64,000 nucleotides of DNA from Pseudomonas sp. FP198 (GTDB lineage: Bacteria; Pseudomonadota; Gammaproteobacteria; Pseudomonadales; Pseudomonadaceae), in NCBI RefSeq assembly GCF_030687895.1, contig NZ_CP117452.1, positions 2,187,501 to 2,251,500 on the forward strand, read 5' to 3'. A program made the translations under genes and the position numbers. The notes beneath the pieces were generated by a model. The model worked only from the letters and a program-made list of their open reading frames with translations, searched no databases and was not told the DNA's origin. Below are positions 1 through 64,000 of the stretch, piece by piece. Within the stretch, counting starts at the first letter, position 1, and each line of letters opens with the position of its first letter.

Positions 1-266
1 ATGAAGTCCTGGGGCCAGAAGGTCGCGCCGAAAATGTGGAATTTGCTTTCGGAAAGATCCCAGAGCACTGCCTGGCGACCGTTCCAGTCCAGCCACACCG
101 TGCCGAAGAACAGCAGGAACAGGACGCCGGCACCGCTGATGCGCAGGGTACGAAACAAACCGCTGAAGCTACGGGTGTGGATCAGGTTGTCGGTAGTCCT
201 GGCCCTGATCCTCGTGGGCGCGGGGTCGAAGGTCTGTATCAACTGGGCGGGGATTCTTTCGCTCAT
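1..266 (-). CDS. ccoG: Cytochrome c oxidase accessory protein CcoG (FixG/RdxA), N-terminal part
   Basis: The minus strand reads from an ATG at 266 out of the window, giving about 88 residues of a protein whose family is normally about 470 long, so only the N-terminus is present. Visible are a short cytoplasmic leader (MSERIPAQLIQTFD), a first membrane segment (ISGAGVLFLLFFGTVWLDW) and the sequence KFHIFGATFWPQDF, which is typical of CcoG/FixG just after the first transmembrane helix. The family consists of membrane-bound iron-sulfur proteins that help deliver copper during assembly of cbb3 cytochrome oxidase. The Cys clusters lie outside the window. No ccoNOP genes are visible, so this may be a stand-alone paralogue. 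The plus-strand ORF over the same bases is a shadow. Confidence 0.8.
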   Translation of the reverse strand, partial: MSERIPAQLIQTFDPAPTRIRARTTDNLIHTRSFSGLFRTLRISGAGVLFLLFFGTVWLDWNGRQAVLWDLSESKFHIFGATFWPQDF

Positions 267-420
267 GGTCGGTCGCTCATCAGCCGCTATCTGGCCGGAG
301 CACTATGACCATCGAACTGTTTGCATAACAGACTCAGGTAACGGGATAAAAACCGGATCAGATACCGTGCGGCCCCGGCCCTGCGACACTTTGCTGCACC
401 CCAGCGATGACCGAACAACA

Positions 421-456
421 CTCTGTGGCAAGGGGGCAAGCTCCCTTGCCACAGAG
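421..456. repeat. REP-like palindrome between ccoG and the DUF3203-like gene
   Basis: Near-perfect inverted repeat with arms CTCTGTGGCAAGGG and CCCTTGCCACAGAG, lying just past the stop of the minus-strand gene at 460-693. It resembles the GTGGCGAGGGAGC-type palindromes found elsewhere in the window. It may also act as a transcript end, but there is no T run. Confidence 0.6.
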
Positions 457-459
457 GGT

Positions 460-693
460 TCAAACCACCGAGTCGCTATCAGTCGCCTTGAGGTTTTGCC
501 GTCCGTCAGCCGCCCCGGCCACGGTCAGCGCATCCACTTCCGCCTCGGTCAGGTAGACCCGCCCGCCATTAAGCTCCACGGCTGACATGGCCTTGTCTGG
601 GTCGGTGATGATCGTCAGTTCGCTCGCGGGCCGCTGCTCCTGGCCTTTGGGGGTGTCGAAGTAACAGATCTGGTGATCGATGCGCACAGCCAT
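460..693 (-). CDS. Small conserved protein, DUF3203-like
   Basis: 77-residue acidic protein with no signal peptide or membrane segment. It contains the phrase ITDPDKAMSAVELNGGRVYL, then LTEAEVDALTVAGAADGRQ. From memory this pattern matches the Pseudomonas-specific family DUF3203, whose function is unknown. The start is supported by a strong ribosome-binding site (GGAAGGAGT) ending 6 bases upstream of the ATG at 693. It stands alone between ccoG and a divergently read MgtC-type gene. Family assignment is by eye; that it is a real gene rests on the ribosome-binding site and the non-random composition. Confidence 0.7.
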   Translation of the reverse strand: MAVRIDHQICYFDTPKGQEQRPASELTIITDPDKAMSAVELNGGRVYLTEAEVDALTVAGAADGRQNLKATDSDSVV

Positions 694-829
694 GGTGATA
701 CTCCTTCCTTCAATGTCTGAACGTTAGGTGTCATGCCACCAGCAGGGTTCGTTGCGGCTGATCAGCGGTCGGTCGCACGTCTCGCATCGCTTGTGGTCCA
801 TCATTTATCGAGTGAAGAGAGGAAGGTCC

Positions 830-1330
830 ATGGAATCCTGGTGGGATGAAGTCTGGATAACCCTGCAAGCTGAATTCGCCGACATCACCGATACCGAGCA
901 GATGACACGGGTGACGGTACGCCTGGTGATGGCTGCACTGCTGGGAGGCATCCTGGGATTCGAGCGTGAGCACAAGGGCAAGGCCGCCGGCGTGCGCACC
1001 CATATGCTGGTGGCGCTGGGCGCTGCGCTGTTCGTGCTGGTGCCGCAGATGTCCGGTTCCCAGGCCGACGCGATGAGCCGGGTGATCCAAGGCGTCGTCG
1101 CCGGCATTGGCTTCCTCGGCGCCGGCACCATCCTGAAAAACGACAATGGCGACGAAAGCCACGTAAAAGGCCTGACCACCGCCGCCGGCCTGTGGATGAC
1201 CGCCGCCATCGGCGTTGCCGCCGGATTGGGCCGCGAAGCGACAGCGGTGCTCAGTACGGTGCTGGCGCTGGCGATTTTCAGTGTGATGCCGATGATTGTT
1301 CGCGCGTTGGAGAAAAACGAAAAGTTGTAA
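830..1330 (+). CDS. MgtC/SapB family membrane protein
   Basis: 166-residue, mostly hydrophobic protein. The family signature is clear: VRLVMAALLGGILGFEREHK, then AAGVRTHMLVALGAALF, GVVAGIGFLGAGTILK and GLTTAAGLWMTAAIGVAAG. This gives four to five predicted transmembrane helices in the inner membrane. MgtC proteins are linked to survival at low magnesium, to acid and to F1Fo-ATPase modulation in Salmonella and mycobacteria. This one has only the membrane domain and lacks the cytoplasmic C-terminal ACT-like domain of the longer (about 230-residue) MgtC proteins, so it is closer to the short SapB/YhiD type. The ATG at 830 is preferred over an in-frame ATG at 728 because GAGGAAGG lies just upstream and the extra 34 residues look non-coding. 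Confidence 0.88.
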   Translation: MESWWDEVWITLQAEFADITDTEQMTRVTVRLVMAALLGGILGFEREHKGKAAGVRTHMLVALGAALFVLVPQMSGSQADAMSRVIQGVVAGIGFLGAGTILKNDNGDESHVKGLTTAAGLWMTAAIGVAAGLGREATAVLSTVLALAIFSVMPMIVRALEKNEKL

Positions 1331-1358
1331 CCATTCGCCCGGACGGGGCATGGAATCC

Positions 1359-1448
1359 TGTGGGAGCGAGCCTGCTCGCGAAGGCGGAGTAATCAGCACC
1401 ACCTATGCTGACTGGCACGGCGCTTTCGCGAGCAGGCTCGCTCCCACA
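1359..1448. repeat. REP pair (convergent palindromes)
   Basis: Two REP units in inverted orientation, TGTGGGAGCGAGCCTGCTCG...and its complement...CGAGCAGGCTCGCTCCCACA, about 30 bases apart. It follows the MgtC-type gene. The same unit recurs at least ten times in this window, always between genes. Confidence 0.9.
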
Positions 1449-1470
1449 GGTTTATCACTGATCTGTCGAA

Positions 1471-1635
1471 TCAAGCCCGCTCTGGCGGCGCCTCGCTCGG
1501 CGGATCGCCCAATGGCGGTTGCGGGTCCAGCGGTGGGTCTTTCTCTGGAATCGGTTCGGGATCCGGACCGGGTGGCGGCAGGGTCGGGTCGTCGATGTTC
1601 GGATCGGGTGTTTCGGCCGGGATGGGAATGGTCAT
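1471..1635 (-). CDS. Small proline- and aspartate-rich protein (54 residues)
   Basis: A short minus-strand gene starting MTIPIPAETPDPNIDDPTL and continuing with many PP, DP and EP pairs to the end (..SEAPPERA). Nearly half of the residues are proline, so it must be extended and unstructured. The ATG at 1635 has a good Shine-Dalgarno sequence (CGGAGG, 9 bases upstream). I recall similar proline-rich 50-60 residue proteins from other Pseudomonas genomes, but their function is unknown. It is short enough to be missed by length cut-offs; the other reading frames here lack a ribosome-binding site. Confidence 0.65.
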   Translation of the reverse strand: MTIPIPAETPDPNIDDPTLPPPGPDPEPIPEKDPPLDPQPPLGDPPSEAPPERA

Positions 1636-1844
1636 TCGATCGGGCCTCCGGGGCGGATGTGGCTTGAGTCGTGCTTGTCTGGTTGACCATGGCCCGACGG
1701 GTTTGATTCCCCGCTGCCGACCAGTAAATCGCGCTGAACTTTTGGTCGCCGGTCCGGTTCGGAGCTTAAGTGAGTTAAATCAGGGACCCATTGGGCCTTT
1801 ACCGCCACAAGCGCGTCCATGGGGCGTAGAAGGAGCGATGCTCG

Positions 1845-3842
1845 ATGACTGCCGAACAGCCGACTGACCTGGTGTACAACCCGCATCTGCCGTTGTCCCA
1901 GGCCTTGTTATTGCCACGTATTGCGATTGAAAACACCATGCCGGTGATCGATGGCGGACAGTTTGCCGCCAAGGCCCTGGCCGGACGGGACGTGACGGTG
2001 ACCAGCAAGGTGTTTGCCGATGGCCACGATAAGTTGGCTGTGCGGATCCGCTGGCGTGCGCTGGAAGACGATATCTGGAACAGCGAAGTGATGACCGAGC
2101 TGGGCAACAACAGCTGGCGCGGTCAATTTAATGTACCGGCCGTCGGCCGCTACGTGTTTTGCATCGAGGCCTGGTTCGATCAGTTCGCCAGCTTCCGCTA
2201 CGAACTGGAAAAGAAATTCGCCGCCGGGGTCCCCATCAGCCTGGAGCTGCAGGAGGGTCGCAATCATGTGCAACAGGCTGCCGAGCGCAGCGATGGCGAA
2301 TTGAGCGAACAGCTGGCCGCGTTGCACCACCAGCTTTCGAGCCTGTTGCCGGAAGAACAGGTCGCCTTGTTCCTTGAACCGCGCAGTGCGGACCTGATGT
2401 CGCTGGCCGACCATCGGCCTTACCTGAGCATCAGTCCCGAATATCCGCTTGACGTGGAACGCGAACGGGCCGAGTTCGCCAGTTGGTATGAACTGTTCCC
2501 CCGTTCGATCACTGATGATGCCAGCCGCCACGGCACCTTCAACGACGTGCATTCGCGCCTGGCGGTGATCCAGGACATGGGTTTCGACGTGCTGTACTTC
2601 CCGCCGATCCACCCGATCGGCCGTAGTTTCCGCAAAGGTCCGAACAACTCCCTGACCGCCGGTCCCGACGATCCGGGCAGCCCTTACGCCATTGGCAGCG
2701 AGGAGGGCGGGCACGAGGCGATTCACCCGCAGTTGGGCACGCGCGAGGATTTCCGCCGTCTGGTGGCCGCCGCAGCCGATCACGGCCTGGAGATCGCCCT
2801 CGACTTCGCCATCCAGTGTTCCCAGGACCACCCCTGGCTCAAGCAGCATCCGGGCTGGTTCAGCTGGCGGCCGGACGGCACGATCAAATACGCGGAGAAC
2901 CCGCCGAAAAAATACCAGGACATCGTCAACGTCGATTTCTATGCCGCCGATGCGATTCCGAGCCTGTGGACCGAGCTGCGCGACATTGTGGTGGGCTGGG
3001 TCAACGAGGGCGTGAAGATATTCCGCGTCGACAATCCTCACACCAAGCCGTTGCCGTTCTGGCAGTGGCTGATCGCCGATGTGCGCGCGCAGTACCCCGA
3101 CGTGATGTTCCTGGCGGAAGCCTTCACCACGCCGGCGATGATGGCGCGGCTCGGCAAGGTCGGTTATTCCCAGAGCTACACCTACTTCACCTGGCGCAAC
3201 ACCAAGGCCGAACTGGCGACCTATTTCACCGAGCTCAATGAGTCGCCCTTGCGCGAATGCTACCGGCCGAATTTTTTCGTCAATACACCGGATATCAACC
3301 CGGCGTTCCTTCACGAGTCGGGGCGCGCCGGTTTTCTCATTCGCGCCGCGCTGGCGACCATGGGGTCGGGCCTGTGGGGCATGTATTCGGGCTTCGAGCT
3401 TTGCGAATCGGCAGCGGTGCCAGGCAAGGAGGAGTACCTCGATTCGGAGAAGTACGAAATCCGGCCACGGGATTTCACTGCGCCCGGCAACATCATCGCC
3501 GAGATCGCCCAGCTCAACCGTATTCGCCGCCAGAACCCGGCGCTGCATACGCACCTGGGCCTGAAGATCTAAAACGCCTGGAACGACAACATCCTGTACT
3601 TCGGCAAGCGCACGCCGGATGGCAGCAACTTCATCCTGGTGGCGGTGAGCCTCGATCCGCACAACGTCCAGGAAGCCAATTTCGAATTACCGTTGTGGGA
3701 AATGGGCCTGCCGGACGATGCCCAGACCCAGGGCGAGGATTTGATGAACGGCCACCGCTGGACCTGGTACGGCAAGTACCAGTTCATGCGGATCGACCCG
3801 GCATACCAGCCGTTCGGGATCTGGCGGATCAGCGTGGGGTGA
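1845..3842 (+). pseudogene. glgE: Alpha-1,4-glucan:maltose-1-phosphate maltosyltransferase GlgE, interrupted by an in-frame TAA
   Basis: GlgE adds maltosyl units from maltose-1-phosphate to growing alpha-glucan (GH13_3 family). The frame opens at ATG 1845 and reads through the N-terminal domain and the catalytic barrel. The nucleophile is D396 (IFRVDNPHTK) and the acid/base E425 (FLAEAF), matching the spacing of Streptomyces GlgE. At codon 576 (3570-3572) the frame meets TAA, where homologues have Tyr (..LKI-stop-NAWNDNILYFGKRT). Coding then continues in the same frame to TGA at 3840-3842 (..YQPFGIWRISVG). Uninterrupted, the protein would be 665 residues, the family's usual length. The stop removes about 90 residues of C-terminal beta domain. 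It is a single-base nonsense change (TAC or TAT to TAA), either a recent mutation or a sequencing error. The downstream partners treS-mak and glgB are intact. Confidence 0.9.
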
Positions 3843-3870
3843 GGCGTAAGCGATTTCAGTGATCGCTCTT

Positions 3871-3980
3871 GTGGCGAGGGAGCTGCTCCCGCTTGACCGG
3901 GCTGGCGCTCCAGTGCGAAGCGCTCATCGCCTTTTTTTGGGGCCGCTACGCAGCCCAGCGGGAGCAAGCTCCCTCGCCAC
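3871..3980. repeat. Long palindromic repeat, GTGGCGAGGGAGC family
   Basis: Inverted arms GTGGCGAGGGAGCTGCTCCCGCT and its complement at 3951-3980 enclose about 60 bases containing GCTGGCGCTCCAGTGCGAAGCG. It lies in the glgE-treS gap, so the operon transcript would carry this hairpin. The family recurs at 13763-13883 and 50158-50284. Confidence 0.8.
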
Positions 3981-4032
3981 GTAGATATCGCCAGCCAGCC
4001 CAACGGTTCTATCGAATTTTCAGGAGTTGCAA

Positions 4033-7377
<3,345 letters not shown>

Positions 7378-7388
7378 TGGAGAGAATC

Positions 7389-9623
7389 ATGAGCGTCTCG
7401 AACAAGGAAACCCAGGGGCAGGCCAAAGAGGCATTGTTGCCGGCCCCCCATGACATCGACGCGCTGGTGCGCGCCGAACACCATGACCCGTTCTCGATCC
7501 TGGGCCCGCATGGCGACGGGGCGGGCGGGCAATTCATTCGCGCGTATCTGCCCGGTGCGTTGAGCGTGCATGTGCTGGCCCGTGACGGCGGCGAACAGCT
7601 GGGCGAGTTGCAGGCCACCGAAACGCCGGGCCTGTTCGTCGGCCATTTCGACCGCGCACAGCCGTACCTGCTGCGCACCCGTTGGGCGGGCGGCGAGCAG
7701 GTTGCCGAAGATCCCTACAGCTTCGGCCCGCTGCTGGGGGAAATGGATCTTTACCTGTTCGCCGAGGGCAATCACCGCGACCTCAGCGCGTGCCTCGGTG
7801 CGCAACTGAAGACGGTCGATGGCATCGACGGTGTGCGCTTCGCGGTCTGGGCGCCGAACGCGCGCCGGGTGTCGGTGGTGGGCGACTTCAACGTCTGGGA
7901 CGGGCGCCGGCATCCAATGCGCATCCGTTATCCGTCCGGCGTGTGGGAGATATTCATCCCGCGGCTGGGTCCGGGTGAAGGCTACAAATACGAAATCCTC
8001 GGCGCCCACGGCATCCTGCCGCTCAAGGCCGACCCGGTGGCCCTGGCCACCCAGATGCCCCCGGATACGGCATCCAAGGTCGCCGCGCCGTTGAAAATCG
8101 AGTGGCAAGACGACGAGTGGATGCAAAGCCGCCGCGAGCGCCAGCTACCCGGCGCGCCGCTGTCGATCTACGAGTTGCACGCCGGTTCCTGGCAGTGCGA
8201 AATCGACGAGGCGGGGGAGGTTTCCCGGCAGTACAACTGGCATGAAATGGCCGAGCGGCTGATTCCCTACGTCAAGGACCTGGGCTTCACCCACATCGAA
8301 CTGATGCCAATCATGGAACACCCGTTTGGCGGCTCGTGGGGCTATCAACCGCTGTCGCAATTTGCCCCGACCGCACGTTTCGGTTCGCCCGATGACTTCG
8401 CCGCGTTCGTCAACGCCTGCCACCAGGCAAATATCGGCGTGATCCTCGACTGGGTGCCAGCGCATTTCCCGACCGATACCCACGGCCTGGCTCAATTCGA
8501 CGGGACCGCGCTGTATGAATACGGCAACCCGCTGGAAGGCTTCCACCAGGATTGGGACACGCTGATCTACAACCTCGGGCGCACCGAAGTCCATGGGTTC
8601 ATGCTGGCCTCGGCGTTGCATTGGCTCAAGCATTTCCACGTCGACGGCCTGCGGGTCGATGCGGTGGCCTCGATGCTCTATCGCGACTATTCGCGCAAGG
8701 CCGGCGAGTGGGTGCCCAATCGCCACGGCGGACGGGAGAACCTCGAGGCCATCGATTTCCTGCGCCACCTCAACGACGTGGTTGCACTGGAGACGCCCGG
8801 CGCGCTGGTGATTGCCGAGGAGTCCACGGCGTGGCCGGGTGTCAGCCAGAGCACGCAGCAAGGCGGCCTGGGTTTCGCCTACAAATGGAACATGGGCTGG
8901 ATGCACGATTCGCTGCATTACATCCAGCAGGACCCGGTGTACCGTGCTCATCACCACAATGAATTGAGCTTTGGCCTGGTTTACGCCTGGTCCGAGCGTT
9001 TTGTCTTGCCGATTTCCCATGACGAAGTGGTCCACGGCAAACGCTCGCTGATCGACAAGATGCCCGGTGACCGCTGGCAGAAATTCGCCAACCTGCGCGC
9101 CTACCTGAGCTTCATGTGGGGCCATCCCGGCAAGAAACTGTTGTTCATGGGCTGCGAGTTTGGCCAATGGCGCGAGTGGAACCACGACCAGCAATTGGAC
9201 TGGTACCTGCTGCAATACCCCGAGCACCGGGGCGTGCAGAAGCTGGTGAGCGACCTGAACCGGCTCTATCGCGAAGAACCGGCGCTGCACGACCAGGACG
9301 ATGCGCCGCAAGGCTTCCAATGGCTGATTGGGGACGACGCAGTCAACAGCGTCTATGCGTGGTTGCGCTGGAGCAAGGATGGCCGGCCGGTGCTGGTGGT
9401 CGCCAACTTCACGCCGGTGCCGCGCGAGGCGTATCGGGTCGGCGTGCCGTTTGGCGGACGCTGGGTGGAATTGCTCAACAGCGACGCCGACACCTATGCC
9501 GGTTCCAACTATGGCAATGGCGGCGGCGCCTCCACCGAGGCGATCCCCAGCCATGGCCAGGCGCTGTCGCTGGAACTGAACCTGCCGCCGCTGGCAGTGC
9601 TGATCCTGCGACCGGAGGGGTAG
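7389..9623 (+). CDS. glgB: 1,4-alpha-glucan branching enzyme GlgB
   Basis: 744-residue GH13 branching enzyme that makes alpha-1,6 branches in glycogen-like glucan. An N-terminal pair of CBM48-type domains ([14 protein letters not shown] near 30; [18 protein letters not shown] near 150) precedes the barrel. Catalytic residues are D424 ([13 protein letters not shown]), E477 ([10 protein letters not shown]) and the HDEVVHGK motif. The ATG at 7389 is preferred because GGAGAG is spaced just before it; the gene starts 11 bases after the treS-mak stop, so the two are surely co-transcribed. Together with glgE and treS-mak this forms the GlgE pathway of glucan synthesis known in P. aeruginosa PA2151-PA2153. 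Length and motifs are complete. Confidence 0.97.
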
Positions 9624-9654
9624 GCCCGGATTCATTTGGATCACATTGATCCAA

Positions 9655-9743
9655 TGTGGGAGCGAGCTTGCTCGCGATGGCGGTCAATCAGTCACAAAAG
9701 TGCTGACAGACACTCCGCTATCGCGAGCAGGCTCGCTCCCACA
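9655..9743. repeat. REP pair
   Basis: TGTGGGAGCGAGCTTGCTCG and its complement, convergent, about 88 bases overall. It fills the gap between the converging glgB and gudD genes. No separate terminator hairpin with a T run was seen there. Confidence 0.9.
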
Positions 9744-9769
9744 GTGCTGAGCTAAAAGTCCTCAGCCTC

Positions 9770-11113
9770 TCAGCGAACCAGGCACGGCTGCTTGTTGTTG
9801 AACGTCCAGCCCGGGATCAGATACTGCATCGCCACCGAATCATCCCGCGCCCCGAGTCCCATGCCTTTGTACAACTCATGAGCCTTGGCCAACTGGTCCA
9901 TGTCCAGCTCGATCCCCAGCCCCGGTTTCTTCGGCACCTGCACGCAGCCACCGCGGATCTGCAAGGGCGCCTTGGTCAGCCGTTGGCCGTCCTGCCAGAT
10001 CCAGTGAGTGTCGATCGCGGTGATGTCGCCCGGCGCGGCGGCCGCGACGTGGGTAAACATCGCCAGGGAAATATCGAAGTGGTTGTTGGAGTGAGAGCCC
10101 CAGGTCAGGCCCCATTCATTGCACATTTGCGCCACCCGCACCGAACCCTGCATCGTCCAGAAATGTGGGTCCGCCAAGGGAATGTCGACCGACTGCAACG
10201 TAATCGCGTGTCCCATTTCGCGCCAGTCGGTGGCGATCATGTTGGTGGCGGTCTTGAGGCCCGTGGCGCGACGGAATTCGGCCATGACTTCACGACCCGA
10301 ATAACCATTCTCGGCACCGCAAGGGTCTTCGGCATAGGCCAGCACCTTGTGCTGGTCACGGCACAGGCGGATGGCCTCCTTGAGTGACCAGGCGCCGTTC
10401 GGGTCCAGGGTGATGCGTGCCTGGGGGAAACGCTCGGCCAAGGCCGTCACCGCTTCGATCTCTTCATCGCCCCTGAGCACGCCGCCCTTGAGCTTGAAAT
10501 CCTCGAAGCCATAGTGCGCGTGGGCCGCCTCGGCCAGACGCACCACCGCGTCAGCATCCAGGGCTTTTTCGTGGCGCACGCGGAACCAGTCGGTTTCAGC
10601 CTGCGGTTCGCTGCGGTAGGGCAGGTCGGTTTGCTGGCGATCACCGACGTAGAACAGATAACCCAGCATCTTTACTTCATCGCGCTGCTGGCCTTCGCCA
10701 AGCAGGGCGGCGACCGGCACATCCAGGTGCTGGCCGAGCAGGTCGAGCAACGCCGCTTCCAGGCCGGTGACGGCGTGGATGGTGATACGCAGGTCGAAGG
10801 TCTGCAGGCCGCGACCGCCGGCATCACGATCGGCAAAGGCCTGGCGTACGCTGTTGAGGATTTTCTGGTAGGTGCCGATGGGGCTGCCGACCACCAGTGA
10901 GCGAGCATCTTCGAGGGTCTGGCGAATGCGCTCGCCGCCGGGCACTTCGCCCACGCCAGTATGCCCGGCGTTGTCCTTGAGAATCACGATGTTGCGGGTG
11001 AAAAACGGGCCATGGGCACCGCTGAGGTTGAGCAACATGCCGTCGTGACCAGCCACGGGCACGACTTGCATGCTGGTGATGATCGGGGCTTTGCTGGTTT
11101 CTGGAGTAGTCAT
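9770..11113 (-). CDS. gudD: D-glucarate dehydratase
   Basis: 447-residue member of the enolase superfamily, glucarate dehydratase type. It converts D-glucarate to 5-keto-4-deoxy-D-glucarate in the cytoplasm. Visible features: [20 protein letters not shown] near the start, the KxK-type proton-abstracting region [13 protein letters not shown], the metal-site phrase [27 protein letters not shown], and the C-terminal [19 protein letters not shown]. The length equals the usual E. coli GudD (446). It lies 30 bases behind the transporter gudP on the same strand, and a FadR-type regulator is divergent beyond it, so this is a compact glucarate utilisation unit. No garL, garR or kdgD gene for later steps is present in the window. 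Confidence 0.95.
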
Positions 11114-11143
11114 CGTGTACGGATCCTTGAGTTATTGTTGTGG

Positions 11144-12490
11144 TCAGGCGTGACTGGTAGCCGGGTCGGTGGAAGGCTTGAGGGTTTTCGGCTTGGGCGT
11201 ATTGCGCGCGGCAAACACGATGATCGCGGCAATGATCGATGTGGCCGCCAAGCCATAGAGCCCGCCCTGGATCGAGCCGGTGTGCTGCTCAAGCAGGCCG
11301 AAAGTAGTCGGGGCGACGAACCCTCCGAGGTTGCCCACCGAGTTGATCAGCGCGATGACGCCGGCGGCGATCCGGGCGTCCAGGTAGGCCTGGGGGATCG
11401 GCCAGAACAGCGAGGAGGCAGACTTGAAACCCAGGGCCGCGAAGCAGATCGCAACGAAGGCGAAGATCGGCCCGCCAGTGGTGGACATGAACATGCCTGC
11501 CGCAGCGATCAACAGGGCAGCGGCAACCCAGGCCTGCTGGAACTTCCATTTGGCCGACAGCGAGGCGAAGGCGTACATGCCGACGATCGACAGCAACCAG
11601 GGAATCGAATTGAACAGCCCGACCTGAAGGTCACTGAGCTCGCCCATCTTCTTGATGATGCTCGGCAACCAGAAGGTCGCCGCGTAGATCGTCAGTTGGA
11701 TAAAGAAATAGATCAGGCAGAACAGGATGATCTGGCGGTCCTTGAGCAATTGGCCAATCGACAGTTTGATCGGCGTCGCCGCTTCACGGGCCGCCTGTTC
11801 ATCGTCGATGGCCTTGACGAGCGCGTCCTGCTCGTCGCGGCTGAGCCACTTGGCGTCGTGAGGCTTGGAGTCCAGCCAGAACCAGACGAACACACACAGG
11901 CAGACCGAAAACATCCCCTCGATGAAGTACATCCACTGCCAGCCGTGCATGCCCAGGCCGTTGATCTGCAGGAGCAGCCCCGACAGCGGGCCGGAGATCA
12001 GCGAAGCGATCGCCGAGCCGCTGAGGAAAATCGCGATGGCCTTGCCGCGCTCGACGCCGGGCAGCCAACGGGTGAAGTAATAGATCACGCCGGGAAAGAA
12101 ACCGGCTTCGGCCACACCCAGCAGGAAACGCAGGATGTAGAAGTGGGTTTCGTTCTGGATAAAGGCCATGCCTGCCGCCACCAAGCCCCAGGTGAGCATG
12201 ATGCGGGTCAGCCAGATACGGGCGCCGATGCGTTGCAGGAGGATGTTGGACGGGACTTCGAACAGCGCGTAGCCGATGAAGAACAGGCCGGCGCCAAAAC
12301 CATAGGCGGCCGCGCCGATGCCCAGGTCGTGCTCCATATGGGAGCGGACGAAGCCGATGTTCACACGGTCGATGTAGTTGACGATGAACATGATGACGAA
12401 CAGCGACAGGATGTGGCGCTTGACCTTGGATATAGCTGAGGACAGCACCGGATCCGCGCCGGCATCTGCCTTGAGGCTGGATGAGTTCAC
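11144..12490 (-). CDS. gudP: Glucarate/galactarate MFS transporter (GudP/GarP type)
   Basis: About 448-residue, 12-helix major facilitator of the anion:cation symporter group, recognised by VIMFIVNYIDRVNIGFV in helix 1 and GVAEAGFFPGVIYYFTRWLP in helix 4. Such proteins bring D-glucarate or galactarate in with protons; the adjacent gudD makes glucarate the likely substrate. Long loops, as usual for the group, include a charged mid-loop KPHDAKWLSRDEQDALV. The best start is GTG at 12490, with GGGAGA 7 bases upstream; an in-frame GTG at 12505 would add five residues (MGENP) but overlaps that ribosome-binding site. It is the first gene of the gudPD unit and faces a FadR-type regulator with possible operators in between. 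Confidence 0.9.
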   Translation of the reverse strand: MNSSSLKADAGADPVLSSAISKVKRHILSLFVIMFIVNYIDRVNIGFVRSHMEHDLGIGAAAYGFGAGLFFIGYALFEVPSNILLQRIGARIWLTRIMLTWGLVAAGMAFIQNETHFYILRFLLGVAEAGFFPGVIYYFTRWLPGVERGKAIAIFLSGSAIASLISGPLSGLLLQINGLGMHGWQWMYFIEGMFSVCLCVFVWFWLDSKPHDAKWLSRDEQDALVKAIDDEQAAREAATPIKLSIGQLLKDRQIILFCLIYFFIQLTIYAATFWLPSIIKKMGELSDLQVGLFNSIPWLLSIVGMYAFASLSAKWKFQQAWVAAALLIAAAGMFMSTTGGPIFAFVAICFAALGFKSASSLFWPIPQAYLDARIAAGVIALINSVGNLGGFVAPTTFGLLEQHTGSIQGGLYGLAATSIIAAIIVFAARNTPKPKTLKPSTDPATSHA

Positions 12491-12571
12491 TGGATTTTCT
12501 CCCACTCGTTATTTTTATGCGGGGCATCGTGCAGGTGTCGATGTTGATAGACATCATACAAGTTGATTTTT

Positions 12572-12582
12572 TTGTCTGACAA
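12572..12582. promoter_or_regulatory. Candidate operator (gudP-proximal) TTGTCTGACAA
   Basis: Palindrome TTGT-CTG-ACAA about 80 bases upstream of the gudP start. It shares the pattern TTGTCnnACAA with a second site at 12730-12740. A related half-site, ATCATACAA, sits at 12553-12561. GntR/FadR-family dimers bind short palindromes of this size, so these are candidate sites for the adjacent regulator. Confidence 0.45.
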
Positions 12583-12729
12583 GCAGTTTTTGAGCACGAT
12601 TGGATTGGATGTGGTCGATCCTTATGCCGTGTTTGTTGGGTTTTGTGAGAATGTGGCCGGATTGGCCAGGCGTTTGGGCACCCTATGCCTAGTGAGCTTT
12701 CCGGGATTAAACCAGCGTTATATTGGCTG

Positions 12730-12740
12730 TTGTCATACAA
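12730..12740. promoter_or_regulatory. Candidate operator (regulator-proximal) TTGTCATACAA
   Basis: Palindrome TTGT-CAT-ACAA about 80 bases upstream of the FadR-type regulator start. The 10 bases TCATACAAGT here also recur at 12553, next to the gudP-proximal palindrome. This arrangement fits one regulator controlling both divergent transcripts. Confidence 0.45.
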
Positions 12741-12818
12741 GTTTGCCTGCATCCGCAAACAACTCCGACGCGGCGGGTGGTAGGATCGACGAGCCTGTTT
12801 TCAAGGAACCCGTGGCAC

Positions 12819-13532
12819 ATGCAGCAAGACACTCAAACGCCTCTGCGCAAGCGCACCCACAACCTGGCCCATGACCTGGTGGCGAAGTTGAGCCAGAGCA
12901 TCCTGCTGGGGCAGTTGAAGCCCGGAGAGAAACTGCCGTCGGAGGGTGCCTTCGTGCGCGAGCATGGGGTCAGCCGCACGGTGGTGCGCGAGGCGATTTC
13001 CAAGTTGCAGGCCTCGGGACTGGTGGAGACGCGCCATGGTATCGGCACTTTTGTACTGGAGCAGACGGGAGAGCAGGGGCTGAGGCTCAACGTCGATACC
13101 GCTGCGGGCGTGCGCGGGATTCTCGAATTGCGCCTGGGCCTGGAAACCCAGGCTGCGGCGCTGGCGGCCCAGCGTCGCAGTGAGGAACAATTGCAGCAGA
13201 TGCGCCAGGCGCTGGACGACTATCAGCGCTTGCTCAACAACAACGACAGCTGCGTCGAGGCTGACCGGCGTTTTCATTTGCTGATTGCCGAAGCCACGGA
13301 CAACAGCTGTTTTGTCGAGATCATGCAGCACCTGGGCAGTGCGATGATCCCCCGCACCCGGGTGAACATGGCCGAACGCGGCCAGGCGGACCTGGGCAAG
13401 CTGGCGCAGTTTGCGAACCTGGAGCACGAGGCGATTTTCAACGCCATCAAGCGCCAGGACCCCGACGCCGCCCGCGCCGCCATGTGGCTGCACCTGACCA
13501 ACAGCCGCGACCGGTTTGGCGCAGGGACCTGA
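12819..13532 (+). CDS. FadR/GntR-family transcriptional regulator, probable regulator of gudPD
   Basis: 237-residue regulator. The N-terminal winged helix-turn-helix spans about residues 10-75 (KLPSEGAFVREHGVSRTVVREAISKL, then GLVETRHGIGTFVL). The C-terminal FCD all-helical domain carries the usual metal-binding pattern (EADRRFHLLIAEATDN and LEHEAIFNAIKRQD). FCD regulators sense carboxylates or sugar acids. It is divergent from gudP-gudD, across a 328-base intergenic region that holds two TTGTCnnACAA palindromes, so local repression of glucarate genes is the likely job. The ATG at 12819 has AAGGAA 10 bases upstream; an in-frame ATG at 12723 would add 32 residues with no domain support. Confidence 0.88.
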   Translation: MQQDTQTPLRKRTHNLAHDLVAKLSQSILLGQLKPGEKLPSEGAFVREHGVSRTVVREAISKLQASGLVETRHGIGTFVLEQTGEQGLRLNVDTAAGVRGILELRLGLETQAAALAAQRRSEEQLQQMRQALDDYQRLLNNNDSCVEADRRFHLLIAEATDNSCFVEIMQHLGSAMIPRTRVNMAERGQADLGKLAQFANLEHEAIFNAIKRQDPDAARAAMWLHLTNSRDRFGAGT

Positions 13533-13556
13533 AGGATCCGCGTCGCCTGGTTTGTC

Positions 13557-13883
13557 GCCTTCGCGAGCAGGCTCGCTCCCACATGGATCCTGGCTGTTAT
13601 CGAGTTCCGCAGCTGTCACAGAACCTGTGTGGGAGCGAGCCCGCTCGCGAAGAGGCCGGCACATTCAGCATCAATGCAAACTGACCCACCGCCTTCGCGA
13701 GCAAGCTCGCTCCCACATTCGATCGCAGGCGCTGCCGAATTCGGCGCCGTGGCGAATCCCCCGTGGCGAGGGAGCTTGCTCCCGCTGGCCTGCGCAGCAG
13801 GCCCTTTGCGTTCCTGCAGTCGGATCGCATCAGCCGGTTTTGCGACTGCTGCGCAGTCGAGCGGGAGCAAGCTCCCTCGCCAC
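13557..13883. repeat. Cluster of REP elements from two families
   Basis: Three GAGCGAGC-type units (near 13557-13583, 13628-13655 and 13690-13716) are followed by a long palindrome of the GTGGCGAGGGAGC family (13763-13883), whose arms enclose about 65 bases. It fills the 460-base gap between the converging regulator and acetyl-CoA acetyltransferase genes. Small ORFs here are repeat translations. Confidence 0.88.
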
Positions 13884-13898
13884 AGGGCCGGTGCAGGC

Positions 13899-13931
13899 AA
13901 AAAAAACCGGCGCAACCAAAGTTGCGCCGGT
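13899..13931 (-). terminator. Rho-independent terminator of the CoA-transferase/thiolase operon
   Basis: Ten-base perfect stem CCGGCGCAAC/GTTGCGCCGG with a 4-base loop. On the minus strand it is followed by a run of eight T. It is 63 bases past the stop of the acetyl-CoA acetyltransferase gene. Confidence 0.9.
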
Positions 13932-13993
13932 CTGCTGCCAGTGGTCACGCGGATATCGTGGGTCCGCGCAGCCACCGTTGTGCCTGTTGCCGG

Positions 13994-15175
13994 TTACGCC
14001 CGTTCCAGCGCGAGAGCCACGCCCTGGCCGCCGCCGATGCACAGTGTCGCGAGGCCTTTCCTGGCGTCGCGCTTGATCATTTCATGCAACAGCGTCACCA
14101 GCACCCGGCACCCCGATGCCCCGATCGGGTGGCCCAGGGCGATGGCGCCGCCGTTGACGTTGACCTTGTCCATGTCCCATTGCAGTTCCTTGGCGACGGC
14201 CAGGGATTGGGCGGCGAAGGCTTCGTTGGCTTCGATCAGGTCAAGTTGATCCAGCGACCAGCCGGCCTTGTCCAGGCAGCGGCGGGTGGCCGAAACCGGG
14301 CCGATGCCCATGATGGCCGGGTCGACACCGGCGTTGGCGTAGGCACTGATTTTCGCCAATACCGGCAAGCCCAGCGCCTGGGCTTTTTCCGCGCTCATCA
14401 GGATCACGGCGGCGGCGCCATCGTTCAGCGAGGACGCATTGCCCGCGGTGACGCTGCCGTCTTTCTTGAAGGCCGGCTTGAGCTTGCCCAAGGATTCAGC
14501 GGTAGTACCGGCGCGGGGCTGTTCGTCAGTAGCAAAGGCCACCGGATCGCCCTTGCGCTGGGGAATCAGGATCGGCGTGATCTCATCGGCGAAACGCCCG
14601 CCTTCGATGGCGGCGACGGCTTTCTGTTGGGACGCCGCGGCGAAAGCATCCTGCGCCTCGCGGCTGATGCCGTATTTGTCCACCAGGTTCTCGGCGGTGA
14701 TGCCCATGTGGTAATCGTTGAACGCGTCCCACAGGCCGTCGGTGATCATGCTGTCGATCATCTTCGCGTGACCCATGCGCAAACCGGTGCGGGCCGCTGG
14801 CAACACATACGGGGCCAGGCTCATGTTCTCCATGCCGCCGGCGATGATGACTTCGGCATCGCCGCAGCGAATCGCCTGGGCGCCCAGGTGCAGCGCCTTG
14901 AGACCCGAGCCGCAGACCTTGTTCAGGGTCAGTGCTGGCACGGCATGGGGCAGGCCGGCAAGGATCGACGCCTGGCGCGCCGGGTTCTGTCCGGAACCTG
15001 CGGTCAATACCTGGCCGAGGATCACTTCATCGACCTGCTCGCCGGACAGGCCGGTCTGTTCCAGCAGACGACGGATCACCGCGGCGCCAAGTTCCGGCGC
15101 GGGAATGGCAGCCAGCGAACCCTGGAAGCTGCCGATGGCGGTACGGGTAGCGGCGACAATCACGACTTCTTGCAT
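13994..15175 (-). CDS. atoB: Acetyl-CoA acetyltransferase (thiolase)
   Basis: 393-residue biosynthetic-type thiolase that interconverts acetoacetyl-CoA plus CoA with two acetyl-CoA. Catalytic residues are in place: nucleophile C88 in [11 protein letters not shown], the GHPIGASG histidine near 350, and the CIGGGQG cysteine near 380. [20 protein letters not shown] opens the protein. Start ATG 15175 has GGAGAG 6 bases upstream; an in-frame ATG at 15190 overlaps the preceding gene's stop and lacks a ribosome-binding site. It is last in the operon: CoA-transferase A, CoA-transferase B, then this gene 11 bases later, so acetoacetate is activated and then cleaved to acetyl-CoA. The order matches PA1999-PA2001 of P. 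aeruginosa. Confidence 0.95.
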
Positions 15176-15186
15176 CGAATCTCTCC

Positions 15187-15852
15187 TCACTGGGCAGCGA
15201 ACTGCATTTCAGGTACGTGGTCCGGCACGATCAGCTTGCCGGCGGTCTTGGCGACGATTTCCTCGACGCTGACGCCTGGGGCACGTTCCTTGAGAATAAA
15301 GGCGCCGTCCTGGATTTCCAGGTAGGCGAGGTCGGTCAGCACGCGCTTGATGCAACCGGCGCCGGTCAGCGGCAGGCTGCAGCGCGGCAGCAGTTTCGAC
15401 TCACCGTCCTTGGACGCATGAGTCATGGTGACGATGATGTTCTCGGCACCGGCCACCAGGTCCATCGCGCCGCCCATGCCCTTGACCAGCTTGCCGGGAA
15501 TCATCCACGACGCGATGTTGCCCTCGACGTCGACTTCGAACGCGCCGAGCACGGTCAGGTCGATGTGGCCGCCACGGATCATGGCGAAGGATTCGGCCGA
15601 AGAAAAGATCGAAGCGCCGATGCGCGCGGTGACCGTCTGTTTGCCGGCGTTGATCATGTCCGCGTCGACTTCGGCTTCGGTGGGGAATGCGCCCATGCCG
15701 AGCAAGCCGTTTTCCGATTGCAGCATGACTTCCATGCCTTCGGGAATGTAGTTGGCGACCAGGGTCGGGATGCCGATGCCGAGGTTCACGTAGTAGCCGT
15801 CCTGCATTTCGCGGGCGACGCGCTGAGCCATTTGTTCGCGGGAAAGTGCCAT
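15187..15852 (-). CDS. 3-oxoacid CoA-transferase subunit B (DhcB/AtoA-like)
   Basis: 221-residue beta subunit of a family I CoA-transferase. It has [20 protein letters not shown] and the catalytic glutamate motif SENGLLGMG near residue 47, followed by [15 protein letters not shown]. With the alpha subunit it moves CoA from a donor acyl-CoA to a 3-oxoacid such as acetoacetate, through a glutamyl-CoA intermediate. In P. aeruginosa the syntenic pair PA1999-PA2000 is named dhcAB for its role in dehydrocarnitine use during carnitine catabolism. That role is possible here but is inferred only from gene order and the adjacent LysR gene. The gene lies 35 bases after the alpha subunit and 11 before the thiolase. 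Length and motifs are normal. Confidence 0.92.
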
Positions 15853-15887
15853 GGTGTTATTCCTTCATTCGGGCCGGGGGCAGGGGA

Positions 15888-16586
15888 TCACTTACGCACG
15901 GTGCGCTGTTCGATGCGCTTTTCGAACGTGCCGCAAATGACCCGGTCGACGTAGATGCCGGGCGTATGGATGTGCGCCGGGTCCAACTCGCCGGGCTCGA
16001 CGATTTCCTCGACTTCGACCACGGTGATCTTGCCCGCCGTGGCGGCCAGCGGATTGAAGTTCTGCGCGGTGTGGCGATAGACCACGTTGCCGAAATGGTC
16101 GGCCTTCCAGCCTTTGACGATGGCGAAGTCGCCGGTGATGGATTCTTCCATCAGGTACTGGCGGCCATGGAACTCACGCACTTCCTTGCCTTCAGCCACG
16201 GGCGTGCCGACACCGGTGGCGGTGAAGAAGGCCGGGATGCCCGCGCCACCCGCACGCATTTTTTCCGCGAGGGTGCCTTGGGGGGTGAGCACGACTTCGA
16301 TTTCACCGCTCAGCAATTGCTGCTCGAACAGGGCGTTTTCGCCCACGTAGGAGGCCACCACTTTGCGGATCTGCCGGTCCACCAGCAGCACGCCGAGGCC
16401 GAAACCGTCGACGCCGCAGTTGTTGGAAACCACGGTGAGATCGCGGGTGCCCTTGCGCTTGATCTCGGCGATCAGGTTTTCCGGGATACCGCACAGGCCG
16501 AAGCCGCCAGCAATGACAGTCATGCCGTCCTTCAAGCCCTCAAGCGCTTCCTCATAGGAGCTCACGCGTTTGTCGAAACCTGCCAT
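15888..16586 (-). CDS. 3-oxoacid CoA-transferase subunit A (DhcA/AtoD-like)
   Basis: 232-residue alpha subunit of a family I CoA-transferase, with [19 protein letters not shown] near the N-terminus (the glycine-rich CoA-binding signature), then [16 protein letters not shown] and the C-terminal [17 protein letters not shown]. It is the first gene of the operon with the beta subunit and thiolase. The start ATG at 16586 ([10 protein letters not shown]) is preferred, with AAAGAGG just upstream; an in-frame ATG at 16640 would add 18 residues that do not look like the family. The divergent LysR gene begins 168 bases away and is the likely regulator. The substrate could be acetoacetate or dehydrocarnitine-derived 3-oxoacids; the sequence alone does not decide. 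Confidence 0.92.
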
Positions 16587-16753
16587 AGACACCTCTTTTA
16601 TTCTTGAGTGGGGTCGCAATGAAATGCAGTGTTGCGCCAAGTCATATATTTGTTAAGTTGATTTTTGCGTGTGATTGATTGATAAAACTCAATAGTTGCT
16701 GCCCTTCGCTTGCAGCTTGAAACTCACTGCTTGCCGCCGGGAGCGCAGCGACC

Positions 16754-17656
16754 ATGACCCTCAAGCAAATCCGCGCCTTCCTTGCCGTGGCCCAGAGCCT
16801 GAGCTTCGCCGTCGCCGGCGAGCGGCTGCATCTGTCCCAATCGGCCCTGAGCCTGACGATCAAGGCCCTGGAAGAAGGGCTGGGTGGCCGCCTGTTCAGT
16901 CGTAACACTCGTAACGTGGCGTTGACGCCCGAAGGTGAATCGCTGCTGCCACTGGCACGCCGCTTGGTGGCCGACTGGGAAAACGCCGAGGATGAAATGC
17001 GCCAGCGCTTCACCTTGCAGCGCGGCCGCGTGACGCTGGCGGCGATGCCCTCGTTTGCCGGCAACCTGCTGCCGCCGATCCTCAAGACCTTCCGCGCCCG
17101 GTTCCCGAATGTCAACGTCACGGTCAACGACGTGATCAACGAGCAGGTGCTGGAAATGGTCCGCGATCGTCACGTAGAGCTGGGCGTTGCGTTCGAGCCG
17201 ATGCAAAGTTCATCGCTGGCGTTCACGCCGTTGTACCTGGATCGTTTCGTCGCGGTGGTGCCGCTGGATTCGCCCTTGGCCCAGCTCGGCGAGATACGTT
17301 GGCAAATGCTGCTGGAGCAGCCGTTCATCACCTTGCAACGACCCTCGACGGTACGGGTGATGCTCGAAGAGCATCTGCAGGCTCGCGGCCTGAAATTGCC
17401 GGTCGAGTTTGAAAGCCATCAATTGGCGACTGTCGGACGGATGGTTGCCAGCGGCCTGGGCGTGAGCGCCGTGCCTGCCCTGTGTGTCGGCCAGATGCAC
17501 GAGCTGGGCGCCCGCTGCATCACCCTCAGCGATCCGGTCATAGAACGGGCCATTGGCGTGCTGACCAAGCCGGGTCATGAATTGTCGGCGGCGGCCCAGG
17601 CGATGTTCGATACGCTCAGGGGGCAGGATATGGGCATGCAGTTACCTTTGGCATAA
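16754..17656 (+). CDS. LysR-type regulator of the CoA-transferase operon (DhcR-like)
   Basis: 300-residue LysR-type regulator. The helix-turn-helix is at residues about 1-60 (MTLKQIRAFLAVAQSLSFAV, LHLSQSALSLTIKALEEGLG, LFSRNTRNVALTPEG), followed by the periplasmic-binding-like effector domain (VTLAAMPSFAGNLLPPIL..., ending VIERAIGVLTKPGHELS). It is transcribed away from the CoA-transferase/thiolase operon. The same divergent layout occurs in P. aeruginosa PA1998 (dhcR) and PA1999-2001, which supports control of that operon; the inducer cannot be read from the sequence. The 168-base shared region is AT-rich relative to its surroundings, as expected of a divergent promoter. I could not define a confident T-N11-A box. 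Confidence 0.87.
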   Translation: MTLKQIRAFLAVAQSLSFAVAGERLHLSQSALSLTIKALEEGLGGRLFSRNTRNVALTPEGESLLPLARRLVADWENAEDEMRQRFTLQRGRVTLAAMPSFAGNLLPPILKTFRARFPNVNVTVNDVINEQVLEMVRDRHVELGVAFEPMQSSSLAFTPLYLDRFVAVVPLDSPLAQLGEIRWQMLLEQPFITLQRPSTVRVMLEEHLQARGLKLPVEFESHQLATVGRMVASGLGVSAVPALCVGQMHELGARCITLSDPVIERAIGVLTKPGHELSAAAQAMFDTLRGQDMGMQLPLA

Positions 17657-17665
17657 CCCAATCCC

Positions 17666-17754
17666 TGTGGGAGCGAGCTTGCTCGCGATAGCGGTGTGTC
17701 TGCCAACATTGATGCAACTGATCCAATGCTATCGCGAGCAAGCTCGCTCCCACA
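17666..17754. repeat. REP pair
   Basis: TGTGGGAGCGAGCTTGCTCGCGATAGCGG and its inverted partner. It sits between the converging LysR and sirtuin genes. Confidence 0.9.
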
Positions 17755-17767
17755 GTGGATGGCGGTG

Positions 17768-18595
17768 TTAGATCAGCAGTGGCAACAAGTCTTCGCAAGC
17801 CACTTCAACCTTCAAATCCAACAGCTCATCGGCGCGGGTCTTGCCGCGGTTGATCGCCAGCAGCGGCTTGCCCTGATCCTTGATCGCCCGGCACAGGCGA
17901 AAGGCCGAATACGCCATCAGCGATGAACCCACCACCAGCAATCCATCCGCCTGCCCGACAGCCTCGGTGGCGCGAGTCGCGGTGGTGGCGGCGACGTTTT
18001 CACCAAAGAACACCACGTCTGGTTTCAAGCGTTCGCCATCGCAATGCGGGCAGCGGGGGACTTGAAAGCGTGCCTCGAAGGCCGGGTCCAGCAAGGTATC
18101 GCCGTCGGGCGCTTGCACCGCATCGACACCGGCCAGGTACGGGTTCTGGTCCTCCATCAACAACTGGATCTGCTGCCGCTCGCTCGGCTGGCCGCAGTCC
18201 AGGCACAGCACCCGATGCAGGCTGCCGTGCAACTCGATGACATCGCGGCTGCCGGCCCGGTCATGCAAGGCGTCGACATTCTGGGTGATCAAGCCGCTGA
18301 TGCGCGCCTGGCCCTGCAACGCCGCCAAGGCCTCATGGGCCTGGTTCGGCCGTGCCTGGCGCAAGCGTGGCCAGCCCAGCATCGCTCGCGCCCAGTAGCG
18401 CCGTCGCGCTTCGGGCCTGGCGAGGAACTCCTGGTACATCATCGGTTGCCTGCCCCGTCGCACACCGTCGCTGTCCCGGTAGTCGGGTATGCCGGACGGC
18501 GTGCTGATGCCCGCTCCGGTGAGCACCAGGAAGCGCCGCCCGGCCAGGTATTCCTGCAATTGTTCGACGGGGTCACGGTGAAGATCGTCGGGCAT
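17768..18595 (-). CDS. NAD-dependent protein deacetylase, Sir2 family
   Basis: 275-residue sirtuin. Core motifs in order: FLVLTGAGISTPSGIPDYRD (NAD site), LITQNVDALHDRAG (catalytic core), VIELHGS with the catalytic His, a zinc ribbon with CLDCGQ and a later CPHC, then KPDVVFFGENV and LVVGSSLMAYSAFRL. It removes acyl groups from lysines using NAD and gives nicotinamide and O-acetyl-ADP-ribose. The insert between the zinc pairs is long (about 55 residues), a class II/SIRT4-like trait. The ATG at 18595 is favoured (GGAGT 7 bases upstream); the frame stays open 54 codons further up, but that part looks non-coding. It stands alone; nothing nearby suggests its target. Confidence 0.93.
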   Translation of the reverse strand: MPDDLHRDPVEQLQEYLAGRRFLVLTGAGISTPSGIPDYRDSDGVRRGRQPMMYQEFLARPEARRRYWARAMLGWPRLRQARPNQAHEALAALQGQARISGLITQNVDALHDRAGSRDVIELHGSLHRVLCLDCGQPSERQQIQLLMEDQNPYLAGVDAVQAPDGDTLLDPAFEARFQVPRCPHCDGERLKPDVVFFGENVAATTATRATEAVGQADGLLVVGSSLMAYSAFRLCRAIKDQGKPLLAINRGKTRADELLDLKVEVACEDLLPLLI

Positions 18596-18775
18596 TGGTG
18601 TACTCCGCTGGCCTGGATTCCTTGAGGGTAGCATCGGCTTCGCCACGCGCCTTTCGTCGCCCGCCGAGAGTGATTGTTCAAACTTTCCCGACGCGCGAGA
18701 CATCCACCTTATGTGCGGTATTTCAGCGCTCTCGCACTGCGGTGCGTCGATGAACACTGATTAAGGAGAAGGTAA

Positions 18776-19285
18776 ATGGCAACCCCTAAAGAGAACCTGC
18801 TGGATTGGCTCAACGACGCTCATGCCATGGAACAGCAAGCGGAGAAAATGCTCAAGGCCCAGGCCGAGCGGCTGGAGCACTACCCCGTGCTCAAGGCGCG
18901 GATCGAACAGCACATCGAAGAGACGCTCGGCCAGCAGAAGCTGGTGGAACAATGCATCCAGCGCCTGGGCGGTAGCCCGTCGATGCTCAAGGACATGGCC
19001 GGCAAGCTGATGGCGTTCGGTCAAGCCATGGGTGGCATGGCGATGAGCGACGAAGTGGTCAAGGGCGCCATGAGTGGCTACGTCTTCGAGAACCTGGAAA
19101 TTGCTTCGTACACGGTGCTGATCGAAGCGGCGAAAGTGGCCGGTGACGTGGAAACCCAAAAGGCCTGCGAGCAGATTCTGCCGCAGGAAATCGCCATGGC
19201 TGAATGGCTGCGCGATCACCTGCCGGAAATCACCCAGGCGTTCCTTGAGCGTTCGGCCAATCCGCATACCGAAGCCAAGCGCTGA
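18776..19285 (+). CDS. Ferritin-like DUF892 protein (YciE/YciF family)
   Basis: 169-residue all-helical protein beginning ENLLDWLNDAHAMEQQAEKM. It has the paired glutamate/histidine helices of the DUF892 ferritin-like fold (HAMEQQ, HIEETLGQQ, EIASYTVLIEAAK, EIAMAEWLRDHL). E. coli YciE/YciF of this fold are induced by osmotic and stationary-phase stress and form a rubrerythrin-like di-metal bundle. AAGGAGAAGG directly precedes the ATG, so translation should be strong. This is the first of a run of stress-type genes that extends to about 25.7 kb; a second, more distant DUF892 protein lies at 23102. The exact function is unknown. Confidence 0.88.
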   Translation: MATPKENLLDWLNDAHAMEQQAEKMLKAQAERLEHYPVLKARIEQHIEETLGQQKLVEQCIQRLGGSPSMLKDMAGKLMAFGQAMGGMAMSDEVVKGAMSGYVFENLEIASYTVLIEAAKVAGDVETQKACEQILPQEIAMAEWLRDHLPEITQAFLERSANPHTEAKR

Positions 19286-19357
19286 GGTGCAATGTGAGGC
19301 GCGGACCGGCACGGTTCGGCCGCGCCAAACCTGCCATCAACCGCAAAGAGGACAGGT

Positions 19358-19627
19358 ATGAAGCAGACCACCGGTGAGGTGAGGGCCATCAATCGCCAGA
19401 GTGCCAGGGTGGGCGTCTACGTGGCGGAAGACGACGGCCATACGGTGCTTGAGCTGGGGCCCGCCAATGATGTCGACATTGGCGATGTCATTGAATGGGA
19501 CAGCGGAGCGGCCCTTGGCACGCAGACTTATCGCAACCTGACCAAAGGCTGGACCGATGAAGTGTATGTAGCGAAGCATGGCGTCGCGGCGGCCAACCTT
19601 GAAGTTCAATTACTGGTGGGATCCTGA
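19358..19627 (+). CDS. Conserved hypothetical protein (89 residues)
   Basis: I do not recognise a named family. The protein is small, acidic and probably beta-rich: MKQTTGEVRAINRQSARVGV, then YVAEDDGHTVLELG, DVDIGDVIEWDSG and VAAANLEVQLLVGS. The repeated short strands suggest a small barrel, perhaps OB- or SH3-like. There is no signal peptide. The ATG at 19358 has AGAGGACAGG before it. It sits between a DUF892 gene (72 bases upstream) and the metallothionein gene (26 bases downstream), so it is likely co-expressed with the metallothionein. Confidence 0.75.
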   Translation: MKQTTGEVRAINRQSARVGVYVAEDDGHTVLELGPANDVDIGDVIEWDSGAALGTQTYRNLTKGWTDEVYVAKHGVAAANLEVQLLVGS

Positions 19628-19653
19628 CGACACCGGACCCGAGGAGGACAAAC

Positions 19654-19902
19654 ATGAGCGAACTGCAGTGTGGCTGCCCCGGCTGCCATTGCGAGGTAGA
19701 TCCCGAGCGGGTGTTCAATCATGACGGCGAGGCCTATTGCAGCCAGGCCTGCGCGGAACAACACCCGAATGGCGAGCCATGTCCGGCGGCGGATTGTCAT
19801 TGCGAACAAAGTGGCAAGGTCGGCGAGCGGGACATTACCAACAATCAACTGGATGAAGCGCTGGAGGAAACATTCCCGGCCAGCGATCCGATTTCACCCT
19901 GA
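19654..19902 (+). CDS. Bacterial metallothionein
   Basis: 82-residue cysteine-rich protein. The pattern CGCPGCHC near the start, then HDGEAYCSQACAEQH and CPAADCHC, gives nine Cys plus His residues for a zinc or cadmium cluster of the SmtA/PmtA type. The last 30 residues (GKVGERDITNNQLDEALEET and FPASDPISP) contain no cysteine and are acidic, matching the long disordered tail I recall from the P. fluorescens Q2-87 metallothionein. It binds and buffers Zn(II)/Cd(II) in the cytoplasm. A good ribosome-binding site (GAGGAGG) precedes the ATG. No ArsR/SmtB-type repressor is adjacent, so control may be through general stress instead. Confidence 0.93.
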   Translation: MSELQCGCPGCHCEVDPERVFNHDGEAYCSQACAEQHPNGEPCPAADCHCEQSGKVGERDITNNQLDEALEETFPASDPISP

Positions 19903-20121
19903 ACATTGCTTTTATCCGGGCATCGGCGACAGGGTGCCCGGACACCGCAAGCCGGTCAGTGCGGTGGTGCAAGACAACACCGGCAGCTCGCGAGTTTTGG
20001 CTTCCTGGAACGGCGCGCGGCCTGGGTGACGAGACCGGTGCAGTGGGGTGCCGGCGCCATTCGGCCCTTGGCGGACAGCGTGGAAAGACACGCACTGTTT
20101 TTGAGGCTTGGAGTAGGCCCC

Positions 20122-20211
20122 TGTGGGAGCGAGCCTGCTCGCGAATGCTATTTATCATTCGATATGAATGTTGAACTTTCTACCGCTTTCGCGAGCAGGC
20201 TCGCTCCCACA
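20122..20211. repeat. REP pair
   Basis: TGTGGGAGCGAGCCTGCTCGCGAA and its inverted partner. It lies in the 506-base gap between the metallothionein and KGG genes; the first 220 bases of that gap hold nothing I can identify. Confidence 0.88.
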
Positions 20212-20313
20212 TTGGTATTTGCTGTTGTTAATTGAGCGCCGCTTGTTTGATAGCGAGTTTCAATACATGCCAAGCGCAGCGGTATATAAATAAGGCGATG
20301 ACCGTTCGTCGCC

Positions 20314-20335
20314 GTTTGAAGAACTTTCTTCAAAC
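20314..20335. promoter_or_regulatory. Perfect palindrome upstream of the KGG stress gene
   Basis: A 10-base arm GTTTGAAGAA, a 2-base centre and its exact complement, starting 95 bases before the KGG start codon. It is nested in a wider pair, CCGTTC (20302) and GAACGG (20338), so the leader RNA could form one extended hairpin. It may be an operator or a structured 5' leader; the sequence does not distinguish them. Confidence 0.5.
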
Positions 20336-20408
20336 CTTGAACGGTTAAGGTTTTCCGAATAATACGAGCCAACGGGGTTCGCAAATAGCAACTAACGAGG
20401 TGAATGAA

Positions 20409-20786
20409 ATGGCAAATACAGGTAATAACAACCCTGGCAATTTCGCTAACGATCGTGAGAAAGCATCGGAAGCCGGCAAGAAAGGCGGCCAGGCATCGGG
20501 TGGCAACTTCGCCAACGATCCGGAACGCGCAGCCGAGGCCGGCCGTAAGGGTGGCCATATGTCGGGTGGCAATTTTGCCAACGATCCGGAACGTGCCGCA
20601 GAGGCCGGCCGCAAAGGTGGTCAAGCCTCGGGTGGCAATTTTGCCAATGACCCTGAGCGGGCCTCTGAAGCAGGTCGCAAAGGTGGCCAGGCGTCGGGCG
20701 GCAACTTTGCCAACGACCGGGAAAAAGCTTCCGAGGCTGGCAAGAAAGGCGGTGAAAACAGCCACGGTGGCGGTCGTAAATCGTAA
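20409..20786 (+). CDS. KGG-repeat general stress protein
   Basis: 125-residue hydrophilic protein made of five near-identical 22-residue repeats with the core GGNFANDPERAxEAGRKGG. Each repeat ends in the KGG motif of the bacterial stress-protein family related to fungal con-10 and E. coli YciG. There is no membrane segment or cysteine; the composition (G, A, E, K, N) is hydrophilin-like and the protein is probably disordered. YciG-type proteins accumulate in stationary phase and under osmotic stress. The start ATG at 20409 is chosen for its spacing from GAGGTG; an in-frame GTG at 20400 overlaps that site. Its DNA repeats are about 66 bases long and may recombine, so copy number may vary between strains. 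Confidence 0.9.
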   Translation: MANTGNNNPGNFANDREKASEAGKKGGQASGGNFANDPERAAEAGRKGGHMSGGNFANDPERAAEAGRKGGQASGGNFANDPERASEAGRKGGQASGGNFANDREKASEAGKKGGENSHGGGRKS

Positions 20787-20802
20787 TGTCCCGTGGTCTT
20801 TG

Positions 20803-20831
20803 CAGACCCCATGCCGTTGGCATGGGGTCTG
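20803..20831 (+). terminator. Hairpin downstream of the KGG gene
   Basis: Perfect 13-base stem CAGACCCCATGCC/GGCATGGGGTCTG with a GTT loop, 17 bases after the stop codon. Only two T follow, so it is either a weak terminator or an RNA-stabilising 3' structure. Confidence 0.55.
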
Positions 20832-21055
20832 TTCCGGCCTCACATCAATTTTTATTCGGCGTCGGTCATGTCATGCCCGTTTCGTTGAATGATTCATATA
20901 TATAAAGGGTTGGAAGAGTTTGTGTCGCTTGCAACTACCATTCGTCTTCTGCCTTGAATAAAAAACAAATTTTATTCGTTTAACTTCTTCTGACTTTCAT
21001 GGGCCTGCCGTCGGCAGTGTTCTCATGAACTGCGTCCTGATCGAGGAGTTTTATC

Positions 21056-21937
21056 ATGTTCGTACATAACAAACGACTGCAATATACCGTGCGTGTCGCT
21101 GAGCCCAATCCAGGACTGGCCAATCTGTTGCTTGAACAGTTTGGCGGCGCCCAGGGCGAATTGGCGGCGGCGTCGCGCTATTTCACCCAGGCCTTGTCCG
21201 AAGATGATCCGGGCCGCAAGGACCTGCTGATGGACATTGCCACCGAAGAGCTCAGCCATCTGGAGGTGATCGGTTCGATCATCGTCATGCTGAACAAGGG
21301 CGCCAAGGGCAAGATGGCTGAAGGCGTCGAGCAGGAGGGCCAGCTGTACCGTGAAATCAACGGGGCCGGTAATGATTCGCACATCACCAGTGTGCTGTAT
21401 GGCGCCGGCTCGCCGTTGACCAACTCGGCCGGTGTGCCATGGACCGCCGCCTACATCGATACGATCGGCGAACCGACGGCGGACATGCGTTCGAATATCG
21501 CCGCCGAGGCCCGGGCAAAGATCGTTTATGAGCGGCTGATGAACGTCACTGACGATCCTGGTGTAAAAGAAGCCCTGGGCTTCTTGATGACCCGTGAAAT
21601 CGCCCACCAGCTGTCGTTCGAAAAAGCCCTGCATTCGATCCAGCCCAACTTTCCGCAGGGTAAATTGCCAGGCATGCCGGAGTTCACCAACGTGTACTTC
21701 AATATGTCCCAGGGTGAACCTACCGTACGCGGTCCATGGAACCAGGGCGACGATTGGGAGTACGTCGAGAACCCGACGCCAGCGGTCGACGGCGGCGATG
21801 GCATGGCCAGCGTACAGTTGAGTGAAAAGGACGAGGCATTGTTGATGGACATGAAGGCGCGGACGATGTCCAACCCTGAAAGCAATCCCACCACGGGCGC
21901 CGACTTGGGTTCGGGGATGCAAGGTGACAAACTGTAA
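21056..21937 (+). CDS. katN: Manganese-containing catalase
   Basis: 293-residue non-haem catalase that dismutates hydrogen peroxide at a dimanganese centre. Ligands match the Lactobacillus plantarum enzyme: E35 (GGAQGELAAASRYF), E65 and H68 (ATEELSHLEVIGS), E151 region (AAEARAKIVYERL) and H184 (TREIAHQLSFEKAL). The C-terminal tail is rich in G, D and S and probably flexible. GAGGAG lies just before the ATG. It sits in the stress run between the KGG gene and a ZIP metal transporter. P. aeruginosa has an equivalent, katN (PA2185), in a stationary-phase stress island. The 269-base upstream region is AT-rich and free of repeats, so it probably carries the gene's own promoter. Confidence 0.94.
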   Translation: MFVHNKRLQYTVRVAEPNPGLANLLLEQFGGAQGELAAASRYFTQALSEDDPGRKDLLMDIATEELSHLEVIGSIIVMLNKGAKGKMAEGVEQEGQLYREINGAGNDSHITSVLYGAGSPLTNSAGVPWTAAYIDTIGEPTADMRSNIAAEARAKIVYERLMNVTDDPGVKEALGFLMTREIAHQLSFEKALHSIQPNFPQGKLPGMPEFTNVYFNMSQGEPTVRGPWNQGDDWEYVENPTPAVDGGDGMASVQLSEKDEALLMDMKARTMSNPESNPTTGADLGSGMQGDKL

Positions 21938-22044
21938 GAAACCGGCGAGGGGGCTTTGCCCCCCCGCCTGAAAATATCGCCTGACCGTTCTGCCATGGCG
22001 TTCGACGGTCGGGTATTGCACGGCCAAATCAACAAGGACCTTTG

Positions 22045-22974
22045 ATGGACCAGCCCACCTCCCGGATCCGATCACCCTGGCGTACCTGGCTTGATCCTGT
22101 GCAAAACAACCTGCTGCTGGGCGTGAGCTTCTGGCTGGGATTGGCACTGGTCGCCGTACTGCTGCTGTATAGCGGCTACAACGCCCTGGTGGGGGCCGAT
22201 CGTCAACACCTCGGCTACGCGGCATTGGGTGGGTTATCCGGTTTTGCCGCTACCGCGCTGGGGGCGATGATGGCGGTGGTGCTACGCGATATCTCATCGC
22301 GGACCCAGGACATCATGCTCGGTTTCGCTGCCGGGATGATGCTCGCGGCCAGCTCGTTTTCGCTGATATTGCCGGGGATCGAGGCTGCGCAGGTCATCTG
22401 CGGCAACCAGTTGCTCGCGGCCCTGGTGGTCGTTGTCGGTCTCGGGTTCGGCGTCGCGTTGATGGTCGGGCTCGACCGCTTCGTGCCTCACGAACATGAG
22501 CTGAGTGGGCGCCGCGGTCCCGAGGCCAAGCGCATCAACCGGGTGTGGTTGTTCGTCCTCGCGATCACCCTGCACAACCTGCCGGAGGGCATGGCCATCG
22601 GCGTCAGCTTTGCCAATGGCGATCTCAAGGTCGGTCTGCCCCTGACCACCGCTATCGCGATCCAGGACATCCCCGAAGGCCTTGCCATTGCCATGGCGCT
22701 GCGTGTGACCGGGATCAGCACCCTGCGGGCCGCGCTTATCGCGGTCGGCTCGGGATTGATGGAACCGCTGGGTGCGGTGATCGGCCTGGGCATGTCCTCG
22801 GGCGTGGCCGTGGCTTATCCCATCAGCCTCGGACTGGCGGCGGGGGCGATGATCTTCGTGGTGTCCCATGAAGTCATCCCGGAAACCCATCGCAACGGCC
22901 ATGAGACACCCGCGACCCTGGGCCTGATGATGGGCTTTGCGGTGATGATGTTCCTCGACACCGCGCTGGGCTGA
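22045..22974 (+). CDS. ZIP-family metal transporter
   Basis: 309-residue inner-membrane protein with about eight helices. ZIP features: a metal-site helix IT-LHNLPEGMAIGVSFANG (His, Asn, Glu) and the partner helix IAIQDIPEGLAIAMAL; a histidine-containing cytoplasmic loop (VPHEHELSGRRGPEAKR). It should bring divalent metal, Zn or Mn most likely, into the cytoplasm. It lies 108 bases behind the manganese catalase, so supplying manganese to that enzyme is an attractive but unproven idea. The ATG at 22045 follows AAGGACC; a TTG one codon upstream is less likely. It resembles ZupT/GufA-type proteins and its length is typical. Confidence 0.9.
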   Translation: MDQPTSRIRSPWRTWLDPVQNNLLLGVSFWLGLALVAVLLLYSGYNALVGADRQHLGYAALGGLSGFAATALGAMMAVVLRDISSRTQDIMLGFAAGMMLAASSFSLILPGIEAAQVICGNQLLAALVVVVGLGFGVALMVGLDRFVPHEHELSGRRGPEAKRINRVWLFVLAITLHNLPEGMAIGVSFANGDLKVGLPLTTAIAIQDIPEGLAIAMALRVTGISTLRAALIAVGSGLMEPLGAVIGLGMSSGVAVAYPISLGLAAGAMIFVVSHEVIPETHRNGHETPATLGLMMGFAVMMFLDTALG

Positions 22975-23101
22975 AAGCGCAACCGCAACCCTCTGTCCAG
23001 GCGTGCACGAATTTTCTTGAACATCCGGATTTTGCTTCGGGTCAGTGTTGATGACAGGTGAAGCGGCGCTTCACCACTTCAACCCGAAGGAGGATGCCGA
23101 G

Positions 23102-23602
23102 ATGGCCAGAACAACCGTGACGGACCTGTTCATTCATGAACTGTCCGATGTCTACAGCGCCGAAAAGCAGATCACTCGTGCCTTGCCGCGCATGGCCCGG
23201 GCCACCACCAACCCTTTGCTGGCGCAAGCCTTCAACGATCATCTTGAGGAAACCCAAGGCCAGATCGAACGCATCGACACCCTCGTCGAAGTGGCGGGTA
23301 TCAAGCTCAAGCGCATGAAATGCGTCGCCATGGAAGGGCTGGTGGAAGAGTCCAAGGAGCTGATCGAAGAAATCGAAAAAGGCGCAGTGCTCGATGCGGG
23401 GCTGATCGGTGCCGCACAGAAAGTCGAACACTATGAAATCGCCAGCTACGGCACGTTGATCGCCATGGCCAAACATTTGAACCTGGGCGATGAAGTGGTC
23501 GGGTTGCTGCTGGCGACGCTCAAGGAAGAGAAAGCCACCGACGAGAAACTTTCGAAGATCGCCGAGCAGGGCGGTAACCAGGCGGCGACGATGGAAACCT
23601 GA
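23102..23602 (+). CDS. Ferritin-like DUF892 protein (YciF type)
   Basis: 166-residue DUF892 protein starting TTVTDLFIHELSDVYSAEKQ, the standard YciF opening, with helices carrying QAFNDHLEETQGQIER, MEGLVEESKELIEEIE and AAQKVEHYEIASYGTL. The EXXH-like repeats form a rubrerythrin-style di-metal site. It is closer to E. coli YciF than the protein at 18776. GAAGGAGGA at 23088 fixes the start at ATG 23102; the frame extends 19 codons upstream but without family similarity. It is probably a stress-induced cytoplasmic protein; the precise role is unknown. Confidence 0.9.
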   Translation: MARTTVTDLFIHELSDVYSAEKQITRALPRMARATTNPLLAQAFNDHLEETQGQIERIDTLVEVAGIKLKRMKCVAMEGLVEESKELIEEIEKGAVLDAGLIGAAQKVEHYEIASYGTLIAMAKHLNLGDEVVGLLLATLKEEKATDEKLSKIAEQGGNQAATMET

Positions 23603-23843
23603 GGCCGAACTGACGAGCTCTCGTGTGCAGTATTGAATCGGGCATTGGTGTTCACCTCCAATGCTCGTTTTTTTAAGCGAAACCCAGCCAAACGCGCGCA
23701 ACGACCGCACAGCGTCCGGCAATAAAACTCGTTGGAACTACGCTCCCGCGCGTCCCGTCACTTGTTCTGAGAGGCACTTATCCAGGCAGCGTTTCGGCGC
23801 TTGCCTGATGTTGAGTTTTTCATCACGGAGGCGATGGACAGAC

Positions 23844-24509
23844 ATGACTATCCCGGACAACAACACCGAGCGACAAAGCGGTAACGCAAACCAGGGACGA
23901 CCTGAAGAATCCCTGAACCACATCAAGGAGGACGTCAACGAAGCCATCGGCAGCGCCCGCGAAAAGGCCGATGCGCATTTCGGCCAGTACCGCGATACCG
24001 CGGCGGACCAGATCGATGCCCTGGCGCGTGGCGCCAAGTCCGCGATGTCGGAGCTTGAAGCCAACGACACCCTTGGCCTGTCGCACTACCTGGCGGACAT
24101 GGCCGACAGCATGAGCGGCCTGGCCAGCAAACTGCGCAACAAGAGCGCTGAAGAGCTGCTGCACGATGGCTCTCGCCTGGCGCGGGATAACCCCGGTCTG
24201 TTCCTCGCCGGCAGTATTGCGGTGGGGTTCGGGTTGTCACGTTTCCTCAAGGCCGGCACCTCGCCGATCACCACCGAGGCGCAAAGCCCTGCCTCCTCGG
24301 AGTCGGATCCAGCCGCCGAAGGCTTCGGCGCCCAGCCCTTTGACGCCCAGCCCTTCGATCCTGTGCCTGATCCTATCGGTCCGGGGGCAGGGACCAGCAG
24401 CGGCCTCGCCACCGGCGTAACCCCGACCTCACCCAGCGTTCAGGACCATCCCAGTGATTCCGCCACCGGCTCGCTGCCGGGCTCGGCCAATACCAGAGGA
24501 GAATTGTGA
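23844..24509 (+). CDS. YqjD-like membrane-anchored stress protein
   Basis: 221-residue protein. A helical hydrophilic N-terminal half (SLNHIKEDVNEAIGSAREKA, AAKSAMSELEAND-type heptads) precedes a single membrane anchor near residue 125 (NPGLFLAGSIAVGFGLSRFL). The tail is Pro/Ser/Asp-rich with a repeated (F)DAQPFD phrase and is probably disordered. The layout, coiled segment plus C-terminal-side anchor, is like E. coli YqjD/ElaB, which tether ribosomes to the membrane in stationary phase; the similarity is one of architecture, not strong sequence identity. It is the first gene of a tight trio; its TGA overlaps the next ATG by one base. The upstream 240 bases hold no other gene. Confidence 0.7.
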   Translation: MTIPDNNTERQSGNANQGRPEESLNHIKEDVNEAIGSAREKADAHFGQYRDTAADQIDALARGAKSAMSELEANDTLGLSHYLADMADSMSGLASKLRNKSAEELLHDGSRLARDNPGLFLAGSIAVGFGLSRFLKAGTSPITTEAQSPASSESDPAAEGFGAQPFDAQPFDPVPDPIGPGAGTSSGLATGVTPTSPSVQDHPSDSATGSLPGSANTRGEL

Positions 24510-24940
24510 TGAATCGACCAGACCCGGATATCCAGCGTCCCGCCGGCGCCTCGACGCCCGAAAACGATGCCTCGGTCATGGGCTTGCTGCGGCAATTGAC
24601 CCACGAAGTCCCCTCGCTCTTCACCAAGGAGCTGGCGCTGGCCAAGGCTGAATTCCAGGCGAGCCTAAACACCCTCAAGGCGGGTATCGCCGGCGTGGCC
24701 GGCGGCGCCATGGTGCTGATGGCCGGCTTCATCATCCTGCTGATGGCGGTGGTGTATGGCCTGAGCACGATGATGGCGCCCTGGCTGGCCGCACTGATTG
24801 TCGGCGTGGTGGTGATGATCATCGGTTTTGTCATGGTTCAGTCCGGCAAGAAGCAATTCGAGCCGTCCCACTTCAAGCCTGACCGAACGCTCGACGCCTT
24901 GCACAAAGACCAGGAAGCCCTGCGGAGGAAAGCCTCATGA
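24509..24940 (+). CDS. Phage holin family/YqjE-like membrane protein
   Basis: 143-residue protein with an amphipathic start (LLRQLTHEVPSLFTKELALA) and two adjacent membrane helices (VAGGAMVLMAGFIILLMAVV and APWLAALIVGVVVMIIGFVM). This is the plan of the Phage_holin_3_6/YqjE family, which despite its name is mostly chromosomal and found with YqjD-type genes. Start ATG 24509 overlaps the preceding stop; the stop overlaps the next gene as ATGA. It is the middle gene of the yqjD-yqjE-like operon, likely a membrane-stress module. Confidence 0.82.
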   Translation: MNRPDPDIQRPAGASTPENDASVMGLLRQLTHEVPSLFTKELALAKAEFQASLNTLKAGIAGVAGGAMVLMAGFIILLMAVVYGLSTMMAPWLAALIVGVVVMIIGFVMVQSGKKQFEPSHFKPDRTLDALHKDQEALRRKAS

Positions 24941-25746
24941 AGGATGAATTCAAGACCGAATCGGAAAAAAGCCCGGAAACCATCGAGCGTGAAATCGACG
25001 AGCAACGCGCCCATATCAGCCACATCGTCGACGCCTTGGGCAGCAAGTTCACGCCAGGGCAGATGCTTGATCAGGCCCTGGGCCTGGTGAAGGGCAATGG
25101 CGCGGAATTTTTCGGCAATCTGGGCACGACGGTACGCAACAATCCGGTGCCAACCGTGCTGACCACGGTGGGCTTGTGCTGGCTGATGCTCGGCCAGAAT
25201 CATCCGCCCCGGGTCGGTTATCGCGTTGGACCCGACCAGGACGCCAGCGGCTGGAGCGAGGGGCTGTCGGGTGGCCTGGACAGCGCGCGCAATCATCTGC
25301 ATGACACCACCCATTCCTTGCGCGAAGGTTTTCACCAGCTCAAGGACAAGGCGTCGCATCTGGCTGATGGCCTCGGGGCGAGCGCCCGTCATGCGCGGCA
25401 CAGCGCTACGCAGACAGGCGACCGCCTGGCCCATGGCTCCCAGGACCTGGGTGATCAGTTCAGCCGCCTGCTCAAGGAGCAACCGCTGATGATGGCGGCT
25501 GCAGGTATCGCCTTGGGCGCCATGCTCGGGGCTGCCTTACCCAGCACGTCGACCGAACAGCGGGTGATGGGCAAGACCAGCGCCGGCCTGGCCGACAAGG
25601 CCAAGCAAAAGGCCCGGGAGGGCTATGAAACGGTGCGCGATACGGTGAGCAAGACCACCGAGCACCGTGATGAGCCAAGCCCTGCGACGGCCACCGGGCA
25701 CGCGCATTCCGGCGCGGATCTGTCTGGCGGCCTGGGTACCTCGTAA
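24937..25746 (+). CDS. DUF3618-domain membrane-associated protein
   Basis: 269-residue protein. The N-terminal SPETIEREIDEQRAHISHIV matches DUF3618 (ETIEREI...R..i..t...L). A short hydrophobic segment lies near residue 82 (PTVLTTVGLCWLMLG) and a second, stronger one near 185 (PLMMAAAGIALGAMLGAAL). Between them is a long helical stretch with repeated ARH/THS patterns, likely coiled coil. The C-terminus is hydrophilic. It overlaps the holin-like gene by 4 bases and ends the trio. In other Pseudomonas and Rhizobium genomes DUF3618 genes follow YqjE-type genes; the function is unknown but the context is osmotic or envelope stress. Confidence 0.8.
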   Translation: MKDEFKTESEKSPETIEREIDEQRAHISHIVDALGSKFTPGQMLDQALGLVKGNGAEFFGNLGTTVRNNPVPTVLTTVGLCWLMLGQNHPPRVGYRVGPDQDASGWSEGLSGGLDSARNHLHDTTHSLREGFHQLKDKASHLADGLGASARHARHSATQTGDRLAHGSQDLGDQFSRLLKEQPLMMAAAGIALGAMLGAALPSTSTEQRVMGKTSAGLADKAKQKAREGYETVRDTVSKTTEHRDEPSPATATGHAHSGADLSGGLGTS

Positions 25747-25852
25747 ACGGCAATGATACGGCGCGGGGTGGCCCGCGCCTTATCTGCGCAGTTTGACGGC
25801 AGCCTTGGCCGTCCGATTATTTTTTGCGCTTAAATCCTCAAGGAGACGGCAC

Positions 25853-27259
25853 ATGAACCATCAGGTTGCGTTCAGCGGCCACCTGGTCTTCATCGGTTTC
25901 GGCTCCATCGCCCGGGCTACTTTGCCATTGGTATTGGGGCAGGACCATATAGAGGTCAGGCAAATAACCGTGATCGCGCCGGTGATCGACCAGAACCTCT
26001 GGTTCAAGGACCGGGGGATCCGTTTTGTCCGCAAAGCGTTAACCGAGCAAACCTTCGCGCAAACGCTGGATCGCTGGGTCAGGCCCGGCGACTTCATCGT
26101 CAATCTTTCGGTGGAAGTCAGCTCCCTGGCGGTTATCGAATATGCCTGCGCCAAAGGCGCGCTGTACCTGGATACCTGTGTCGAACCGTGGGCCGGCGGC
26201 TATGACGATCCGCACCTGGATTTTTCCCATCGCACCAATTACGCGCTGCGTTATCAGGTCCTGAGCCTGCGCAAGAAGTTGGCGGGAGGGCCGACGGCGG
26301 TGGTCGCTCACGGGGCCAATCCGGGCTTGATCACCCACTTGCTGAAGGCCGGCCTGGTGGAGCTGGCCGTGCAGTTGGAGCAGCCGATACCTCAATGCCG
26401 CGACGGTGTCGATTGGGCCAGGTTATGCATGGAGCTGGGGATCAAGGTGATTCATTTTGCCGAGCGTGATACCCAGCGTTCCCGGCAACCCAAGGAGGAC
26501 GATGAGTTCGTCAACACCTGGTCGGTGGAGGGCTTCATCAGTGAAGGCAGCCAGCCGGCGGAACTGGCTTGGGGCAGCCATGAGCGAACCTGGCCGACGT
26601 CCGCCCGGCGCCATCGCTTCGGCAGTCGCAATGCGATCTACCTGGCACGCCCGAGCGCCAGCGTGCTGGTCAAGACCTGGACACCATTGGGCGGTCCGTG
26701 CCTGGGGTTGATGATTACTCATCATGAAACCGCTTCCACAGCTGACCTGCTTACCGTGAAGGACCAGCGTCGGCTGATCTATCGACCGACGCTGCATTAC
26801 GCCTATCACCCCTGCAATGACGCCTTGCTCTCGGTCCACGAGCTGATCGGTCGCGGCTGGCAACCCCAAGCCCGGCAGCGCATCCTCAACGGCGAAATCG
26901 ACAGCGGCGGGGCAGATGCGCTGGGGGTGTTGTTCATGGGGCATGAGCTGAATGCCTACTGGTTTGGCTCGGTGCTGAGCATTGACGAAGCTCGCGCGCT
27001 GGTGCCCTTCAACAGCGCCACCACCCTGCAAGTGGCGGCAGGCGTGCTGTCCGGCATTGTCTGGGCGGTGGAGCACCCGGATCGCGGCATCGTCGAGCCC
27101 GAACAGCTGGACCATGAGCGGGTGCTGGAAGTCGCCAGGCCTTACCTCGGCACGCTGCTGGGCCAGCGCACCGATTGGACGCCGAGTGGCACTTCGCAGA
27201 AACCGTCCGAGGACGGCGCAGCGGATGGCTGGCAATTCGAGCATTTCACCCGGTTTTAA
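25853..27259 (+). CDS. hss: Homospermidine synthase
   Basis: 468-residue NAD-dependent enzyme. It makes homospermidine from putrescine (or putrescine plus spermidine) by oxidative transfer of an aminobutyl group. The N-terminal Rossmann motif is FIGFGSIARATLPLVL; the saccharopine-dehydrogenase-like core follows (FIVNLSVEVSSLAVIEYA, LYLDTCVEPWAGGYDD, VVAHGANPGLITHL). Length fits the 475-480 residues of Blastochloris and Legionella enzymes. Start ATG 25853 follows AAGGAGACGG; 20 extra in-frame codons upstream look non-coding. No other polyamine gene is adjacent. It sits directly after the stress run, which agrees with the known protective role of polyamines, but co-regulation is not shown. Confidence 0.93.
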   Translation: MNHQVAFSGHLVFIGFGSIARATLPLVLGQDHIEVRQITVIAPVIDQNLWFKDRGIRFVRKALTEQTFAQTLDRWVRPGDFIVNLSVEVSSLAVIEYACAKGALYLDTCVEPWAGGYDDPHLDFSHRTNYALRYQVLSLRKKLAGGPTAVVAHGANPGLITHLLKAGLVELAVQLEQPIPQCRDGVDWARLCMELGIKVIHFAERDTQRSRQPKEDDEFVNTWSVEGFISEGSQPAELAWGSHERTWPTSARRHRFGSRNAIYLARPSASVLVKTWTPLGGPCLGLMITHHETASTADLLTVKDQRRLIYRPTLHYAYHPCNDALLSVHELIGRGWQPQARQRILNGEIDSGGADALGVLFMGHELNAYWFGSVLSIDEARALVPFNSATTLQVAAGVLSGIVWAVEHPDRGIVEPEQLDHERVLEVARPYLGTLLGQRTDWTPSGTSQKPSEDGAADGWQFEHFTRF

Positions 27260-27308
27260 CTGCCGCGACCACAATTCGTGGCGAGGGAGCTTGGGGCAAA
27301 GCCCACCC

Positions 27309-27396
27309 TGTGGGAGCGAGCTTGCTCGCGATAGCGGTGTGTCAGCAAAGTTGATATCGACTGATACGCCGCCATCGCGAGCAAGCTCGCTCCCAC
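27309..27396. repeat. REP pair
   Basis: TGTGGGAGCGAGCTTGCTCGCGATAGCGG and its inverse. A truncated unit of the other family (GTGGCGAGGGAGCTTGG) lies just before it at about 27280, as if the REP pair had displaced its second arm. Confidence 0.88.
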
Positions 27397-27458
27397 AATG
27401 ATTTGTCTAACGGCCTACACTCAATCCATGGTTGAGAAGATTCCAAGGTGGCGCAATC

Positions 27459-28478
27459 GTGCGGCGTTCGCTGATGCTGGCCGTGATGCTCGTTCTGGCG
27501 GGGTGCGCCACGACGCAGCGCGGCCAACAGGTCGCCCCGGTGGCGATTGCGCCGGACACCTGGCGGCAGGCGGACCGGCAGATCATCGCCGCGTCGAAAA
27601 GCGCCACCGAGCAAGCCGAACTCTATGCGCGCGGATCGATGGAACATTGGCGAGTGCTGGTCTACGAGCGCACCGAGGCTGCATTCATTCCCTGGTTCAG
27701 CAGCTACTGGACCCAGGAGTGGCTGGCCGTGAAGGTCAGTTGGTATTCGGCAAGCGCCAAGGGTGAGGCGGACTCGTCGTCCAGGCGCCTGGCGGGTTAT
27801 CTGCAGGAACAATATCGCGAGCAGGTGCTGGAGCCGGTGGCGGTGGAAATCGATCCCGAGGCGATCCGGGCCAACGCGACGGGTTATTACCTGCGCCTGC
27901 TCAACCAACAGATCCAGGTCATTGCGCAACGGCACCGAATCCCGACCGAACTGATGAGTCGACGTCTGCACGCAATTACGGCCATCAACCTGGGGCCGCC
28001 GGCGACGCGCAACGCAACGTTGTACGAAATGGTCCACACCGAACCGCTCAATACACTGCCGGCCTATGCGGCGCTGATCGATCATGTCGACAAAGCCGCC
28101 GACACCGGTTCCGGCCCGTCGGACGCCGTGATTGCCACCGTGGCGCAACGTACCAGTGAAAAAATCGAGGCGCAGTTCGCCACGCGTGGAGCGACCGGTG
28201 CGGCGGCGGCCGTCGCCGGGAAGGCGGCAGGCGCGCTGATTTCGGTAGGCGTGGCGGGCATCCGGGCGATCATCCATGAGGGCGAACGGCCGGAAATGGA
28301 AGCGCAGATCCGTAAAAGCCTGAGTGCGGCATTCGACGAGGCCTGGTTCAAGTCGCTCAGGCATCCCCTCAGCGGCGTCATGGCGGCGGTGTACTACCTG
28401 GCCGGGCAAATCGACGATAGCCTGGTGGCGGCGGACCTGAGCAACCGACCGGTGTTCCTGCCTGTCATCGAACCCTGA
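27459..28478 (+). CDS. Predicted lipoprotein of unknown function
   Basis: 339-residue protein with a classical lipoprotein signal: MRRSLMLAVMLVLAGCATTQ, lipobox LAGC. The mature part is mainly helical with aromatic-rich segments (WFSSYWTQEWLAVKVSWYSA) and a weak hydrophobic stretch near 245 (AAAVAGKAAGALISVGVAGI). I do not recognise a family. The GTG at 27459 is preferred over TTG 27432, because AAGGTGG is 7 bases upstream and the signal peptide is then compact. It should be attached to the inner face of the outer membrane (Ala after Cys, no Asp at +2). No partner gene is evident: REP upstream, a converging small gene 7 bases downstream. Confidence 0.8.
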   Translation: MRRSLMLAVMLVLAGCATTQRGQQVAPVAIAPDTWRQADRQIIAASKSATEQAELYARGSMEHWRVLVYERTEAAFIPWFSSYWTQEWLAVKVSWYSASAKGEADSSSRRLAGYLQEQYREQVLEPVAVEIDPEAIRANATGYYLRLLNQQIQVIAQRHRIPTELMSRRLHAITAINLGPPATRNATLYEMVHTEPLNTLPAYAALIDHVDKAADTGSGPSDAVIATVAQRTSEKIEAQFATRGATGAAAAVAGKAAGALISVGVAGIRAIIHEGERPEMEAQIRKSLSAAFDEAWFKSLRHPLSGVMAAVYYLAGQIDDSLVAADLSNRPVFLPVIEP

Positions 28479-28484
28479 CCGCGA

Positions 28485-28679
28485 TCATTCGGCTCCGAGC
28501 GTGACCCGGCAGCCCTTGCGCTGACGGATCTGCTCGTCCGTGGGACGTTCCTTGATGAACTCGAAACGCGGCTCGCCTTCGCTATAGACCACCAGCCAGC
28601 CCCATTCCAGTTCACTTTCATCCTGCCCAGGCCGGGGCGGCGCGGCCCACCAGGGTTCCTTTTGCATGATCTGGCGCAT
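28485..28679 (-). CDS. Small conserved hypothetical protein (64 residues)
   Basis: Short, Trp- and charge-rich protein: MRQIMQKEPWWAAPPRPGQD, then WGWLVVYSEGEPRFEFIKER and PTDEQIRQRKGCRVTLGAE. The start is backed by a perfect GGAGG 7 bases upstream of ATG 28679. No signal peptide or membrane span. I do not know the family. It converges with the lipoprotein gene, the two stops being only 7 bases apart. Confidence 0.7.
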   Translation of the reverse strand: MRQIMQKEPWWAAPPRPGQDESELEWGWLVVYSEGEPRFEFIKERPTDEQIRQRKGCRVTLGAE

Positions 28680-28768
28680 CGGTTACCTCCTGCGGGTTGA
28701 TTCTTGACTATAGACCGCGGGATATCACGACAAGCGCCCAGGCAGCTCAAGCACTGTGCGAGGCTTTT

Positions 28769-28796
28769 GTGGCGAGGGGATAAATCCCCTCGCCAC
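28769..28796. repeat. Short palindrome of the GTGGCGAGGGG family
   Basis: GTGGCGAGGGGATAAATCCCCTCGCCAC: a single compact hairpin with 11-12-base arms. The same arms form the ends of the longer repeats at 30741-30863 and 60174-60272. Confidence 0.85.
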
Positions 28797-28905
28797 TAGG
28801 GTTGAATGCCTGGAGGTAGATAATCAGTGTGCTCTGACCCCACCCACCAGCGTCTAGCGTCTGTATCCCCGCACTCGAACGGGGAATGACCGGACCCCTG
28901 CGCAC

Positions 28906-29814
28906 ATGCAAGCACTGTTGAACGAGATCCTCGATGCGGTTCGCCCCCTGATTGGTCAGGGCAAGGTGGCCGACTACATTCCTGCCCTCGGCACCGTGGC
29001 GGCCAATCAATTGGGCATCGCCGTGTACAGCAACGATGGCGAGATGTATTGCGCGGGCGATGCCGAGACGCCGTTCTCGGTGCAGAGTATTTCCAAGGTC
29101 TTCAGCCTGGTGCAGGCCATCGAGCATTCCGGCGAAGCTATCTGGGAGCGCTTGGGCCATGAGCCCTCCGGCCAGCCCTTTAACTCCCTGGTGCAGCTGG
29201 AATTCGAGCGCGGCCGGCCGCGTAATCCGTTCATCAACGCCGGTGCCTTGGTGATCTGCGATATCAACCAGTCACGCTTCGCCGCCCCGGCGTTGTCGAT
29301 GCGCGATTTCGTCCGGCGGCTGTCGGGCAATCCCCAGGTGATGGTAGACGGCAAGGTCGCCGAGTCGGAATATCAGCACCGCGCCCGCAACGCAGCGATG
29401 GCTTATCTGATGCAGTCCTTCGGCAATTTCCATAACGACGTGGAAGCGGTGTTGCGCAGCTATTTCAGCCATTGCGCGCTGCGAATGAACTGCATCGACC
29501 TGGCTCGGGCGTTCTGCTTCCTCGCCAACGATGGTTTCTGCAAGCACAGCGGTGAGCAGATCCTCAGCGCTCGCCAGACCCAGCAAGTCAATTCCATCAT
29601 GGCCACCAGCGGCTTGTACGACGAGGCCGGCAACTTCGCCTATCGTGTCGGCCTGCCCGGCAAGAGCGGCGTGGGGGGCGGGATTGTGGCCGTGGTGCCC
29701 GGGCAGTTCAGCGTCTGCGTCTGGTCGCCGGAACTCAATACCGCCGGCAACTCCCTGGCCGGCATGGCCGCGCTGGAACTGCTCAGCCAACGGATCGGCT
29801 GGTCGGTTTTCTAG
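28906..29814 (+). CDS. glsB: Glutaminase
   Basis: 302-residue serine-type glutaminase (beta-lactamase-like fold) that hydrolyses L-glutamine to glutamate and ammonia. Catalytic S-x-x-K is [15 protein letters not shown] near residue 65; also [19 protein letters not shown], and the lid/tyrosine region [20 protein letters not shown] near 245. The length matches E. coli YneH (308). The start ATG at 28906 gives the usual [15 protein letters not shown] opening, though the ribosome-binding site is weak. A strong bidirectional terminator follows. P. aeruginosa has the same gene pair, glutaminase (PA1638) beside a small unknown gene (PA1639). Confidence 0.96.
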
Positions 29815-29822
29815 AAGCAAAA

Positions 29823-29857
29823 AAAGGGCCCGCTCCTGATGCAGGAGCGGGCCCTTT
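29823..29857. terminator. Bidirectional terminator between glsB and the 109-residue gene
   Basis: Stem AAAGGGCCCGCTCCT/AGGAGCGGGCCCTTT, loop GATGC. A-run on the left and T on the right let it serve both converging genes. Confidence 0.9.
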
Positions 29858-29870
29858 GTGTTTGTGGATG

Positions 29871-30200
29871 TCAGCAGAGGCGGTCGATGACCCGGACCTC
29901 GGCAGAGTTCTGCACCGATTGCCAGGCCTGGGTCAGCGTTTGCAGCACGCGGCCCATGAAGTCCTTGTCGGCGGCGGCTTTCTTGCCGACGTAGCCCTGG
30001 CCGCGACGGTACATCTTCAGCCGGGCACACAGGTCTTCCTGGCTCTTCTCGAATTCTTCTTCCTGGGTGAAAGGCGAGAGGCAGTCCATATGGACCTGGC
30101 CAGTCTTGCTGATCCACAGGATATGGCTATCCAGGGTGTCCTTGTGTGCTGCGAACATGCGAGCCAGTTCATCAATAGATGGTTGATTATTCAGATTCAT
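29871..30200 (-). CDS. Conserved hypothetical protein next to glutaminase (PA1639-like)
   Basis: 109-residue protein, MNLNNQPSIDELARMFAAHK, then DSHILWISKTGQVHMDCLSP, EEEFEKSQEDLCARLKMYR and a helical C-terminus. No membrane span or known motif. Start ATG 30200 has AAGGGG 7 bases upstream. It converges on glsB with a shared terminator, the same arrangement I recall for PA1638-PA1639; the function is unknown and nothing in the sequence ties it to glutamine. Confidence 0.75.
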   Translation of the reverse strand: MNLNNQPSIDELARMFAAHKDTLDSHILWISKTGQVHMDCLSPFTQEEEFEKSQEDLCARLKMYRRGQGYVGKKAAADKDFMGRVLQTLTQAWQSVQNSAEVRVIDRLC

Positions 30201-30740
30201 GTGTAAGCCCCTTGACCATTTGGTTGATCTGTCTGGTGGTTCGCAAAACTTCGCTGTCCGGTAATTGCCTGCCTGCTACCGAAAACAGGTCGTCAGCGCT
30301 CGTCCGTCGAATCCGACGGGGTCGTGCATCGGTTGTGTAGTGTTATCGAAGGGCTGCTACGCAAATGCGCTACAACGATGAGAAACAGCGAAGAATCTTC
30401 AGGTCAGTGTCGACTTTCGACAGTCGAGCCCATGCGTCATGAGGATTGATCGCCAGCGTTTCTCGTCCTTGTTACCGGACGGTCTTGCCAGGTCAGCACC
30501 TTCAATCTGCCTTGTGGGCAGTCCCTTATCGAAAAAAACAGCTCGGCGGTCAGACGAGCTTGCTCAAACATTTACCGTACTCCCGATCGGGGAGACGTCT
30601 GCATCATGCAAGGGCAAATCGGAGGCGTCAACGGTTTTGTAGTGATTATTTTTGGTCACTACATATTGTCGGACAAAATGGTTTGGGTATGAAAAATCAG
30701 CGAAAAGGAATCATGCATCTTTAGGATGAGGGGGTTCTTT
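30201..30740. other. Intergenic region without a recognised gene
   Basis: About 540 bases upstream of the small gene at 29871. No ORF here has both a ribosome-binding site and protein-like composition. The right half (30520-30720) is clearly lower in GC than its surroundings. One palindrome is visible: arms TGTAGTGA/TCACTACA at 30638-30663 with a 10-base T-rich loop, which could be an operator or a small transcript's hairpin. Confidence 0.5.
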
Positions 30741-30863
30741 GTGGCGAGGGGATTTATCCCCGCTGGGTCGCGAAGCGGCCCCGGGCATTCCTGCGCAAGC
30801 ACGGCGGTGGCAGATATTTTTGGGGGCGCTTCGCACCCCAGCGGGGATAAATCCCCTCGCCAC
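30741..30863. repeat. Long palindromic repeat with GTGGCGAGGGG ends
   Basis: Outer arms GTGGCGAGGGGATTTATCCCC and its complement; inner arms GCGAAGCGGCCCC-like and GGGGGCGCTTCGC. A second copy, with the same outer arms, is at 60174-60272. It lies just downstream of topB (minus strand) and may shape that mRNA's 3' end. Confidence 0.88.
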
Positions 30864-30880
30864 GAAGGGACTCAGTGGGT

Positions 30881-32827
30881 TCAGGTGGCCTTGGCCTTGC
30901 TCGTCTTGCGCGGTGTGCCGGCGGCCTTGCGCTTGGCTGGTTTGCGTTTTTTCTTCCACGGCTCCGCGCCACGTCCGGCGGGGCTGGCCGGGCCGCTGAT
31001 GGTCAGGCTCATGCCTTGGCAGCGGGCGACGTGCTTGCTCATCCAGGCGGCTTGTCGCGTGACGAATTCTTCCAGGCTCATCTCACCGCTCTGCACCATG
31101 TCCAGGGCCTGTTCCCAGATGGCGGTGGTGCCCGGGTCGGCGATCGCCCGAGGCACCGCGTCGATCAGGCTGAATGCCGCTGGAGTGGCGGACAGGGCCT
31201 TGCCGTTTTTCACCAGGTAACCACGATCGAGCAGGCCCTGGATGATCGAGGCTCGGGTTGCTTCGGTGCCGATGCCGGTGGTGTCCTTGAGCTTCTGCTT
31301 GAGCAGTGGGTCCTCCACCAGCTTGGCGACATTTTTCATCGCCTTGATCAGGTCGCCCTCGGTAAACGGCTTGGGCGGCTGGGTCCACAGGTCCTTGGGG
31401 ATCACCTCGTCCACATTGCAATCGCGGCCTTCGGCAAGCGGCGGCAGGGTTTGTGGCACGGGTGCTTCGCGGCCGCGTGCGGGCGCCAATGCTTCGGGCA
31501 GGGCGCGTTTCCAGCCAGGTTCGATGATCTGCTTGCCGACGGCCCGCAGGGCTTGGCCGGCACAATCGAAGTCGGCCTGGTTCCGGTCGTATTCGTGGTT
31601 GGGCAGGAACTGCGCCAGGTAGCGCGCGCGAATCAGCGTATAGACGGCCCGTTGCTTGCCGGCGAGCTTGTCGATGTTCTTCGCCGCGGCCGTGGGAATG
31701 ATGCCGTGGTGCGCGCTGACCTTGGCATCGTTCCAGGCGCGTGATTTGCGTTGCGGTTGCAGGTGCTCGCGCAGCGACGCAAGGCCCGGGTCGGCCTGGG
31801 CGAGGGCGGCGAGAATGGCGGGTGCTTCGCCGTGCTGGCTCAAGGGCAGGAAGCCGCAATCGCTGCGCGGATAGGTGATGAGCTTGTAGGTTTCGTAGAG
31901 CGACTGGGCAATATCCAGGGTTTCCTGGGCGCCAAGGCCGAGCTTTTTCGAGCAGACCTCCTGCAGCGTGCCCAGGTCGAACGGCAGCGGCGCGGCCTCA
32001 CGCAGCCGTTCGGTGCGGACCTTGATCACCCGGGCGGTGGCGGCATCGCCCATGGCTTGGGCCGCATCGCGGGCGAGGGCCTGGTTCAGGCAGCGCTCCT
32101 GATCGTCGCAGGCATCCGGATCGGCGCGCCACTGGGCGGTAAAGGCCGTGCCGGCATGGCTCAGTCGCACGTCGATGGCCCAGTAGGCGACCGGGACGAA
32201 ATCGGCAATGCTACGGTCGCGGTCTACCACCAGCCGCAAAGTCGGTGTCTGCACGCGGCCTACCGGCAGCACGCCCTGATAGCCGGACTGACGCCCAAGG
32301 AGCGTGAACAGGCGACTCATGTTCATGCCGATCAGCCAGTCGGCCCGAGAGCGGCCCAGGGCCGAGTGGTAGAGGTTGAAGGTTTCCGCTCCGGGCTTGA
32401 GGGCGGCCAGGGCCTTGCGGATCGATGCTTCGTCCAGCGCCGACAGCCACAGGCGCTGGATGGGCCCACGATAGCGGCAATGCTCGACCAGCTCGCGGGC
32501 AATCATTTCGCCCTCGCGGTCGGCGTCGGTGGCGATGATCAGTTCCGTTGCCTCGCCCAGCAAGCGCTTGACCGCTTTGTACTGGCTGGCGGTTTTCGGT
32601 TTGACGGTCATCTTCCATTGCGCCGGCACAATGGGCAGGTCGGCCAGTACCCAACGCTTGTAGCGGGCATCGTAGGCGTCGGGCGGGGCCGTCTCCAGGA
32701 GATGGCCGATGCACCAGGTGACCGTGACGTGCGCGCCCAGCCAGCAGCCGTCGCCGCGTCGCGTGGCGCCCAGCACCGCGGCGATATCCTTGGCCTGGGA
32801 CGGTTTTTCACACAGGTACAGCCGCAT
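30881..32827 (-). CDS. topB: DNA topoisomerase III
   Basis: 648-residue type IA topoisomerase that relaxes negative supercoils and decatenates DNA. Toprim domain: LYLCEKPSQAKDIAAVLG and IIATDADREGEMIARELVEH (acidic triad). The active-site tyrosine is Y319 in KLITYPRSDCGFLPLS (E. coli Y328). GIGTEATRASIIQGLLDRGY marks domain II/IV. The C-terminal tail is very basic (WKKKRKPAKRKAAGTPRKTS), good for DNA contact, and there is no zinc ribbon. Start ATG 32827 has GGAAGAGG upstream. It is monocistronic here. Confidence 0.96.
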   Translation of the reverse strand: MRLYLCEKPSQAKDIAAVLGATRRGDGCWLGAHVTVTWCIGHLLETAPPDAYDARYKRWVLADLPIVPAQWKMTVKPKTASQYKAVKRLLGEATELIIATDADREGEMIARELVEHCRYRGPIQRLWLSALDEASIRKALAALKPGAETFNLYHSALGRSRADWLIGMNMSRLFTLLGRQSGYQGVLPVGRVQTPTLRLVVDRDRSIADFVPVAYWAIDVRLSHAGTAFTAQWRADPDACDDQERCLNQALARDAAQAMGDAATARVIKVRTERLREAAPLPFDLGTLQEVCSKKLGLGAQETLDIAQSLYETYKLITYPRSDCGFLPLSQHGEAPAILAALAQADPGLASLREHLQPQRKSRAWNDAKVSAHHGIIPTAAAKNIDKLAGKQRAVYTLIRARYLAQFLPNHEYDRNQADFDCAGQALRAVGKQIIEPGWKRALPEALAPARGREAPVPQTLPPLAEGRDCNVDEVIPKDLWTQPPKPFTEGDLIKAMKNVAKLVEDPLLKQKLKDTTGIGTEATRASIIQGLLDRGYLVKNGKALSATPAAFSLIDAVPRAIADPGTTAIWEQALDMVQSGEMSLEEFVTRQAAWMSKHVARCQGMSLTISGPASPAGRGAEPWKKKRKPAKRKAAGTPRKTSKAKAT

Positions 32828-33068
32828 AACGCCTCTTCCTAAGCAGGTTTCATGGGGCGCTAGCATGGTCAGGGATCGGCGTCGCGGCAAGCTTTATCTG
32901 TATGGATATACAGATAAAACGTTGCGCTGCGTTGCAACGGGCCGTTCGGCGCAACGCCCGGCGGTTGTCTGCGCAAGCAGAATGAATTTCTCGCAAGGGC
33001 ATCGCTCATAACTTGCAGAGCGGGTGAAACCGCAAAGCAAGTTAATGGAATCAAGGAGAGTCACTTTC

Positions 33069-33476
33069 ATGAATTCGATGCCGAAGGGCAACGGACAGGC
33101 GACCACACGTTTGATTCTCGTCGTTGAGGATGATCCGACCATCCTGGAGTTTCTGTGCGAAATCCTGGAAGAGGAAGGTTTTGTCGTCGAGCCTCGGGAA
33201 AGCGCAGATTCAGCGCTGACGTTCCTGGAGGAGAGCGCCGACTATGTGGACCTGCTGCTGACCGATATCACCATGCCCGGGGCGATGGACGGAGCGGACC
33301 TGGCCAACCTGACCGGGGACCGCTGGCCACAGATACCGCTGCTGATCATGTCGGGCTTCGAGACGCCGGAAAGCGCGGGGATCAAGCACCAGGCCTCGTT
33401 CATCGCCAAGCCATGGGCGCTGGGACAGATGCTCGATCTGGTGGAGAGCACGGTGAAAAGCCATTCGGTTCACTGA
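33069..33476 (+). CDS. Single-domain response regulator (orphan)
   Basis: 135-residue protein that is only a receiver domain. Acidic pocket EDD (ILVVEDDPTILEFL), phosphorylated Asp in DLLLTDITMPGAMDG, and the conserved Lys in FIAKPWALGQM. There is no output domain. Such CheY-like proteins act by protein contact or feed a phosphorelay. No kinase is adjacent; the hybrid kinase at 56657 has a related receiver of its own. AAGGAGAG lies 7 bases before ATG 33069, and the upstream in-frame extension is not protein-like. It may belong functionally to a distant kinase. Confidence 0.88.
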   Translation: MNSMPKGNGQATTRLILVVEDDPTILEFLCEILEEEGFVVEPRESADSALTFLEESADYVDLLLTDITMPGAMDGADLANLTGDRWPQIPLLIMSGFETPESAGIKHQASFIAKPWALGQMLDLVESTVKSHSVH

Positions 33477-33540
33477 TCAGGCTGAAGCCACGGCAGGATT
33501 TTTCGCTCACATCCGGTTGCAATACGGCGGTCGCTACGAT

Positions 33541-33559
33541 GACAATGCGAGTCATTATC
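33541..33559. promoter_or_regulatory. Fur box upstream of the ECF sigma gene
   Basis: GACAATGCGAGTCATTATC agrees with the 19-base Fur consensus GATAATGATAATCATTATC at 15 of 19 positions. It begins 41 bases before the sigma factor start. Iron-bound Fur would repress the whole fecIR-receptor cassette. Confidence 0.8.
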
Positions 33560-33581
33560 AGTCGCGAACAATTCCATTGTC

Positions 33582-34103
33582 ATGTCCGCCCACGATCTGT
33601 CCCTACGCAGCGCCGTCAACGATCTGTATTGCGACCATCACGGTTGGCTTCAGGGCTGGCTGCGCAAGCGCCTCGGCAATACCTTCGATGCGGCGGACCT
33701 GGCCCAGGATACGTTCGTTCGGGTGATCAAGGCGCGCTCGGCCCTGGATATCCGCGAGCCGCGACCCTATCTGTCGATGATCGCCAAAGGGCTGCTGATC
33801 GATCTCTTTCGCCGCCGTTCCCTTGAGCAGTCGTACCTCGAAGCGCTGGCCGCGATGCCTGAAGCGCAGCAGCCATCGCTGGAAGAGCAGGCGATCCTGT
33901 TCCAGGCCCTGATGGAAATCGATCGGCTGCTGCAAGGCTTGGGGCCCAAGGTCAAGCAGGCGTTCATCCTCTCGCAGTTCAACGGCCTGACCTACCCGCA
34001 GATCGCCGAGCGCCTCGGCGTCAGCGTACGTACAGTCAACAACCACATGGCCAAGGCCATGGAACACTGCTGTCTGATGCAAATCCAGTTGCAGCTCGCA
34101 TGA
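33582..34103 (+). CDS. FecI-type ECF sigma factor
   Basis: 173-residue iron-starvation sigma factor. Region 2 is DLYCDHHGWLQGWLRKRLGN-DAADLAQDTFVRVIKA with the FecI-type NTFDAADLAQDTF; region 4 is GLTYPQIAERLGVSVRTVNN, ending HMAKAMEHC. It directs RNA polymerase to the promoter of its cognate receptor gene. A Fur box precedes it, and the FecR-type regulator overlaps its end as ATGA. It forms, with the FecR-type and TonB-transducer genes, a cell-surface signalling cassette that senses an external ferric siderophore. It starts MSAHDLSLRSAV at ATG 33582. Confidence 0.94.
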   Translation: MSAHDLSLRSAVNDLYCDHHGWLQGWLRKRLGNTFDAADLAQDTFVRVIKARSALDIREPRPYLSMIAKGLLIDLFRRRSLEQSYLEALAAMPEAQQPSLEEQAILFQALMEIDRLLQGLGPKVKQAFILSQFNGLTYPQIAERLGVSVRTVNNHMAKAMEHCCLMQIQLQLA

Positions 34104-35050
34104 ACGTGTCGCCCGAGCAATTGCAGGCCATCCGTGTCGCGGCGCAATGGTATGCCCGGCTTCATTCCGGCACGACGACTGATGCGGAGCGGGACGGATG
34201 GCGGGCCTGGCTGGCTGCGGATCCGCTGAACGAGCAGGCCTGGCAACGCATGGCGGCGGTGTCGGAACAGATGGCCAGCGTGCCGGGCGCATTGGCGGCG
34301 CCAACCTTGAGTGCCCACCCTGGCCGACCTCGTCGAGAGGTGCTGCGCAGCGCCTTGCTGCTGACCTCCGCCGGCTGCCTGGGATGGCTGGGCTGGCGCA
34401 GCGAGACCGCGCAGAACCTGCTTTGCGATTACCGGACCGGCGTGGGCGAGCGGCGTGAGTTCCAGTTGGCGGACGGCAGCACGCTGCTGCTCAACACCGA
34501 CACCTCGGTAAACGTCCGTTTCGATGGCCGCCAGCGGACACTGACGCTGCTGCGGGGCGAAATTCTCGTGACGACCGGGGTCGATCCCTTGCAACGGCCG
34601 TTCAAGGTCGTCACCGGCCAGGCTGAAGTGCTGGCCCTGGGAACGCGATTTATCGTCCGCGCCCAGGCCGACGGCGGTGAGGTGGCGGTGCTGGAGAAGG
34701 CCGTGCAAGTCAGTTTGCGCAGCGGCGGGCCAGCCCAGCGGGTCGACGCGGGCAATCGCCTGGGCTTCACTGGTCGGTCGCTGGGTGCGTTGCGCGCCAA
34801 TGATGTATCGGTGGGTGCCTGGCAACAGGGCAGCATCATCGTCATCGACCGCCCGCTGTCGGCCTTGCTGGTGGAGCTTTCCCGCTATCGCACGGGAATA
34901 TTGCGCTGCGACCCGGCCATCGGCGACTTGAAAGTCTCCGGCGTTTTCCCCATCGACAATACCGATCTTGCCCTGGCGGCACTCGAAACCGGTTTCTCGT
35001 TGCGAGTGACCCGCTACAGCCGGTTCTGGGTTCAGGTGTCGCGTGGCTGA
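34100..35050 (+). CDS. FecR-type anti-sigma/signal transducer
   Basis: 316-residue inner-membrane regulator. The N-terminal cytoplasmic anti-sigma part is AAQWYARLHSGTTTDAERDG and WLAADPLNEQAWQRM (FecR_N); the membrane segment is near residue 90 (SALLLTSAGCLGWLGW); the periplasmic FecR domain follows (DYRTGVGERREFQLADGSTL, then LNTDTSVNVRF). The C-terminal STN-like part (LALAALETGFSLRV) contacts the receptor's signalling domain. It holds the sigma factor inactive until the receptor binds substrate. It overlaps the sigma gene by 4 bases and ends 104 bases before the receptor. Confidence 0.93.
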   Translation: MNVSPEQLQAIRVAAQWYARLHSGTTTDAERDGWRAWLAADPLNEQAWQRMAAVSEQMASVPGALAAPTLSAHPGRPRREVLRSALLLTSAGCLGWLGWRSETAQNLLCDYRTGVGERREFQLADGSTLLLNTDTSVNVRFDGRQRTLTLLRGEILVTTGVDPLQRPFKVVTGQAEVLALGTRFIVRAQADGGEVAVLEKAVQVSLRSGGPAQRVDAGNRLGFTGRSLGALRANDVSVGAWQQGSIIVIDRPLSALLVELSRYRTGILRCDPAIGDLKVSGVFPIDNTDLALAALETGFSLRVTRYSRFWVQVSRG

Positions 35051-35154
35051 CGCTCACGCGTTGGTCCGGTTGAAAATGTTTTTGCACTTTTCCTCGGCAT
35101 CGTTCGGCTCATCCCTCAGTGAGTTTTCTTGACTGTTTTGGGGGGAGGGGACAC

Positions 35155-37632
35155 ATGTCTCGCGTGAACACGCCAGGTCGTCTGGCAATCGCAATGAAAA
35201 TCGGTTTTCTGGCCGCCACGTCTTCCGGCGCTTGGGCGGCGTACGCCAGTCCGGTGGCGCAGGCTTCGGTGCCGCAACGCGCGGTGCAGGCCTACGATAT
35301 CGGCGCTGGCGCCCTGGTGGATGTGCTGACGCGTTTCTCCAGCCTCGCCGGCGTCGCGATTTCGTTCGATGCCGCACAACTGCAGGGGCTGCGGTCGCCA
35401 GGACTGAAAGGCTCCTTTGGCGTGGCCGAAGGTTTCGCGCGCATCCTCGGCAGTAGCGGCCTGCAAGCCGAACCCCAGGCCAACGGGACCTACCGGCTGC
35501 GTACCGCACCTGCGCCCGGCTCGGCGCTGGAATTGGGCACCACGACCATCGACGGACAACTGCTCACGGCAACCACCGAAAACAGCGGGTCCTACACCAC
35601 TGGGGCGGTGACGATCGGCAAAGGCGAGCATTCGCTGCGCGAAACGCCGCAATCGGTCACGGTGATCACCCGCAAGATGCTCGACGATCAGAACCTGAAC
35701 ACCATCGAGCAGGTGATGGAAAAGACCCCGGGTATCACCGTCTACGACTCGACCATGGGCGGCAAGTATTTCTATTCCCGCGGGTTCCGGATGTCCGGTC
35801 AGTACCAGTACGACGGCGTGCCGCTGGACATGGGCAACAGCTATGTCCAGGCCGACAGCTTCAGCAGTGACATGGCCTATTACGACCGGGTCGAAGTCCT
35901 GCGCGGCGCTGCCGGCATGATGAAGGGATCCGGCGGTACGTCCGGTGGCGTCAATTTCGTCCGCAAGCGCGGCCAGGCCACGGCGCAGAATGAACTCAGC
36001 CTCTCGGGCGGCACCTGGGACAACTATCGCGGGCAGGTCGATACCGGTGGCCCGTTGAACGAGGCCGGCACCGTGCGGGGCAGGGCGGTGATCGCCGAGC
36101 AGAGCCGGCACTACTTCTACGACGATGCCCGGCGCAACGACCAGGTCTATTACGGGGCGCTGGATATGGACCTGACGCCCGACACCACGCTCGGCCTGGG
36201 CGTGGCGTACGAGGATGTCGACGCGAGCCCTTGCTGGGGCGGGCTGCCACGCTACCGCAATGGCAGCGACCTGAAACTCAGCCGTTCCACTTGCCTGGAC
36301 CCGTCGTGGAACACCTGGCGCAGCCAGCGGACCACGGTCTTCGGCGACCTTCGACATCAGCTCAACGATGACTGGGCCGTGAAAGTCGCAGGCGTCTATA
36401 CAAAAAACACCCAGGACACCAAATACGCGTTTGCATCGGGTGCGGTGACGCCGGGGGGCTCGACCACCAACCTGTTGGGCAGCCTGTATGACTACGATCA
36501 GGTCGACTACGGCCTCGACGCCTACCTGGACGGCAAGTTCGACGCCTTCGGCCAGCAGCATCAATTGATCTTCGGGGCCAACGCCAGTCGTTCGGACAAG
36601 GATGACTTCTATTCGGTCGCCTTGTTGCCGCAGAAGCAGAACGTCTTCGACCCGGATCGACACATCCCGGAACCGGACGACAGCTACTTCATTGATAACT
36701 CGACCCGCGGCGGGCCGGTCAAGACCCTCACCGAACAACAGGGCGTGTATTCCACGTTGCGCCTGAAACTGGCGGATCCGTTGACCTTCGTTGTCGGCGG
36801 TCGGGTGAGCTGGTACAGCTCCAGGAGCGACTCGGTATTTCTCACCGGCGGCACCGAACACGCCAGGAGCACCGAGACCGGCCAGGTCACGCCATTTGCC
36901 GGCGTGTTGCTCGACCTCAACGAACACCTCACCGCCTACGCCAGTTACTCGGACATCTTCACGCCCCAAGGCAACTACCGCTCGCAAAGCGGCTCGGCGC
37001 TCAAGCCGCTGGTGGGCGAAAGTTATGAACTGGGGATCAAGGGCGAGTGGTTCGAAGGGCGCCTGAACACGGCGTTCAACCTGTTCCGCACCGTGCAGAA
37101 GGATCAGGCCCAGACGGATTACAACTCCACCTGCGCCTCATCGGACGGCTACTGCTACGAGAACGCTGGCAAGGTCCGCGCCCAGGGCTTCGAGGCCGAG
37201 ATCAGCGGCGAAGTCATCGAGCGCCTGCAACTGCTCGCCGGATATACCTACACCCAGACCAAGACCCTGGAAGATATCGACAGCAGCCTCAATGGTGGTT
37301 CGTTCAACAGCTATGTGCCGCGCCACGTGCTGCGCCTTTGGGGCGATTACGCCCTCGGTGGCGCCTTCGAGCGGTTCAGCGTCGGCGCCGGGGTCAATGC
37401 GCAGAGCGATAATTTCCGCGTATCGCCGCTTAGCGGTGAAAAGATTACCCAGGCCGGTTATGCGGTGTGGAACGGTCGGATCGGCTACCGCATCGATGAC
37501 ACCTGGTCGGTGGCGCTCAACGGCAACAACCTGTTCGACAAGCGCTACTACACCACCATCGGTACCGAAAGCTTCGGTAACTATTACGCTGAGCCGCGCA
37601 ATTTCACCGCGACGGTGAAGGCGCACTTCTGA
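35155..37632 (+). CDS. TonB-dependent ferric siderophore receptor with signalling domain
   Basis: 825-residue outer-membrane transducer. Signal peptide (MKIGFLAATSSGAWAAYA region), then an STN signalling domain (residues about 45-115: YDIGAGALVDVLTRFSSLAG, GLKGSFGVAEGFARIL), a plug (LRETPQSVTVITRKMLDDQN; VEVLRGAAGMMKGSGGTSGG) and a 22-strand barrel ending in the aromatic C-terminus VKAHF. The STN domain and its position behind fecI/fecR-like genes mean that it senses as well as imports. The plug style is that of FpvA/FoxA-type hydroxamate receptors; the ligand is unknown. ATG 35155 has GGGGAGGGG upstream. The 104-base gap before it contains GAAAAT followed by a T-rich spacer, a plausible site for the cognate sigma factor. 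Confidence 0.94.
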   Translation: MSRVNTPGRLAIAMKIGFLAATSSGAWAAYASPVAQASVPQRAVQAYDIGAGALVDVLTRFSSLAGVAISFDAAQLQGLRSPGLKGSFGVAEGFARILGSSGLQAEPQANGTYRLRTAPAPGSALELGTTTIDGQLLTATTENSGSYTTGAVTIGKGEHSLRETPQSVTVITRKMLDDQNLNTIEQVMEKTPGITVYDSTMGGKYFYSRGFRMSGQYQYDGVPLDMGNSYVQADSFSSDMAYYDRVEVLRGAAGMMKGSGGTSGGVNFVRKRGQATAQNELSLSGGTWDNYRGQVDTGGPLNEAGTVRGRAVIAEQSRHYFYDDARRNDQVYYGALDMDLTPDTTLGLGVAYEDVDASPCWGGLPRYRNGSDLKLSRSTCLDPSWNTWRSQRTTVFGDLRHQLNDDWAVKVAGVYTKNTQDTKYAFASGAVTPGGSTTNLLGSLYDYDQVDYGLDAYLDGKFDAFGQQHQLIFGANASRSDKDDFYSVALLPQKQNVFDPDRHIPEPDDSYFIDNSTRGGPVKTLTEQQGVYSTLRLKLADPLTFVVGGRVSWYSSRSDSVFLTGGTEHARSTETGQVTPFAGVLLDLNEHLTAYASYSDIFTPQGNYRSQSGSALKPLVGESYELGIKGEWFEGRLNTAFNLFRTVQKDQAQTDYNSTCASSDGYCYENAGKVRAQGFEAEISGEVIERLQLLAGYTYTQTKTLEDIDSSLNGGSFNSYVPRHVLRLWGDYALGGAFERFSVGAGVNAQSDNFRVSPLSGEKITQAGYAVWNGRIGYRIDDTWSVALNGNNLFDKRYYTTIGTESFGNYYAEPRNFTATVKAHF

Positions 37633-37637
37633 GTGCC

Positions 37638-37664
37638 GTGGCGAGGGGGGCTGCCCCTCGCCAC
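37638..37664. repeat. Short GTGGCGAGGGG palindrome
   Basis: Arms GTGGCGAGGGG/CCCCTCGCCAC around a 5-base centre, between the converging receptor and transporter genes. It probably ends both transcripts in the absence of another hairpin. Confidence 0.8.
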
Positions 37665-37673
37665 GGGCGGTTT

Positions 37674-39296
37674 TCAGTTGGTGTCGAGGTCGACGTTGCG
37701 GGTTTCCCGCAGGCAGATCATGCCCACCACCAGGCTCACGCCCGTGATCACCACCGGGTACCACAGGCCGTAGAAAATATCCCCGGTGTAGACCACCAGG
37801 GCGAACGACACGGTTGGCAGGAAACCGCCGAACCAGCCGTTGCCGATGTGGTACGGAAGGGACATGGAGGTGTAGCGAATGCGGGTCGGGAACAGTTCGA
37901 CCATCAGCGCCGCCAGCGGGCCGTAGCACATCGCCGAAATGATGATCAGCGCCACGATCAGGGCAACGATCATCGGCCGGTTGATCTGCTGGGCATCGGC
38001 TTGTTGCGGGTAGCCCGCCAGGGTCACCGCGCCGCGCAGGGCGGCTTCGTCGTAGCCTTCAAGTTTCATGTCGCCGACGCTGACCTGCACGTTGCTGCCG
38101 GCCGGTGCCGCGACGCTTTTGTAGGGCAGGCCTTGCTTGACCAGGAAGGTCTTGACCTTGTCGCAAGGGCTGTCGAAACGCGCCTTGCCCACCGGGTCGA
38201 ACTGGAAGGTGCAGGTGGCCGGGTCGGCGACGACGGTGATCGGCGCCTGGCGGCTCGCCAGGTCGATGGCCGGGTTGGCGTAATGGGCGAGCGTCTTGAA
38301 GATCGGAAAGTACAACGCCGTCGCCAGCAGCAGGCCGATCATCAGCACCGGTTTGCGCCCGACCTTGTCCGACAGCCAGCCAAAGAAGATGAAGAACGGC
38401 GCGCCGATCACCACGCTGACAATCAGCAGGCTATTGGCAAGGGCCGGGTCCATCTTGAGGAACTGGGTGAGGAAGAACAGCACGTAGAATTGCGCGGCAT
38501 AGAAGGTCACCGCTTGCCCGGCATTGATGCTGAACAGGGCGATCAGCACCACCTTCAGGTTTTCCCATTTGCCGAAGGACTCGCGGATCGGCGCCTTGCA
38601 GCACTTGCCTTCTTCTTTCATTTTCAGGAAGGCCGGCGACTCGTGCAGGCTCAGGCGGATCCAAGTGGAGATGCCCAGCAGCAGGATCGACAGCAGGAAC
38701 GGAATGCGCCAGCCCCAGACTTCGAACTGGTCACCGGTAAAGTAACGGCAACCGAGCACCACCAGCAGCGAGAGCAACAGGCCCAGTGTCGCGGTGGACT
38801 GAATCCAGCTGGTATGAAAGCCGCGCTTGCCCATCGGTGCATGCTCGGCCACATAGGTCGCCGCGCCGCCGTATTCACCGCCCAGGGCCAGACCCTGGAG
38901 CATGCGCAATACCACCAGGATGATCGGCGCGGCGATGCCGATGCTCGCGTAGTTGGGCAGCAGGCCGACGCAGAAAGTCGCCAAGCCCATGAGCACGATG
39001 GTCGCCAGGAACGTGTACTTGCGCCCGATCATGTCCCCCAGCCGACCAAACACCAGCGCCCCGAAGGGCCGCACGATGAAACCGGCAGCGAAAGCCATCA
39101 GGGCGAAAATGAACGCCGTGGTGTCGTTCACCCCGGCGAAGAATTGCTTGCTGATCACCGCCGCGAGGGCGCCGTAGAGGAAAAAGTCATACCACTCGAA
39201 CACCGTCCCCAGGGACGAGGCGAAGATGACTTTCTGGGTTTCCTGGCTGGTGCCTGCGCTGCGCGTGGCTTCCAGGGGCTGAACATGTTCAGACAT
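37674..39296 (-). CDS. MHS-family MFS transporter with a large periplasmic insert
   Basis: 540-residue metabolite:proton symporter. It opens with VIFASSLGTVFEWYDFFLYG, the MHS hallmark, then RPFGALVFGRLGDMIGRKYT and LQGLALGGEYGGAATYVAEH. Twelve helices are expected. Unlike ordinary MHS proteins (about 430-450 residues), a hydrophilic stretch of about 95 residues lies between the helices TALYFPIFKTLAHYA and MIVALIVALIIISAM. It carries a Cys pair (PATCTFQF and SPCDKVKTFL) that could form a disulfide outside the membrane. Substrate unknown: probably a small carboxylate. Start ATG 39296 (MSEHVQPLEATRSAG) has GGGAT upstream. It may work with the GMC oxidoreductase 210 bases upstream on the same strand, though a REP separates them. 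Confidence 0.88.
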   Translation of the reverse strand: MSEHVQPLEATRSAGTSQETQKVIFASSLGTVFEWYDFFLYGALAAVISKQFFAGVNDTTAFIFALMAFAAGFIVRPFGALVFGRLGDMIGRKYTFLATIVLMGLATFCVGLLPNYASIGIAAPIILVVLRMLQGLALGGEYGGAATYVAEHAPMGKRGFHTSWIQSTATLGLLLSLLVVLGCRYFTGDQFEVWGWRIPFLLSILLLGISTWIRLSLHESPAFLKMKEEGKCCKAPIRESFGKWENLKVVLIALFSINAGQAVTFYAAQFYVLFFLTQFLKMDPALANSLLIVSVVIGAPFFIFFGWLSDKVGRKPVLMIGLLLATALYFPIFKTLAHYANPAIDLASRQAPITVVADPATCTFQFDPVGKARFDSPCDKVKTFLVKQGLPYKSVAAPAGSNVQVSVGDMKLEGYDEAALRGAVTLAGYPQQADAQQINRPMIVALIVALIIISAMCYGPLAALMVELFPTRIRYTSMSLPYHIGNGWFGGFLPTVSFALVVYTGDIFYGLWYPVVITGVSLVVGMICLRETRNVDLDTN

Positions 39297-39400
39297 AGCG
39301 GTATCCCTCACAGTGATTGTTTTTGTTGTTCCACTGTCGACGCCGGGTTGGGGGCGTCTCCTGATTTGACGCACTTCCTTGGATCACACTCCTTTCAACC

Positions 39401-39488
39401 TGTGGGAGCGAGCCTGCTCGCGAAGGCGGTATGTCAGCTGAACAATGTTGACTGATACAGCGCTTTCGCGAGCAGGCTCGCTCCCACA
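39401..39488. repeat. REP pair
   Basis: TGTGGGAGCGAGCCTGCTCGCGAAGGCGG and its inverse, between the transporter and GMC oxidoreductase genes. Confidence 0.9.
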
Positions 39489-39504
39489 GGGATCTTGGTA
39501 TTGT

Positions 39505-41148
39505 TCAGACCGTCGCTGGCTCCTTCTGCAGCGTAGCGCCCACGGTGGCCGGCTCAAGCATCATCCGCGCGGCCTTCTCGGCGATCATCAGCGTCGGCGA
39601 GCAGGTGTTGCCGGAGGTGATGCGCGGCATGATCGAGGCGTCGGCGATGCGCAGGCCCTTGATGCCGTGGACGCGCAGCTGCGCATCGACCACCGCATCG
39701 CCGTCCTGGCCCATGCGACAGGTGCCCACCGGATGAAAAATCGTCGTGCCGATGCGGGCGGCGGCCTGGTGCAGTTCTTCCTCGGTCTGCAGGCTCGGGC
39801 CTGGCAGGTATTCCACCGGTTTGAAGGCGCTCAGGGCCGGCGCGGCGACAATCCGGCGGGTCAGGCGGATGGCGTCGGCGGCGACCCGCAGGTCCTCGGG
39901 ATGGCTCAGGTAATTGGGTTGGATCGACGGCGCCTCATGAGGATCGGCCGAGCGGATGTCCACACGGCCACGGCTCATCGGGCGCAGGTCACACACCGAC
40001 GCGGTGAACGCCGGGAAGTTGTGCAGCGGTTCGCCGAAACGTTCCAGGGACAACGGTTGTACGTGATATTCGAGGTTGGCCGAGGCCTGTTCCGGTCCTG
40101 AGCGGGCGAACGCGCCGAGTTGGCTGGGGGCCATGGACAGCGGGCCACTGCGGTCGTACAGGTAGCGCAGGCCCATGCCCATCTTGCCCCACAGGGTGCC
40201 GGCGATCTGGTTCAGGGTGCGGGCGTTTTCCAGCTGGTAGATCAGCCGCAGTTGCAAGTGGTCCTGCAAGTTGCCACCGACGCCGGGCAGTTCATGCACC
40301 ACGCCGATGCCCAGACGCTGCAACAGGCTGCGCGGGCCGATCCCGGAGCGCTGCAAGATGCCCGGCGAGCCGACGGCGCCGGCGCACAGGACGATTTCCT
40401 TGCGCGCCTTGAAGCTCATGTTCTTGCCTTGCCAGCGGGCACTGACAGCGTCGGCGCGGTTGTCGCGCAGCAACACGCGATCAACCTCGACGTCGGTCAG
40501 CACCGTCAGGTTGGGGCGATTGCCAATCGGTTTGAGGAAGGCCTTGGCCGCGTTCCAGCGCACCCCGGCTTTCTGGTTGACCTGGAAGTAGCCGCAACCT
40601 TCGTTGTCGCCACCGTTGAAATCCTCGACGCTGGGGATGCCGCTCTGTTCGGCGGCGGTGCGGAAGGCATCGAGGATCGGCCATGACAGGCGCTGGCGTT
40701 CGACTCGCCATTCCCCGGCTGCGCCGTGGAGTTCGGAATCCCCCGCGAAGTGATTTTCGCTCTGCCGGAACAGCGGCAACACATCCTTCCAGCCCCAGCC
40801 GACATTGCCTTCGGCGGCCCAGCCATCGTAGTCCGCCGCCTGGCCACGCATATAGATCATGCCGTTGATGGACGAACAGCCGCCCAACACCTTGCCGCGC
40901 GGATAACTCAAGGCGCGCCCTTGCAGGCCGGGTTGCGCTTCGGTCTTGAAGCACCAGTCGGTGCGCGGGTTGCCGATGCAGAACAGGTAACCGACCGGGA
41001 TGTGGATCCACGGATAATTGTCCCGCCCGCCGGCTTCGAGCAACAGCACCCGGTGTTGCGGATTGGCCGAAAGCCGGTTCGCCAGCAGGCAGCCGGCAGG
41101 GCCGGCGCCCACGATCACGTAATCGTATTCATCGACGACAGGTTGCAT
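39505..41148 (-). CDS. GMC-family FAD-dependent oxidoreductase (choline/alcohol dehydrogenase-like)
   Basis: 547-residue flavoenzyme that oxidises an alcohol to an aldehyde or ketone. The FAD Rossmann motif is DYVIVGAGPAGCLLANRL; GMC signature 1 is YPRGKVLGGCSSINGMIYMR, signature 2 lies near GAVGSPGILQRSGIGP, and the active-site His is in FHPVGTCRMGQDGDAVVD, with the partner Asn/His in SGNTCSPTLMIAEKAA. It is soluble, with no signal peptide. The ATG at 41148 has GAGGT 5 bases upstream; the in-frame ATG 12 bases earlier has none. BetA-type enzymes share this plan, but no betaine genes are near, so the substrate is open. The LysR gene at 41278 is divergent and likely controls it. Confidence 0.9.
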   Translation of the reverse strand: MQPVVDEYDYVIVGAGPAGCLLANRLSANPQHRVLLLEAGGRDNYPWIHIPVGYLFCIGNPRTDWCFKTEAQPGLQGRALSYPRGKVLGGCSSINGMIYMRGQAADYDGWAAEGNVGWGWKDVLPLFRQSENHFAGDSELHGAAGEWRVERQRLSWPILDAFRTAAEQSGIPSVEDFNGGDNEGCGYFQVNQKAGVRWNAAKAFLKPIGNRPNLTVLTDVEVDRVLLRDNRADAVSARWQGKNMSFKARKEIVLCAGAVGSPGILQRSGIGPRSLLQRLGIGVVHELPGVGGNLQDHLQLRLIYQLENARTLNQIAGTLWGKMGMGLRYLYDRSGPLSMAPSQLGAFARSGPEQASANLEYHVQPLSLERFGEPLHNFPAFTASVCDLRPMSRGRVDIRSADPHEAPSIQPNYLSHPEDLRVAADAIRLTRRIVAAPALSAFKPVEYLPGPSLQTEEELHQAAARIGTTIFHPVGTCRMGQDGDAVVDAQLRVHGIKGLRIADASIMPRITSGNTCSPTLMIAEKAARMMLEPATVGATLQKEPATV

Positions 41149-41277
41149 TCGCGACCTCATTTTTTGTTCTTGTGGGACTCATCCTAGTTGTTAGTTTTCG
41201 TCAAAAGAATGTTAGTTTTTGCGCAGCGGCTGTGCGTTTATGAACAGTCATGACTTCAGGCGATTCAAGGATGGCTC

Positions 41278-42162
41278 ATGTTCGACTGGAATGACCTGCG
41301 CTACTTCCTCGAACTGCAACGCAGCGGCCGCCTGCTGACGGCCGCGCGACGGCTCAACACCACCCATGCCACGGTGGCGCGGCACATCGAGGCGATCGAG
41401 AAAAGCCTCGGCACCGCGTTGTTTGTCCAGCACGCCCAAGGGTATGAATTGACCCCGGCCGGGGAAGCGCTGCTCAAGCATGCCGAGGCCATGGAGAATG
41501 TCGCGTTGCTGGCCCAGGAGGACATCACTCAATCCAGCGCGCCGCTGGGCAAGATCCGCCTCGGCGTGACGGAAGGGCTGGGCATCATGTTCCTCGCTAG
41601 TCGCATGGACGGCTTGTTCCAGCGCTATCCGGGGCTTGAGGTGGAACTGGTGGCCGTGCCGCGGTTTGTCAGCATCCTCAACCGCGAGGCGGAAATCAGC
41701 ATTCACCTCGAACGCCCGGCGGCCGACCTGCTGGTGACGCGCAAGCTCACCGACTACAGCCTCGCGCTCTACGCCAGCCAGGCTTACCTAGACCGTTCGC
41801 CACCGTTACGCAGTCGCGAGGATCTGGCCCGCCATGCCTGGATCGGCTACGTCGATGACCTGCTGTTCAGCCAGGAGCTGATGTTCCTCAACAGCTTTTG
41901 CCGAAACCCTCGCGTGGTGTTCCACAGCACCAGCGTCATTGCCCAGCAACAGGCCGCGCGCTCGGGCCTGGGGATCGCCGTGCTGCCGTGTTACATGGCC
42001 AGCAGCGACCCGACGCTGGTGCCGCTGCTGCCGGACGAAACCATCCGCCGCAGCTACTGGATCAGCACCCGCCGCGAGCTGCACAAGTCTGTCCGGTTGC
42101 GGGTGTTGTGGGATTACGTGGTGCAGTTGTGCGAGCGCGAGCAGGGGCTGCTGTTGCCCTGA
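41278..42162 (+). CDS. LysR-type regulator (CrgA-like)
   Basis: 294-residue regulator. Helix-turn-helix: MFDWNDLRYFLELQRSGRLL, then LNTTHATVARHIEAIEKSLG; effector domain from residue about 92 (IRLGVTEGLGIMFLASRMDG). This subgroup (WNDLRYFL opening) often regulates adjacent oxidoreductases. It is divergent from the GMC oxidoreductase across 129 bases, which is AT-rich and likely holds both promoters. It lies 76 bases upstream of the GntR gene and reads the same way, but a separate palindrome and a GC-poor gap suggest that the GntR operon has its own promoter. Confidence 0.88.
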   Translation: MFDWNDLRYFLELQRSGRLLTAARRLNTTHATVARHIEAIEKSLGTALFVQHAQGYELTPAGEALLKHAEAMENVALLAQEDITQSSAPLGKIRLGVTEGLGIMFLASRMDGLFQRYPGLEVELVAVPRFVSILNREAEISIHLERPAADLLVTRKLTDYSLALYASQAYLDRSPPLRSREDLARHAWIGYVDDLLFSQELMFLNSFCRNPRVVFHSTSVIAQQQAARSGLGIAVLPCYMASSDPTLVPLLPDETIRRSYWISTRRELHKSVRLRVLWDYVVQLCEREQGLLLP

Positions 42163-42226
42163 CCCGGCTCTAAGGTTATGTCCAAACGGTATTTCTCAAG
42201 CATTGAGCGCTTTCCCTAAGATCACC

Positions 42227-42242
42227 TCATAACTCGTTATGA
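42227..42242. promoter_or_regulatory. Perfect palindromic operator overlapping the GntR start
   Basis: TCATAACTCGTTATGA: exact 7-base arms around a 2-base centre. It covers the possible start codon ATG 42239 and lies just upstream of a second in-frame ATG at 42260. The size and AT-rich arms suit a GntR/HutC dimer, so the regulator probably controls its own eight-gene operon from here. Confidence 0.65.
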
Positions 42243-43012
42243 CAAGTGACTTGCGACCCATGCCCGACAATCTTCTCTCCCTCAGCAGCGTGCCGCTGCA
42301 CACCCAACTGCGCGACGTGCTGCGCGCGCGCATTCTTGACGGTGAATACCCGCAAGGCAGCCAGATGCCTTCGGAAAGCGAGCTGGGCGCGCTGTTTCGC
42401 GTCAGCCGCATCACCGTGCGCCAGGCCTTGGGCGATCTGCAAAAGGAAGGGCTGATTTTCAAGATCCACGGCAAAGGCACGTTCGTCGCCAAGCCCAAGA
42501 CCTTCCAGAACGTCAGCACGCTGCAGGGCCTGGCCGAGTCCATGACCGGTCGCGGCTACGAGGTGATCAACCGCCTGCGCAGTTTCAAGTTCATCCCGGC
42601 GGACAAGTCGGTGGCCGAGCGATTGAAACTGGCGGAAGGCGACGTGGTAACGCAGATCAAGCGGGTGCGGCTGATCAACCGCGAGCCGGTTTCCCTGGAA
42701 ATCACCTACCTGCCCAAGGCCCTCGGCGAGCGCCTGGAAAAAGCCGACCTGGTTACCCGCGACATCTTCCTGATCCTGGAAAACGATTGTGGCCTGGCCC
42801 TCGGTCACGCCGACCTTGCCATCGATGCGGTGCTGGCCGACAGCGACTTGTGCCAGGCCCTCGACGTCGAGCCCGGCTCGCCGGTCATGCGCATCGAACG
42901 GCTGACCCATGACGCCGGCGGCCAGCCGCTGGACTTCGAATACCTCTACTACCGTGGCGATGCCTTCCAGTATCGCTTGCGCATCGACCGGCAAAAAGGG
43001 ACGCAGGCATGA
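42239..43012 (+). CDS. GntR-family regulator (HutC/UTRA type), first gene of the asf-like operon
   Basis: 257-residue regulator. The N-terminal winged helix (residues about 18-85) reads LHTQLRDVLRARILDGEYPQ, MPSESELGALFRVSRITVRQ, then GLIFKIHGKGTFVAKP. The UTRA effector domain follows (LQGLAESMTGRGYEVINRLR, VVTQIKRVRLINREPVSLEI, ending FEYLYYRGDAFQYRLRID). UTRA regulators sense small metabolites. It is the first gene of an operon: its TGA overlaps the flavoprotein ATG (ATGA). Two starts are possible: ATG 42239, which lies inside a palindromic operator, and ATG 42260 (MPDNLLSL); neither has a clear ribosome-binding site. The aryl-sulfonate asf genes of P. putida S-313 use a LysR regulator instead, so this is a different control gene. 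Confidence 0.9.
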   Translation: MTSDLRPMPDNLLSLSSVPLHTQLRDVLRARILDGEYPQGSQMPSESELGALFRVSRITVRQALGDLQKEGLIFKIHGKGTFVAKPKTFQNVSTLQGLAESMTGRGYEVINRLRSFKFIPADKSVAERLKLAEGDVVTQIKRVRLINREPVSLEITYLPKALGERLEKADLVTRDIFLILENDCGLALGHADLAIDAVLADSDLCQALDVEPGSPVMRIERLTHDAGGQPLDFEYLYYRGDAFQYRLRIDRQKGTQA

Positions 43013-44748
43013 CCCAAAGCTCCAGGAATACCCTCGAACAGGAATACGACATCGTCGTCATCGGCGGCGGCACCGCCGGCCCCATGGCGGCGATCAAGGC
43101 GAAGGAGCGCAACCGCGACCTGCGCGTGTTGCTGGTGGACAAGGCCAACGTCAAGCGCAGCGGCGCTATCAGCATGGGCATGGACGGGCTCAACAACGCG
43201 ATCATCCCGGGCCATTCGACGCCCGAGCAGTACACCAAGGAAATCACCATCGCCAACGACGGCATCGTCAACCAGGCGGCGGTGTACGCCTACGCGACCC
43301 ACAGCTTCGAAACGATCGAGCAACTGGACCGCTGGGGCGTGAAGTTCGAGAAGGACGAAACCGGCGATTACGCGGTGAAAAAGGTGCACCACATGGGCGC
43401 TTATGTGCTGCCGATGCCGGAAGGTCACGACATCAAGAAAGTCCTCTATCGCCAGTTGAAACGGGCGCGAGTCAGCATCACCAACCGGCTGGTCTGCACC
43501 CGGTTGTTGACCGATGGGGAGGGCGCGGTGAACGGTGTGATGGGTTTTGACTGCCGCACCGCCGACTTCCATGTGATCAAGGCCAAGGCCGTCATCCTCT
43601 GCTGCGGCGCGGCGGGGCGCCTGGGGTTGCCGGCCTCCGGCTACCTGATGGGCACCTATGAGAACCCGACCAATGCCGGCGACGGTTATGCGATGGCCTA
43701 TCACGCCGGGGCCGAGCTGGCGAACCTGGAGTGCTTCCAGATCAACCCGTTGATCAAGGATTACAACGGCCCGGCGTGCGCCTACGTTACCGGCCCGCTG
43801 GGCGGCTACACCGCCAACAACAAGGGCGAGCGCTTTATCGAATGCGACTACTGGAGCGGGCAGATGATGTGGGAGTTCCACCAGGAGCTCGAAGGCGGCA
43901 ACGGTCCGGTGTTCCTCAAGCTCGATCACCTGGCCGAGGAAACCATCCAGAACATCGAGGAAATCCTGCACAGCAACGAGCGCCCCAGTCGCGGGCAGTT
44001 CCACGCCAACCGGGGCACCGATTACCGCACGCAGATGGTGGAGATGCACATTTCCGAGATCGGCTTCTGCAGCGGTCATTCGGCTTCTGGAGTGTGGGTC
44101 AACGAGCGGGCGGAAACCTCGGTCAAGGGTTTGTACTCGGCGGGCGACATGGCCGCCGTGCCACACAACTACATGCTCGGCGCGTTCACCTACGGCTGGT
44201 TTGCCGGCCAGAACGCGGCGGACTTTGTCGCTGGCAAGGATTTTTCGGTGCTGGATACTCAGCAGATCGAGCAGGAAAAAAACCGCGTCTACGCGCCCCT
44301 CGACCGCGCGCATGGCCTGCCGCCGGCCCAGGTGGAATACAAGTTGCGCCGCTTCGTCAACGATTACCTGCAACCGCCGAAGGTCAGCAAAAAAATGCAG
44401 ATCGGCCTGCAACGCTTCAGCGATATCCAGCGCGACCTTGATCAGCTCAAGGCCCACAACGCCCACGAACTGATGCGCGCCATGGAAGTCAGCGTGATCC
44501 GCGATTGCGCCGAGATGGCCGCCCGGGCCTCGCTGTTTCGCGCCGAAAGCCGTTGGGGGTTGTACCACTACCGGGTCGATCATCCGCAACGCAACGACAG
44601 CGACTGGTTCTGCCATTGCCATTTGAAGAAGGGTGAGGACGGCGCGATGACCTCGTTCAAGAAAGCCGTCGAGCCCTACATCATCGCCCTCGATGCCGAC
44701 GAACTGCAGGCCTACGACCGGCTTCGGCTCGGTGCCGACGCGGCGTGA
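43009..44748 (+). CDS. AprA/fumarate-reductase-like FAD flavoprotein (AsfA-like)
   Basis: 579-residue soluble flavoprotein. FAD Rossmann motif YDIVVIGGGTAGPMAAIKAK near residue 12; then VDKANVKRSGAISMGMDGLN, much like the flavin region of adenylylsulfate reductase alpha (AprA); later VILCCGAAGRLGLPASGYLM, NAGDGYAMAYHAGAELANLE and VKGLYSAGDMAAVPHNYMLG. There is no signal peptide or membrane part, so it acts in the cytoplasm. The AprB-like ferredoxin gene follows 24 bases later, forming an AprAB-style pair. Pseudomonads do not reduce sulfate dissimilatorily, so another substrate is likely. The gene order is like asfAB (aryl-sulfonate desulfurisation, P. putida S-313); a sulfonate or other organosulfur compound is my leading guess. 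Alternative: a fumarate-reductase relative acting on an unknown electron acceptor. Confidence 0.82.
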   Translation: MTQSSRNTLEQEYDIVVIGGGTAGPMAAIKAKERNRDLRVLLVDKANVKRSGAISMGMDGLNNAIIPGHSTPEQYTKEITIANDGIVNQAAVYAYATHSFETIEQLDRWGVKFEKDETGDYAVKKVHHMGAYVLPMPEGHDIKKVLYRQLKRARVSITNRLVCTRLLTDGEGAVNGVMGFDCRTADFHVIKAKAVILCCGAAGRLGLPASGYLMGTYENPTNAGDGYAMAYHAGAELANLECFQINPLIKDYNGPACAYVTGPLGGYTANNKGERFIECDYWSGQMMWEFHQELEGGNGPVFLKLDHLAEETIQNIEEILHSNERPSRGQFHANRGTDYRTQMVEMHISEIGFCSGHSASGVWVNERAETSVKGLYSAGDMAAVPHNYMLGAFTYGWFAGQNAADFVAGKDFSVLDTQQIEQEKNRVYAPLDRAHGLPPAQVEYKLRRFVNDYLQPPKVSKKMQIGLQRFSDIQRDLDQLKAHNAHELMRAMEVSVIRDCAEMAARASLFRAESRWGLYHYRVDHPQRNDSDWFCHCHLKKGEDGAMTSFKKAVEPYIIALDADELQAYDRLRLGADAA

Positions 44749-44772
44749 GCCCTACACCCAAAGAGAATGCCC

Positions 44773-45018
44773 ATGGCCTATCAACCCCAGGAAATATTCT
44801 TCCGCTCCAATGCCCCCGTCACCGTGGACGAGGACAAATGCATCGCCCACAAGGGCTGCACGGTCTGCGTCGATGTCTGCCCGATGGACCTGTTGGCGAT
44901 CAACCCGGCCACCCAGAAGGCCTACATGGCGTTCGATGAATGCTGGTATTGCATGCCCTGTGAAAAGGATTGCCCGACGGGGGCGGTGAAGGTCGAGATT
45001 CCTTATTTGCTGCGGTGA
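44773..45018 (+). CDS. AprB-like ferredoxin with two [4Fe-4S] motifs (AsfB-like)
   Basis: 81-residue iron-sulfur protein. Motif 1 is KCIAHKGCTVCVDVCP (C-x5-C-x2-C-x3-CP); motif 2 is ECWYCMPCEKDCP (C-x2-C-x2-C-x3-CP). Between and after them come QKAYMAFDECWYC and GAVKVEIPYLLR, which closely resemble AprB of sulfate reducers (KAYN..DMCWECYSC...CPQGAIDV). It lacks the C-terminal tail with which AprB wraps AprA. It should pass electrons to or from the upstream flavoprotein. ATG 44773 is preferred because AAGAGA lies 6 bases before it; the ATG at 44767 touches that site. A REP-containing 216-base gap separates it from the binding-protein gene. Confidence 0.9.
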   Translation: MAYQPQEIFFRSNAPVTVDEDKCIAHKGCTVCVDVCPMDLLAINPATQKAYMAFDECWYCMPCEKDCPTGAVKVEIPYLLR

Positions 45019-45027
45019 CTGAGTAGA

Positions 45028-45106
45028 CGCCTTCGCGAGCAGGCTCGCTCCCACAGTTTTACAGCGACTCGGTCCAATGTGGGAGCGAGCCTGTTCGCGA
45101 AGAGGC
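45028..45106. repeat. Two REP units inside the asf-like operon
   Basis: CTTCGCGAGCAGGCTCGCTCCCACA-type unit and, 20 bases on, TGTGGGAGCGAGCCTGTTCGCGAA, in divergent order. They lie between the ferredoxin and binding-protein genes and could stop or stabilise the transcript there. Confidence 0.85.
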
Positions 45107-45234
45107 CACCACGGCCCCCAAAAAAAGCCATCCGGCCACCCCCGGACGCACCATCCAGAACACCCCTCGTTTCCCACCGCGCCCTGATCGTGGCGGAGAC
45201 GAACATCCAATCAATGATTCGAGGGGACACACCC

Positions 45235-46641
45235 ATGTTATTGCGTGCAGCGCTGGCCGGTCTGGTACTGGCTTCATTGACCTTGCCTGCCCAGGCAGAA
45301 ACCATCCGCATTGCCATCGGCACCCAGGACACCACCATCAACTGCGCCGCCGGCGGGTTGCTGATTCGCGAGCTCGGCCTGCTGGACAAATACCTGCCCC
45401 ACGACGGCGCGTACAAGGACGCCGAGTACGATGTCCAATGGAAAAACTTCACCAGCGGCGCGCCGCTGACCAACGAGATGGTCGCCGGCAAACTCGACTT
45501 CGGCGCCATGGCCGACTTCCCCGGGGCGTTCAACGGCGTGGCGTTCGAGACGGCCGGCAAGCACAGCCTGTTTATCAGCGTGCTGTCGGGCAGCACCCAG
45601 GGCAGCGGCAACGGCATTGTCGTGCCCAGCGCCTCGGGCGTGCAGTCCCTCGCCGAGCTCAAGGGCAAGACGATTTCCGTGCCGTTTGCTTCCACCGCCC
45701 ATGGCATGTTGCTGCGAGCCGTCGCGGCCCAGGGCTGGGATCCGCTCAAGGACGTAAACATCATCGCCCAGCCACCGGAGGTCGCCGGCTCGGCGCTGCA
45801 GGCCGGCAAGATCGACGCCCACGCCGATTTCGTGCCGTTCGCCGAACTGTTCCCCAGCCGCGGTTTCGCCCGCAAGATCTACGACGGTGCGCAGGCCAGG
45901 ACGCCGACTTTCCACGGCGCGCTGGTGGATCAGGCCTATGCCAGAAAGTACCCGGAAATCGTCGTCGCCTATCTGCGCGCGACCATCGAGGCCAATCAGC
46001 TGCTGGCCGCCGAGCCTGAGAAATACAGCGAGCTGATCGCCAAGGTCACCGGGGTAGATGCCGAGGTCAATTACCTGTTTCACGGGCCGCTGGGCGTACA
46101 GACCCGCGACCTGACCTGGAAACCCGAATACCGGCAAGCCGTCGGCACCGCGATCGACACCCTCAAATTGCTGAAAAAGGCGGATCGCGGCCTGGACCTC
46201 AACACCTTCATCGATGATCAGTACATCCGCGCCGCGTTCAAGGCGTCGAACCTCGATTACGCCGCGCAACTGGGCAGCTACGCCCAGACGCCCCTTGGCA
46301 ACCCCGATGCCTTGACCGGCCAGCCCATTACCGATGCCCGCCATGTGGCGCAGATCTGGGTACGCGGCGAGCCGACAGTGCGTCATTACGCCTCGGCGCA
46401 ATCGGCCTTCACCGCGCTGGCGAATCTCAAGCAGGAAGGCAAGGGCATCCGCGCCGTCTACGCCCAGGCCAGCGACAGCGGGATCAAGCTGCTGGCCGAG
46501 CAGGCGTGGTTCGCCAGCGATGCCAAGGGCCAACTCAGCGCGTTCTTGTTGAAAGGGCAGGCTGAGCAATTTGCCACGGCCGAGGGCGGCAAGGTCCTTG
46601 ATTTTACCGAAGCCACCACCCAGGCAGTCGCCGCCCGATAA
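45235..46641 (+). CDS. ABC transporter periplasmic binding protein, sulfonate/nitrate type (AsfC-like)
   Basis: 468-residue exported protein. Signal peptide MLLRAALAGLVLASLTLPAQA, cleaved before ETIRIAIGTQDTT. The following 320 residues have the SsuA/TauA/NrtA (NMT1-like) plan: GAPLTNEMVAGKLDFGAMAD, KGKTISVPFASTAHGMLLRA and IIAQPPEVAGSALQAGKIDA. It is 120-150 residues longer than TauA or SsuA; the extra C-terminal part (from about residue 345, IDDQYIRAAFKASNLDYAAQ onward, ending FTEATTQAVAAR) contains a second helical region with no motif I know. GAGGGGA lies 7 bases before the ATG. It should capture the operon's substrate and hand it to the downstream permease. Confidence 0.9.
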   Translation: MLLRAALAGLVLASLTLPAQAETIRIAIGTQDTTINCAAGGLLIRELGLLDKYLPHDGAYKDAEYDVQWKNFTSGAPLTNEMVAGKLDFGAMADFPGAFNGVAFETAGKHSLFISVLSGSTQGSGNGIVVPSASGVQSLAELKGKTISVPFASTAHGMLLRAVAAQGWDPLKDVNIIAQPPEVAGSALQAGKIDAHADFVPFAELFPSRGFARKIYDGAQARTPTFHGALVDQAYARKYPEIVVAYLRATIEANQLLAAEPEKYSELIAKVTGVDAEVNYLFHGPLGVQTRDLTWKPEYRQAVGTAIDTLKLLKKADRGLDLNTFIDDQYIRAAFKASNLDYAAQLGSYAQTPLGNPDALTGQPITDARHVAQIWVRGEPTVRHYASAQSAFTALANLKQEGKGIRAVYAQASDSGIKLLAEQAWFASDAKGQLSAFLLKGQAEQFATAEGGKVLDFTEATTQAVAAR

Positions 46642-46657
46642 ACCTGACACCGCCCCC

Positions 46658-46746
46658 TGTGGGAGCGAGCTTGCTCGCGATGGCGTCAGGTCAGTTGAAG
46701 TTGAAGTGCCTGATATACCGCTATCGCGAGCAAGCTCGCTCCCACA
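46658..46746. repeat. REP pair inside the asf-like operon
   Basis: TGTGGGAGCGAGCTTGCTCGCGATGGCG and its inverse, between the binding-protein and permease genes. REPs in this position are known in binding-protein-dependent systems such as mal, where they favour stable, abundant message for the binding protein. Confidence 0.88.
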
Positions 46747-46770
46747 GGGTCCATTGCGGAGGATAGATTT

Positions 46771-47553
46771 GTGTACCCATCACCCAAACGCTGGCTCCTG
46801 CGAGCCGCTTCCTTGTTGCTCTGCCTGCTGTTCTGGCAGCTCGCCGCCAACGGTCACTGGGACCTCGGCCTGGTGACTTTCGCCAACGTCCCGGCCCCGC
46901 TGGCGGTGATCGAGGCCGCGCTCGGCCTGGGCGAGTCGGGCCATCTCGTTCGGCACTTGGGCAGCAGCCTGGGGCGGGTCTTTGCCGGGTATGGCGCGGC
47001 GTTGCTGGTGGGCGTGGCGCTGGGTTTGGCCATCGGCCGTTCCCGGTGGGCCGAAGACCTGTTGCTGCCACCGCTGGAAGTGCTGCGGCCGATTCCGGCG
47101 GTGGCCTGGATCCCGCTGGCGATCCTGATGTTTCCCTCGTCGGAACTGTCGATGGTGTTCATCACCTTCACCGGTGCGCTGTTCCCGATCCTGCTCAACA
47201 CCGTGCACGGCGTCGAAGGGGTTGACCGGCGCCTGGTCGCATCGGCGAAAAGCCTGGGGGCAGGGCGCCGGGCAATCCTGCTGGAGGTGATCCTGCCGGG
47301 CGCGGCGCCGAGCATCATCACCGGCCTCGCCATCGGTATGGGCACGTCCTGGTTCTGCCTGGTGACGGCGGAAATGATCGCCGGCCAGTACGGCATCGGC
47401 TACTACACCTGGGCGTCCTACACCGTGCAGAACTACCCCGACATCGTCGTCGGCATGTTGTTGATCGGCGTGTTGGGCATGGGCAGCAGTTTGTTGATCA
47501 AGCGCCTGGGCGGGCTGTTCACGCCTTGGCACCGACCCCGAGGAAAAGCCTGA
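46771..47553 (+). CDS. ABC transporter permease (SsuC/TauC-like)
   Basis: 260-residue inner-membrane permease with about six helices. The cytoplasmic EAA loop is GVDRRLVASAKSLGAGRRAI; other typical phrases are LEVLRPIPAVAWIPLAILMF and MGTSWFCLVTAEMIAGQYGI. These are the features of the nitrate/sulfonate/taurine permease family. It starts with GTG 46771, which has GCGGAGG 8 bases before it; no ATG is available at that position. TGA overlaps the ATPase ATG (TGATG). It belongs with the binding protein upstream and the ATPase downstream. Confidence 0.93.
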   Translation: MYPSPKRWLLRAASLLLCLLFWQLAANGHWDLGLVTFANVPAPLAVIEAALGLGESGHLVRHLGSSLGRVFAGYGAALLVGVALGLAIGRSRWAEDLLLPPLEVLRPIPAVAWIPLAILMFPSSELSMVFITFTGALFPILLNTVHGVEGVDRRLVASAKSLGAGRRAILLEVILPGAAPSIITGLAIGMGTSWFCLVTAEMIAGQYGIGYYTWASYTVQNYPDIVVGMLLIGVLGMGSSLLIKRLGGLFTPWHRPRGKA

Positions 47554-48401
47554 TGAGCGCGATGCAAACCCCTGAAGGGCGGATCGATATCCGCCAGTTA
47601 TCCATTGTCCTGGGCCAGGGTGCCCAGGCTTTCGAAGCAGTGCAGGGGCTGGATTGCCAGATCGAGGCCGGCCAGTTCGTCTGCATCCTCGGGCCGTCCG
47701 GCTGCGGCAAATCGACGTTGCTCGGCGCGCTTGCCGGGCACCTGCAACCGAGTGCCGGCACGTTGAATGTCGATGCGCTGCCGGTGGCCGGCCCGTCGCC
47801 CCAGCGCGGCATGGTGTTCCAGCAGCACACCCTGTTTCCGTGGCGCAGTGTGCGCGACAACGTCGCTTTCGGCCTGAAGATGCGCGGCCAGGGCAAGCTC
47901 GAACGATACCGTGCCGCCGATGAAATCCTTGCCCTGGTGGGCCTGGAAGGTTTCGCCGGACACTGGCCAGACCAACTTTCCGGCGGCATGCAGCAACGGG
48001 TGGAGATCGCCCGGGTGCTGGTCAACCGCCCGCGTTTGTTGCTGATGGACGAACCCTTCGGCGCGCTGGATGCATTGACCCGGTTGAACATGCAGGAGCT
48101 GCTGCTGGACATCTGGACGCGCATCCGCACCACCGTTGTCTTTGTCACCCACGACATCGACGAGGCGTTGTTCCTCGCTGATCGCTTGCTGGTGATGAGC
48201 CCGCGCCCGGGCCGGATCATCGAGGACCTGCACTTGGATTTCCCGCGGCCACGAACCACCGACCTGGTCACCCGCCCTGAGTTTTCCCGATTGAAACGCC
48301 ATTGCCTCGAGCTGATGCGCCATGCAGACGGCCGGCAATTGCCGCGCCTCAATCCCCTCGGGCTTCCTCCTGAAACCTCCTTGCCGCGATTTGCCCTATG
48401 A
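47553..48401 (+). CDS. ABC transporter ATPase (SsuB/TauB-like)
   Basis: 282-residue ATPase that powers the permease. Walker A LGPSGCGKSTLLGALAG near residue 50; Q-loop VFQQHTLFPWRSVRDNVAF; signature LSGGMQQRVEIARVL; Walker B RLLLMDEPFGALD; His switch FVTHDIDEALFLADRL. ATG 47553 overlaps the permease stop. Its own stop overlaps the HEAT gene start (ATGA), so the three are translated in series. The nitrate/sulfonate/taurine group is the closest by eye. Confidence 0.95.
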   Translation: MSAMQTPEGRIDIRQLSIVLGQGAQAFEAVQGLDCQIEAGQFVCILGPSGCGKSTLLGALAGHLQPSAGTLNVDALPVAGPSPQRGMVFQQHTLFPWRSVRDNVAFGLKMRGQGKLERYRAADEILALVGLEGFAGHWPDQLSGGMQQRVEIARVLVNRPRLLLMDEPFGALDALTRLNMQELLLDIWTRIRTTVVFVTHDIDEALFLADRLLVMSPRPGRIIEDLHLDFPRPRTTDLVTRPEFSRLKRHCLELMRHADGRQLPRLNPLGLPPETSLPRFAL

Positions 48402-49360
48402 CTTCTCTCTTCGAAAACACCGACAACGATGACATTCTTGCCCTGCAACCACGCCTGACGGACGACGACGCCGGGGTGCGCCGGATCGCCCTGATCGAAC
48501 TGGCTGACCTGGAGGAACCCGAAGGCCTGCTGTGGCTCGTCGACCGTCTGGCCCGGGATCCCAGCGCCGAGGTGCGGGCCGAAGCCGCACGCTTGCTCGA
48601 AGCCTGGGAGGACGCACCGGTGGTCGCGGCCCTGTGCCAGGCGCTGACCGATACCTCCCCGACCGTGCAGGCCGCGGCTGCCCAGAGCCTGAGCCTGCTC
48701 AAGAGCGAGGCGGCGGGGGAGGTGATATTGCCTTGGACCACCCACGCGGATGCCAGCGTGCGCATCGCCGCGTTCCGGGCCTTGCGCGAGTTGCGTCTGG
48801 GCGTTGCCGCACCGGCTGCGATCGCGGCCCTGGTCGACGCAGATGCCGGCGTGCGTCGCGAGGCGGTGGGCGTGCTGGGCTGGCTCAAGCAGCTTGAGGC
48901 TCTGCCGGCCCTGGCCCGGCTCGCCAGCGCCGACCTGGACAGCGAAGTGCGCCGCGCGGCCACTGGCGCCCTGGGCCTGGCTGCGGATGCGCAAGTCTTG
49001 CCGGCGCTGCGCCAGGCCTTGTGCGACCCGGCCTGGACGGTGCGTGAAGAGGCCGCCACCACGCTGGGCAAAGTGGGTCACGCCGATGCCGGCCCGGCCC
49101 TGATCGATGCCCTGGATGATGACTACTGGCAAGTGCGCCTGCGCGCCACTCGCAGTCTTGGCCGCTTGCGTTATGTCCAGGCGTTGCCGGCACTGATCGA
49201 AACCCTGGGCCATCGCATCAGCAATCTGCGCAAGGAAGCGGCGTTGGCGTTGGGCGAGTTGAACGATCCGGGAGCGATCCCCGCCTTGCAGGCAGCCCGG
49301 GACGATGGCGATCCGGAAGTGCGCAAGGCCGTGCGCATTGCCTTGGGCCAGTTGCAATGA
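48398..49360 (+). CDS. HEAT-repeat (PBS-lyase type) protein
   Basis: 320-residue soluble protein made almost wholly of HEAT repeats, about nine units of around 31 residues with cores such as DPSAEVRAEAARLLEAW, DADAGVRREAVGVLGWLKQL and DDYWQVRLRATRSLGRLRYV. It folds as a right-handed solenoid that binds another protein. In phycobiliprotein lyases and some nitrogenase and redox clusters, HEAT proteins help insert cofactors or hold subunits together. Here it overlaps the ABC ATPase gene by 4 bases and the DUF971 gene by 4 bases, so it is a fixed part of the operon. It may be an assembly factor for the AprAB-like pair; this is an inference from position. Confidence 0.88.
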   Translation: MTSLFENTDNDDILALQPRLTDDDAGVRRIALIELADLEEPEGLLWLVDRLARDPSAEVRAEAARLLEAWEDAPVVAALCQALTDTSPTVQAAAAQSLSLLKSEAAGEVILPWTTHADASVRIAAFRALRELRLGVAAPAAIAALVDADAGVRREAVGVLGWLKQLEALPALARLASADLDSEVRRAATGALGLAADAQVLPALRQALCDPAWTVREEAATTLGKVGHADAGPALIDALDDDYWQVRLRATRSLGRLRYVQALPALIETLGHRISNLRKEAALALGELNDPGAIPALQAARDDGDPEVRKAVRIALGQLQ

Positions 49361-49629
49361 CTCCGTTGACGATCGGCAATTGCCGGGACAAGGGCCAGTT
49401 GCGGCTGAGTTGGCCCGACGGTCGCGAGCAGCGGCTGGACCATGTCGAGCTACGCAGGCAATGTCCATGTTCCCAATGCCGGGCGTTTCGCCTGCAAGGG
49501 CTGACGGTTCAGGTCGATGCCCGGGTGCGGGTGGTTGAGGTCAATGCCCAGGGGTATGGGGTTCAGCTGGTGTTCAGTGATGGGCACGAGCGGGGGATTT
49601 TTCCCTGGGCCTATCTGGCGGGTTTTTAG
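49357..49629 (+). CDS. DUF971 (GBBH-like N-terminal domain) protein
   Basis: 90-residue protein. The signature is clear: LRLSWPDGREQRLDHVELRR, then QCPCSQCRAFRLQG, and the end GVQLVFSDGHERGIFPWAYL. The Cys set (CPCSQC) resembles the zinc site of the gamma-butyrobetaine-hydroxylase N-terminal domain. DUF971 is found alone or fused to the Fe-S carrier Mrp/ApbC and is linked to Fe-S cluster handling. It is last in the operon and overlaps the HEAT gene (ATGA). A role in equipping the operon's ferredoxin with clusters would suit it, but is unproven. Confidence 0.88.
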   Translation: MTPLTIGNCRDKGQLRLSWPDGREQRLDHVELRRQCPCSQCRAFRLQGLTVQVDARVRVVEVNAQGYGVQLVFSDGHERGIFPWAYLAGF

Positions 49630-49669
49630 TTGAATCCAACTGTTCGCAGATTCTTTGTAGAAGATTCGT

Positions 49670-49698
49670 TGTGGGAGCGAGCCTGCTCGCGAAGGCGG
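49670..49698. repeat. Single REP unit
   Basis: TTGTGGGAGCGAGCCTGCTCGCGAAGGCGG, about 40 bases after the DUF971 stop. It has no inverse partner within the following 300 bases. Confidence 0.8.
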
Positions 49699-49711
49699 TC
49701 TGATTGGGTAC

Positions 49712-49968
49712 ATATCCATTTTTTCGGTAACGGCCGCTTATGGTTCCGCTCTTACAGCGGGTCACTTTTGGAAAGCGCCAAAAGTAACCAAAAGCGCTTC
49801 GCCCCACCACTCGGCACCTCGCTTAGGCTCGGTGTGCCCTCACTCCAGCATTGCTCCGTGGGCCCGCCGCGAAGGGCCATCCTTGGCCCAGCGCGGCTAT
49901 CCTGGCATCCATGCCAGGATGCCCACTGCGCAACGCCTGCGTTCGGCCATCGTGGTTAACGGGGCGCC
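49712..49968 (+). repeat. Long intergenic repeat, copy A
   Basis: About 257 bases that match copy B at 50436-50692 in reverse orientation, with roughly nine in ten bases identical by eye. It contains a small inner palindrome (CTGGCATCCATGCCAG) and conserved phrases such as CCACTCGGCACCTCGC and CATTGCTCCGTGGGCCCG. It is translated into false ORFs (..FAPPLGTS..GVPSL..CSVGPPRRA..) often annotated as hypothetical proteins in Pseudomonas. It has no ribosome-binding site. Confidence 0.85.
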
Positions 49969-50035
49969 CCAGATCAAGATAAGATCACGATCAAAAGCGA
50001 GGCGGCATGTCTTTTCAGCTATACCCCGATCTAAC

Positions 50036-50370
50036 TGTGGGAGCGAGCCTGCTCGCGAAGGCGGTGGGCCTGCTTGCATGGATGTTGAATGTGTTGAAGC
50101 CCTCGCAAAAATTCCTCCTAGGGAGAATGTTGTTCATTTAAAGACGACGATGAACCCCGTGGCGAGGGAGCTTGCTCCCGCTGGGCTGCGCAGCAGCCCC
50201 AAACCATTCAGCAGGATGCATCCGGACAACAGCAGGTTTTTTACGACTGCTGCGCAGCCCAGCGGGAGCAAGCTCCCTCGCCACGGGTTTATCCTTTTCT
50301 TGGGGAAAACAACAAATTCGCCATCCATGCAAGCTGTCCCACCGCCTTCGCGAGCAGGCTCGCTCCCACA
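50036..50370. repeat. Nested REP array between the two long repeats
   Basis: Outer pair: TGTGGGAGCGAGCCTGCTCG at 50036 and its inverse ending at 50370. Inside is a long palindrome of the GTGGCGAGGGAGC family (50158-50284) with arms extending GCTTGCTCCCGCTGGGCTGC. All of it is symmetric about a centre near 50210-50220. There is no gene in 49630-50759. Confidence 0.85.
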
Positions 50371-50435
50371 GAGGAAATGCAAAACCCACCAAACCAGGTC
50401 GGCTCAAAGGCCGCCTCGCGGTGGACGTTGATTTC

Positions 50436-50692
50436 GGCGCCCCGTTAACCACGCTGGCCGAACGCAGGCATTGCGCAGTGGGCATCCCGGCATGGATGCC
50501 GGGATAGCCGCGCTGGGCCAGGGACGGCCCTTCGCGGCGGGCCCACGGAGCAATGCCGGAGTGAGGGCACACCGAGCCCAGGCGAGGTGCCGAGTGGTGG
50601 GGCAAAAGCGTTTTGGTTACTTTTACGCTTCATAAAAGTGACCCGCCGTAAGGGCGGAACCATAAGCAGCCGTTACCAAAAAAATGGATATA
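50436..50692 (-). repeat. Long intergenic repeat, copy B (inverted)
   Basis: Reverse-oriented match of copy A, beginning GGCGCCCCGTTAACCACG and ending ..AAAATGGATATAC. The inner palindrome is CCGGCATGGATGCCGG, with the same shape as copy A but with compensating base changes (T/A replaced by C/G on both arms), which suggests that the hairpin itself is under selection. Confidence 0.85.
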
Positions 50693-50750
50693 CACCCCAA
50701 CAAGGCCACCCCATGAACTGACTGGCGGCGCTTGTCAGGCAAAACCGACA

Positions 50751-50768
50751 GGAGTACAAATGTACTCC
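50751..50768. promoter_or_regulatory. LexA2 SOS operator
   Basis: GGAGTACAAATGTACTCC, a perfect palindrome with core GTAC-N4-GTAC. This fits the LexA2 motif described for P. putida (GTAC-N4-GTGC). It overlaps the ribosome-binding site and start codon of the repressor gene, so the product would repress its own cassette. Confidence 0.85.
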
Positions 50769-51377
50769 ATGACGACTCTAACTCCCCGCCGTACCGCCAT
50801 CCTGACCTTCATCCGCGAACGCATCGCCGAGCAGGGCCAGCCTCCCAGCCTCGCTGAAATCAGCGAGGCGTTCGGTTTTGCCTCCCGCAGCGTGGCGCGC
50901 AAGCATGTGCTGGCGCTGACCGAAGCCGGTTTCATCGAAGTCAATCCGCACCAGGCCCGAGGCATCCGGCTGTTGAACCAGCCGCCGCGCCCCGAGCTGC
51001 TGGACGTGCCGGTGTTGGGACGGGTGGCCGCCGGCCTGCCTATTGGCGCCGATGCCGAGGTCCACAGCCGTTTGTTGCTGGACCCGGCGATTTTCACCAA
51101 GGCGCCGGATTACCTGTTGCGGGTCCAGGGCGATTCGATGATCGAGGACGGTATCCTCGATGGCGATCTGGTCGGTGTACAACGTACGCCCCAGGCCGCC
51201 AATGGGCAGATCGTCGTGGCGCGCCTGGACGGTGAAGTGACCATCAAGCGCTTTGAGCGAGTCGGCGAGCGCGTGCGCCTGTTGCCACGCAACCCGGCCT
51301 ATCAGCCGATCATTGTCGAAGCCGACCAGGACCTGGCGATCGAAGGTGTGTTCTGTGGCCTGGTGAGACAAGGCTGA
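50760..51377 (+). CDS. lexA2: LexA2 repressor of the mutagenesis cassette
   Basis: 205-residue LexA-type repressor. The N-terminal winged helix is RRTAILTFIRERIAEQGQPP, LAEISEAFGFASRSVARKHV; the self-cleavage site is within VPVLGRVAAGLPIGAD (AG cleavage pair near residue 88); the catalytic Ser is in VQGDSMIEDGILDGDLV and the Lys in GQIVVARLDGEVTIKRF. After DNA damage RecA triggers its cleavage and opens the imuA-imuB-dnaE2 genes. The ATG at 50760 (AGGAG 5 bases before) is within the operator; ATG 50769 is a less likely alternative. Its stop overlaps imuA by one base. Confidence 0.95.
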   Translation: MYSMTTLTPRRTAILTFIRERIAEQGQPPSLAEISEAFGFASRSVARKHVLALTEAGFIEVNPHQARGIRLLNQPPRPELLDVPVLGRVAAGLPIGADAEVHSRLLLDPAIFTKAPDYLLRVQGDSMIEDGILDGDLVGVQRTPQAANGQIVVARLDGEVTIKRFERVGERVRLLPRNPAYQPIIVEADQDLAIEGVFCGLVRQG

Positions 51378-52000
51378 TGGGCGCCGTCGTTGCACTGGAC
51401 ATGCTGTTCAATGGCGGCCAGGTCTGGAGAGGCCGGCCTGCGCCGCCGGCCGCCAGTCCGCAGCCCACCGGTCATGCTGCATTGGACGCGGCATTGCCCA
51501 GTGGTGGCTGGCCGGACGCGGCGTTGACGGAAATTCTCATCGGCGCGCCGGGCGTGGGCGAGTTGCAACTGGTGTGGCCGACCCTGGCGCGGCTGTCGGC
51601 GGCGGGGGAGCGCATCGTGCTGGTGGCACCGCCGTTCGTACCCTATCCCCAGGCCTGGCGAAATGCCGGGGTGGACCTGCGCCAGTTGTCGATCATCCAG
51701 GCCGACCCACGGGATGCCTTGTGGGCCACCGAGCAATGCCTGCGTTCGGGCAGTTGCGGCGCGGTGCTGTGCTGGCCGCGCCAGGCGGATGATCGGGCCT
51801 TGCGCCGCCTGCAGGTCGCTGCGGAAACCGGCCAGACCCTGGCGTTCGCCTGGCGCTCGATCCAGGAGGCGGTCAACCCGTCCCCGGCGGCCTTGCGCAT
51901 CGCCATCGATGCTCGCCCCGCACAATTGCGGGTGCTCAAGTCCCGGGGTGGCCTGGCCCGTTCGGCGCCGATTGCGTTCACCACGCACATGGGGCATTGA
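51377..52000 (+). CDS. imuA: ImuA (RecA-like SOS mutagenesis protein)
   Basis: 207-residue SulA/RecA-like protein that is part of the ImuA-ImuB-DnaE2 translesion mutasome. Visible are ALDAALPSGGWPDAALTEIL, which corresponds to the RecA-type N-terminal region, and GAPGVGELQLVWPTLARLSA where RecA has its P-loop. The Walker A Lys/Thr is missing, so ATP binding is doubtful, as is usual for the family. ATG 51377 overlaps the lexA2 stop; imuB follows after 7 bases. Related Myxococcus and Pseudomonas ImuA proteins bind RecA and ImuB. Confidence 0.92.
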   Translation: MGAVVALDMLFNGGQVWRGRPAPPAASPQPTGHAALDAALPSGGWPDAALTEILIGAPGVGELQLVWPTLARLSAAGERIVLVAPPFVPYPQAWRNAGVDLRQLSIIQADPRDALWATEQCLRSGSCGAVLCWPRQADDRALRRLQVAAETGQTLAFAWRSIQEAVNPSPAALRIAIDARPAQLRVLKSRGGLARSAPIAFTTHMGH

Positions 52001-52007
52001 GGTTGCG

Positions 52008-53429
52008 ATGCGCTGGGTCTGTATCCTCTTCCCGCAACTGGCGTTGGACGCCGCGCTGCGCCAGCGCCCCGATCCCGACGAGCCCCTGGCGCTGCTGACC
52101 GGTCCGGCCCAGCGCCGGGTGTTGCAAGCGGTCAATGGGCCGGCGCGCGCCCTGGGCTTGCGGCCCGGTCAGAGCATGACCGCCGCCCAGGCCCTGAGCA
52201 AAGGGTTCGCCACGGCCGAATACGACGCGGCGCAGATCGAGCACTGGCAACAGTTCCTGGCGGCCTGGGCCTACCGCTTCAGTTCCCAGGTCAGCGTGCA
52301 TTACCCGCGCACGGTGCTATTCGAGATCGAATCGAGCCTGGGGCTGTTCGGGCCCTGGCCGGTGTTCGAGGCTCGGTTGCGGGCCGAGCTGACTGAACTG
52401 GGCTTTCGTCATCGCATCGTCGCCGCCCCTAATCCCGTGGCGGCGCGGATGTTGGCCAATGCCCATGACGCCTTGGTGGTGCCCGATGGCGAAACCTTGC
52501 AAGCGTACCTGGGGCAAATGCCGGTAGACCGCATCGGCCTGGCGCCCGACGTCGCCACGGCGCTGTCGCGCATGGGCCTGCGCCACCTGGATCAGGTCCG
52601 GGCCTTGCCCCGGCACACCCTGGCGCGGCGCTTCGAGGCCGATGTGCTCAAGCACCTCGACGCGCTGACGGGCAGTCGTACCCTGGCGCTGTCGTTCTAC
52701 CTGCCCCCGGACCGTTTTGATGTGCGCATCGAACTCAATTACGACGTGCAGTCTCACCAGGCGTTGCTGTTTCCGCTGCGCCGGTTGACCGGTGACCTGT
52801 CGGCTTTCCTGTGTGGGCGCGACAGCGGTGTGCAGCGCTTTGACTTGCATCTGGAACACGCCGGTCTGCCGGACACGGTGATCAAGGTCGGCCTGCTCAG
52901 CGCCGAGCGGGAGCCTTCGATGCTGTTCGAACTGGCCCGTGGTCGTCTTGAACAGGTACAGGTCGAGGCGCCAGTGCGCGGATTTCGCTTGTGTGCCGAC
53001 AACCTGCCGAGCTTCGTGCCCCAGCGCCTGGAGTTGTTCGACGAGCGTCCTCAACAGTCCTTGCCCTGGGAACAACTGCGCGAACGGCTGCGGGCGCGCC
53101 TGGGGGATGACGCCGTGCTGGGGCTGGGATTCGGTGACGATCATCGACCCGAGTGCGCCTGGCAGATGACTCCCCAGCCGCGGCAACAGGCATGCCCGCT
53201 GCGCGAGGAAGTCCAGCGTCCCGGCTGGCTGCTCGGCGAGCCCCAGGCGTTGCCCGAGGGCCAGGCGCGAATCCTCATGGGGCCGGAGCGCATCGAGTCT
53301 GGCTGGTGGGACGGAGCCGACGTGCGCCGCGATTACTACCTGATCGAAACCCGCGCCGGGCAACGCGGCTGGGCCTACCGACCGGTGGGTGAGGGCGGGC
53401 CGTTGTGGCTGCAGGGCTGGTTCGCATGA
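52008..53429 (+). CDS. imuB: ImuB (inactive Y-family polymerase, clamp adaptor)
   Basis: 473-residue protein with the Y-family polymerase fold. It opens [20 protein letters not shown], where active polymerases have a DMDxFF-type metal site, so catalysis is probably lost, as in other ImuB proteins. [13 protein letters not shown] replaces the second acidic motif. A helix-hairpin-helix-like region follows ([20 protein letters not shown]). Near residue 350 is QQSLPWEQL, a good candidate for the beta-clamp binding motif. Its job is to dock the error-prone DnaE2 on the clamp. ATG 52008 has GAGG before it; the upstream open frame is a shadow of imuA. The stop overlaps dnaE2. Confidence 0.93.
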
Positions 53430-56400
53430 GCAGCGAATACGCCGAGCTGCATTGCCTGTCGAACTTCAGTTTCCAGCGCGGCGCCTCCAGCGCCCTGGAA
53501 TTGTGTCGCCGCGCCAAGGAGCAGGGTTATGCGGCCCTGGCGATTACCGATGAATGCACCCTGGCCGGGATCGTCCGGGCCTGGCAGGCGGCCAGGGAGC
53601 TTGAGCTGCAATTGATCGTCGGCAGCGAAATCCAGATCGAGGACGGCCCGAAACTGGTGCTGCTGGTGGAGAACCTCGAGGGCTACCAGACCTTGTGCCG
53701 GCTGATCACCCGCGCCCGGCGGCGCAGCGAGAAAGGCTGTTATCGCATCGTCCGGGAAGACTTCGACGAACCACTGCCGGGTTTGCTGGCGCTGTGGATC
53801 CCCGAAGGCAAGGCGCCCGAGGTGCAGGGGCGCTGGCTCCAACAGATCTTCAAGACGCGACTATGGCTGGCCGTGCAGTTGCATTGCGGCCAGGACGATC
53901 GCCAGCGGCTGGCGGACTTGCTCGCATTGGCCGGACACCTTGGCCTTCCCGCCGTCGCCACGGGGGATGTGCACATGCATGTGCGTGGTCGGCGTGCCTT
54001 GCAAGACACCATGACCGCCATTCGTCACCACGTCACCGTGGCCGAGGCCGGCCAGCGCCTGCACCCCAACGGCGAACGCCATCTGCGCAGCTTGCAGGCC
54101 TTGGCCGATCTCTACCCGCGTGCCTTGCTCGATGAAACCCTGGAAATCGCCCGGCGTTGTACGTTCGACCTCGGCCAGTTGCGCTACGAATACCCGCGCG
54201 AGCTGGTGCCAGAGGGTCACGATCCGGCCTCGTGGCTGCGGGAGTTGACCGAGCGCGGCCTGCGCGAGCGCTGGGAGAACGGCGTGACAGACAAGGTGCG
54301 CGTGCAGATCGACAAGGAATTGAAGCTGATCGCCGAACTGGGCTACGACAGCTACTTCCTCACCGTGCAGGACATCGTCAGTTTCGCCCGCAGCCGCCAC
54401 ATTCTCTGCCAGGGTCGAGGCTCGGCAGCCAACTCGGCGGTGTGCTACGCCCTGGGCATCACCGAAATCGATCCGAGCCGGACGGACATGTTGTTCGAAC
54501 GCTTCCTGTCCCGCGAGCGCAATGAACCGCCGGACATCGACGTCGATTTCGAACACGAGCGCCGCGAAGAAGTCTTGCAGTATGTGTTCCAGCGTTACGG
54601 CCGGCATCGCGCGGCGTTGACGGCGGTGGTCAGCAGTTACCACGGCGCCGGGGCGGTGCGCGATGTGGCCAAGGCCCTGGGCCTGCCGCCGGACCAGGTC
54701 AATGCATTGGCCGATTGCTGCGGGCGCTGGAGTGATGAAGCGCCGCCCCTGGACCGCTTGCGCGAAGGCGGTTTCGACCCGGACAGCCCGGTGTTGCGCC
54801 GGGTGCTGAGCCTGACCCGGCAACTGATCGGCTTCCCCCGGCACCTGTCCCAACACCCCGGCGGTTTCGTGATTTCCCAGCAACCGCTGGACACCCTGGT
54901 GCCGGTGGAAAACGCCGCGATGGCCGAGCGCACCATCATTCAGTGGGACAAGGACGACCTCGATGCGGTCGGGTTGCTCAAGGTGGACATCCTCGCCCTG
55001 GGCATGCTCAGCGCGATCCGCCGTTGCTTCGACCTGATCGAGCACTACCGGGGTGTGCGGCATACATTGGCGTCGTTGCCCAAGGACGATCGGGCGACGT
55101 TCGAGATGATCAGCCGCGCCGACACCATCGGCGTGTTCCAGATCGAATCCCGGGCGCAGATGGCGATGTTGCCCCGGCTCAAGCCCAAGGAGTATTACGA
55201 CCTGGTGATCGAAGTGGCGATCGTGCGGCCGGGACCGATCCAGGGCGGCATGGTGCATCCGTATCTGCGGCGGCGAAATGGCGAAGAGCCCGTCACTTAT
55301 CCTTCGGAAAAACTGAAAAAAGTGCTGGGTCGCACCTTGGGCATTCCGTTGTTCCAGGAACAGGTGATGCAGATCGCTATCGTCGCGGCGGACTACACGC
55401 CCGGCGAGGCGGACCAGTTGCGGCGCTCGATGGCCGCGTGGAAACGCCACGGCGGCCTTGAGCCGCATCGCGAGCGCCTGGCAGAAGGCATGAAGAGCAA
55501 CGGCTACACGCCTGAATTCGCCGCGCAGATCTTCGAGCAGATCAAGGGCTTCGGCAACTACGGCTTTCCGGAGTCCCATGCCGCCAGTTTCGCCTTGCTG
55601 ACCTACGCCAGCAGTTGGCTCAAATGCCACGAACCGGCGGCGTTCGCCTGCGCCCTTATCAACAGTTGGCCGATGGGTTTCTACAGCCCGGACCAGATCC
55701 TCCAGGATGCCCGCCGGCATCAGTTGCAGATCCGTGCGGCGGACGTGCGCGCCAGCGACTGGGAATCCAGCCTCGAACCCCTGGAGGGCCGGCAGCCGGC
55801 GATCCGCATGGGCTTGCGCCTGATCAAGGGCTTTCGTGAAGACGATGCCCGCCGTATCGAGGCGGCTCGCAGACAGCGGCCTTTCAGCGATGTGGCGGAC
55901 CTTGCCGAACGGGCTCGACTCGATGCCCGGGCCATGGAACAACTGGCCGACGCCGGCGCGTTGCGCGGTATGGCCGGCGATCGTCACCGTGCCCGCTGGG
56001 AAATCGCCGGGGTGCAAAAACAACTGGGCCTGTTCGCCGGTTTGCCCAGCGAGGAGGAACCGCCCGTGGTCTTGCCGACGCCCACGGTGGGGGAGAACCT
56101 GTTTGCTGACTACGCCACGTTGGGCACCACGCTGGGGCCTCATCCGCTGGCCTTGTTGCGTCCCGAATTGCGCGCCCGGCGTTGCCGCAGTTCGCGGGAA
56201 TTGCAGACGGTGGAACACGGTCGCAACGTCAGCGTCGCCGGGCTGGTCACCGGCCGCCAGCGCCCGGGCACGGCCAGTGGCGTGACCTTCGTCACCCTGG
56301 AAGATGAATTCGGCAATCTCAACGTGGTGGTCTGGCGCGACCTGGCCGAGCGTCAACGCAAGGTCCTGGTGGGTTCGCAATTGCTTCGGGTGGACGGGCG

Positions 56401-56503
56401 CTGGGAGAGTGTCGGCGAGGTCCGCCACCTGATCGCCGGGCGCTTGAGCGACCTGACTGGATTGCTGGCGGGCATCAATGTGCGCAGCCGCGATTTCCGC
56501 TGA
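53426..56503 (+). CDS. dnaE2: Error-prone DNA polymerase DnaE2 (ImuC)
   Basis: 1025-residue C-family polymerase. The N-terminal PHP domain is [20 protein letters not shown] with [14 protein letters not shown]; the catalytic aspartates lie in [20 protein letters not shown] near residue 370 and in [20 protein letters not shown] near 515; palm/fingers phrases include [20 protein letters not shown] and [21 protein letters not shown]-terminal OB domain follows ([20 protein letters not shown]). The length matches DnaE2 (1020-1080) and is shorter than the replicative DnaE. It carries out translesion synthesis with ImuA and ImuB. ATG 53426 overlaps the imuB stop (ATGA). Confidence 0.97.
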
Positions 56504-56656
56504 ACAGCACCCTGTCCCCAGGACCAGGCAGGACCAGGCAGGACCGGCGCAGAGGCTTGTGCATGAACCATTTGCCAACCCCGCGCTCGAAGCACTAGCA
56601 CAAGGGACTTGTGGTATGCCGCTTCCCTGCTGGTAGTTTGAGGTGAGAGTCGTTCC

Positions 56657-58768
56657 ATGAAGTTCTTATCCCAGAGTAACGGGTGTCCCGGTTGGGACGG
56701 TGAGATGGCCCGACGTATCCGGGCCTACGATTGGAGTCGCACCGAACTGGGCGCGATCGAGCACTGGTCCGCCAGCCTGCGCAGCGCTGTCCAGTTGATG
56801 CTGGCTTCGCCCTTGCCGATGGTCATGTTGTGGGGCCGTCAGGGCTTCATGATTTATAACGACGCCTATGCCGAGTTTGCCGGCGGCCGTCACCCGTACC
56901 TGTTGGGGCGCGCGGTGGAGCTGGGTTGGCCGGAAGTCGCTGAATTCAATCGCCATGTACTCGACGTGTGCCTGGCTGGCGGCACCTTGTCCTACCGCAG
57001 CAAGGAACTGGTATTGCTGCGTGACGGCAAGCCCGAAGACGTCTGGATGGACCTCTATTACAGCCCGGTGCCCGACGATGACCATTCGCCGGCTGGCGTC
57101 CTGGCGATCGTCGTGGAAACCACCGAACTGGTGCTCAGCGAGCGGGCCCGACAAGAGGCGGAGCGCAGCTACCGTGCGGTCAACGAACGTATTCAGTTGG
57201 CGCTTTCGGCCGGGCCGTTGCTGGGCTCGTTTGTCTGGGATATCCCGGCCGATACACTGTCCGGCGACGAGCGTTTCGCCCGTACGTTCGGCTATCCGCC
57301 CGAATGTTCGTTGGATGCACTGCCCATCGAGATCGCTCGCCAGCGCATCCATCCGGATGATCTTGCCGACGTGGAGCAACGCGTCGACCTGACGGTGCGC
57401 ACGGGCGTGCCCTACAGCGCTGAATACCGTGTGCGTCGTGGCGAGGAGGAATACCTCTGGGTATTGGCCAGCGGCCGCTGCGAGTTCGATGCGGTGGGCA
57501 AACCCCTGCGTTTTCCCGGTGTGCTGATCGACATCAATGAGCGCAAGACTGCCGAAGCGTCACTGCTCAAGTTCACCCGCGAGCTGGAGCAACGCGTCGC
57601 CGATGAAGTGCAGGCGCGGCTGGCGGCGGAAGAGCAGTTGCGCCAATCGCAAAAGCTTGAGGCCATCGGCGGGCTTACCGGCGGCGTGGCCCATGACTTC
57701 AATAATCTGCTTCAGGTGATCGCCGGAAACCTGCATCTGCTGGCTCGCCACGAGCCTGACAATGCCAACGTGCAACGGCGGGTCGGGGCGTCCATCCAGG
57801 CCGTGGAGCGGGGCGCCAAGCTGTCATCGCAGCTATTGGCTTTTGCCCGGCGCCAGCCGTTGTCCCCGGCCGTCTACAACCCCCGGCGCATCTACGATGG
57901 CCTGGGTGAGTTGTTGCAACGGGCACTGGGGGAAACCATCCGGATCGACGTGGCGCTGCCGGATGAGCCGTGGTGCATCCATGTCGACCGCAACCAATTG
58001 GAAAACGCCCTGTTGAACCTGGCGATCAACGCCCGCGATGCCATGGGCGGCGAAGGGACCATCTGCCTGATCGGCGAAAATATCGCGCTGGATGATTCGT
58101 CCTGCGCCGGCAAAGGCGTTGCCGCCGGCGATTACGTACGGCTGTCGGTGACCGATTGTGGCGCAGGCATGTCGCCTGAAGTCCTCAAGCAGGTTTTCGA
58201 GCCGTTCTTTACCACCAAGACCGACGGCCAGGGCACCGGGCTCGGCTTGAGCATGGTGTTCGGGTTCGTCAAGCAGAGCGGCGGCCATATCGAGATTTCC
58301 AGTCATCCGGGAGAAGGCACCCAGGTGCACATGTACTTCCCGCGCAGCCATAAGCCCGAGTCGGAGGAGCAGACGCACCACCGCACGCATCAGTCCGGCC
58401 TGCAGGAAACGATCCTGGTGGTCGAGGACAACGATGACGTGCGCGGTGCCTCGGTGGAATTGCTCGAGCTGTCGGGTTATCGCACCCTGACCGCCGCGAA
58501 TGGCGACGAAGCCATGAAGCTGTTGCTGGAGGGTACCTCGGTCGACCTGATCTTCACCGACGTGGTCATGCCCGGGCTGATCAAGAGTTCCGACCTGGCC
58601 GCCTGGGCCAAGGTCCAGTCCCCGCCGGTGCCGGTGTTGTTCACGTCGGGGCACACCCGCGACATCATCTCGCGCAATCATCAGTTGAGCCCTGACACAC
58701 ATCTGCTGAGCAAACCCTATAGCCCGGATGCGCTGACACGGATGGTCAGGTCGGTACTGGGCGGCTGA
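56657..58768 (+). CDS. Hybrid sensor histidine kinase (PAS-PAS-HisKA-HATPase-REC)
   Basis: 703-residue soluble hybrid kinase. PAS-like domain 1 at about 20-165 (WSASLRSAVQLMLASPLPMV, MIYNDAYAEFAGGRHPYLLG), PAS/PAC domain 2 at about 175-300 (DERFARTFGYPPECSLDALP, EYLWVLASGRCEFDAVGKPL). Next come a coiled linker, phospho-acceptor His near 345 (GGVAHDFNNLLQVIAGNL), N box NLAINARDAMGGEGT, G boxes VTDCGAGMSPEVL and GTGLGLSMVFGFVKQSGGH, and a receiver with Asp near 635 (VDLIFTDVVMPGL). No membrane segment is present; the signal may be cytoplasmic, such as light, redox or a ligand. No response regulator with an output domain is adjacent; the orphan receiver at 33069 is far off. Confidence 0.93.
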   Translation: MKFLSQSNGCPGWDGEMARRIRAYDWSRTELGAIEHWSASLRSAVQLMLASPLPMVMLWGRQGFMIYNDAYAEFAGGRHPYLLGRAVELGWPEVAEFNRHVLDVCLAGGTLSYRSKELVLLRDGKPEDVWMDLYYSPVPDDDHSPAGVLAIVVETTELVLSERARQEAERSYRAVNERIQLALSAGPLLGSFVWDIPADTLSGDERFARTFGYPPECSLDALPIEIARQRIHPDDLADVEQRVDLTVRTGVPYSAEYRVRRGEEEYLWVLASGRCEFDAVGKPLRFPGVLIDINERKTAEASLLKFTRELEQRVADEVQARLAAEEQLRQSQKLEAIGGLTGGVAHDFNNLLQVIAGNLHLLARHEPDNANVQRRVGASIQAVERGAKLSSQLLAFARRQPLSPAVYNPRRIYDGLGELLQRALGETIRIDVALPDEPWCIHVDRNQLENALLNLAINARDAMGGEGTICLIGENIALDDSSCAGKGVAAGDYVRLSVTDCGAGMSPEVLKQVFEPFFTTKTDGQGTGLGLSMVFGFVKQSGGHIEISSHPGEGTQVHMYFPRSHKPESEEQTHHRTHQSGLQETILVVEDNDDVRGASVELLELSGYRTLTAANGDEAMKLLLEGTSVDLIFTDVVMPGLIKSSDLAAWAKVQSPPVPVLFTSGHTRDIISRNHQLSPDTHLLSKPYSPDALTRMVRSVLGG

Positions 58769-58861
58769 GCATGCTGCAAAAGAATGGAACCCAGCCGCCT
58801 TGCCACCTTCGAATAACCAAGGCCGTCGATTGAACCGGCCCTGTCATGAACGAGGTGTCCA

Positions 58862-59128
58862 ATGAGCGATCCTGCAAATACCCAGCAACAAGGCCAGACG
58901 CAGACCCAGTCTTCGCGTAGCGATCCGGCCGTCGATCCCCAAGCGCCGGGTAACCCGCCCGCCGGCCCGGCTGGAACACACCAGGCTCACAGCGCTGCCA
59001 GCGAGGTCGATCAGAAACAACATCACCAAGACAATGACAACACCTACAGCCCTGGCTTCAAGCCAGAGCCGGATCGGCCTGGCCCCGGCGACAAGACCGA
59101 CGCCGACATCGATACCGCTGACAGCTAG
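58862..59128 (+). CDS. Small disordered hydrophilic protein (88 residues)
   Basis: Protein of very biased composition: rich in Q, D, P, S, T and N, with no hydrophobic segment and no Cys or Trp (MSDPANTQQQGQTQTQSSRS at the start, NTYSPGFKPEPDRPGPGDKT near the end). I do not recognise a family; such proteins in Pseudomonas behave like hydrophilins. It is 93 bases after the kinase, and GAGGTG lies 8 bases before the ATG. A good bidirectional terminator follows directly. Confidence 0.7.
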   Translation: MSDPANTQQQGQTQTQSSRSDPAVDPQAPGNPPAGPAGTHQAHSAASEVDQKQHHQDNDNTYSPGFKPEPDRPGPGDKTDADIDTADS

Positions 59129-59133
59129 CCAAC

Positions 59134-59163
59134 AAAAAGCCCGACTCGATGGTCGGGCTTTTT
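59134..59163. terminator. Bidirectional terminator
   Basis: Arms AAAAAGCCCGAC/GTCGGGCTTTTT with a 6-base loop. It serves the 88-residue gene and the converging DUF4142 gene. Confidence 0.92.
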
Positions 59164-59176
59164 CATGCGTGCTGCA

Positions 59177-59698
59177 TTATTTACTAGGATGCGCAGCCTG
59201 GAGCTTCTTGGCCATCTCCAGGTGATGCTGCAGATCGGGCAGCATTTTCTGGGCAAACGCCTTGAGTTCGGTATTGCCGGGCTTCTTGTCGTCGGTGACG
59301 GTCTCGGCTTCCTTCTTGAACAAGGCGATGGTTTCCTCATGGGCCATCACCTGGTTGTTGGCGTAGGCCGGATCGAAGGACTCGTCACGCACATCGAGAA
59401 TCTTGGCCTTGGCCTTTTTCATCAACGTGGTGTCGTCCGGAACTTCGATGTCATGTTTTTGCGCCAGCGCCTTCAGCTCTTCATTGGCTTTGGTGTGGTC
59501 GGCAATCATCTTGTTGGCGAACTCCTTGATGTCCGCCGATTGGCTTTTTTGCAGCGCCAGTTTGCTGGTTTCGATTTCAGCGATGCCGCCGGCTGCCGCG
59601 TTGTCGACAAAGTCGCTGGAAGTCGCGGCCCATGCCATGCCCATGCTGGTACTCAGGGCAACTGCCAGGCCGAGTTGACGCAGGGTAAATCTGTCCAT
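59177..59698 (-). CDS. DUF4142 periplasmic protein
   Basis: 173-residue exported protein. Signal peptide LGLAVALSTSMGMAWAA, then SSDFVDNAAAGGIAEIETSK and ALQKSQSADIKEFANKMIAD followed by HTKANEELKALAQKHDIE. This is the DUF4142 pattern (FV..AA.gg..Ei...kLA..ka....v..fA..Mi.DH), a helical bundle related to ferritin-like proteins; members are seen in periplasmic or outer-membrane fractions and are stress-linked. Function is unknown. GGAGA lies 8 bases before ATG 59698. It converges on the disordered-protein gene. Confidence 0.9.
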   Translation of the reverse strand: MDRFTLRQLGLAVALSTSMGMAWAATSSDFVDNAAAGGIAEIETSKLALQKSQSADIKEFANKMIADHTKANEELKALAQKHDIEVPDDTTLMKKAKAKILDVRDESFDPAYANNQVMAHEETIALFKKEAETVTDDKKPGNTELKAFAQKMLPDLQHHLEMAKKLQAAHPSK

Positions 59699-59915
59699 AG
59701 GTAAGTCTCCACACAGGTTGTACGAGTGTTCTTGTGGTCACTGTTCAATGGAGAGCGGGAAGGGGCCGAAGGTTTGATCGAAGCGCGGCGCGGCACGACG
59801 AACGGTCACCGCTGGTCGGATTGGCGGTCGACAGAAGCCGACCGGCAAGGCCATGCTGGTGACAGGCAGTGCCATGAAAAGCACTCGCCACCGAACCAAC
59901 CAAAGGAGGTGCTCC

Positions 59916-60143
59916 ATGCCGGTGTCCCATGATCTTTGCCAGGATCTTGATTGCACAAAAGACCACATCCAGCAGAAGCGTAGCGAGGATCCGACGCTCG
60001 ACGAATTGCTCAAGAAGTATGCGCGAATCGACGCCGAGGTCGTGAATGCCGAGAAGCCGCCCGTCACGCTGTCCGATCCTGCTTTGGAGACACTCAAGAA
60101 AGAACGCTTGCAGACCAAGGACAAGATCGCCGCGCGGATATAG
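59916..60143 (+). CDS. YdcH/DUF465-like small protein
   Basis: 75-residue helical protein. It starts MPVSHDLCQDLDCTKDHIQQ and ends LETLKKERLQTKDKIAARI; the HDL opening, KKYARIDAEVVNAEK middle and LKKERLxxKD end are the DUF465 pattern. It probably forms a two-helix coiled coil. A near-perfect ribosome-binding site (AAAGGAGGTG) lies 5 bases before ATG 59916; upstream codons in the same frame are not protein-like. Function of the family is unknown. Confidence 0.82.
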   Translation: MPVSHDLCQDLDCTKDHIQQKRSEDPTLDELLKKYARIDAEVVNAEKPPVTLSDPALETLKKERLQTKDKIAARI

Positions 60144-60173
60144 AAGTCGCATAACGATCAGCTAGGAACCGTT

Positions 60174-60272
60174 GTGGCGAGGGGATTTATCCCCGTTGGG
60201 TCGCGAAGCGGCCCCATTTGAAGGTTGCGAGGGACTGCTGCGCAGCCCAACGGGGATAAATCCCCTCGCCAC
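60174..60272. repeat. Long palindromic repeat with GTGGCGAGGGG ends (second copy)
   Basis: Same outer arms as 30741-30863 (GTGGCGAGGGGATTTATCCCC and complement), inner pair GTTGGGTCGCGAAG / CTGCGCAGCCCAAC. It separates the converging YdcH-like and LysR genes. Confidence 0.88.
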
Positions 60273-60285
60273 AGATAACCGGGCA

Positions 60286-61149
60286 TCAACCCAACGGATC
60301 CCAGCGCTGGGACCAGTCGCTGCCAGCCTTGACGATCCCCCGCAGAACCTCGAACGCCTGCTGCAACGCCGCCGAATCGCGGTCCCTGGAATACACCAGG
60401 TAGGTCGGGTAGTTGAACTCCGGCGCCTTGGGCACCCGTTCCAGAATGCCGCTGTCCAGGTAGCTCTGCACGACCCGGGTGCGGAAGTAGCCGCTACCGC
60501 CGTTCTCCAGGATGTACTGCAACGCCAGTGGACCGAGATTGAAGGTCACGGCGGCCTTGGCCTTGTCCGGAAGCGCCGTGTCGTGCTGTCGTCGGAAGTC
60601 CGCGCTCCAGTCGATGTACACGTAGGGCTCGGGGCGAGCGGCCAGGCGCACCAGGATGAGTTTTTCCTCCAGCAACTGCTCCACCTGCAATCGCGGCCAG
60701 TACTCAGGCTGATAGACCACCGCCGCATCCAGCAGACCCAGCTCCAGTTGCTGCAAGAGTTTTTCACCGTCGCGGATGTCCATGCGCAGGGCATGGCCGG
60801 GGATCTTCTGGCGCAGCTCCCCCGCCCAGGCAAGCATCAGGGGATTGCACAAGCTGACCTCGCCACCGAGATGCAAGACGTTGCGATAACCCTCGGGCAA
60901 CGGCAGGTCCCGGCGGGCGGCCTCCCACGTCTGTACGAGCTGGTTGGCGTAGACCACGAAGGCTTCGCCATCGGCGGTCAATCGCGCACCGGCACGGTTA
61001 CGCACGAACAGCGCGCAGCCGAGCTGGCTTTCGAGCTTCTGGACCCGGGCGGTAATCGCCGTCTGGGTGACGTGCAGCTTTTGCGCCGCAGCGGCGAGGC
61101 TGCCGTGGCGGACGATTTCCAGGAAGGTACGGGCGAGGTCGATGTCCAT
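60286..61149 (-). CDS. LysR-type regulator
   Basis: 287-residue regulator. Helix-turn-helix: MDIDLARTFLEIVRHGSLAA, LHVTQTAITARVQKLESQLG, then LFVRNRAGARLTADG. The effector domain includes LHLGGEVSLCNPLMLAWAGE and DAAVVYQPEYWPRLQVEQLL. ATG 61149 gives the classical LysR opening; a further in-frame ATG at 61203 would lie in the neighbouring terminator. No divergent target is present: the upstream neighbour (SCP2 protein) reads the same way and ends with a terminator. The target is therefore unknown. Confidence 0.87.
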   Translation of the reverse strand: MDIDLARTFLEIVRHGSLAAAAQKLHVTQTAITARVQKLESQLGCALFVRNRAGARLTADGEAFVVYANQLVQTWEAARRDLPLPEGYRNVLHLGGEVSLCNPLMLAWAGELRQKIPGHALRMDIRDGEKLLQQLELGLLDAAVVYQPEYWPRLQVEQLLEEKLILVRLAARPEPYVYIDWSADFRRQHDTALPDKAKAAVTFNLGPLALQYILENGGSGYFRTRVVQSYLDSGILERVPKAPEFNYPTYLVYSRDRDSAALQQAFEVLRGIVKAGSDWSQRWDPLG

Positions 61150-61201
61150 GGTCGGGCCGAAGCGGGTGGAGCGGGCATTGTAGGTGTTTCGGCCGAGAAA
61201 C

Positions 61202-61229
61202 AAAAAATCCCGCCACGAGGGCGGGATTT
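61202..61229 (-). terminator. Terminator of the SCP2-domain gene
   Basis: Perfect 10-base arms AAATCCCGCC/GGCGGGATTT; on the minus strand it ends in a T run. It lies 27 bases past the SCP2 stop. Confidence 0.88.
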
Positions 61230-61255
61230 GGTGACAGCCAGGGCGCGATCCTATC

Positions 61256-61570
61256 TCAGGATGGGAACAGCTCGGACAGTTTCATGGCCAGCATCATGTC
61301 GCCTTCGGCGCGCAGTTTGCCGCCCATGAACGCTTGCATGCCGTCGGTGCTGCCGTCAACAATACCTTCCAGGGTTTCGCCGTCCATGACCAAAGTCACC
61401 TGGGCGTCGGGATTTTCACCTTCCTGTAGTTCACAGGTGCTGTCCTTGACGATCAGCGAAAAATTCTTTGTTTCGTCAATGCGGAAACCAAACACCAGGT
61501 CCAGGCCGGCAGCGGCGGCTGGGTTGAACTTGGCTTTCATGGCTTGTACGGCGTCGGCTACGGAGGTCAT
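61256..61570 (-). CDS. SCP2 sterol-binding-domain protein
   Basis: 104-residue single-domain protein: DAVQAMKAKFNPAAAAGLDL, VFGFRIDETKNFSLIVKDST, then VTLVMDGETLEGIVDGSTDG and MQAFMGGKLRAEGDMMLAMK. This is the full SCP2 fold, a hydrophobic tunnel that binds lipids or acyl-CoA. In pseudomonads the small SCP2 protein often accompanies an acyl-CoA dehydrogenase or, as here, a histidine phosphatase gene 53 bases upstream on the same strand. AAGGAT lies before ATG 61570. Role: probably lipid-carrier, unproven. Confidence 0.92.
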   Translation of the reverse strand: MTSVADAVQAMKAKFNPAAAAGLDLVFGFRIDETKNFSLIVKDSTCELQEGENPDAQVTLVMDGETLEGIVDGSTDGMQAFMGGKLRAEGDMMLAMKLSELFPS

Positions 61571-61622
61571 GGTTTCGATCCTTATTTGAGTGGTACAGCA
61601 AGGGTCTGCAAGTAATCCGGCC

Positions 61623-62333
61623 TCAGCGGAAGGTGATGAGGTCCGGGGTCTTCAGCAGTTGCAGATGCGCATGACTGTTGAAGGAAGCCAGGGCCACCTC
61701 GCGGCCTCTGAATTTCAGTTGGTTGAGCGAGGTGTTGACGATCTGCCAGTTCAGCTCGAAAGCTTGCCGGGCAGGCATCTGGGTGATCAGGTGAAGCAGG
61801 GCGGTGATGGTCCCGCCGGAGGTGAACACGGCGATCCTGTGGGTCTTGTCGGCCTTCTCGAGGATGCGGTGCAGGCCGGCCTGCACCCGCTCGACAAAAC
61901 CCAGCCAGCTCTCCAGCCCGGGCGGGTCATACTGGCCGCTGAGCCAGCGTTCGACGATCAAGGCAAAAATGCGCTGGAATTCGCCACGGTTCTGCGCCGC
62001 GTTGCGCAGGATATGCAGCGCTTCGGGCTCCTGGGGCAGCATGTCCGGCAGCAGGGCACGGATCACCGCATCGGCATCGAATTCGTTGAACGCGGTGTCG
62101 ATTTCCACCTCGGGAACCGGCAGCCCGGCAGCGGACATCGCGCCCAGCGTGCCGATGGCGGTGTCCTGCTGGCGACGCAGGTCGCCCGAGAGGCAGCGAT
62201 CGAACACGACTCCGAGCTCCGCCAGGTGGCCGCCCAGCACCTGGGCTTGCCGCATGCCATTGGGCGAAAGGACATCGTAGTCATCCGCACCAAAGGAGGC
62301 CTGGCCATGTCGTATCAGATAAATGCTGCCCAC
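61623..62333 (-). CDS. Histidine phosphatase family protein (phosphoglycerate-mutase fold)
   Basis: 236-residue protein. Catalytic RHG is SIYLIRHGQASFGADDYDVL; the second His is in VAVFTSGGT-type context (RIAVFTSGGTITALLHLITQ), where Ser/Gly replaces the usual His-Gly. Arg in LSGDLRRQQDTA and the acid Glu region FNEFDADAVIRALL complete the branch-1 fold. It probably removes phosphate from a small substrate, but the altered second histidine motif (FTSGG where others have VTHGG or VSHGG) makes activity uncertain. Start GTG 62333 (MGSIYLIRHGQ) is taken for family fit; 71 more upstream codons are open but non-family. It is likely co-transcribed with the SCP2 gene. Confidence 0.88.
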   Translation of the reverse strand: MGSIYLIRHGQASFGADDYDVLSPNGMRQAQVLGGHLAELGVVFDRCLSGDLRRQQDTAIGTLGAMSAAGLPVPEVEIDTAFNEFDADAVIRALLPDMLPQEPEALHILRNAAQNRGEFQRIFALIVERWLSGQYDPPGLESWLGFVERVQAGLHRILEKADKTHRIAVFTSGGTITALLHLITQMPARQAFELNWQIVNTSLNQLKFRGREVALASFNSHAHLQLLKTPDLITFR

Positions 62334-62559
62334 GTCCGCGTCATCCCGGTACGTTGAAGGTTTGGCGAGGTTATGAGGATGGCGGAGGGCTGTCAACGAA
62401 AAAACATACGCTCGTTTGAAATGACCGTTACAGGCCCGTCCGGACTCACCCGCGTTACGGTAACAGCAGGTTTCATGGCTGGCAGCGGGGCAGGCGCATG
62501 GGTATGCTGGGACCGTTACGCGCCTGCGTTCAGTGGCGCATTGCATTTAAGGAGTCGCT

Positions 62560-63591
62560 GTGGAGTTTTTTGTCGAATACGCCGGTTTTCTGGCCAAGAC
62601 GGTGACGCTGGTGATCGCCATTCTGGTGGTCATGGCCAGTTTTGCTGCGTTGCGCAGCAAGGGACGGCGCAAGTCGGCCGGGCAGTTGCAAGTCAGCAAG
62701 CTCAACGATTTCTACAAGGGCTTGCGTGAGCGTCTGGAGCAGACGCTGCTGGACAAGGACCAGCTCAAGGCGCTGCGCAAAAGTGAAGGCAAGGCCGAGA
62801 AGGCCGGGAAGAAACAGAAAGACAAGCCAGCGGCCAAGCCCCGGGTGTTCGTGCTGGACTTCGATGGCGATATCAAGGCTTCCGCCACCGAGAGCCTGCG
62901 TCACGAAATTACCGCGCTGCTGACCCTGGCGACCCCGAAGGATGAAGTGGTCTTGCGCCTGGAAAGCGGTGGCGGCATGGTCCACAGCTACGGCCTGGCC
63001 TCGTCGCAACTGGCGCGGATCCGTCAGGCCGGCGTGCCGCTGACGGTGTGCATCGACAAGGTTGCAGCCAGCGGCGGCTACATGATGGCGTGCATCGGCG
63101 AGAAGATCATCAGCGCCCCGTTCGCGATCCTCGGCTCCATCGGCGTCGTGGCCCAATTGCCCAACGTCAATCGCCTGCTGAAGAAACACGACATCGATTT
63201 TGAAGTGCTGACCGCCGGCGAGTACAAACGCACGTTGACGGTGTTTGGTGAGAATACCGAGAAGGGCCGGGAAAAATTCCAGGAAGACCTGGACATCACC
63301 CATGAGTTGTTCAAGAACTTCGTGTCCAACTACCGCCCGCAGCTGGCTATCGATGAAGTGGCAACCGGCGAGGTCTGGCTCGGTGTCGCTGCGCTGGAGA
63401 AACGCCTGGTTGACGAGCTCAAGACCAGCGATGAATACCTGGCCGAACGGGCCAAGGGTGCCGAGCTCTATCATCTGCACTATGCCGAACGCAAAAGCCT
63501 GCAGGAGCGCATCGGCATGGCGGCCAGCGGTTCGGTGGACCGGGTGCTGCTGAGCTGGTGGAGCCGCCTGACGCAGCAGCGGTTCTGGTAG
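62560..63591 (+). CDS. sohB: Inner-membrane protease SohB
   Basis: 343-residue S49-family peptidase. An N-terminal membrane helix (TVTLVIAILVVMASFAAL) is followed by a charged linker and the protease domain. Catalytic Ser171 is in DKVAASGGYMMACIGEK and Lys223 in EVLTAGEYKRTLTVFGENTE. LESGGGMVHSYGLASSQL and GSIGVVAQLPNVNRLLKKHD are SohB phrases. It acts in the periplasm or membrane on misfolded or signal peptides. The length equals E. coli SohB (349). GTG start with AAGGAG 5 bases upstream. It is divergent from the histidine phosphatase gene. Confidence 0.95.
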   Translation: MEFFVEYAGFLAKTVTLVIAILVVMASFAALRSKGRRKSAGQLQVSKLNDFYKGLRERLEQTLLDKDQLKALRKSEGKAEKAGKKQKDKPAAKPRVFVLDFDGDIKASATESLRHEITALLTLATPKDEVVLRLESGGGMVHSYGLASSQLARIRQAGVPLTVCIDKVAASGGYMMACIGEKIISAPFAILGSIGVVAQLPNVNRLLKKHDIDFEVLTAGEYKRTLTVFGENTEKGREKFQEDLDITHELFKNFVSNYRPQLAIDEVATGEVWLGVAALEKRLVDELKTSDEYLAERAKGAELYHLHYAERKSLQERIGMAASGSVDRVLLSWWSRLTQQRFW

Positions 63592-63619
63592 TCCGGGAAA
63601 GAGCGGACACACTAAACCC

Positions 63620-63709
63620 TGTGGGAGCGAGCTTGCTCGCGATAGCGGCGGCACATTCAACAGAGATGCAAGCTGAGCCAGCGCTATCGCGAGCAAGCTC
63701 GCTCCCACA
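63620..63709. repeat. REP pair
   Basis: TGTGGGAGCGAGCTTGCTCGCGATAGCGG and its inverse, just after sohB. Confidence 0.9.
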
Positions 63710-63756
63710 AGGTCCAGGGTGGGCTGAAGATTAGGTTTCGCCCCCCCCTCATCAAC

Positions 63757-63797
63757 AAAAAAGCCCTGACCCGGTACACCCGGATCAGGGCTTTTTC
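63757..63797. terminator. Bidirectional terminator between sohB and the DUF934 gene
   Basis: Arms AAAAGCCCTGA-CCGG and CCGG-TCAGGGCTTTT, with A and T runs on either side. Confidence 0.92.
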
Positions 63798-63809
63798 ATA
63801 CTTCAACTA

Positions 63810-64000
63810 TCAGCGACGACGAAACAGTGGCAACGGTTCGTCAGTGGCTGCCTGGTAGGTCACCGAAAAGTCCTTGAGGCTTTCGAGGGCTTCATAGGGG
63901 TCTTTGTCGGCACGCAGGGCAAAGGCGTCAAAACCGCAGCGGCGCATGTAGAACAGCTGGTCGCGCAGCACATCGCCAATGGCGCGCAATTCGCCCTTGA
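63810..64000 (-). CDS. DUF934 protein, C-terminal part (sulfite-reductase neighbour)
   Basis: The last 62 codons of a minus-strand gene that continues beyond the window. Residues read KGELRAIGDVLRDQLFYMRR, then CGFDAFALRADKDPYEALES and end LPLFRRR before TGA at 63810. The phrases GDVLRDQLFYMRRCGFDAF and LPLFRRR are typical of DUF934 proteins, which in pseudomonads follow the sulfite/nitrite reductase gene cysI and are thought to aid siroheme sulfite reduction. Frame and terminator position agree. The cysI gene should lie just beyond the right edge. Confidence 0.85.
   Translation of the reverse strand, partial: KGELRAIGDVLRDQLFYMRRCGFDAFALRADKDPYEALESLKDFSVTYQAATDEPLPLFRRR

Follow-up and report, generated by a model that had tools for sequence, protein, structure and literature searches.

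An eight-gene operon lies at positions 42260-49629 on the + strand of the window, the whole 64,000-nucleotide stretch analysed here, which belongs to a complete 5.86-Mb Pseudomonas genome. By sequence, its flavoprotein and ferredoxin belong with the APS/PAPS reductases (AprBA type), among which they make up a clade of their own. We tentatively propose, with somewhat less than even confidence, that the operon would import a small organosulfur anion, for which a sulfonate or a similar compound is the best candidate, and free sulfite from it by reduction, with HEAT and DUF971 proteins acting as dedicated maturation or docking factors. The proposed substrate, reaction, maturation role and regulation build on gene content, protein family, conserved residues, gene linkages and a palindrome, all read from the DNA.

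Organization and probable regulation of the operon

Domain matches recovered the eight genes on a single strand and in the order given in the preliminary description. A GntR/UTRA regulator of 250 aa (42260..43012, +; GntR and UTRA domains) is followed by the AprA/PAPSR-type flavoprotein, or alpha subunit (579 aa; 43009..44748, +), and by a two-[4Fe-4S] ferredoxin with dicluster domains, aligning as a short AprB-like beta subunit (83 aa; 44767..45018, +; alternative start at 44773 possible). The periplasmic binding protein, which is SsuA/TauA-like and extended at its C-terminus (45235..46641, +), the ABC permease with a GTG start (46771..47553, +; BPD_transp_1) and the ABC ATPase (47553..48401, +; ABC_tran) come next, and the unit ends with a HEAT-repeat protein of 320 aa (48398..49360, +; HEAT_2, 179 bits) and a DUF971 (GBBH-like_N) protein of 90 aa (49357..49629, +; PF06155, 77 bits vs a cut-off of 22.8). 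As previously stated, five of the seven junctions are overlapping or short: ATGA between the GntR and flavoprotein genes, ATPase and HEAT, and HEAT and DUF971; TGATG between permease and ATPase; and 18 bases between flavoprotein and ferredoxin. The two longer gaps (45019..45234 and 46642..46770) each contain two REP-like elements that face each other, as identified by eye.

The operon is common to many Pseudomonas and to some distant bacteria. Its gene order recurs in the 80 best loci of genome contigs, except for four loci truncated by contig ends (L002, L008, L014 and L019), one with no GntR match (L052) and one with no transporter genes (L077); the eight-gene arrangement is therefore not a product of chance.

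A palindrome at 42232..42247, ACTCGTTATGACAAGT (consensus about ACTTGTNATNACAAGT), is kept across relatives and is a probable GntR operator. It was found with at most three mismatches to ACTTGTTATAACAAGT in 78 of the 79 loci of the 80-locus set with a GntR match, and with at most four in 16 of the 21 distant loci with such a match, six of these 16 belonging to the window's own family. At the same limit of four mismatches, it was absent from all 400 control stretches and from all 19 distant loci lacking a GntR match. No second copy of ACTYGTTATRACAAGT was detected in the genome at up to two mismatches, the operon site being the only one. The start codon of the GntR gene at 42260 is conserved in the upstream alignment and is more likely to be used than the ATG at 42239, because the latter sits within the conserved palindrome. 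A LysR gene located just upstream (41278-42162) adjoins the GntR gene in none of the 80 loci, as judged from the best match per locus. Three cyanobacterial loci encode a LysR regulator with a domain related to the operon's binding protein (154-173 bits), as if this regulator sensed the imported compound.

Neighbouring genes in distant relatives

We compared 40 distant loci: 24 genome loci, corresponding to all strong matches of two samples (20 of 21 and 4 of 5, own genome left out), and 16 plasmid loci hand-picked from 53 matches; a further locus, L168 (29% identical, no HEAT), was excluded. For comparison, we used 40 control stretches, each of 19 kb, hand-placed at round positions in 17 genomes, namely the window's own and 16 of the 24. 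The queries for TauE, YeiH, Mrp, Fpr, FdxA and Rnf were taken from the test loci, so some of the test matches are self-matches.

The linkage of the HEAT and DUF971 genes to the redox pair, whose absence would have counted against the preliminary description, is conserved both in the 80-locus set and further afield. A HEAT gene accompanied the redox pair in all 40 distant loci, once fused to the flavoprotein gene, and a DUF971 gene was present in 27 and missing from 13. L077, devoid of the three transporter genes, nevertheless keeps both beside the redox pair.

Electron-transfer genes were found near some of these relatives. Rnf genes were present in two of the 40 distant loci, one of which (L167) gave matches to all six Rnf subunit models over the TIGR cut-offs, and Fpr and FdxA genes were each found in 10, with six of the ten Fpr loci from one genus; none of the three was detected in the 40 controls. 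The preliminary description had allowed for either reductive chemistry or a partner encoded elsewhere; these Rnf, Fpr and FdxA neighbours favour the reductive option. Genes of the YeiH or TauE families (sulfite/sulfate exporters) were located at distances of 2-9 kb from the flavoprotein gene in 11 of the 40 distant loci, with the family confirmed for six, and in none of the 40 controls, which were not drawn from plasmid records; four of the five TauE matches were the query proteins themselves. This linkage spans about five lineages, five of the 11 loci coming from one genus and three from cyanobacteria, and the enrichment was not significant when roughly guessed lineage numbers were used (p 0.14). 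No exporter gene was found in the 80 loci of the Pseudomonas set. A sulfite/nitrite reductase-family gene was present in all 25 family-bearing genomes.

The flavoprotein-ferredoxin pair

APS reductase is used by sulfate-reducing microbes for making sulfite. The description of the flavoprotein and ferredoxin as an AprAB-like redox pair is upheld by their nearest solved relatives, catalytic residues and tree. The flavoprotein belongs to the NF006131/PRK08275 family (1136 bits, curated cut-off 587), and its closest solved chain by sequence is 8a8o_A, the alpha subunit of PAPS reductase (E 7e-63), with AprA also close; AprB and the PAPSR beta subunit were among the matches of the ferredoxin. The AprA model itself gave 193.7 bits, vs a cut-off of 641.75, and two of nine genomes tested carry a window-type flavoprotein together with an AprA over the cut-off.

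The equivalents of AprA Asn74 and His398, which we take to be active-site residues, are N62 and H357, and at least 97% of 44 family rows retain them; the genome's own SdhA differs at both positions. AprA Arg265, presumably also of functional importance, is replaced by Leu248 in the flavoprotein and likewise in the 13 family rows shown, in which a longer VHxxGxYVLPMP stretch takes the place of the APS/PAPS loop. Given the loss of the APS-binding loop and of Arg265, we expect a substrate other than APS or PAPS. The PAPSR loop residues Lys120, Arg121 and Ser122, which in the Methanothermococcus enzyme would hold the 3'-phosphate (excerpts of PMC10322725), are absent from the flavoprotein, the loop having been replaced. 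The same excerpts propose Trp42 of the PAPSR for electron transfer and an N5-sulfite chemistry (PMC10322725). In the alignment, the ferredoxin shares the CWxC tryptophan with AprB, and at least 93% of 47 rows retain this residue (W60); a two-cluster beta subunit with an electron-transfer tryptophan, as in AprBA, is thus present.

Transporter, HEAT and DUF971 proteins

The presence of a sulfonate-type transporter beside the redox pair was confirmed, the binding protein being closest to SsuA/TauA. It has NMT1 domains, and its closest solved chains are 2x26 (SsuA), and 3e4r and 6ssy (TauA); its scores are under the sulfonate cut-offs (SsuA_fam, 128.1 bits vs 163.5; TauA, 90.6 vs 304.25), and its structure model (pLDDT 51) is too poor for use. 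The permease matches the SsuC, SaoP, NtrB and TauC models, each under its cut-off, and the best model for the ATPase is TauB (257 bits vs 357).

The AlphaFold2 model of the HEAT protein comprises 20 helices (mean pLDDT 95.3), and the best 50 Foldseek matches listed are generic repeat proteins. The C-terminal part of NF010374, a model of flavoprotein-HEAT fusions, is likewise matched by the HEAT protein (80 bits), and a fusion of this kind, of 893 aa, occurs in Tsukamurella. At least 93% of 34 rows retain the DUF971 motif DGHxxGIxP, and several rhizobia have lost the Cys motif of this protein. In four cyanobacterial loci, the HEAT gene is followed by a gene for an Mrp/NBP35 Fe-S carrier, which replaces DUF971; three cyanobacterial Mrp proteins consist of DUF59 and an ATPase, without DUF971.

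Proposed function and alternative explanations

In the proposed mechanism, the ABC importer formed by the binding protein, permease and ATPase would bring in a sulfonate-like anion, and the flavoprotein and ferredoxin would work as an AprBA/PAPSR-type alpha-beta enzyme, in which electrons would pass through the two [4Fe-4S] clusters and the conserved tryptophan to FAD. The reduced flavin would then take the sulfo group of the substrate, which would leave as sulfite and be assimilated or exported. HEAT and DUF971, or the Mrp/NBP35 carrier in cyanobacteria, may be devoted to the maturation or docking of the clusters of this enzyme, and GntR would bind the single palindrome at its own promoter and sense a pathway metabolite. 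A C-S bond offers a much poorer leaving group than does the S-O bond cleaved by AprA; the substrate may therefore be activated, or the bond may be of another type. In its boldest form, the proposal amounts to an O2-independent reductive desulfonase in aerobic soil and plant bacteria: an AprBA-type enzyme drawing its electrons from ferredoxin would split sulfite off an imported sulfonate, and HEAT with DUF971 or Mrp/NBP35 would make up an Fe-S maturation module reserved for this enzyme, with parts like those of the eukaryotic HCF101/CIA targeting system. We consider this form unlikely as it stands.

The sulfo group might instead be carried by O, N or S rather than by carbon, as in a sulfate ester, a sulfamate or a thiosulfonate such as S-sulfocysteine, with the same chemistry yielding sulfite directly, as a shortcut in sulfur assimilation. 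S-O bonds are those cleaved by AprA and PAPSR, the kept Asn and His fit such a substrate, and SsuA-like binding proteins hold sulfo groups; however, the nearest solved binding proteins are sulfonate binders, and no gene annotated as a sulfatase was found in the 16 annotated plasmid regions, leaving this substrate improbable, if far from negligible. An imported anion with no sulfo group at all, such as a selenium, arsenic or organometal compound, would agree with the sub-threshold matches of the SaoX, SaoP and SaoA models to transporter proteins, and with a weak, putative NosL-like tail on the binding protein (21.1 bits vs a cut-off of 24). We regard it as very unlikely, in view of those same sulfonate binders and of the sulfite/sulfate-exporter families near some relatives. 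Still less probable, to the point of being nearly dismissed, is a conventional oxidoreductase of organic acids, whether of the succinate/fumarate type or another: the flavoprotein has FAD_binding_2 and Succ_DH_flav_C domains and is mostly named fumarate reductase/succinate dehydrogenase in databases (rows named by their sources), but the tree separates it from the SdhA and NadB of the genome, the AprA-type Asn and His are retained, and the SdhA/FrdA models reach at best 169.7 vs 826 and 167.6 vs 567.3 (own family and fusion model aside). The name "fumarate reductase" is probably wrong.

The redox pair could also do no more than pass electrons to an oxygenase whose gene lies elsewhere, the role suggested for AsfAB towards SsuD; asfRABC is described as a reductase/ferredoxin and transporter system aiding oxygenolytic desulfonation (excerpts of PMC4267179). 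SsuD is encoded in the window's own genome (635 bits) and exceeds the cut-off in 18 of the 25 family-bearing genomes. It does not do so in the other seven, three of which gave no match, one of these three being only 88% complete; moreover, the complete genome G026 had no PF02668 (TauD) match either, this domain being present in four of the five genomes tested, and the flavoprotein keeps AprA-type catalytic residues and, by the Cupriavidus comparison below, is not AsfA. A role in electron transfer alone thus seems distinctly unlikely. The maturation role is more seriously contested by a reading in which HEAT belongs to the enzyme as a subunit, either structural or for electron docking, DUF971 is an accessory of no relation to it, and assembly is the task of neither. 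Fusion to the flavoprotein, in Tsukamurella and in NF010374, is what would be expected of a permanent subunit, and the predicted fold of HEAT is generic; against this, the cyanobacterial gene after HEAT belongs to an Fe-S carrier family, and HCF101 unites an Mrp/NBP35-family ATPase with DUF971 and pulls down the HEAT protein MET18 in Toxoplasma (excerpts of PMC11838916). We find the subunit role doubtful, though a genuine contender.

When sulfonates serve aerobically as a sulfur source, their use is generally attributed to oxygenases, namely SsuD, TauD and Asf-linked ones (excerpts of PMC4267179 and PMC5320631). If a reductive route exists, this picture would change, and APS-reductase chemistry would extend to common bacteria of soil and plants; the operon would also provide a small, testable model of HEAT and DUF971 service to one Fe-S client. 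The flavoprotein has been hidden from view by the names that databases mostly give to its family. No description of the operon was found among the matches listed in an open-access literature search, and the excerpts of PMC8557817 do not mention it.

Comparison with known systems

The asfABC genes of P. putida S-313 are reportedly linked to aryl-sulfonate use, and in their order, as given in the preliminary description, they resemble the operon, with flavoprotein, ferredoxin and binding protein in succession. The kinship suggested on this basis in the preliminary description found no support, as the Cupriavidus CH34 replicon said to carry asfRAB (excerpts of PMC2864759) has no window-family flavoprotein (best match 83.8 bits vs 587). 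The likeliest CH34 AsfA, from a pair at L181 that we tentatively take to be Rmet_4334/5 on an unannotated record, is 23% identical to the window flavoprotein. On these scores, which come from Cupriavidus CH34 rather than from the P. putida S-313 sequence, orthology of the flavoprotein with AsfA was rejected, and we take the redox pair to be distinct from AsfA/AsfB. The ORF list gave no LysR gene beside the L181 pair, and a protein search with this pair returned no row named AsfA among the best 120 of 5038. As described in parts of PMC4267179, asfRABC shares sulfonate-type transport with the operon, but has a LysR regulator rather than GntR/UTRA, with no LysR in the unit here, and is taken to work with SsuD, whereas the operon contains no oxygenase; those parts mention neither HEAT nor DUF971, both present in the operon.

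SsuABC and TauABC are nearest to the binding protein and ATPase and, among others, to the permease, but all three window proteins are below the curated cut-offs, and the binding protein exceeds SsuA/TauA in length by about 150 residues. The HCF101 and CIA targeting complexes (Mrp/NBP35 and DUF971, with the HEAT protein MET18/MMS19) have parts resembling the HEAT and DUF971 or Mrp/NBP35 proteins placed by an Fe-S client. This is a likeness of parts only, the operon being bacterial, with a single client and separate genes: its DUF971 stands alone, without the HCF101-type layout of DUF59, ATPase and DUF971 in one protein. The function of DUF971 is called not yet defined in the excerpts of PMC11838916.

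The closest parallels are the PAPS reductase of Methanothermococcus thermolithotrophicus (8a8o; excerpts of PMC10322725) and AprBA, which have the same FAD-containing alpha and two-[4Fe-4S] beta subunits and share with the window pair the active-site Asn and His, the RSG and RW motifs and the CWxC tryptophan. The window pair differs from them in its Leu in place of AprA Arg265, its rewritten APS/PAPS loop, its short beta subunit and its separate branch in the tree, and it is tied to an ABC importer and to HEAT and DUF971 proteins.

Organization of the operon and its surroundings

Gene calls and a domain search placed an eight-gene operon on the plus strand at 42260–49629, within a genome consisting of one contig of 5.86 Mb (window at 2187501–2251500). 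From 5′ to 3′, its junctions are ATGA, 18 bases, 216 bases, 129 bases, TGATG, ATGA and ATGA. The GntR gene would most likely start at 42260, because it is this ATG that matches across relatives in an alignment of the upstream regions, the one at 42239 sitting inside a conserved palindrome. Both long gaps (45019–45234 and 46642–46770) contain facing REP-like elements, as read from the sequence; these pairs bracket the binding-protein gene and could affect its representation in the transcript. In the binding protein (45235–46641), the last 100 residues, which lie in its C-terminal extension, match NosL weakly (21.1 bits, against a cut-off of 24). Downstream from the operon, at 50760–56503, lie LexA-, ImuA- and DnaE2-like genes, named from their translations; many of the 80 best genome loci compared also have LexA and ImuA homologues no farther than about 10 kb away. 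A sulfite reductase-family match (PF01077; C1:2251806–2253092, minus strand, open frame of 586 aa) begins 306 bases past the end of the window, at a distance of about 14.7 kb from the operon.

Distribution of the flavoprotein family

With the NCBIfam model, and with the Pseudomonas sp. FP198 genome counted, 39 of 99 genomes of the genus (two with split genes) and 5/274 in the class sample scored above the flavoprotein cut-off. The flavoprotein–HEAT fusion model recovered 21 of the 398 genomes of the phylum sample (own genome counted) at ≥796 bits, the next match scoring 113 bits. The own genome has a single copy above the cut-off. In the plasmid collection, 53 records matched the flavoprotein at an E-value of 1e-60 or better, the carriers including Paraburkholderia, Cupriavidus, Acinetobacter, Acidithiobacillus, rhizobia, Methylobacterium, Methylocystis, three cyanobacterial genera, Tsukamurella and Nonomuraea. 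The gene is broken into two adjoining pieces in two genomes (G689:C1:3546569–3548280 and G735:C1:1893174–1894875), which is decay or sequencing error. The 692-aa open frame at L145:8447–10525 probably has a later true start, because the family match begins only at residue 112.

Gene linkage and a conserved palindrome

By tblastn, all of the 80 best loci (79 titled Pseudomonas and one metagenome-assembled genome titled Paucimonas) have the ferredoxin and 79 have GntR; the binding protein and HEAT protein were each detected in 77, and the permease, ATPase and DUF971 protein each in 76. The absences correspond to contig ends, to L052 (no GntR match) and to L077, where GntR, flavoprotein, ferredoxin, HEAT and DUF971 are retained without the three transporter genes. 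Among 40 distant loci (24 from genomes and 16 from plasmids), the ferredoxin was present in 40, a separate HEAT gene in 39, the binding protein in 35, DUF971 in 27 and Mrp in four; in the remaining locus, L172, HEAT is fused to the flavoprotein (893 aa). All four Mrp loci are cyanobacterial; in their gene lists Mrp comes immediately after HEAT, and Mrp and DUF971 occurred together in none of the 40. The same queries did not find HEAT in 24 short AprA-like loci (L090–L113, about 1.5 kb each side). In 40 control stretches of 19 kb, placed by hand in 17 of the compared genomes, HEAT, DUF971, ferredoxin, TauE, YeiH, Fpr, FdxA and Rnf each scored 0, with seven ATPase-like matches and one GntR match. 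In both L169 (Nostoc) and L175 (Methylocystis), the neighbourhood of the cluster includes genes with amidase and GNAT acetyltransferase annotations.

With three mismatches or fewer, the palindrome ACTTGTNATNACAAGT precedes GntR in 78 of the 79 GntR-bearing loci among the 80, and with four or fewer in 16 of the 21 distant loci with a GntR match (six of the 16 from the own family). In at least two of the five distant loci missing it, the GntR match is another GntR gene located farther away. At ≤4 mismatches, none of 400 control stretches has it, nor does any of the 19 distant loci that lack GntR. GntR seems to serve the operon alone, since no further copy with 2 mismatches or fewer occurs in the own genome. 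A different palindrome, GCAATTTATTGC, lies upstream of the DUF971/flavoprotein genes in L157, L189 and L190, rhizobial-type relatives with a Crp/Fnr gene and no GntR. The operon is a real, conserved system, and there is good evidence for its family, its gene linkage and its palindrome.

Nature of the redox pair

The nearest solved relatives of the flavoprotein by sequence are the alpha subunit of the Methanothermococcus PAPS reductase (PAPSR; E-value 7e-63) and AprA; the ferredoxin matches include AprB and the PAPSR beta subunit, with a polyferredoxin ranking top. Our alignment comprised 44 rows of the family, 24 AprA-like rows and the PAPSR chain, with AprA Asn74, Arg265 and His398 as reference residues. 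N62 (AprA Asn74), H357 (AprA His398), RSG and a late RW are retained in the window family, but, in the rows shown, Leu248 stands in place of Arg265 and a longer stretch, VHxxGxYVLPMP, takes the position of the APS loop. Together with the tree described below, these residues mark the window family as a putative AprBA-like enzyme that gave up the adenylate site. According to PMC10322725, PAPS specificity would be set by loop 104–123 with Lys120, Arg121 and Ser122, and the sulfur is attacked by reduced FAD at N5. A quick tree kept the 36 family rows together behind one branch (SH-aLRT 92) and joined AprA to PAPSR (support 100), with SdhA, NadB and the candidate AsfA lying elsewhere; the length of many deep branches leaves the exact placement of the window family unsure. 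Two of nine genomes tested encode both the window family and AprA above the cut-off. The redox enzyme of the operon is probably misnamed in databases.

Possible roles of the HEAT and DUF971 proteins

The HEAT protein is modelled with 20 helices (mean pLDDT 95.3) and resembles generic HEAT/alphaRep proteins in structure comparison; no cysteine is retained in 93% of 46 aligned rows. In DUF971, DGHxxGIxP is retained across 34 aligned rows, and the Cys motif is lost in several rhizobia. PMC11838916 describes HCF101 as DUF59, an Mrp/NBP35 ATPase and DUF971, and reports that it pulls down the HEAT protein MET18 in Toxoplasma; MET18 belongs to a complex handing Fe-S clusters to clients, according to PMC10728100. 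Three cyanobacterial Mrp proteins checked contain DUF59 and the ATPase without DUF971. By analogy, these HCF101/MET18 and Mrp parallels make a maturation role for HEAT and DUF971 somewhat likelier, and the HEAT–flavoprotein fusion makes a permanent-subunit role for HEAT nearly as likely.

Proposed transport, electron supply and sulfur release

SsuA and TauA gave the best alignments with the binding protein among solved structures, and the binding protein, permease and ATPase all score below the curated cut-offs of SsuA/TauA-type models. In L170 (at 5658–7673, Pseudanabaena plasmid), L171 and L188, a LysR regulator is encoded in the stretch that separates the flavoprotein gene from the transporter genes. 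These regulators are about 670 aa long, and their C-terminal part is related to the window binding protein (154–162 bits; ≤173 with two other queries); it is possible that they carry their own ligand-binding protein, which would sense the imported compound.

L166 and L167 have Rnf genes downstream of the redox genes, with all six (A, B, C, D, G and E) above TIGR cut-offs in L167, and Fpr and FdxA are each nearby in 10/40 distant loci (six of those for Fpr from one genus). These neighbours point to low-potential electrons flowing into the redox pair. YeiH-family genes occur near nine of the 40 distant loci (PF03601 in four checked) and TauE-family genes near five (PF01925 in three checked), four of the five TauE matches being the query proteins themselves; PMC5373536 and PMC5320631 ascribe the export of sulfite and sulfate to TauE and PSE proteins. 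In 11/40 distant loci, versus 0/40 controls, a member of either family lies 2 to 9 kb away from the flavoprotein. Without the self-match, YeiH remained in 8/39 versus 0/40 (p 0.002); with roughly guessed lineage numbers, exporter enrichment was not significant (p 0.14). Exporter genes were found in none of the 80 Pseudomonas-set loci. No oxygenase lies within the operon. Among 25 genomes with the window family, SsuD was above the cut-off in 18, four had weaker matches only and three had none; of five genomes without SsuD above the cut-off tested for PF02668, four have a member and G026 has none. All 25 have a sulfite/nitrite reductase-family gene. The operon would most likely carry out reductive sulfite release from an imported sulfonate-type anion.

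Comparison with asf

PMC2864759 places asfRAB on the second replicon of Cupriavidus metallidurans CH34. That replicon has no window-family member (best match 83.8 bits, cut-off 587), and its candidate AsfA, from an AsfA/AsfB pair that we assigned ourselves, is 23% identical to the window flavoprotein, which is itself the own genome's best match to the candidate (31 bits). Identity with AsfA/AsfB was rejected on these grounds. The operon is similar to asfABC in gene order and parts, but the proteins belong to a different family.
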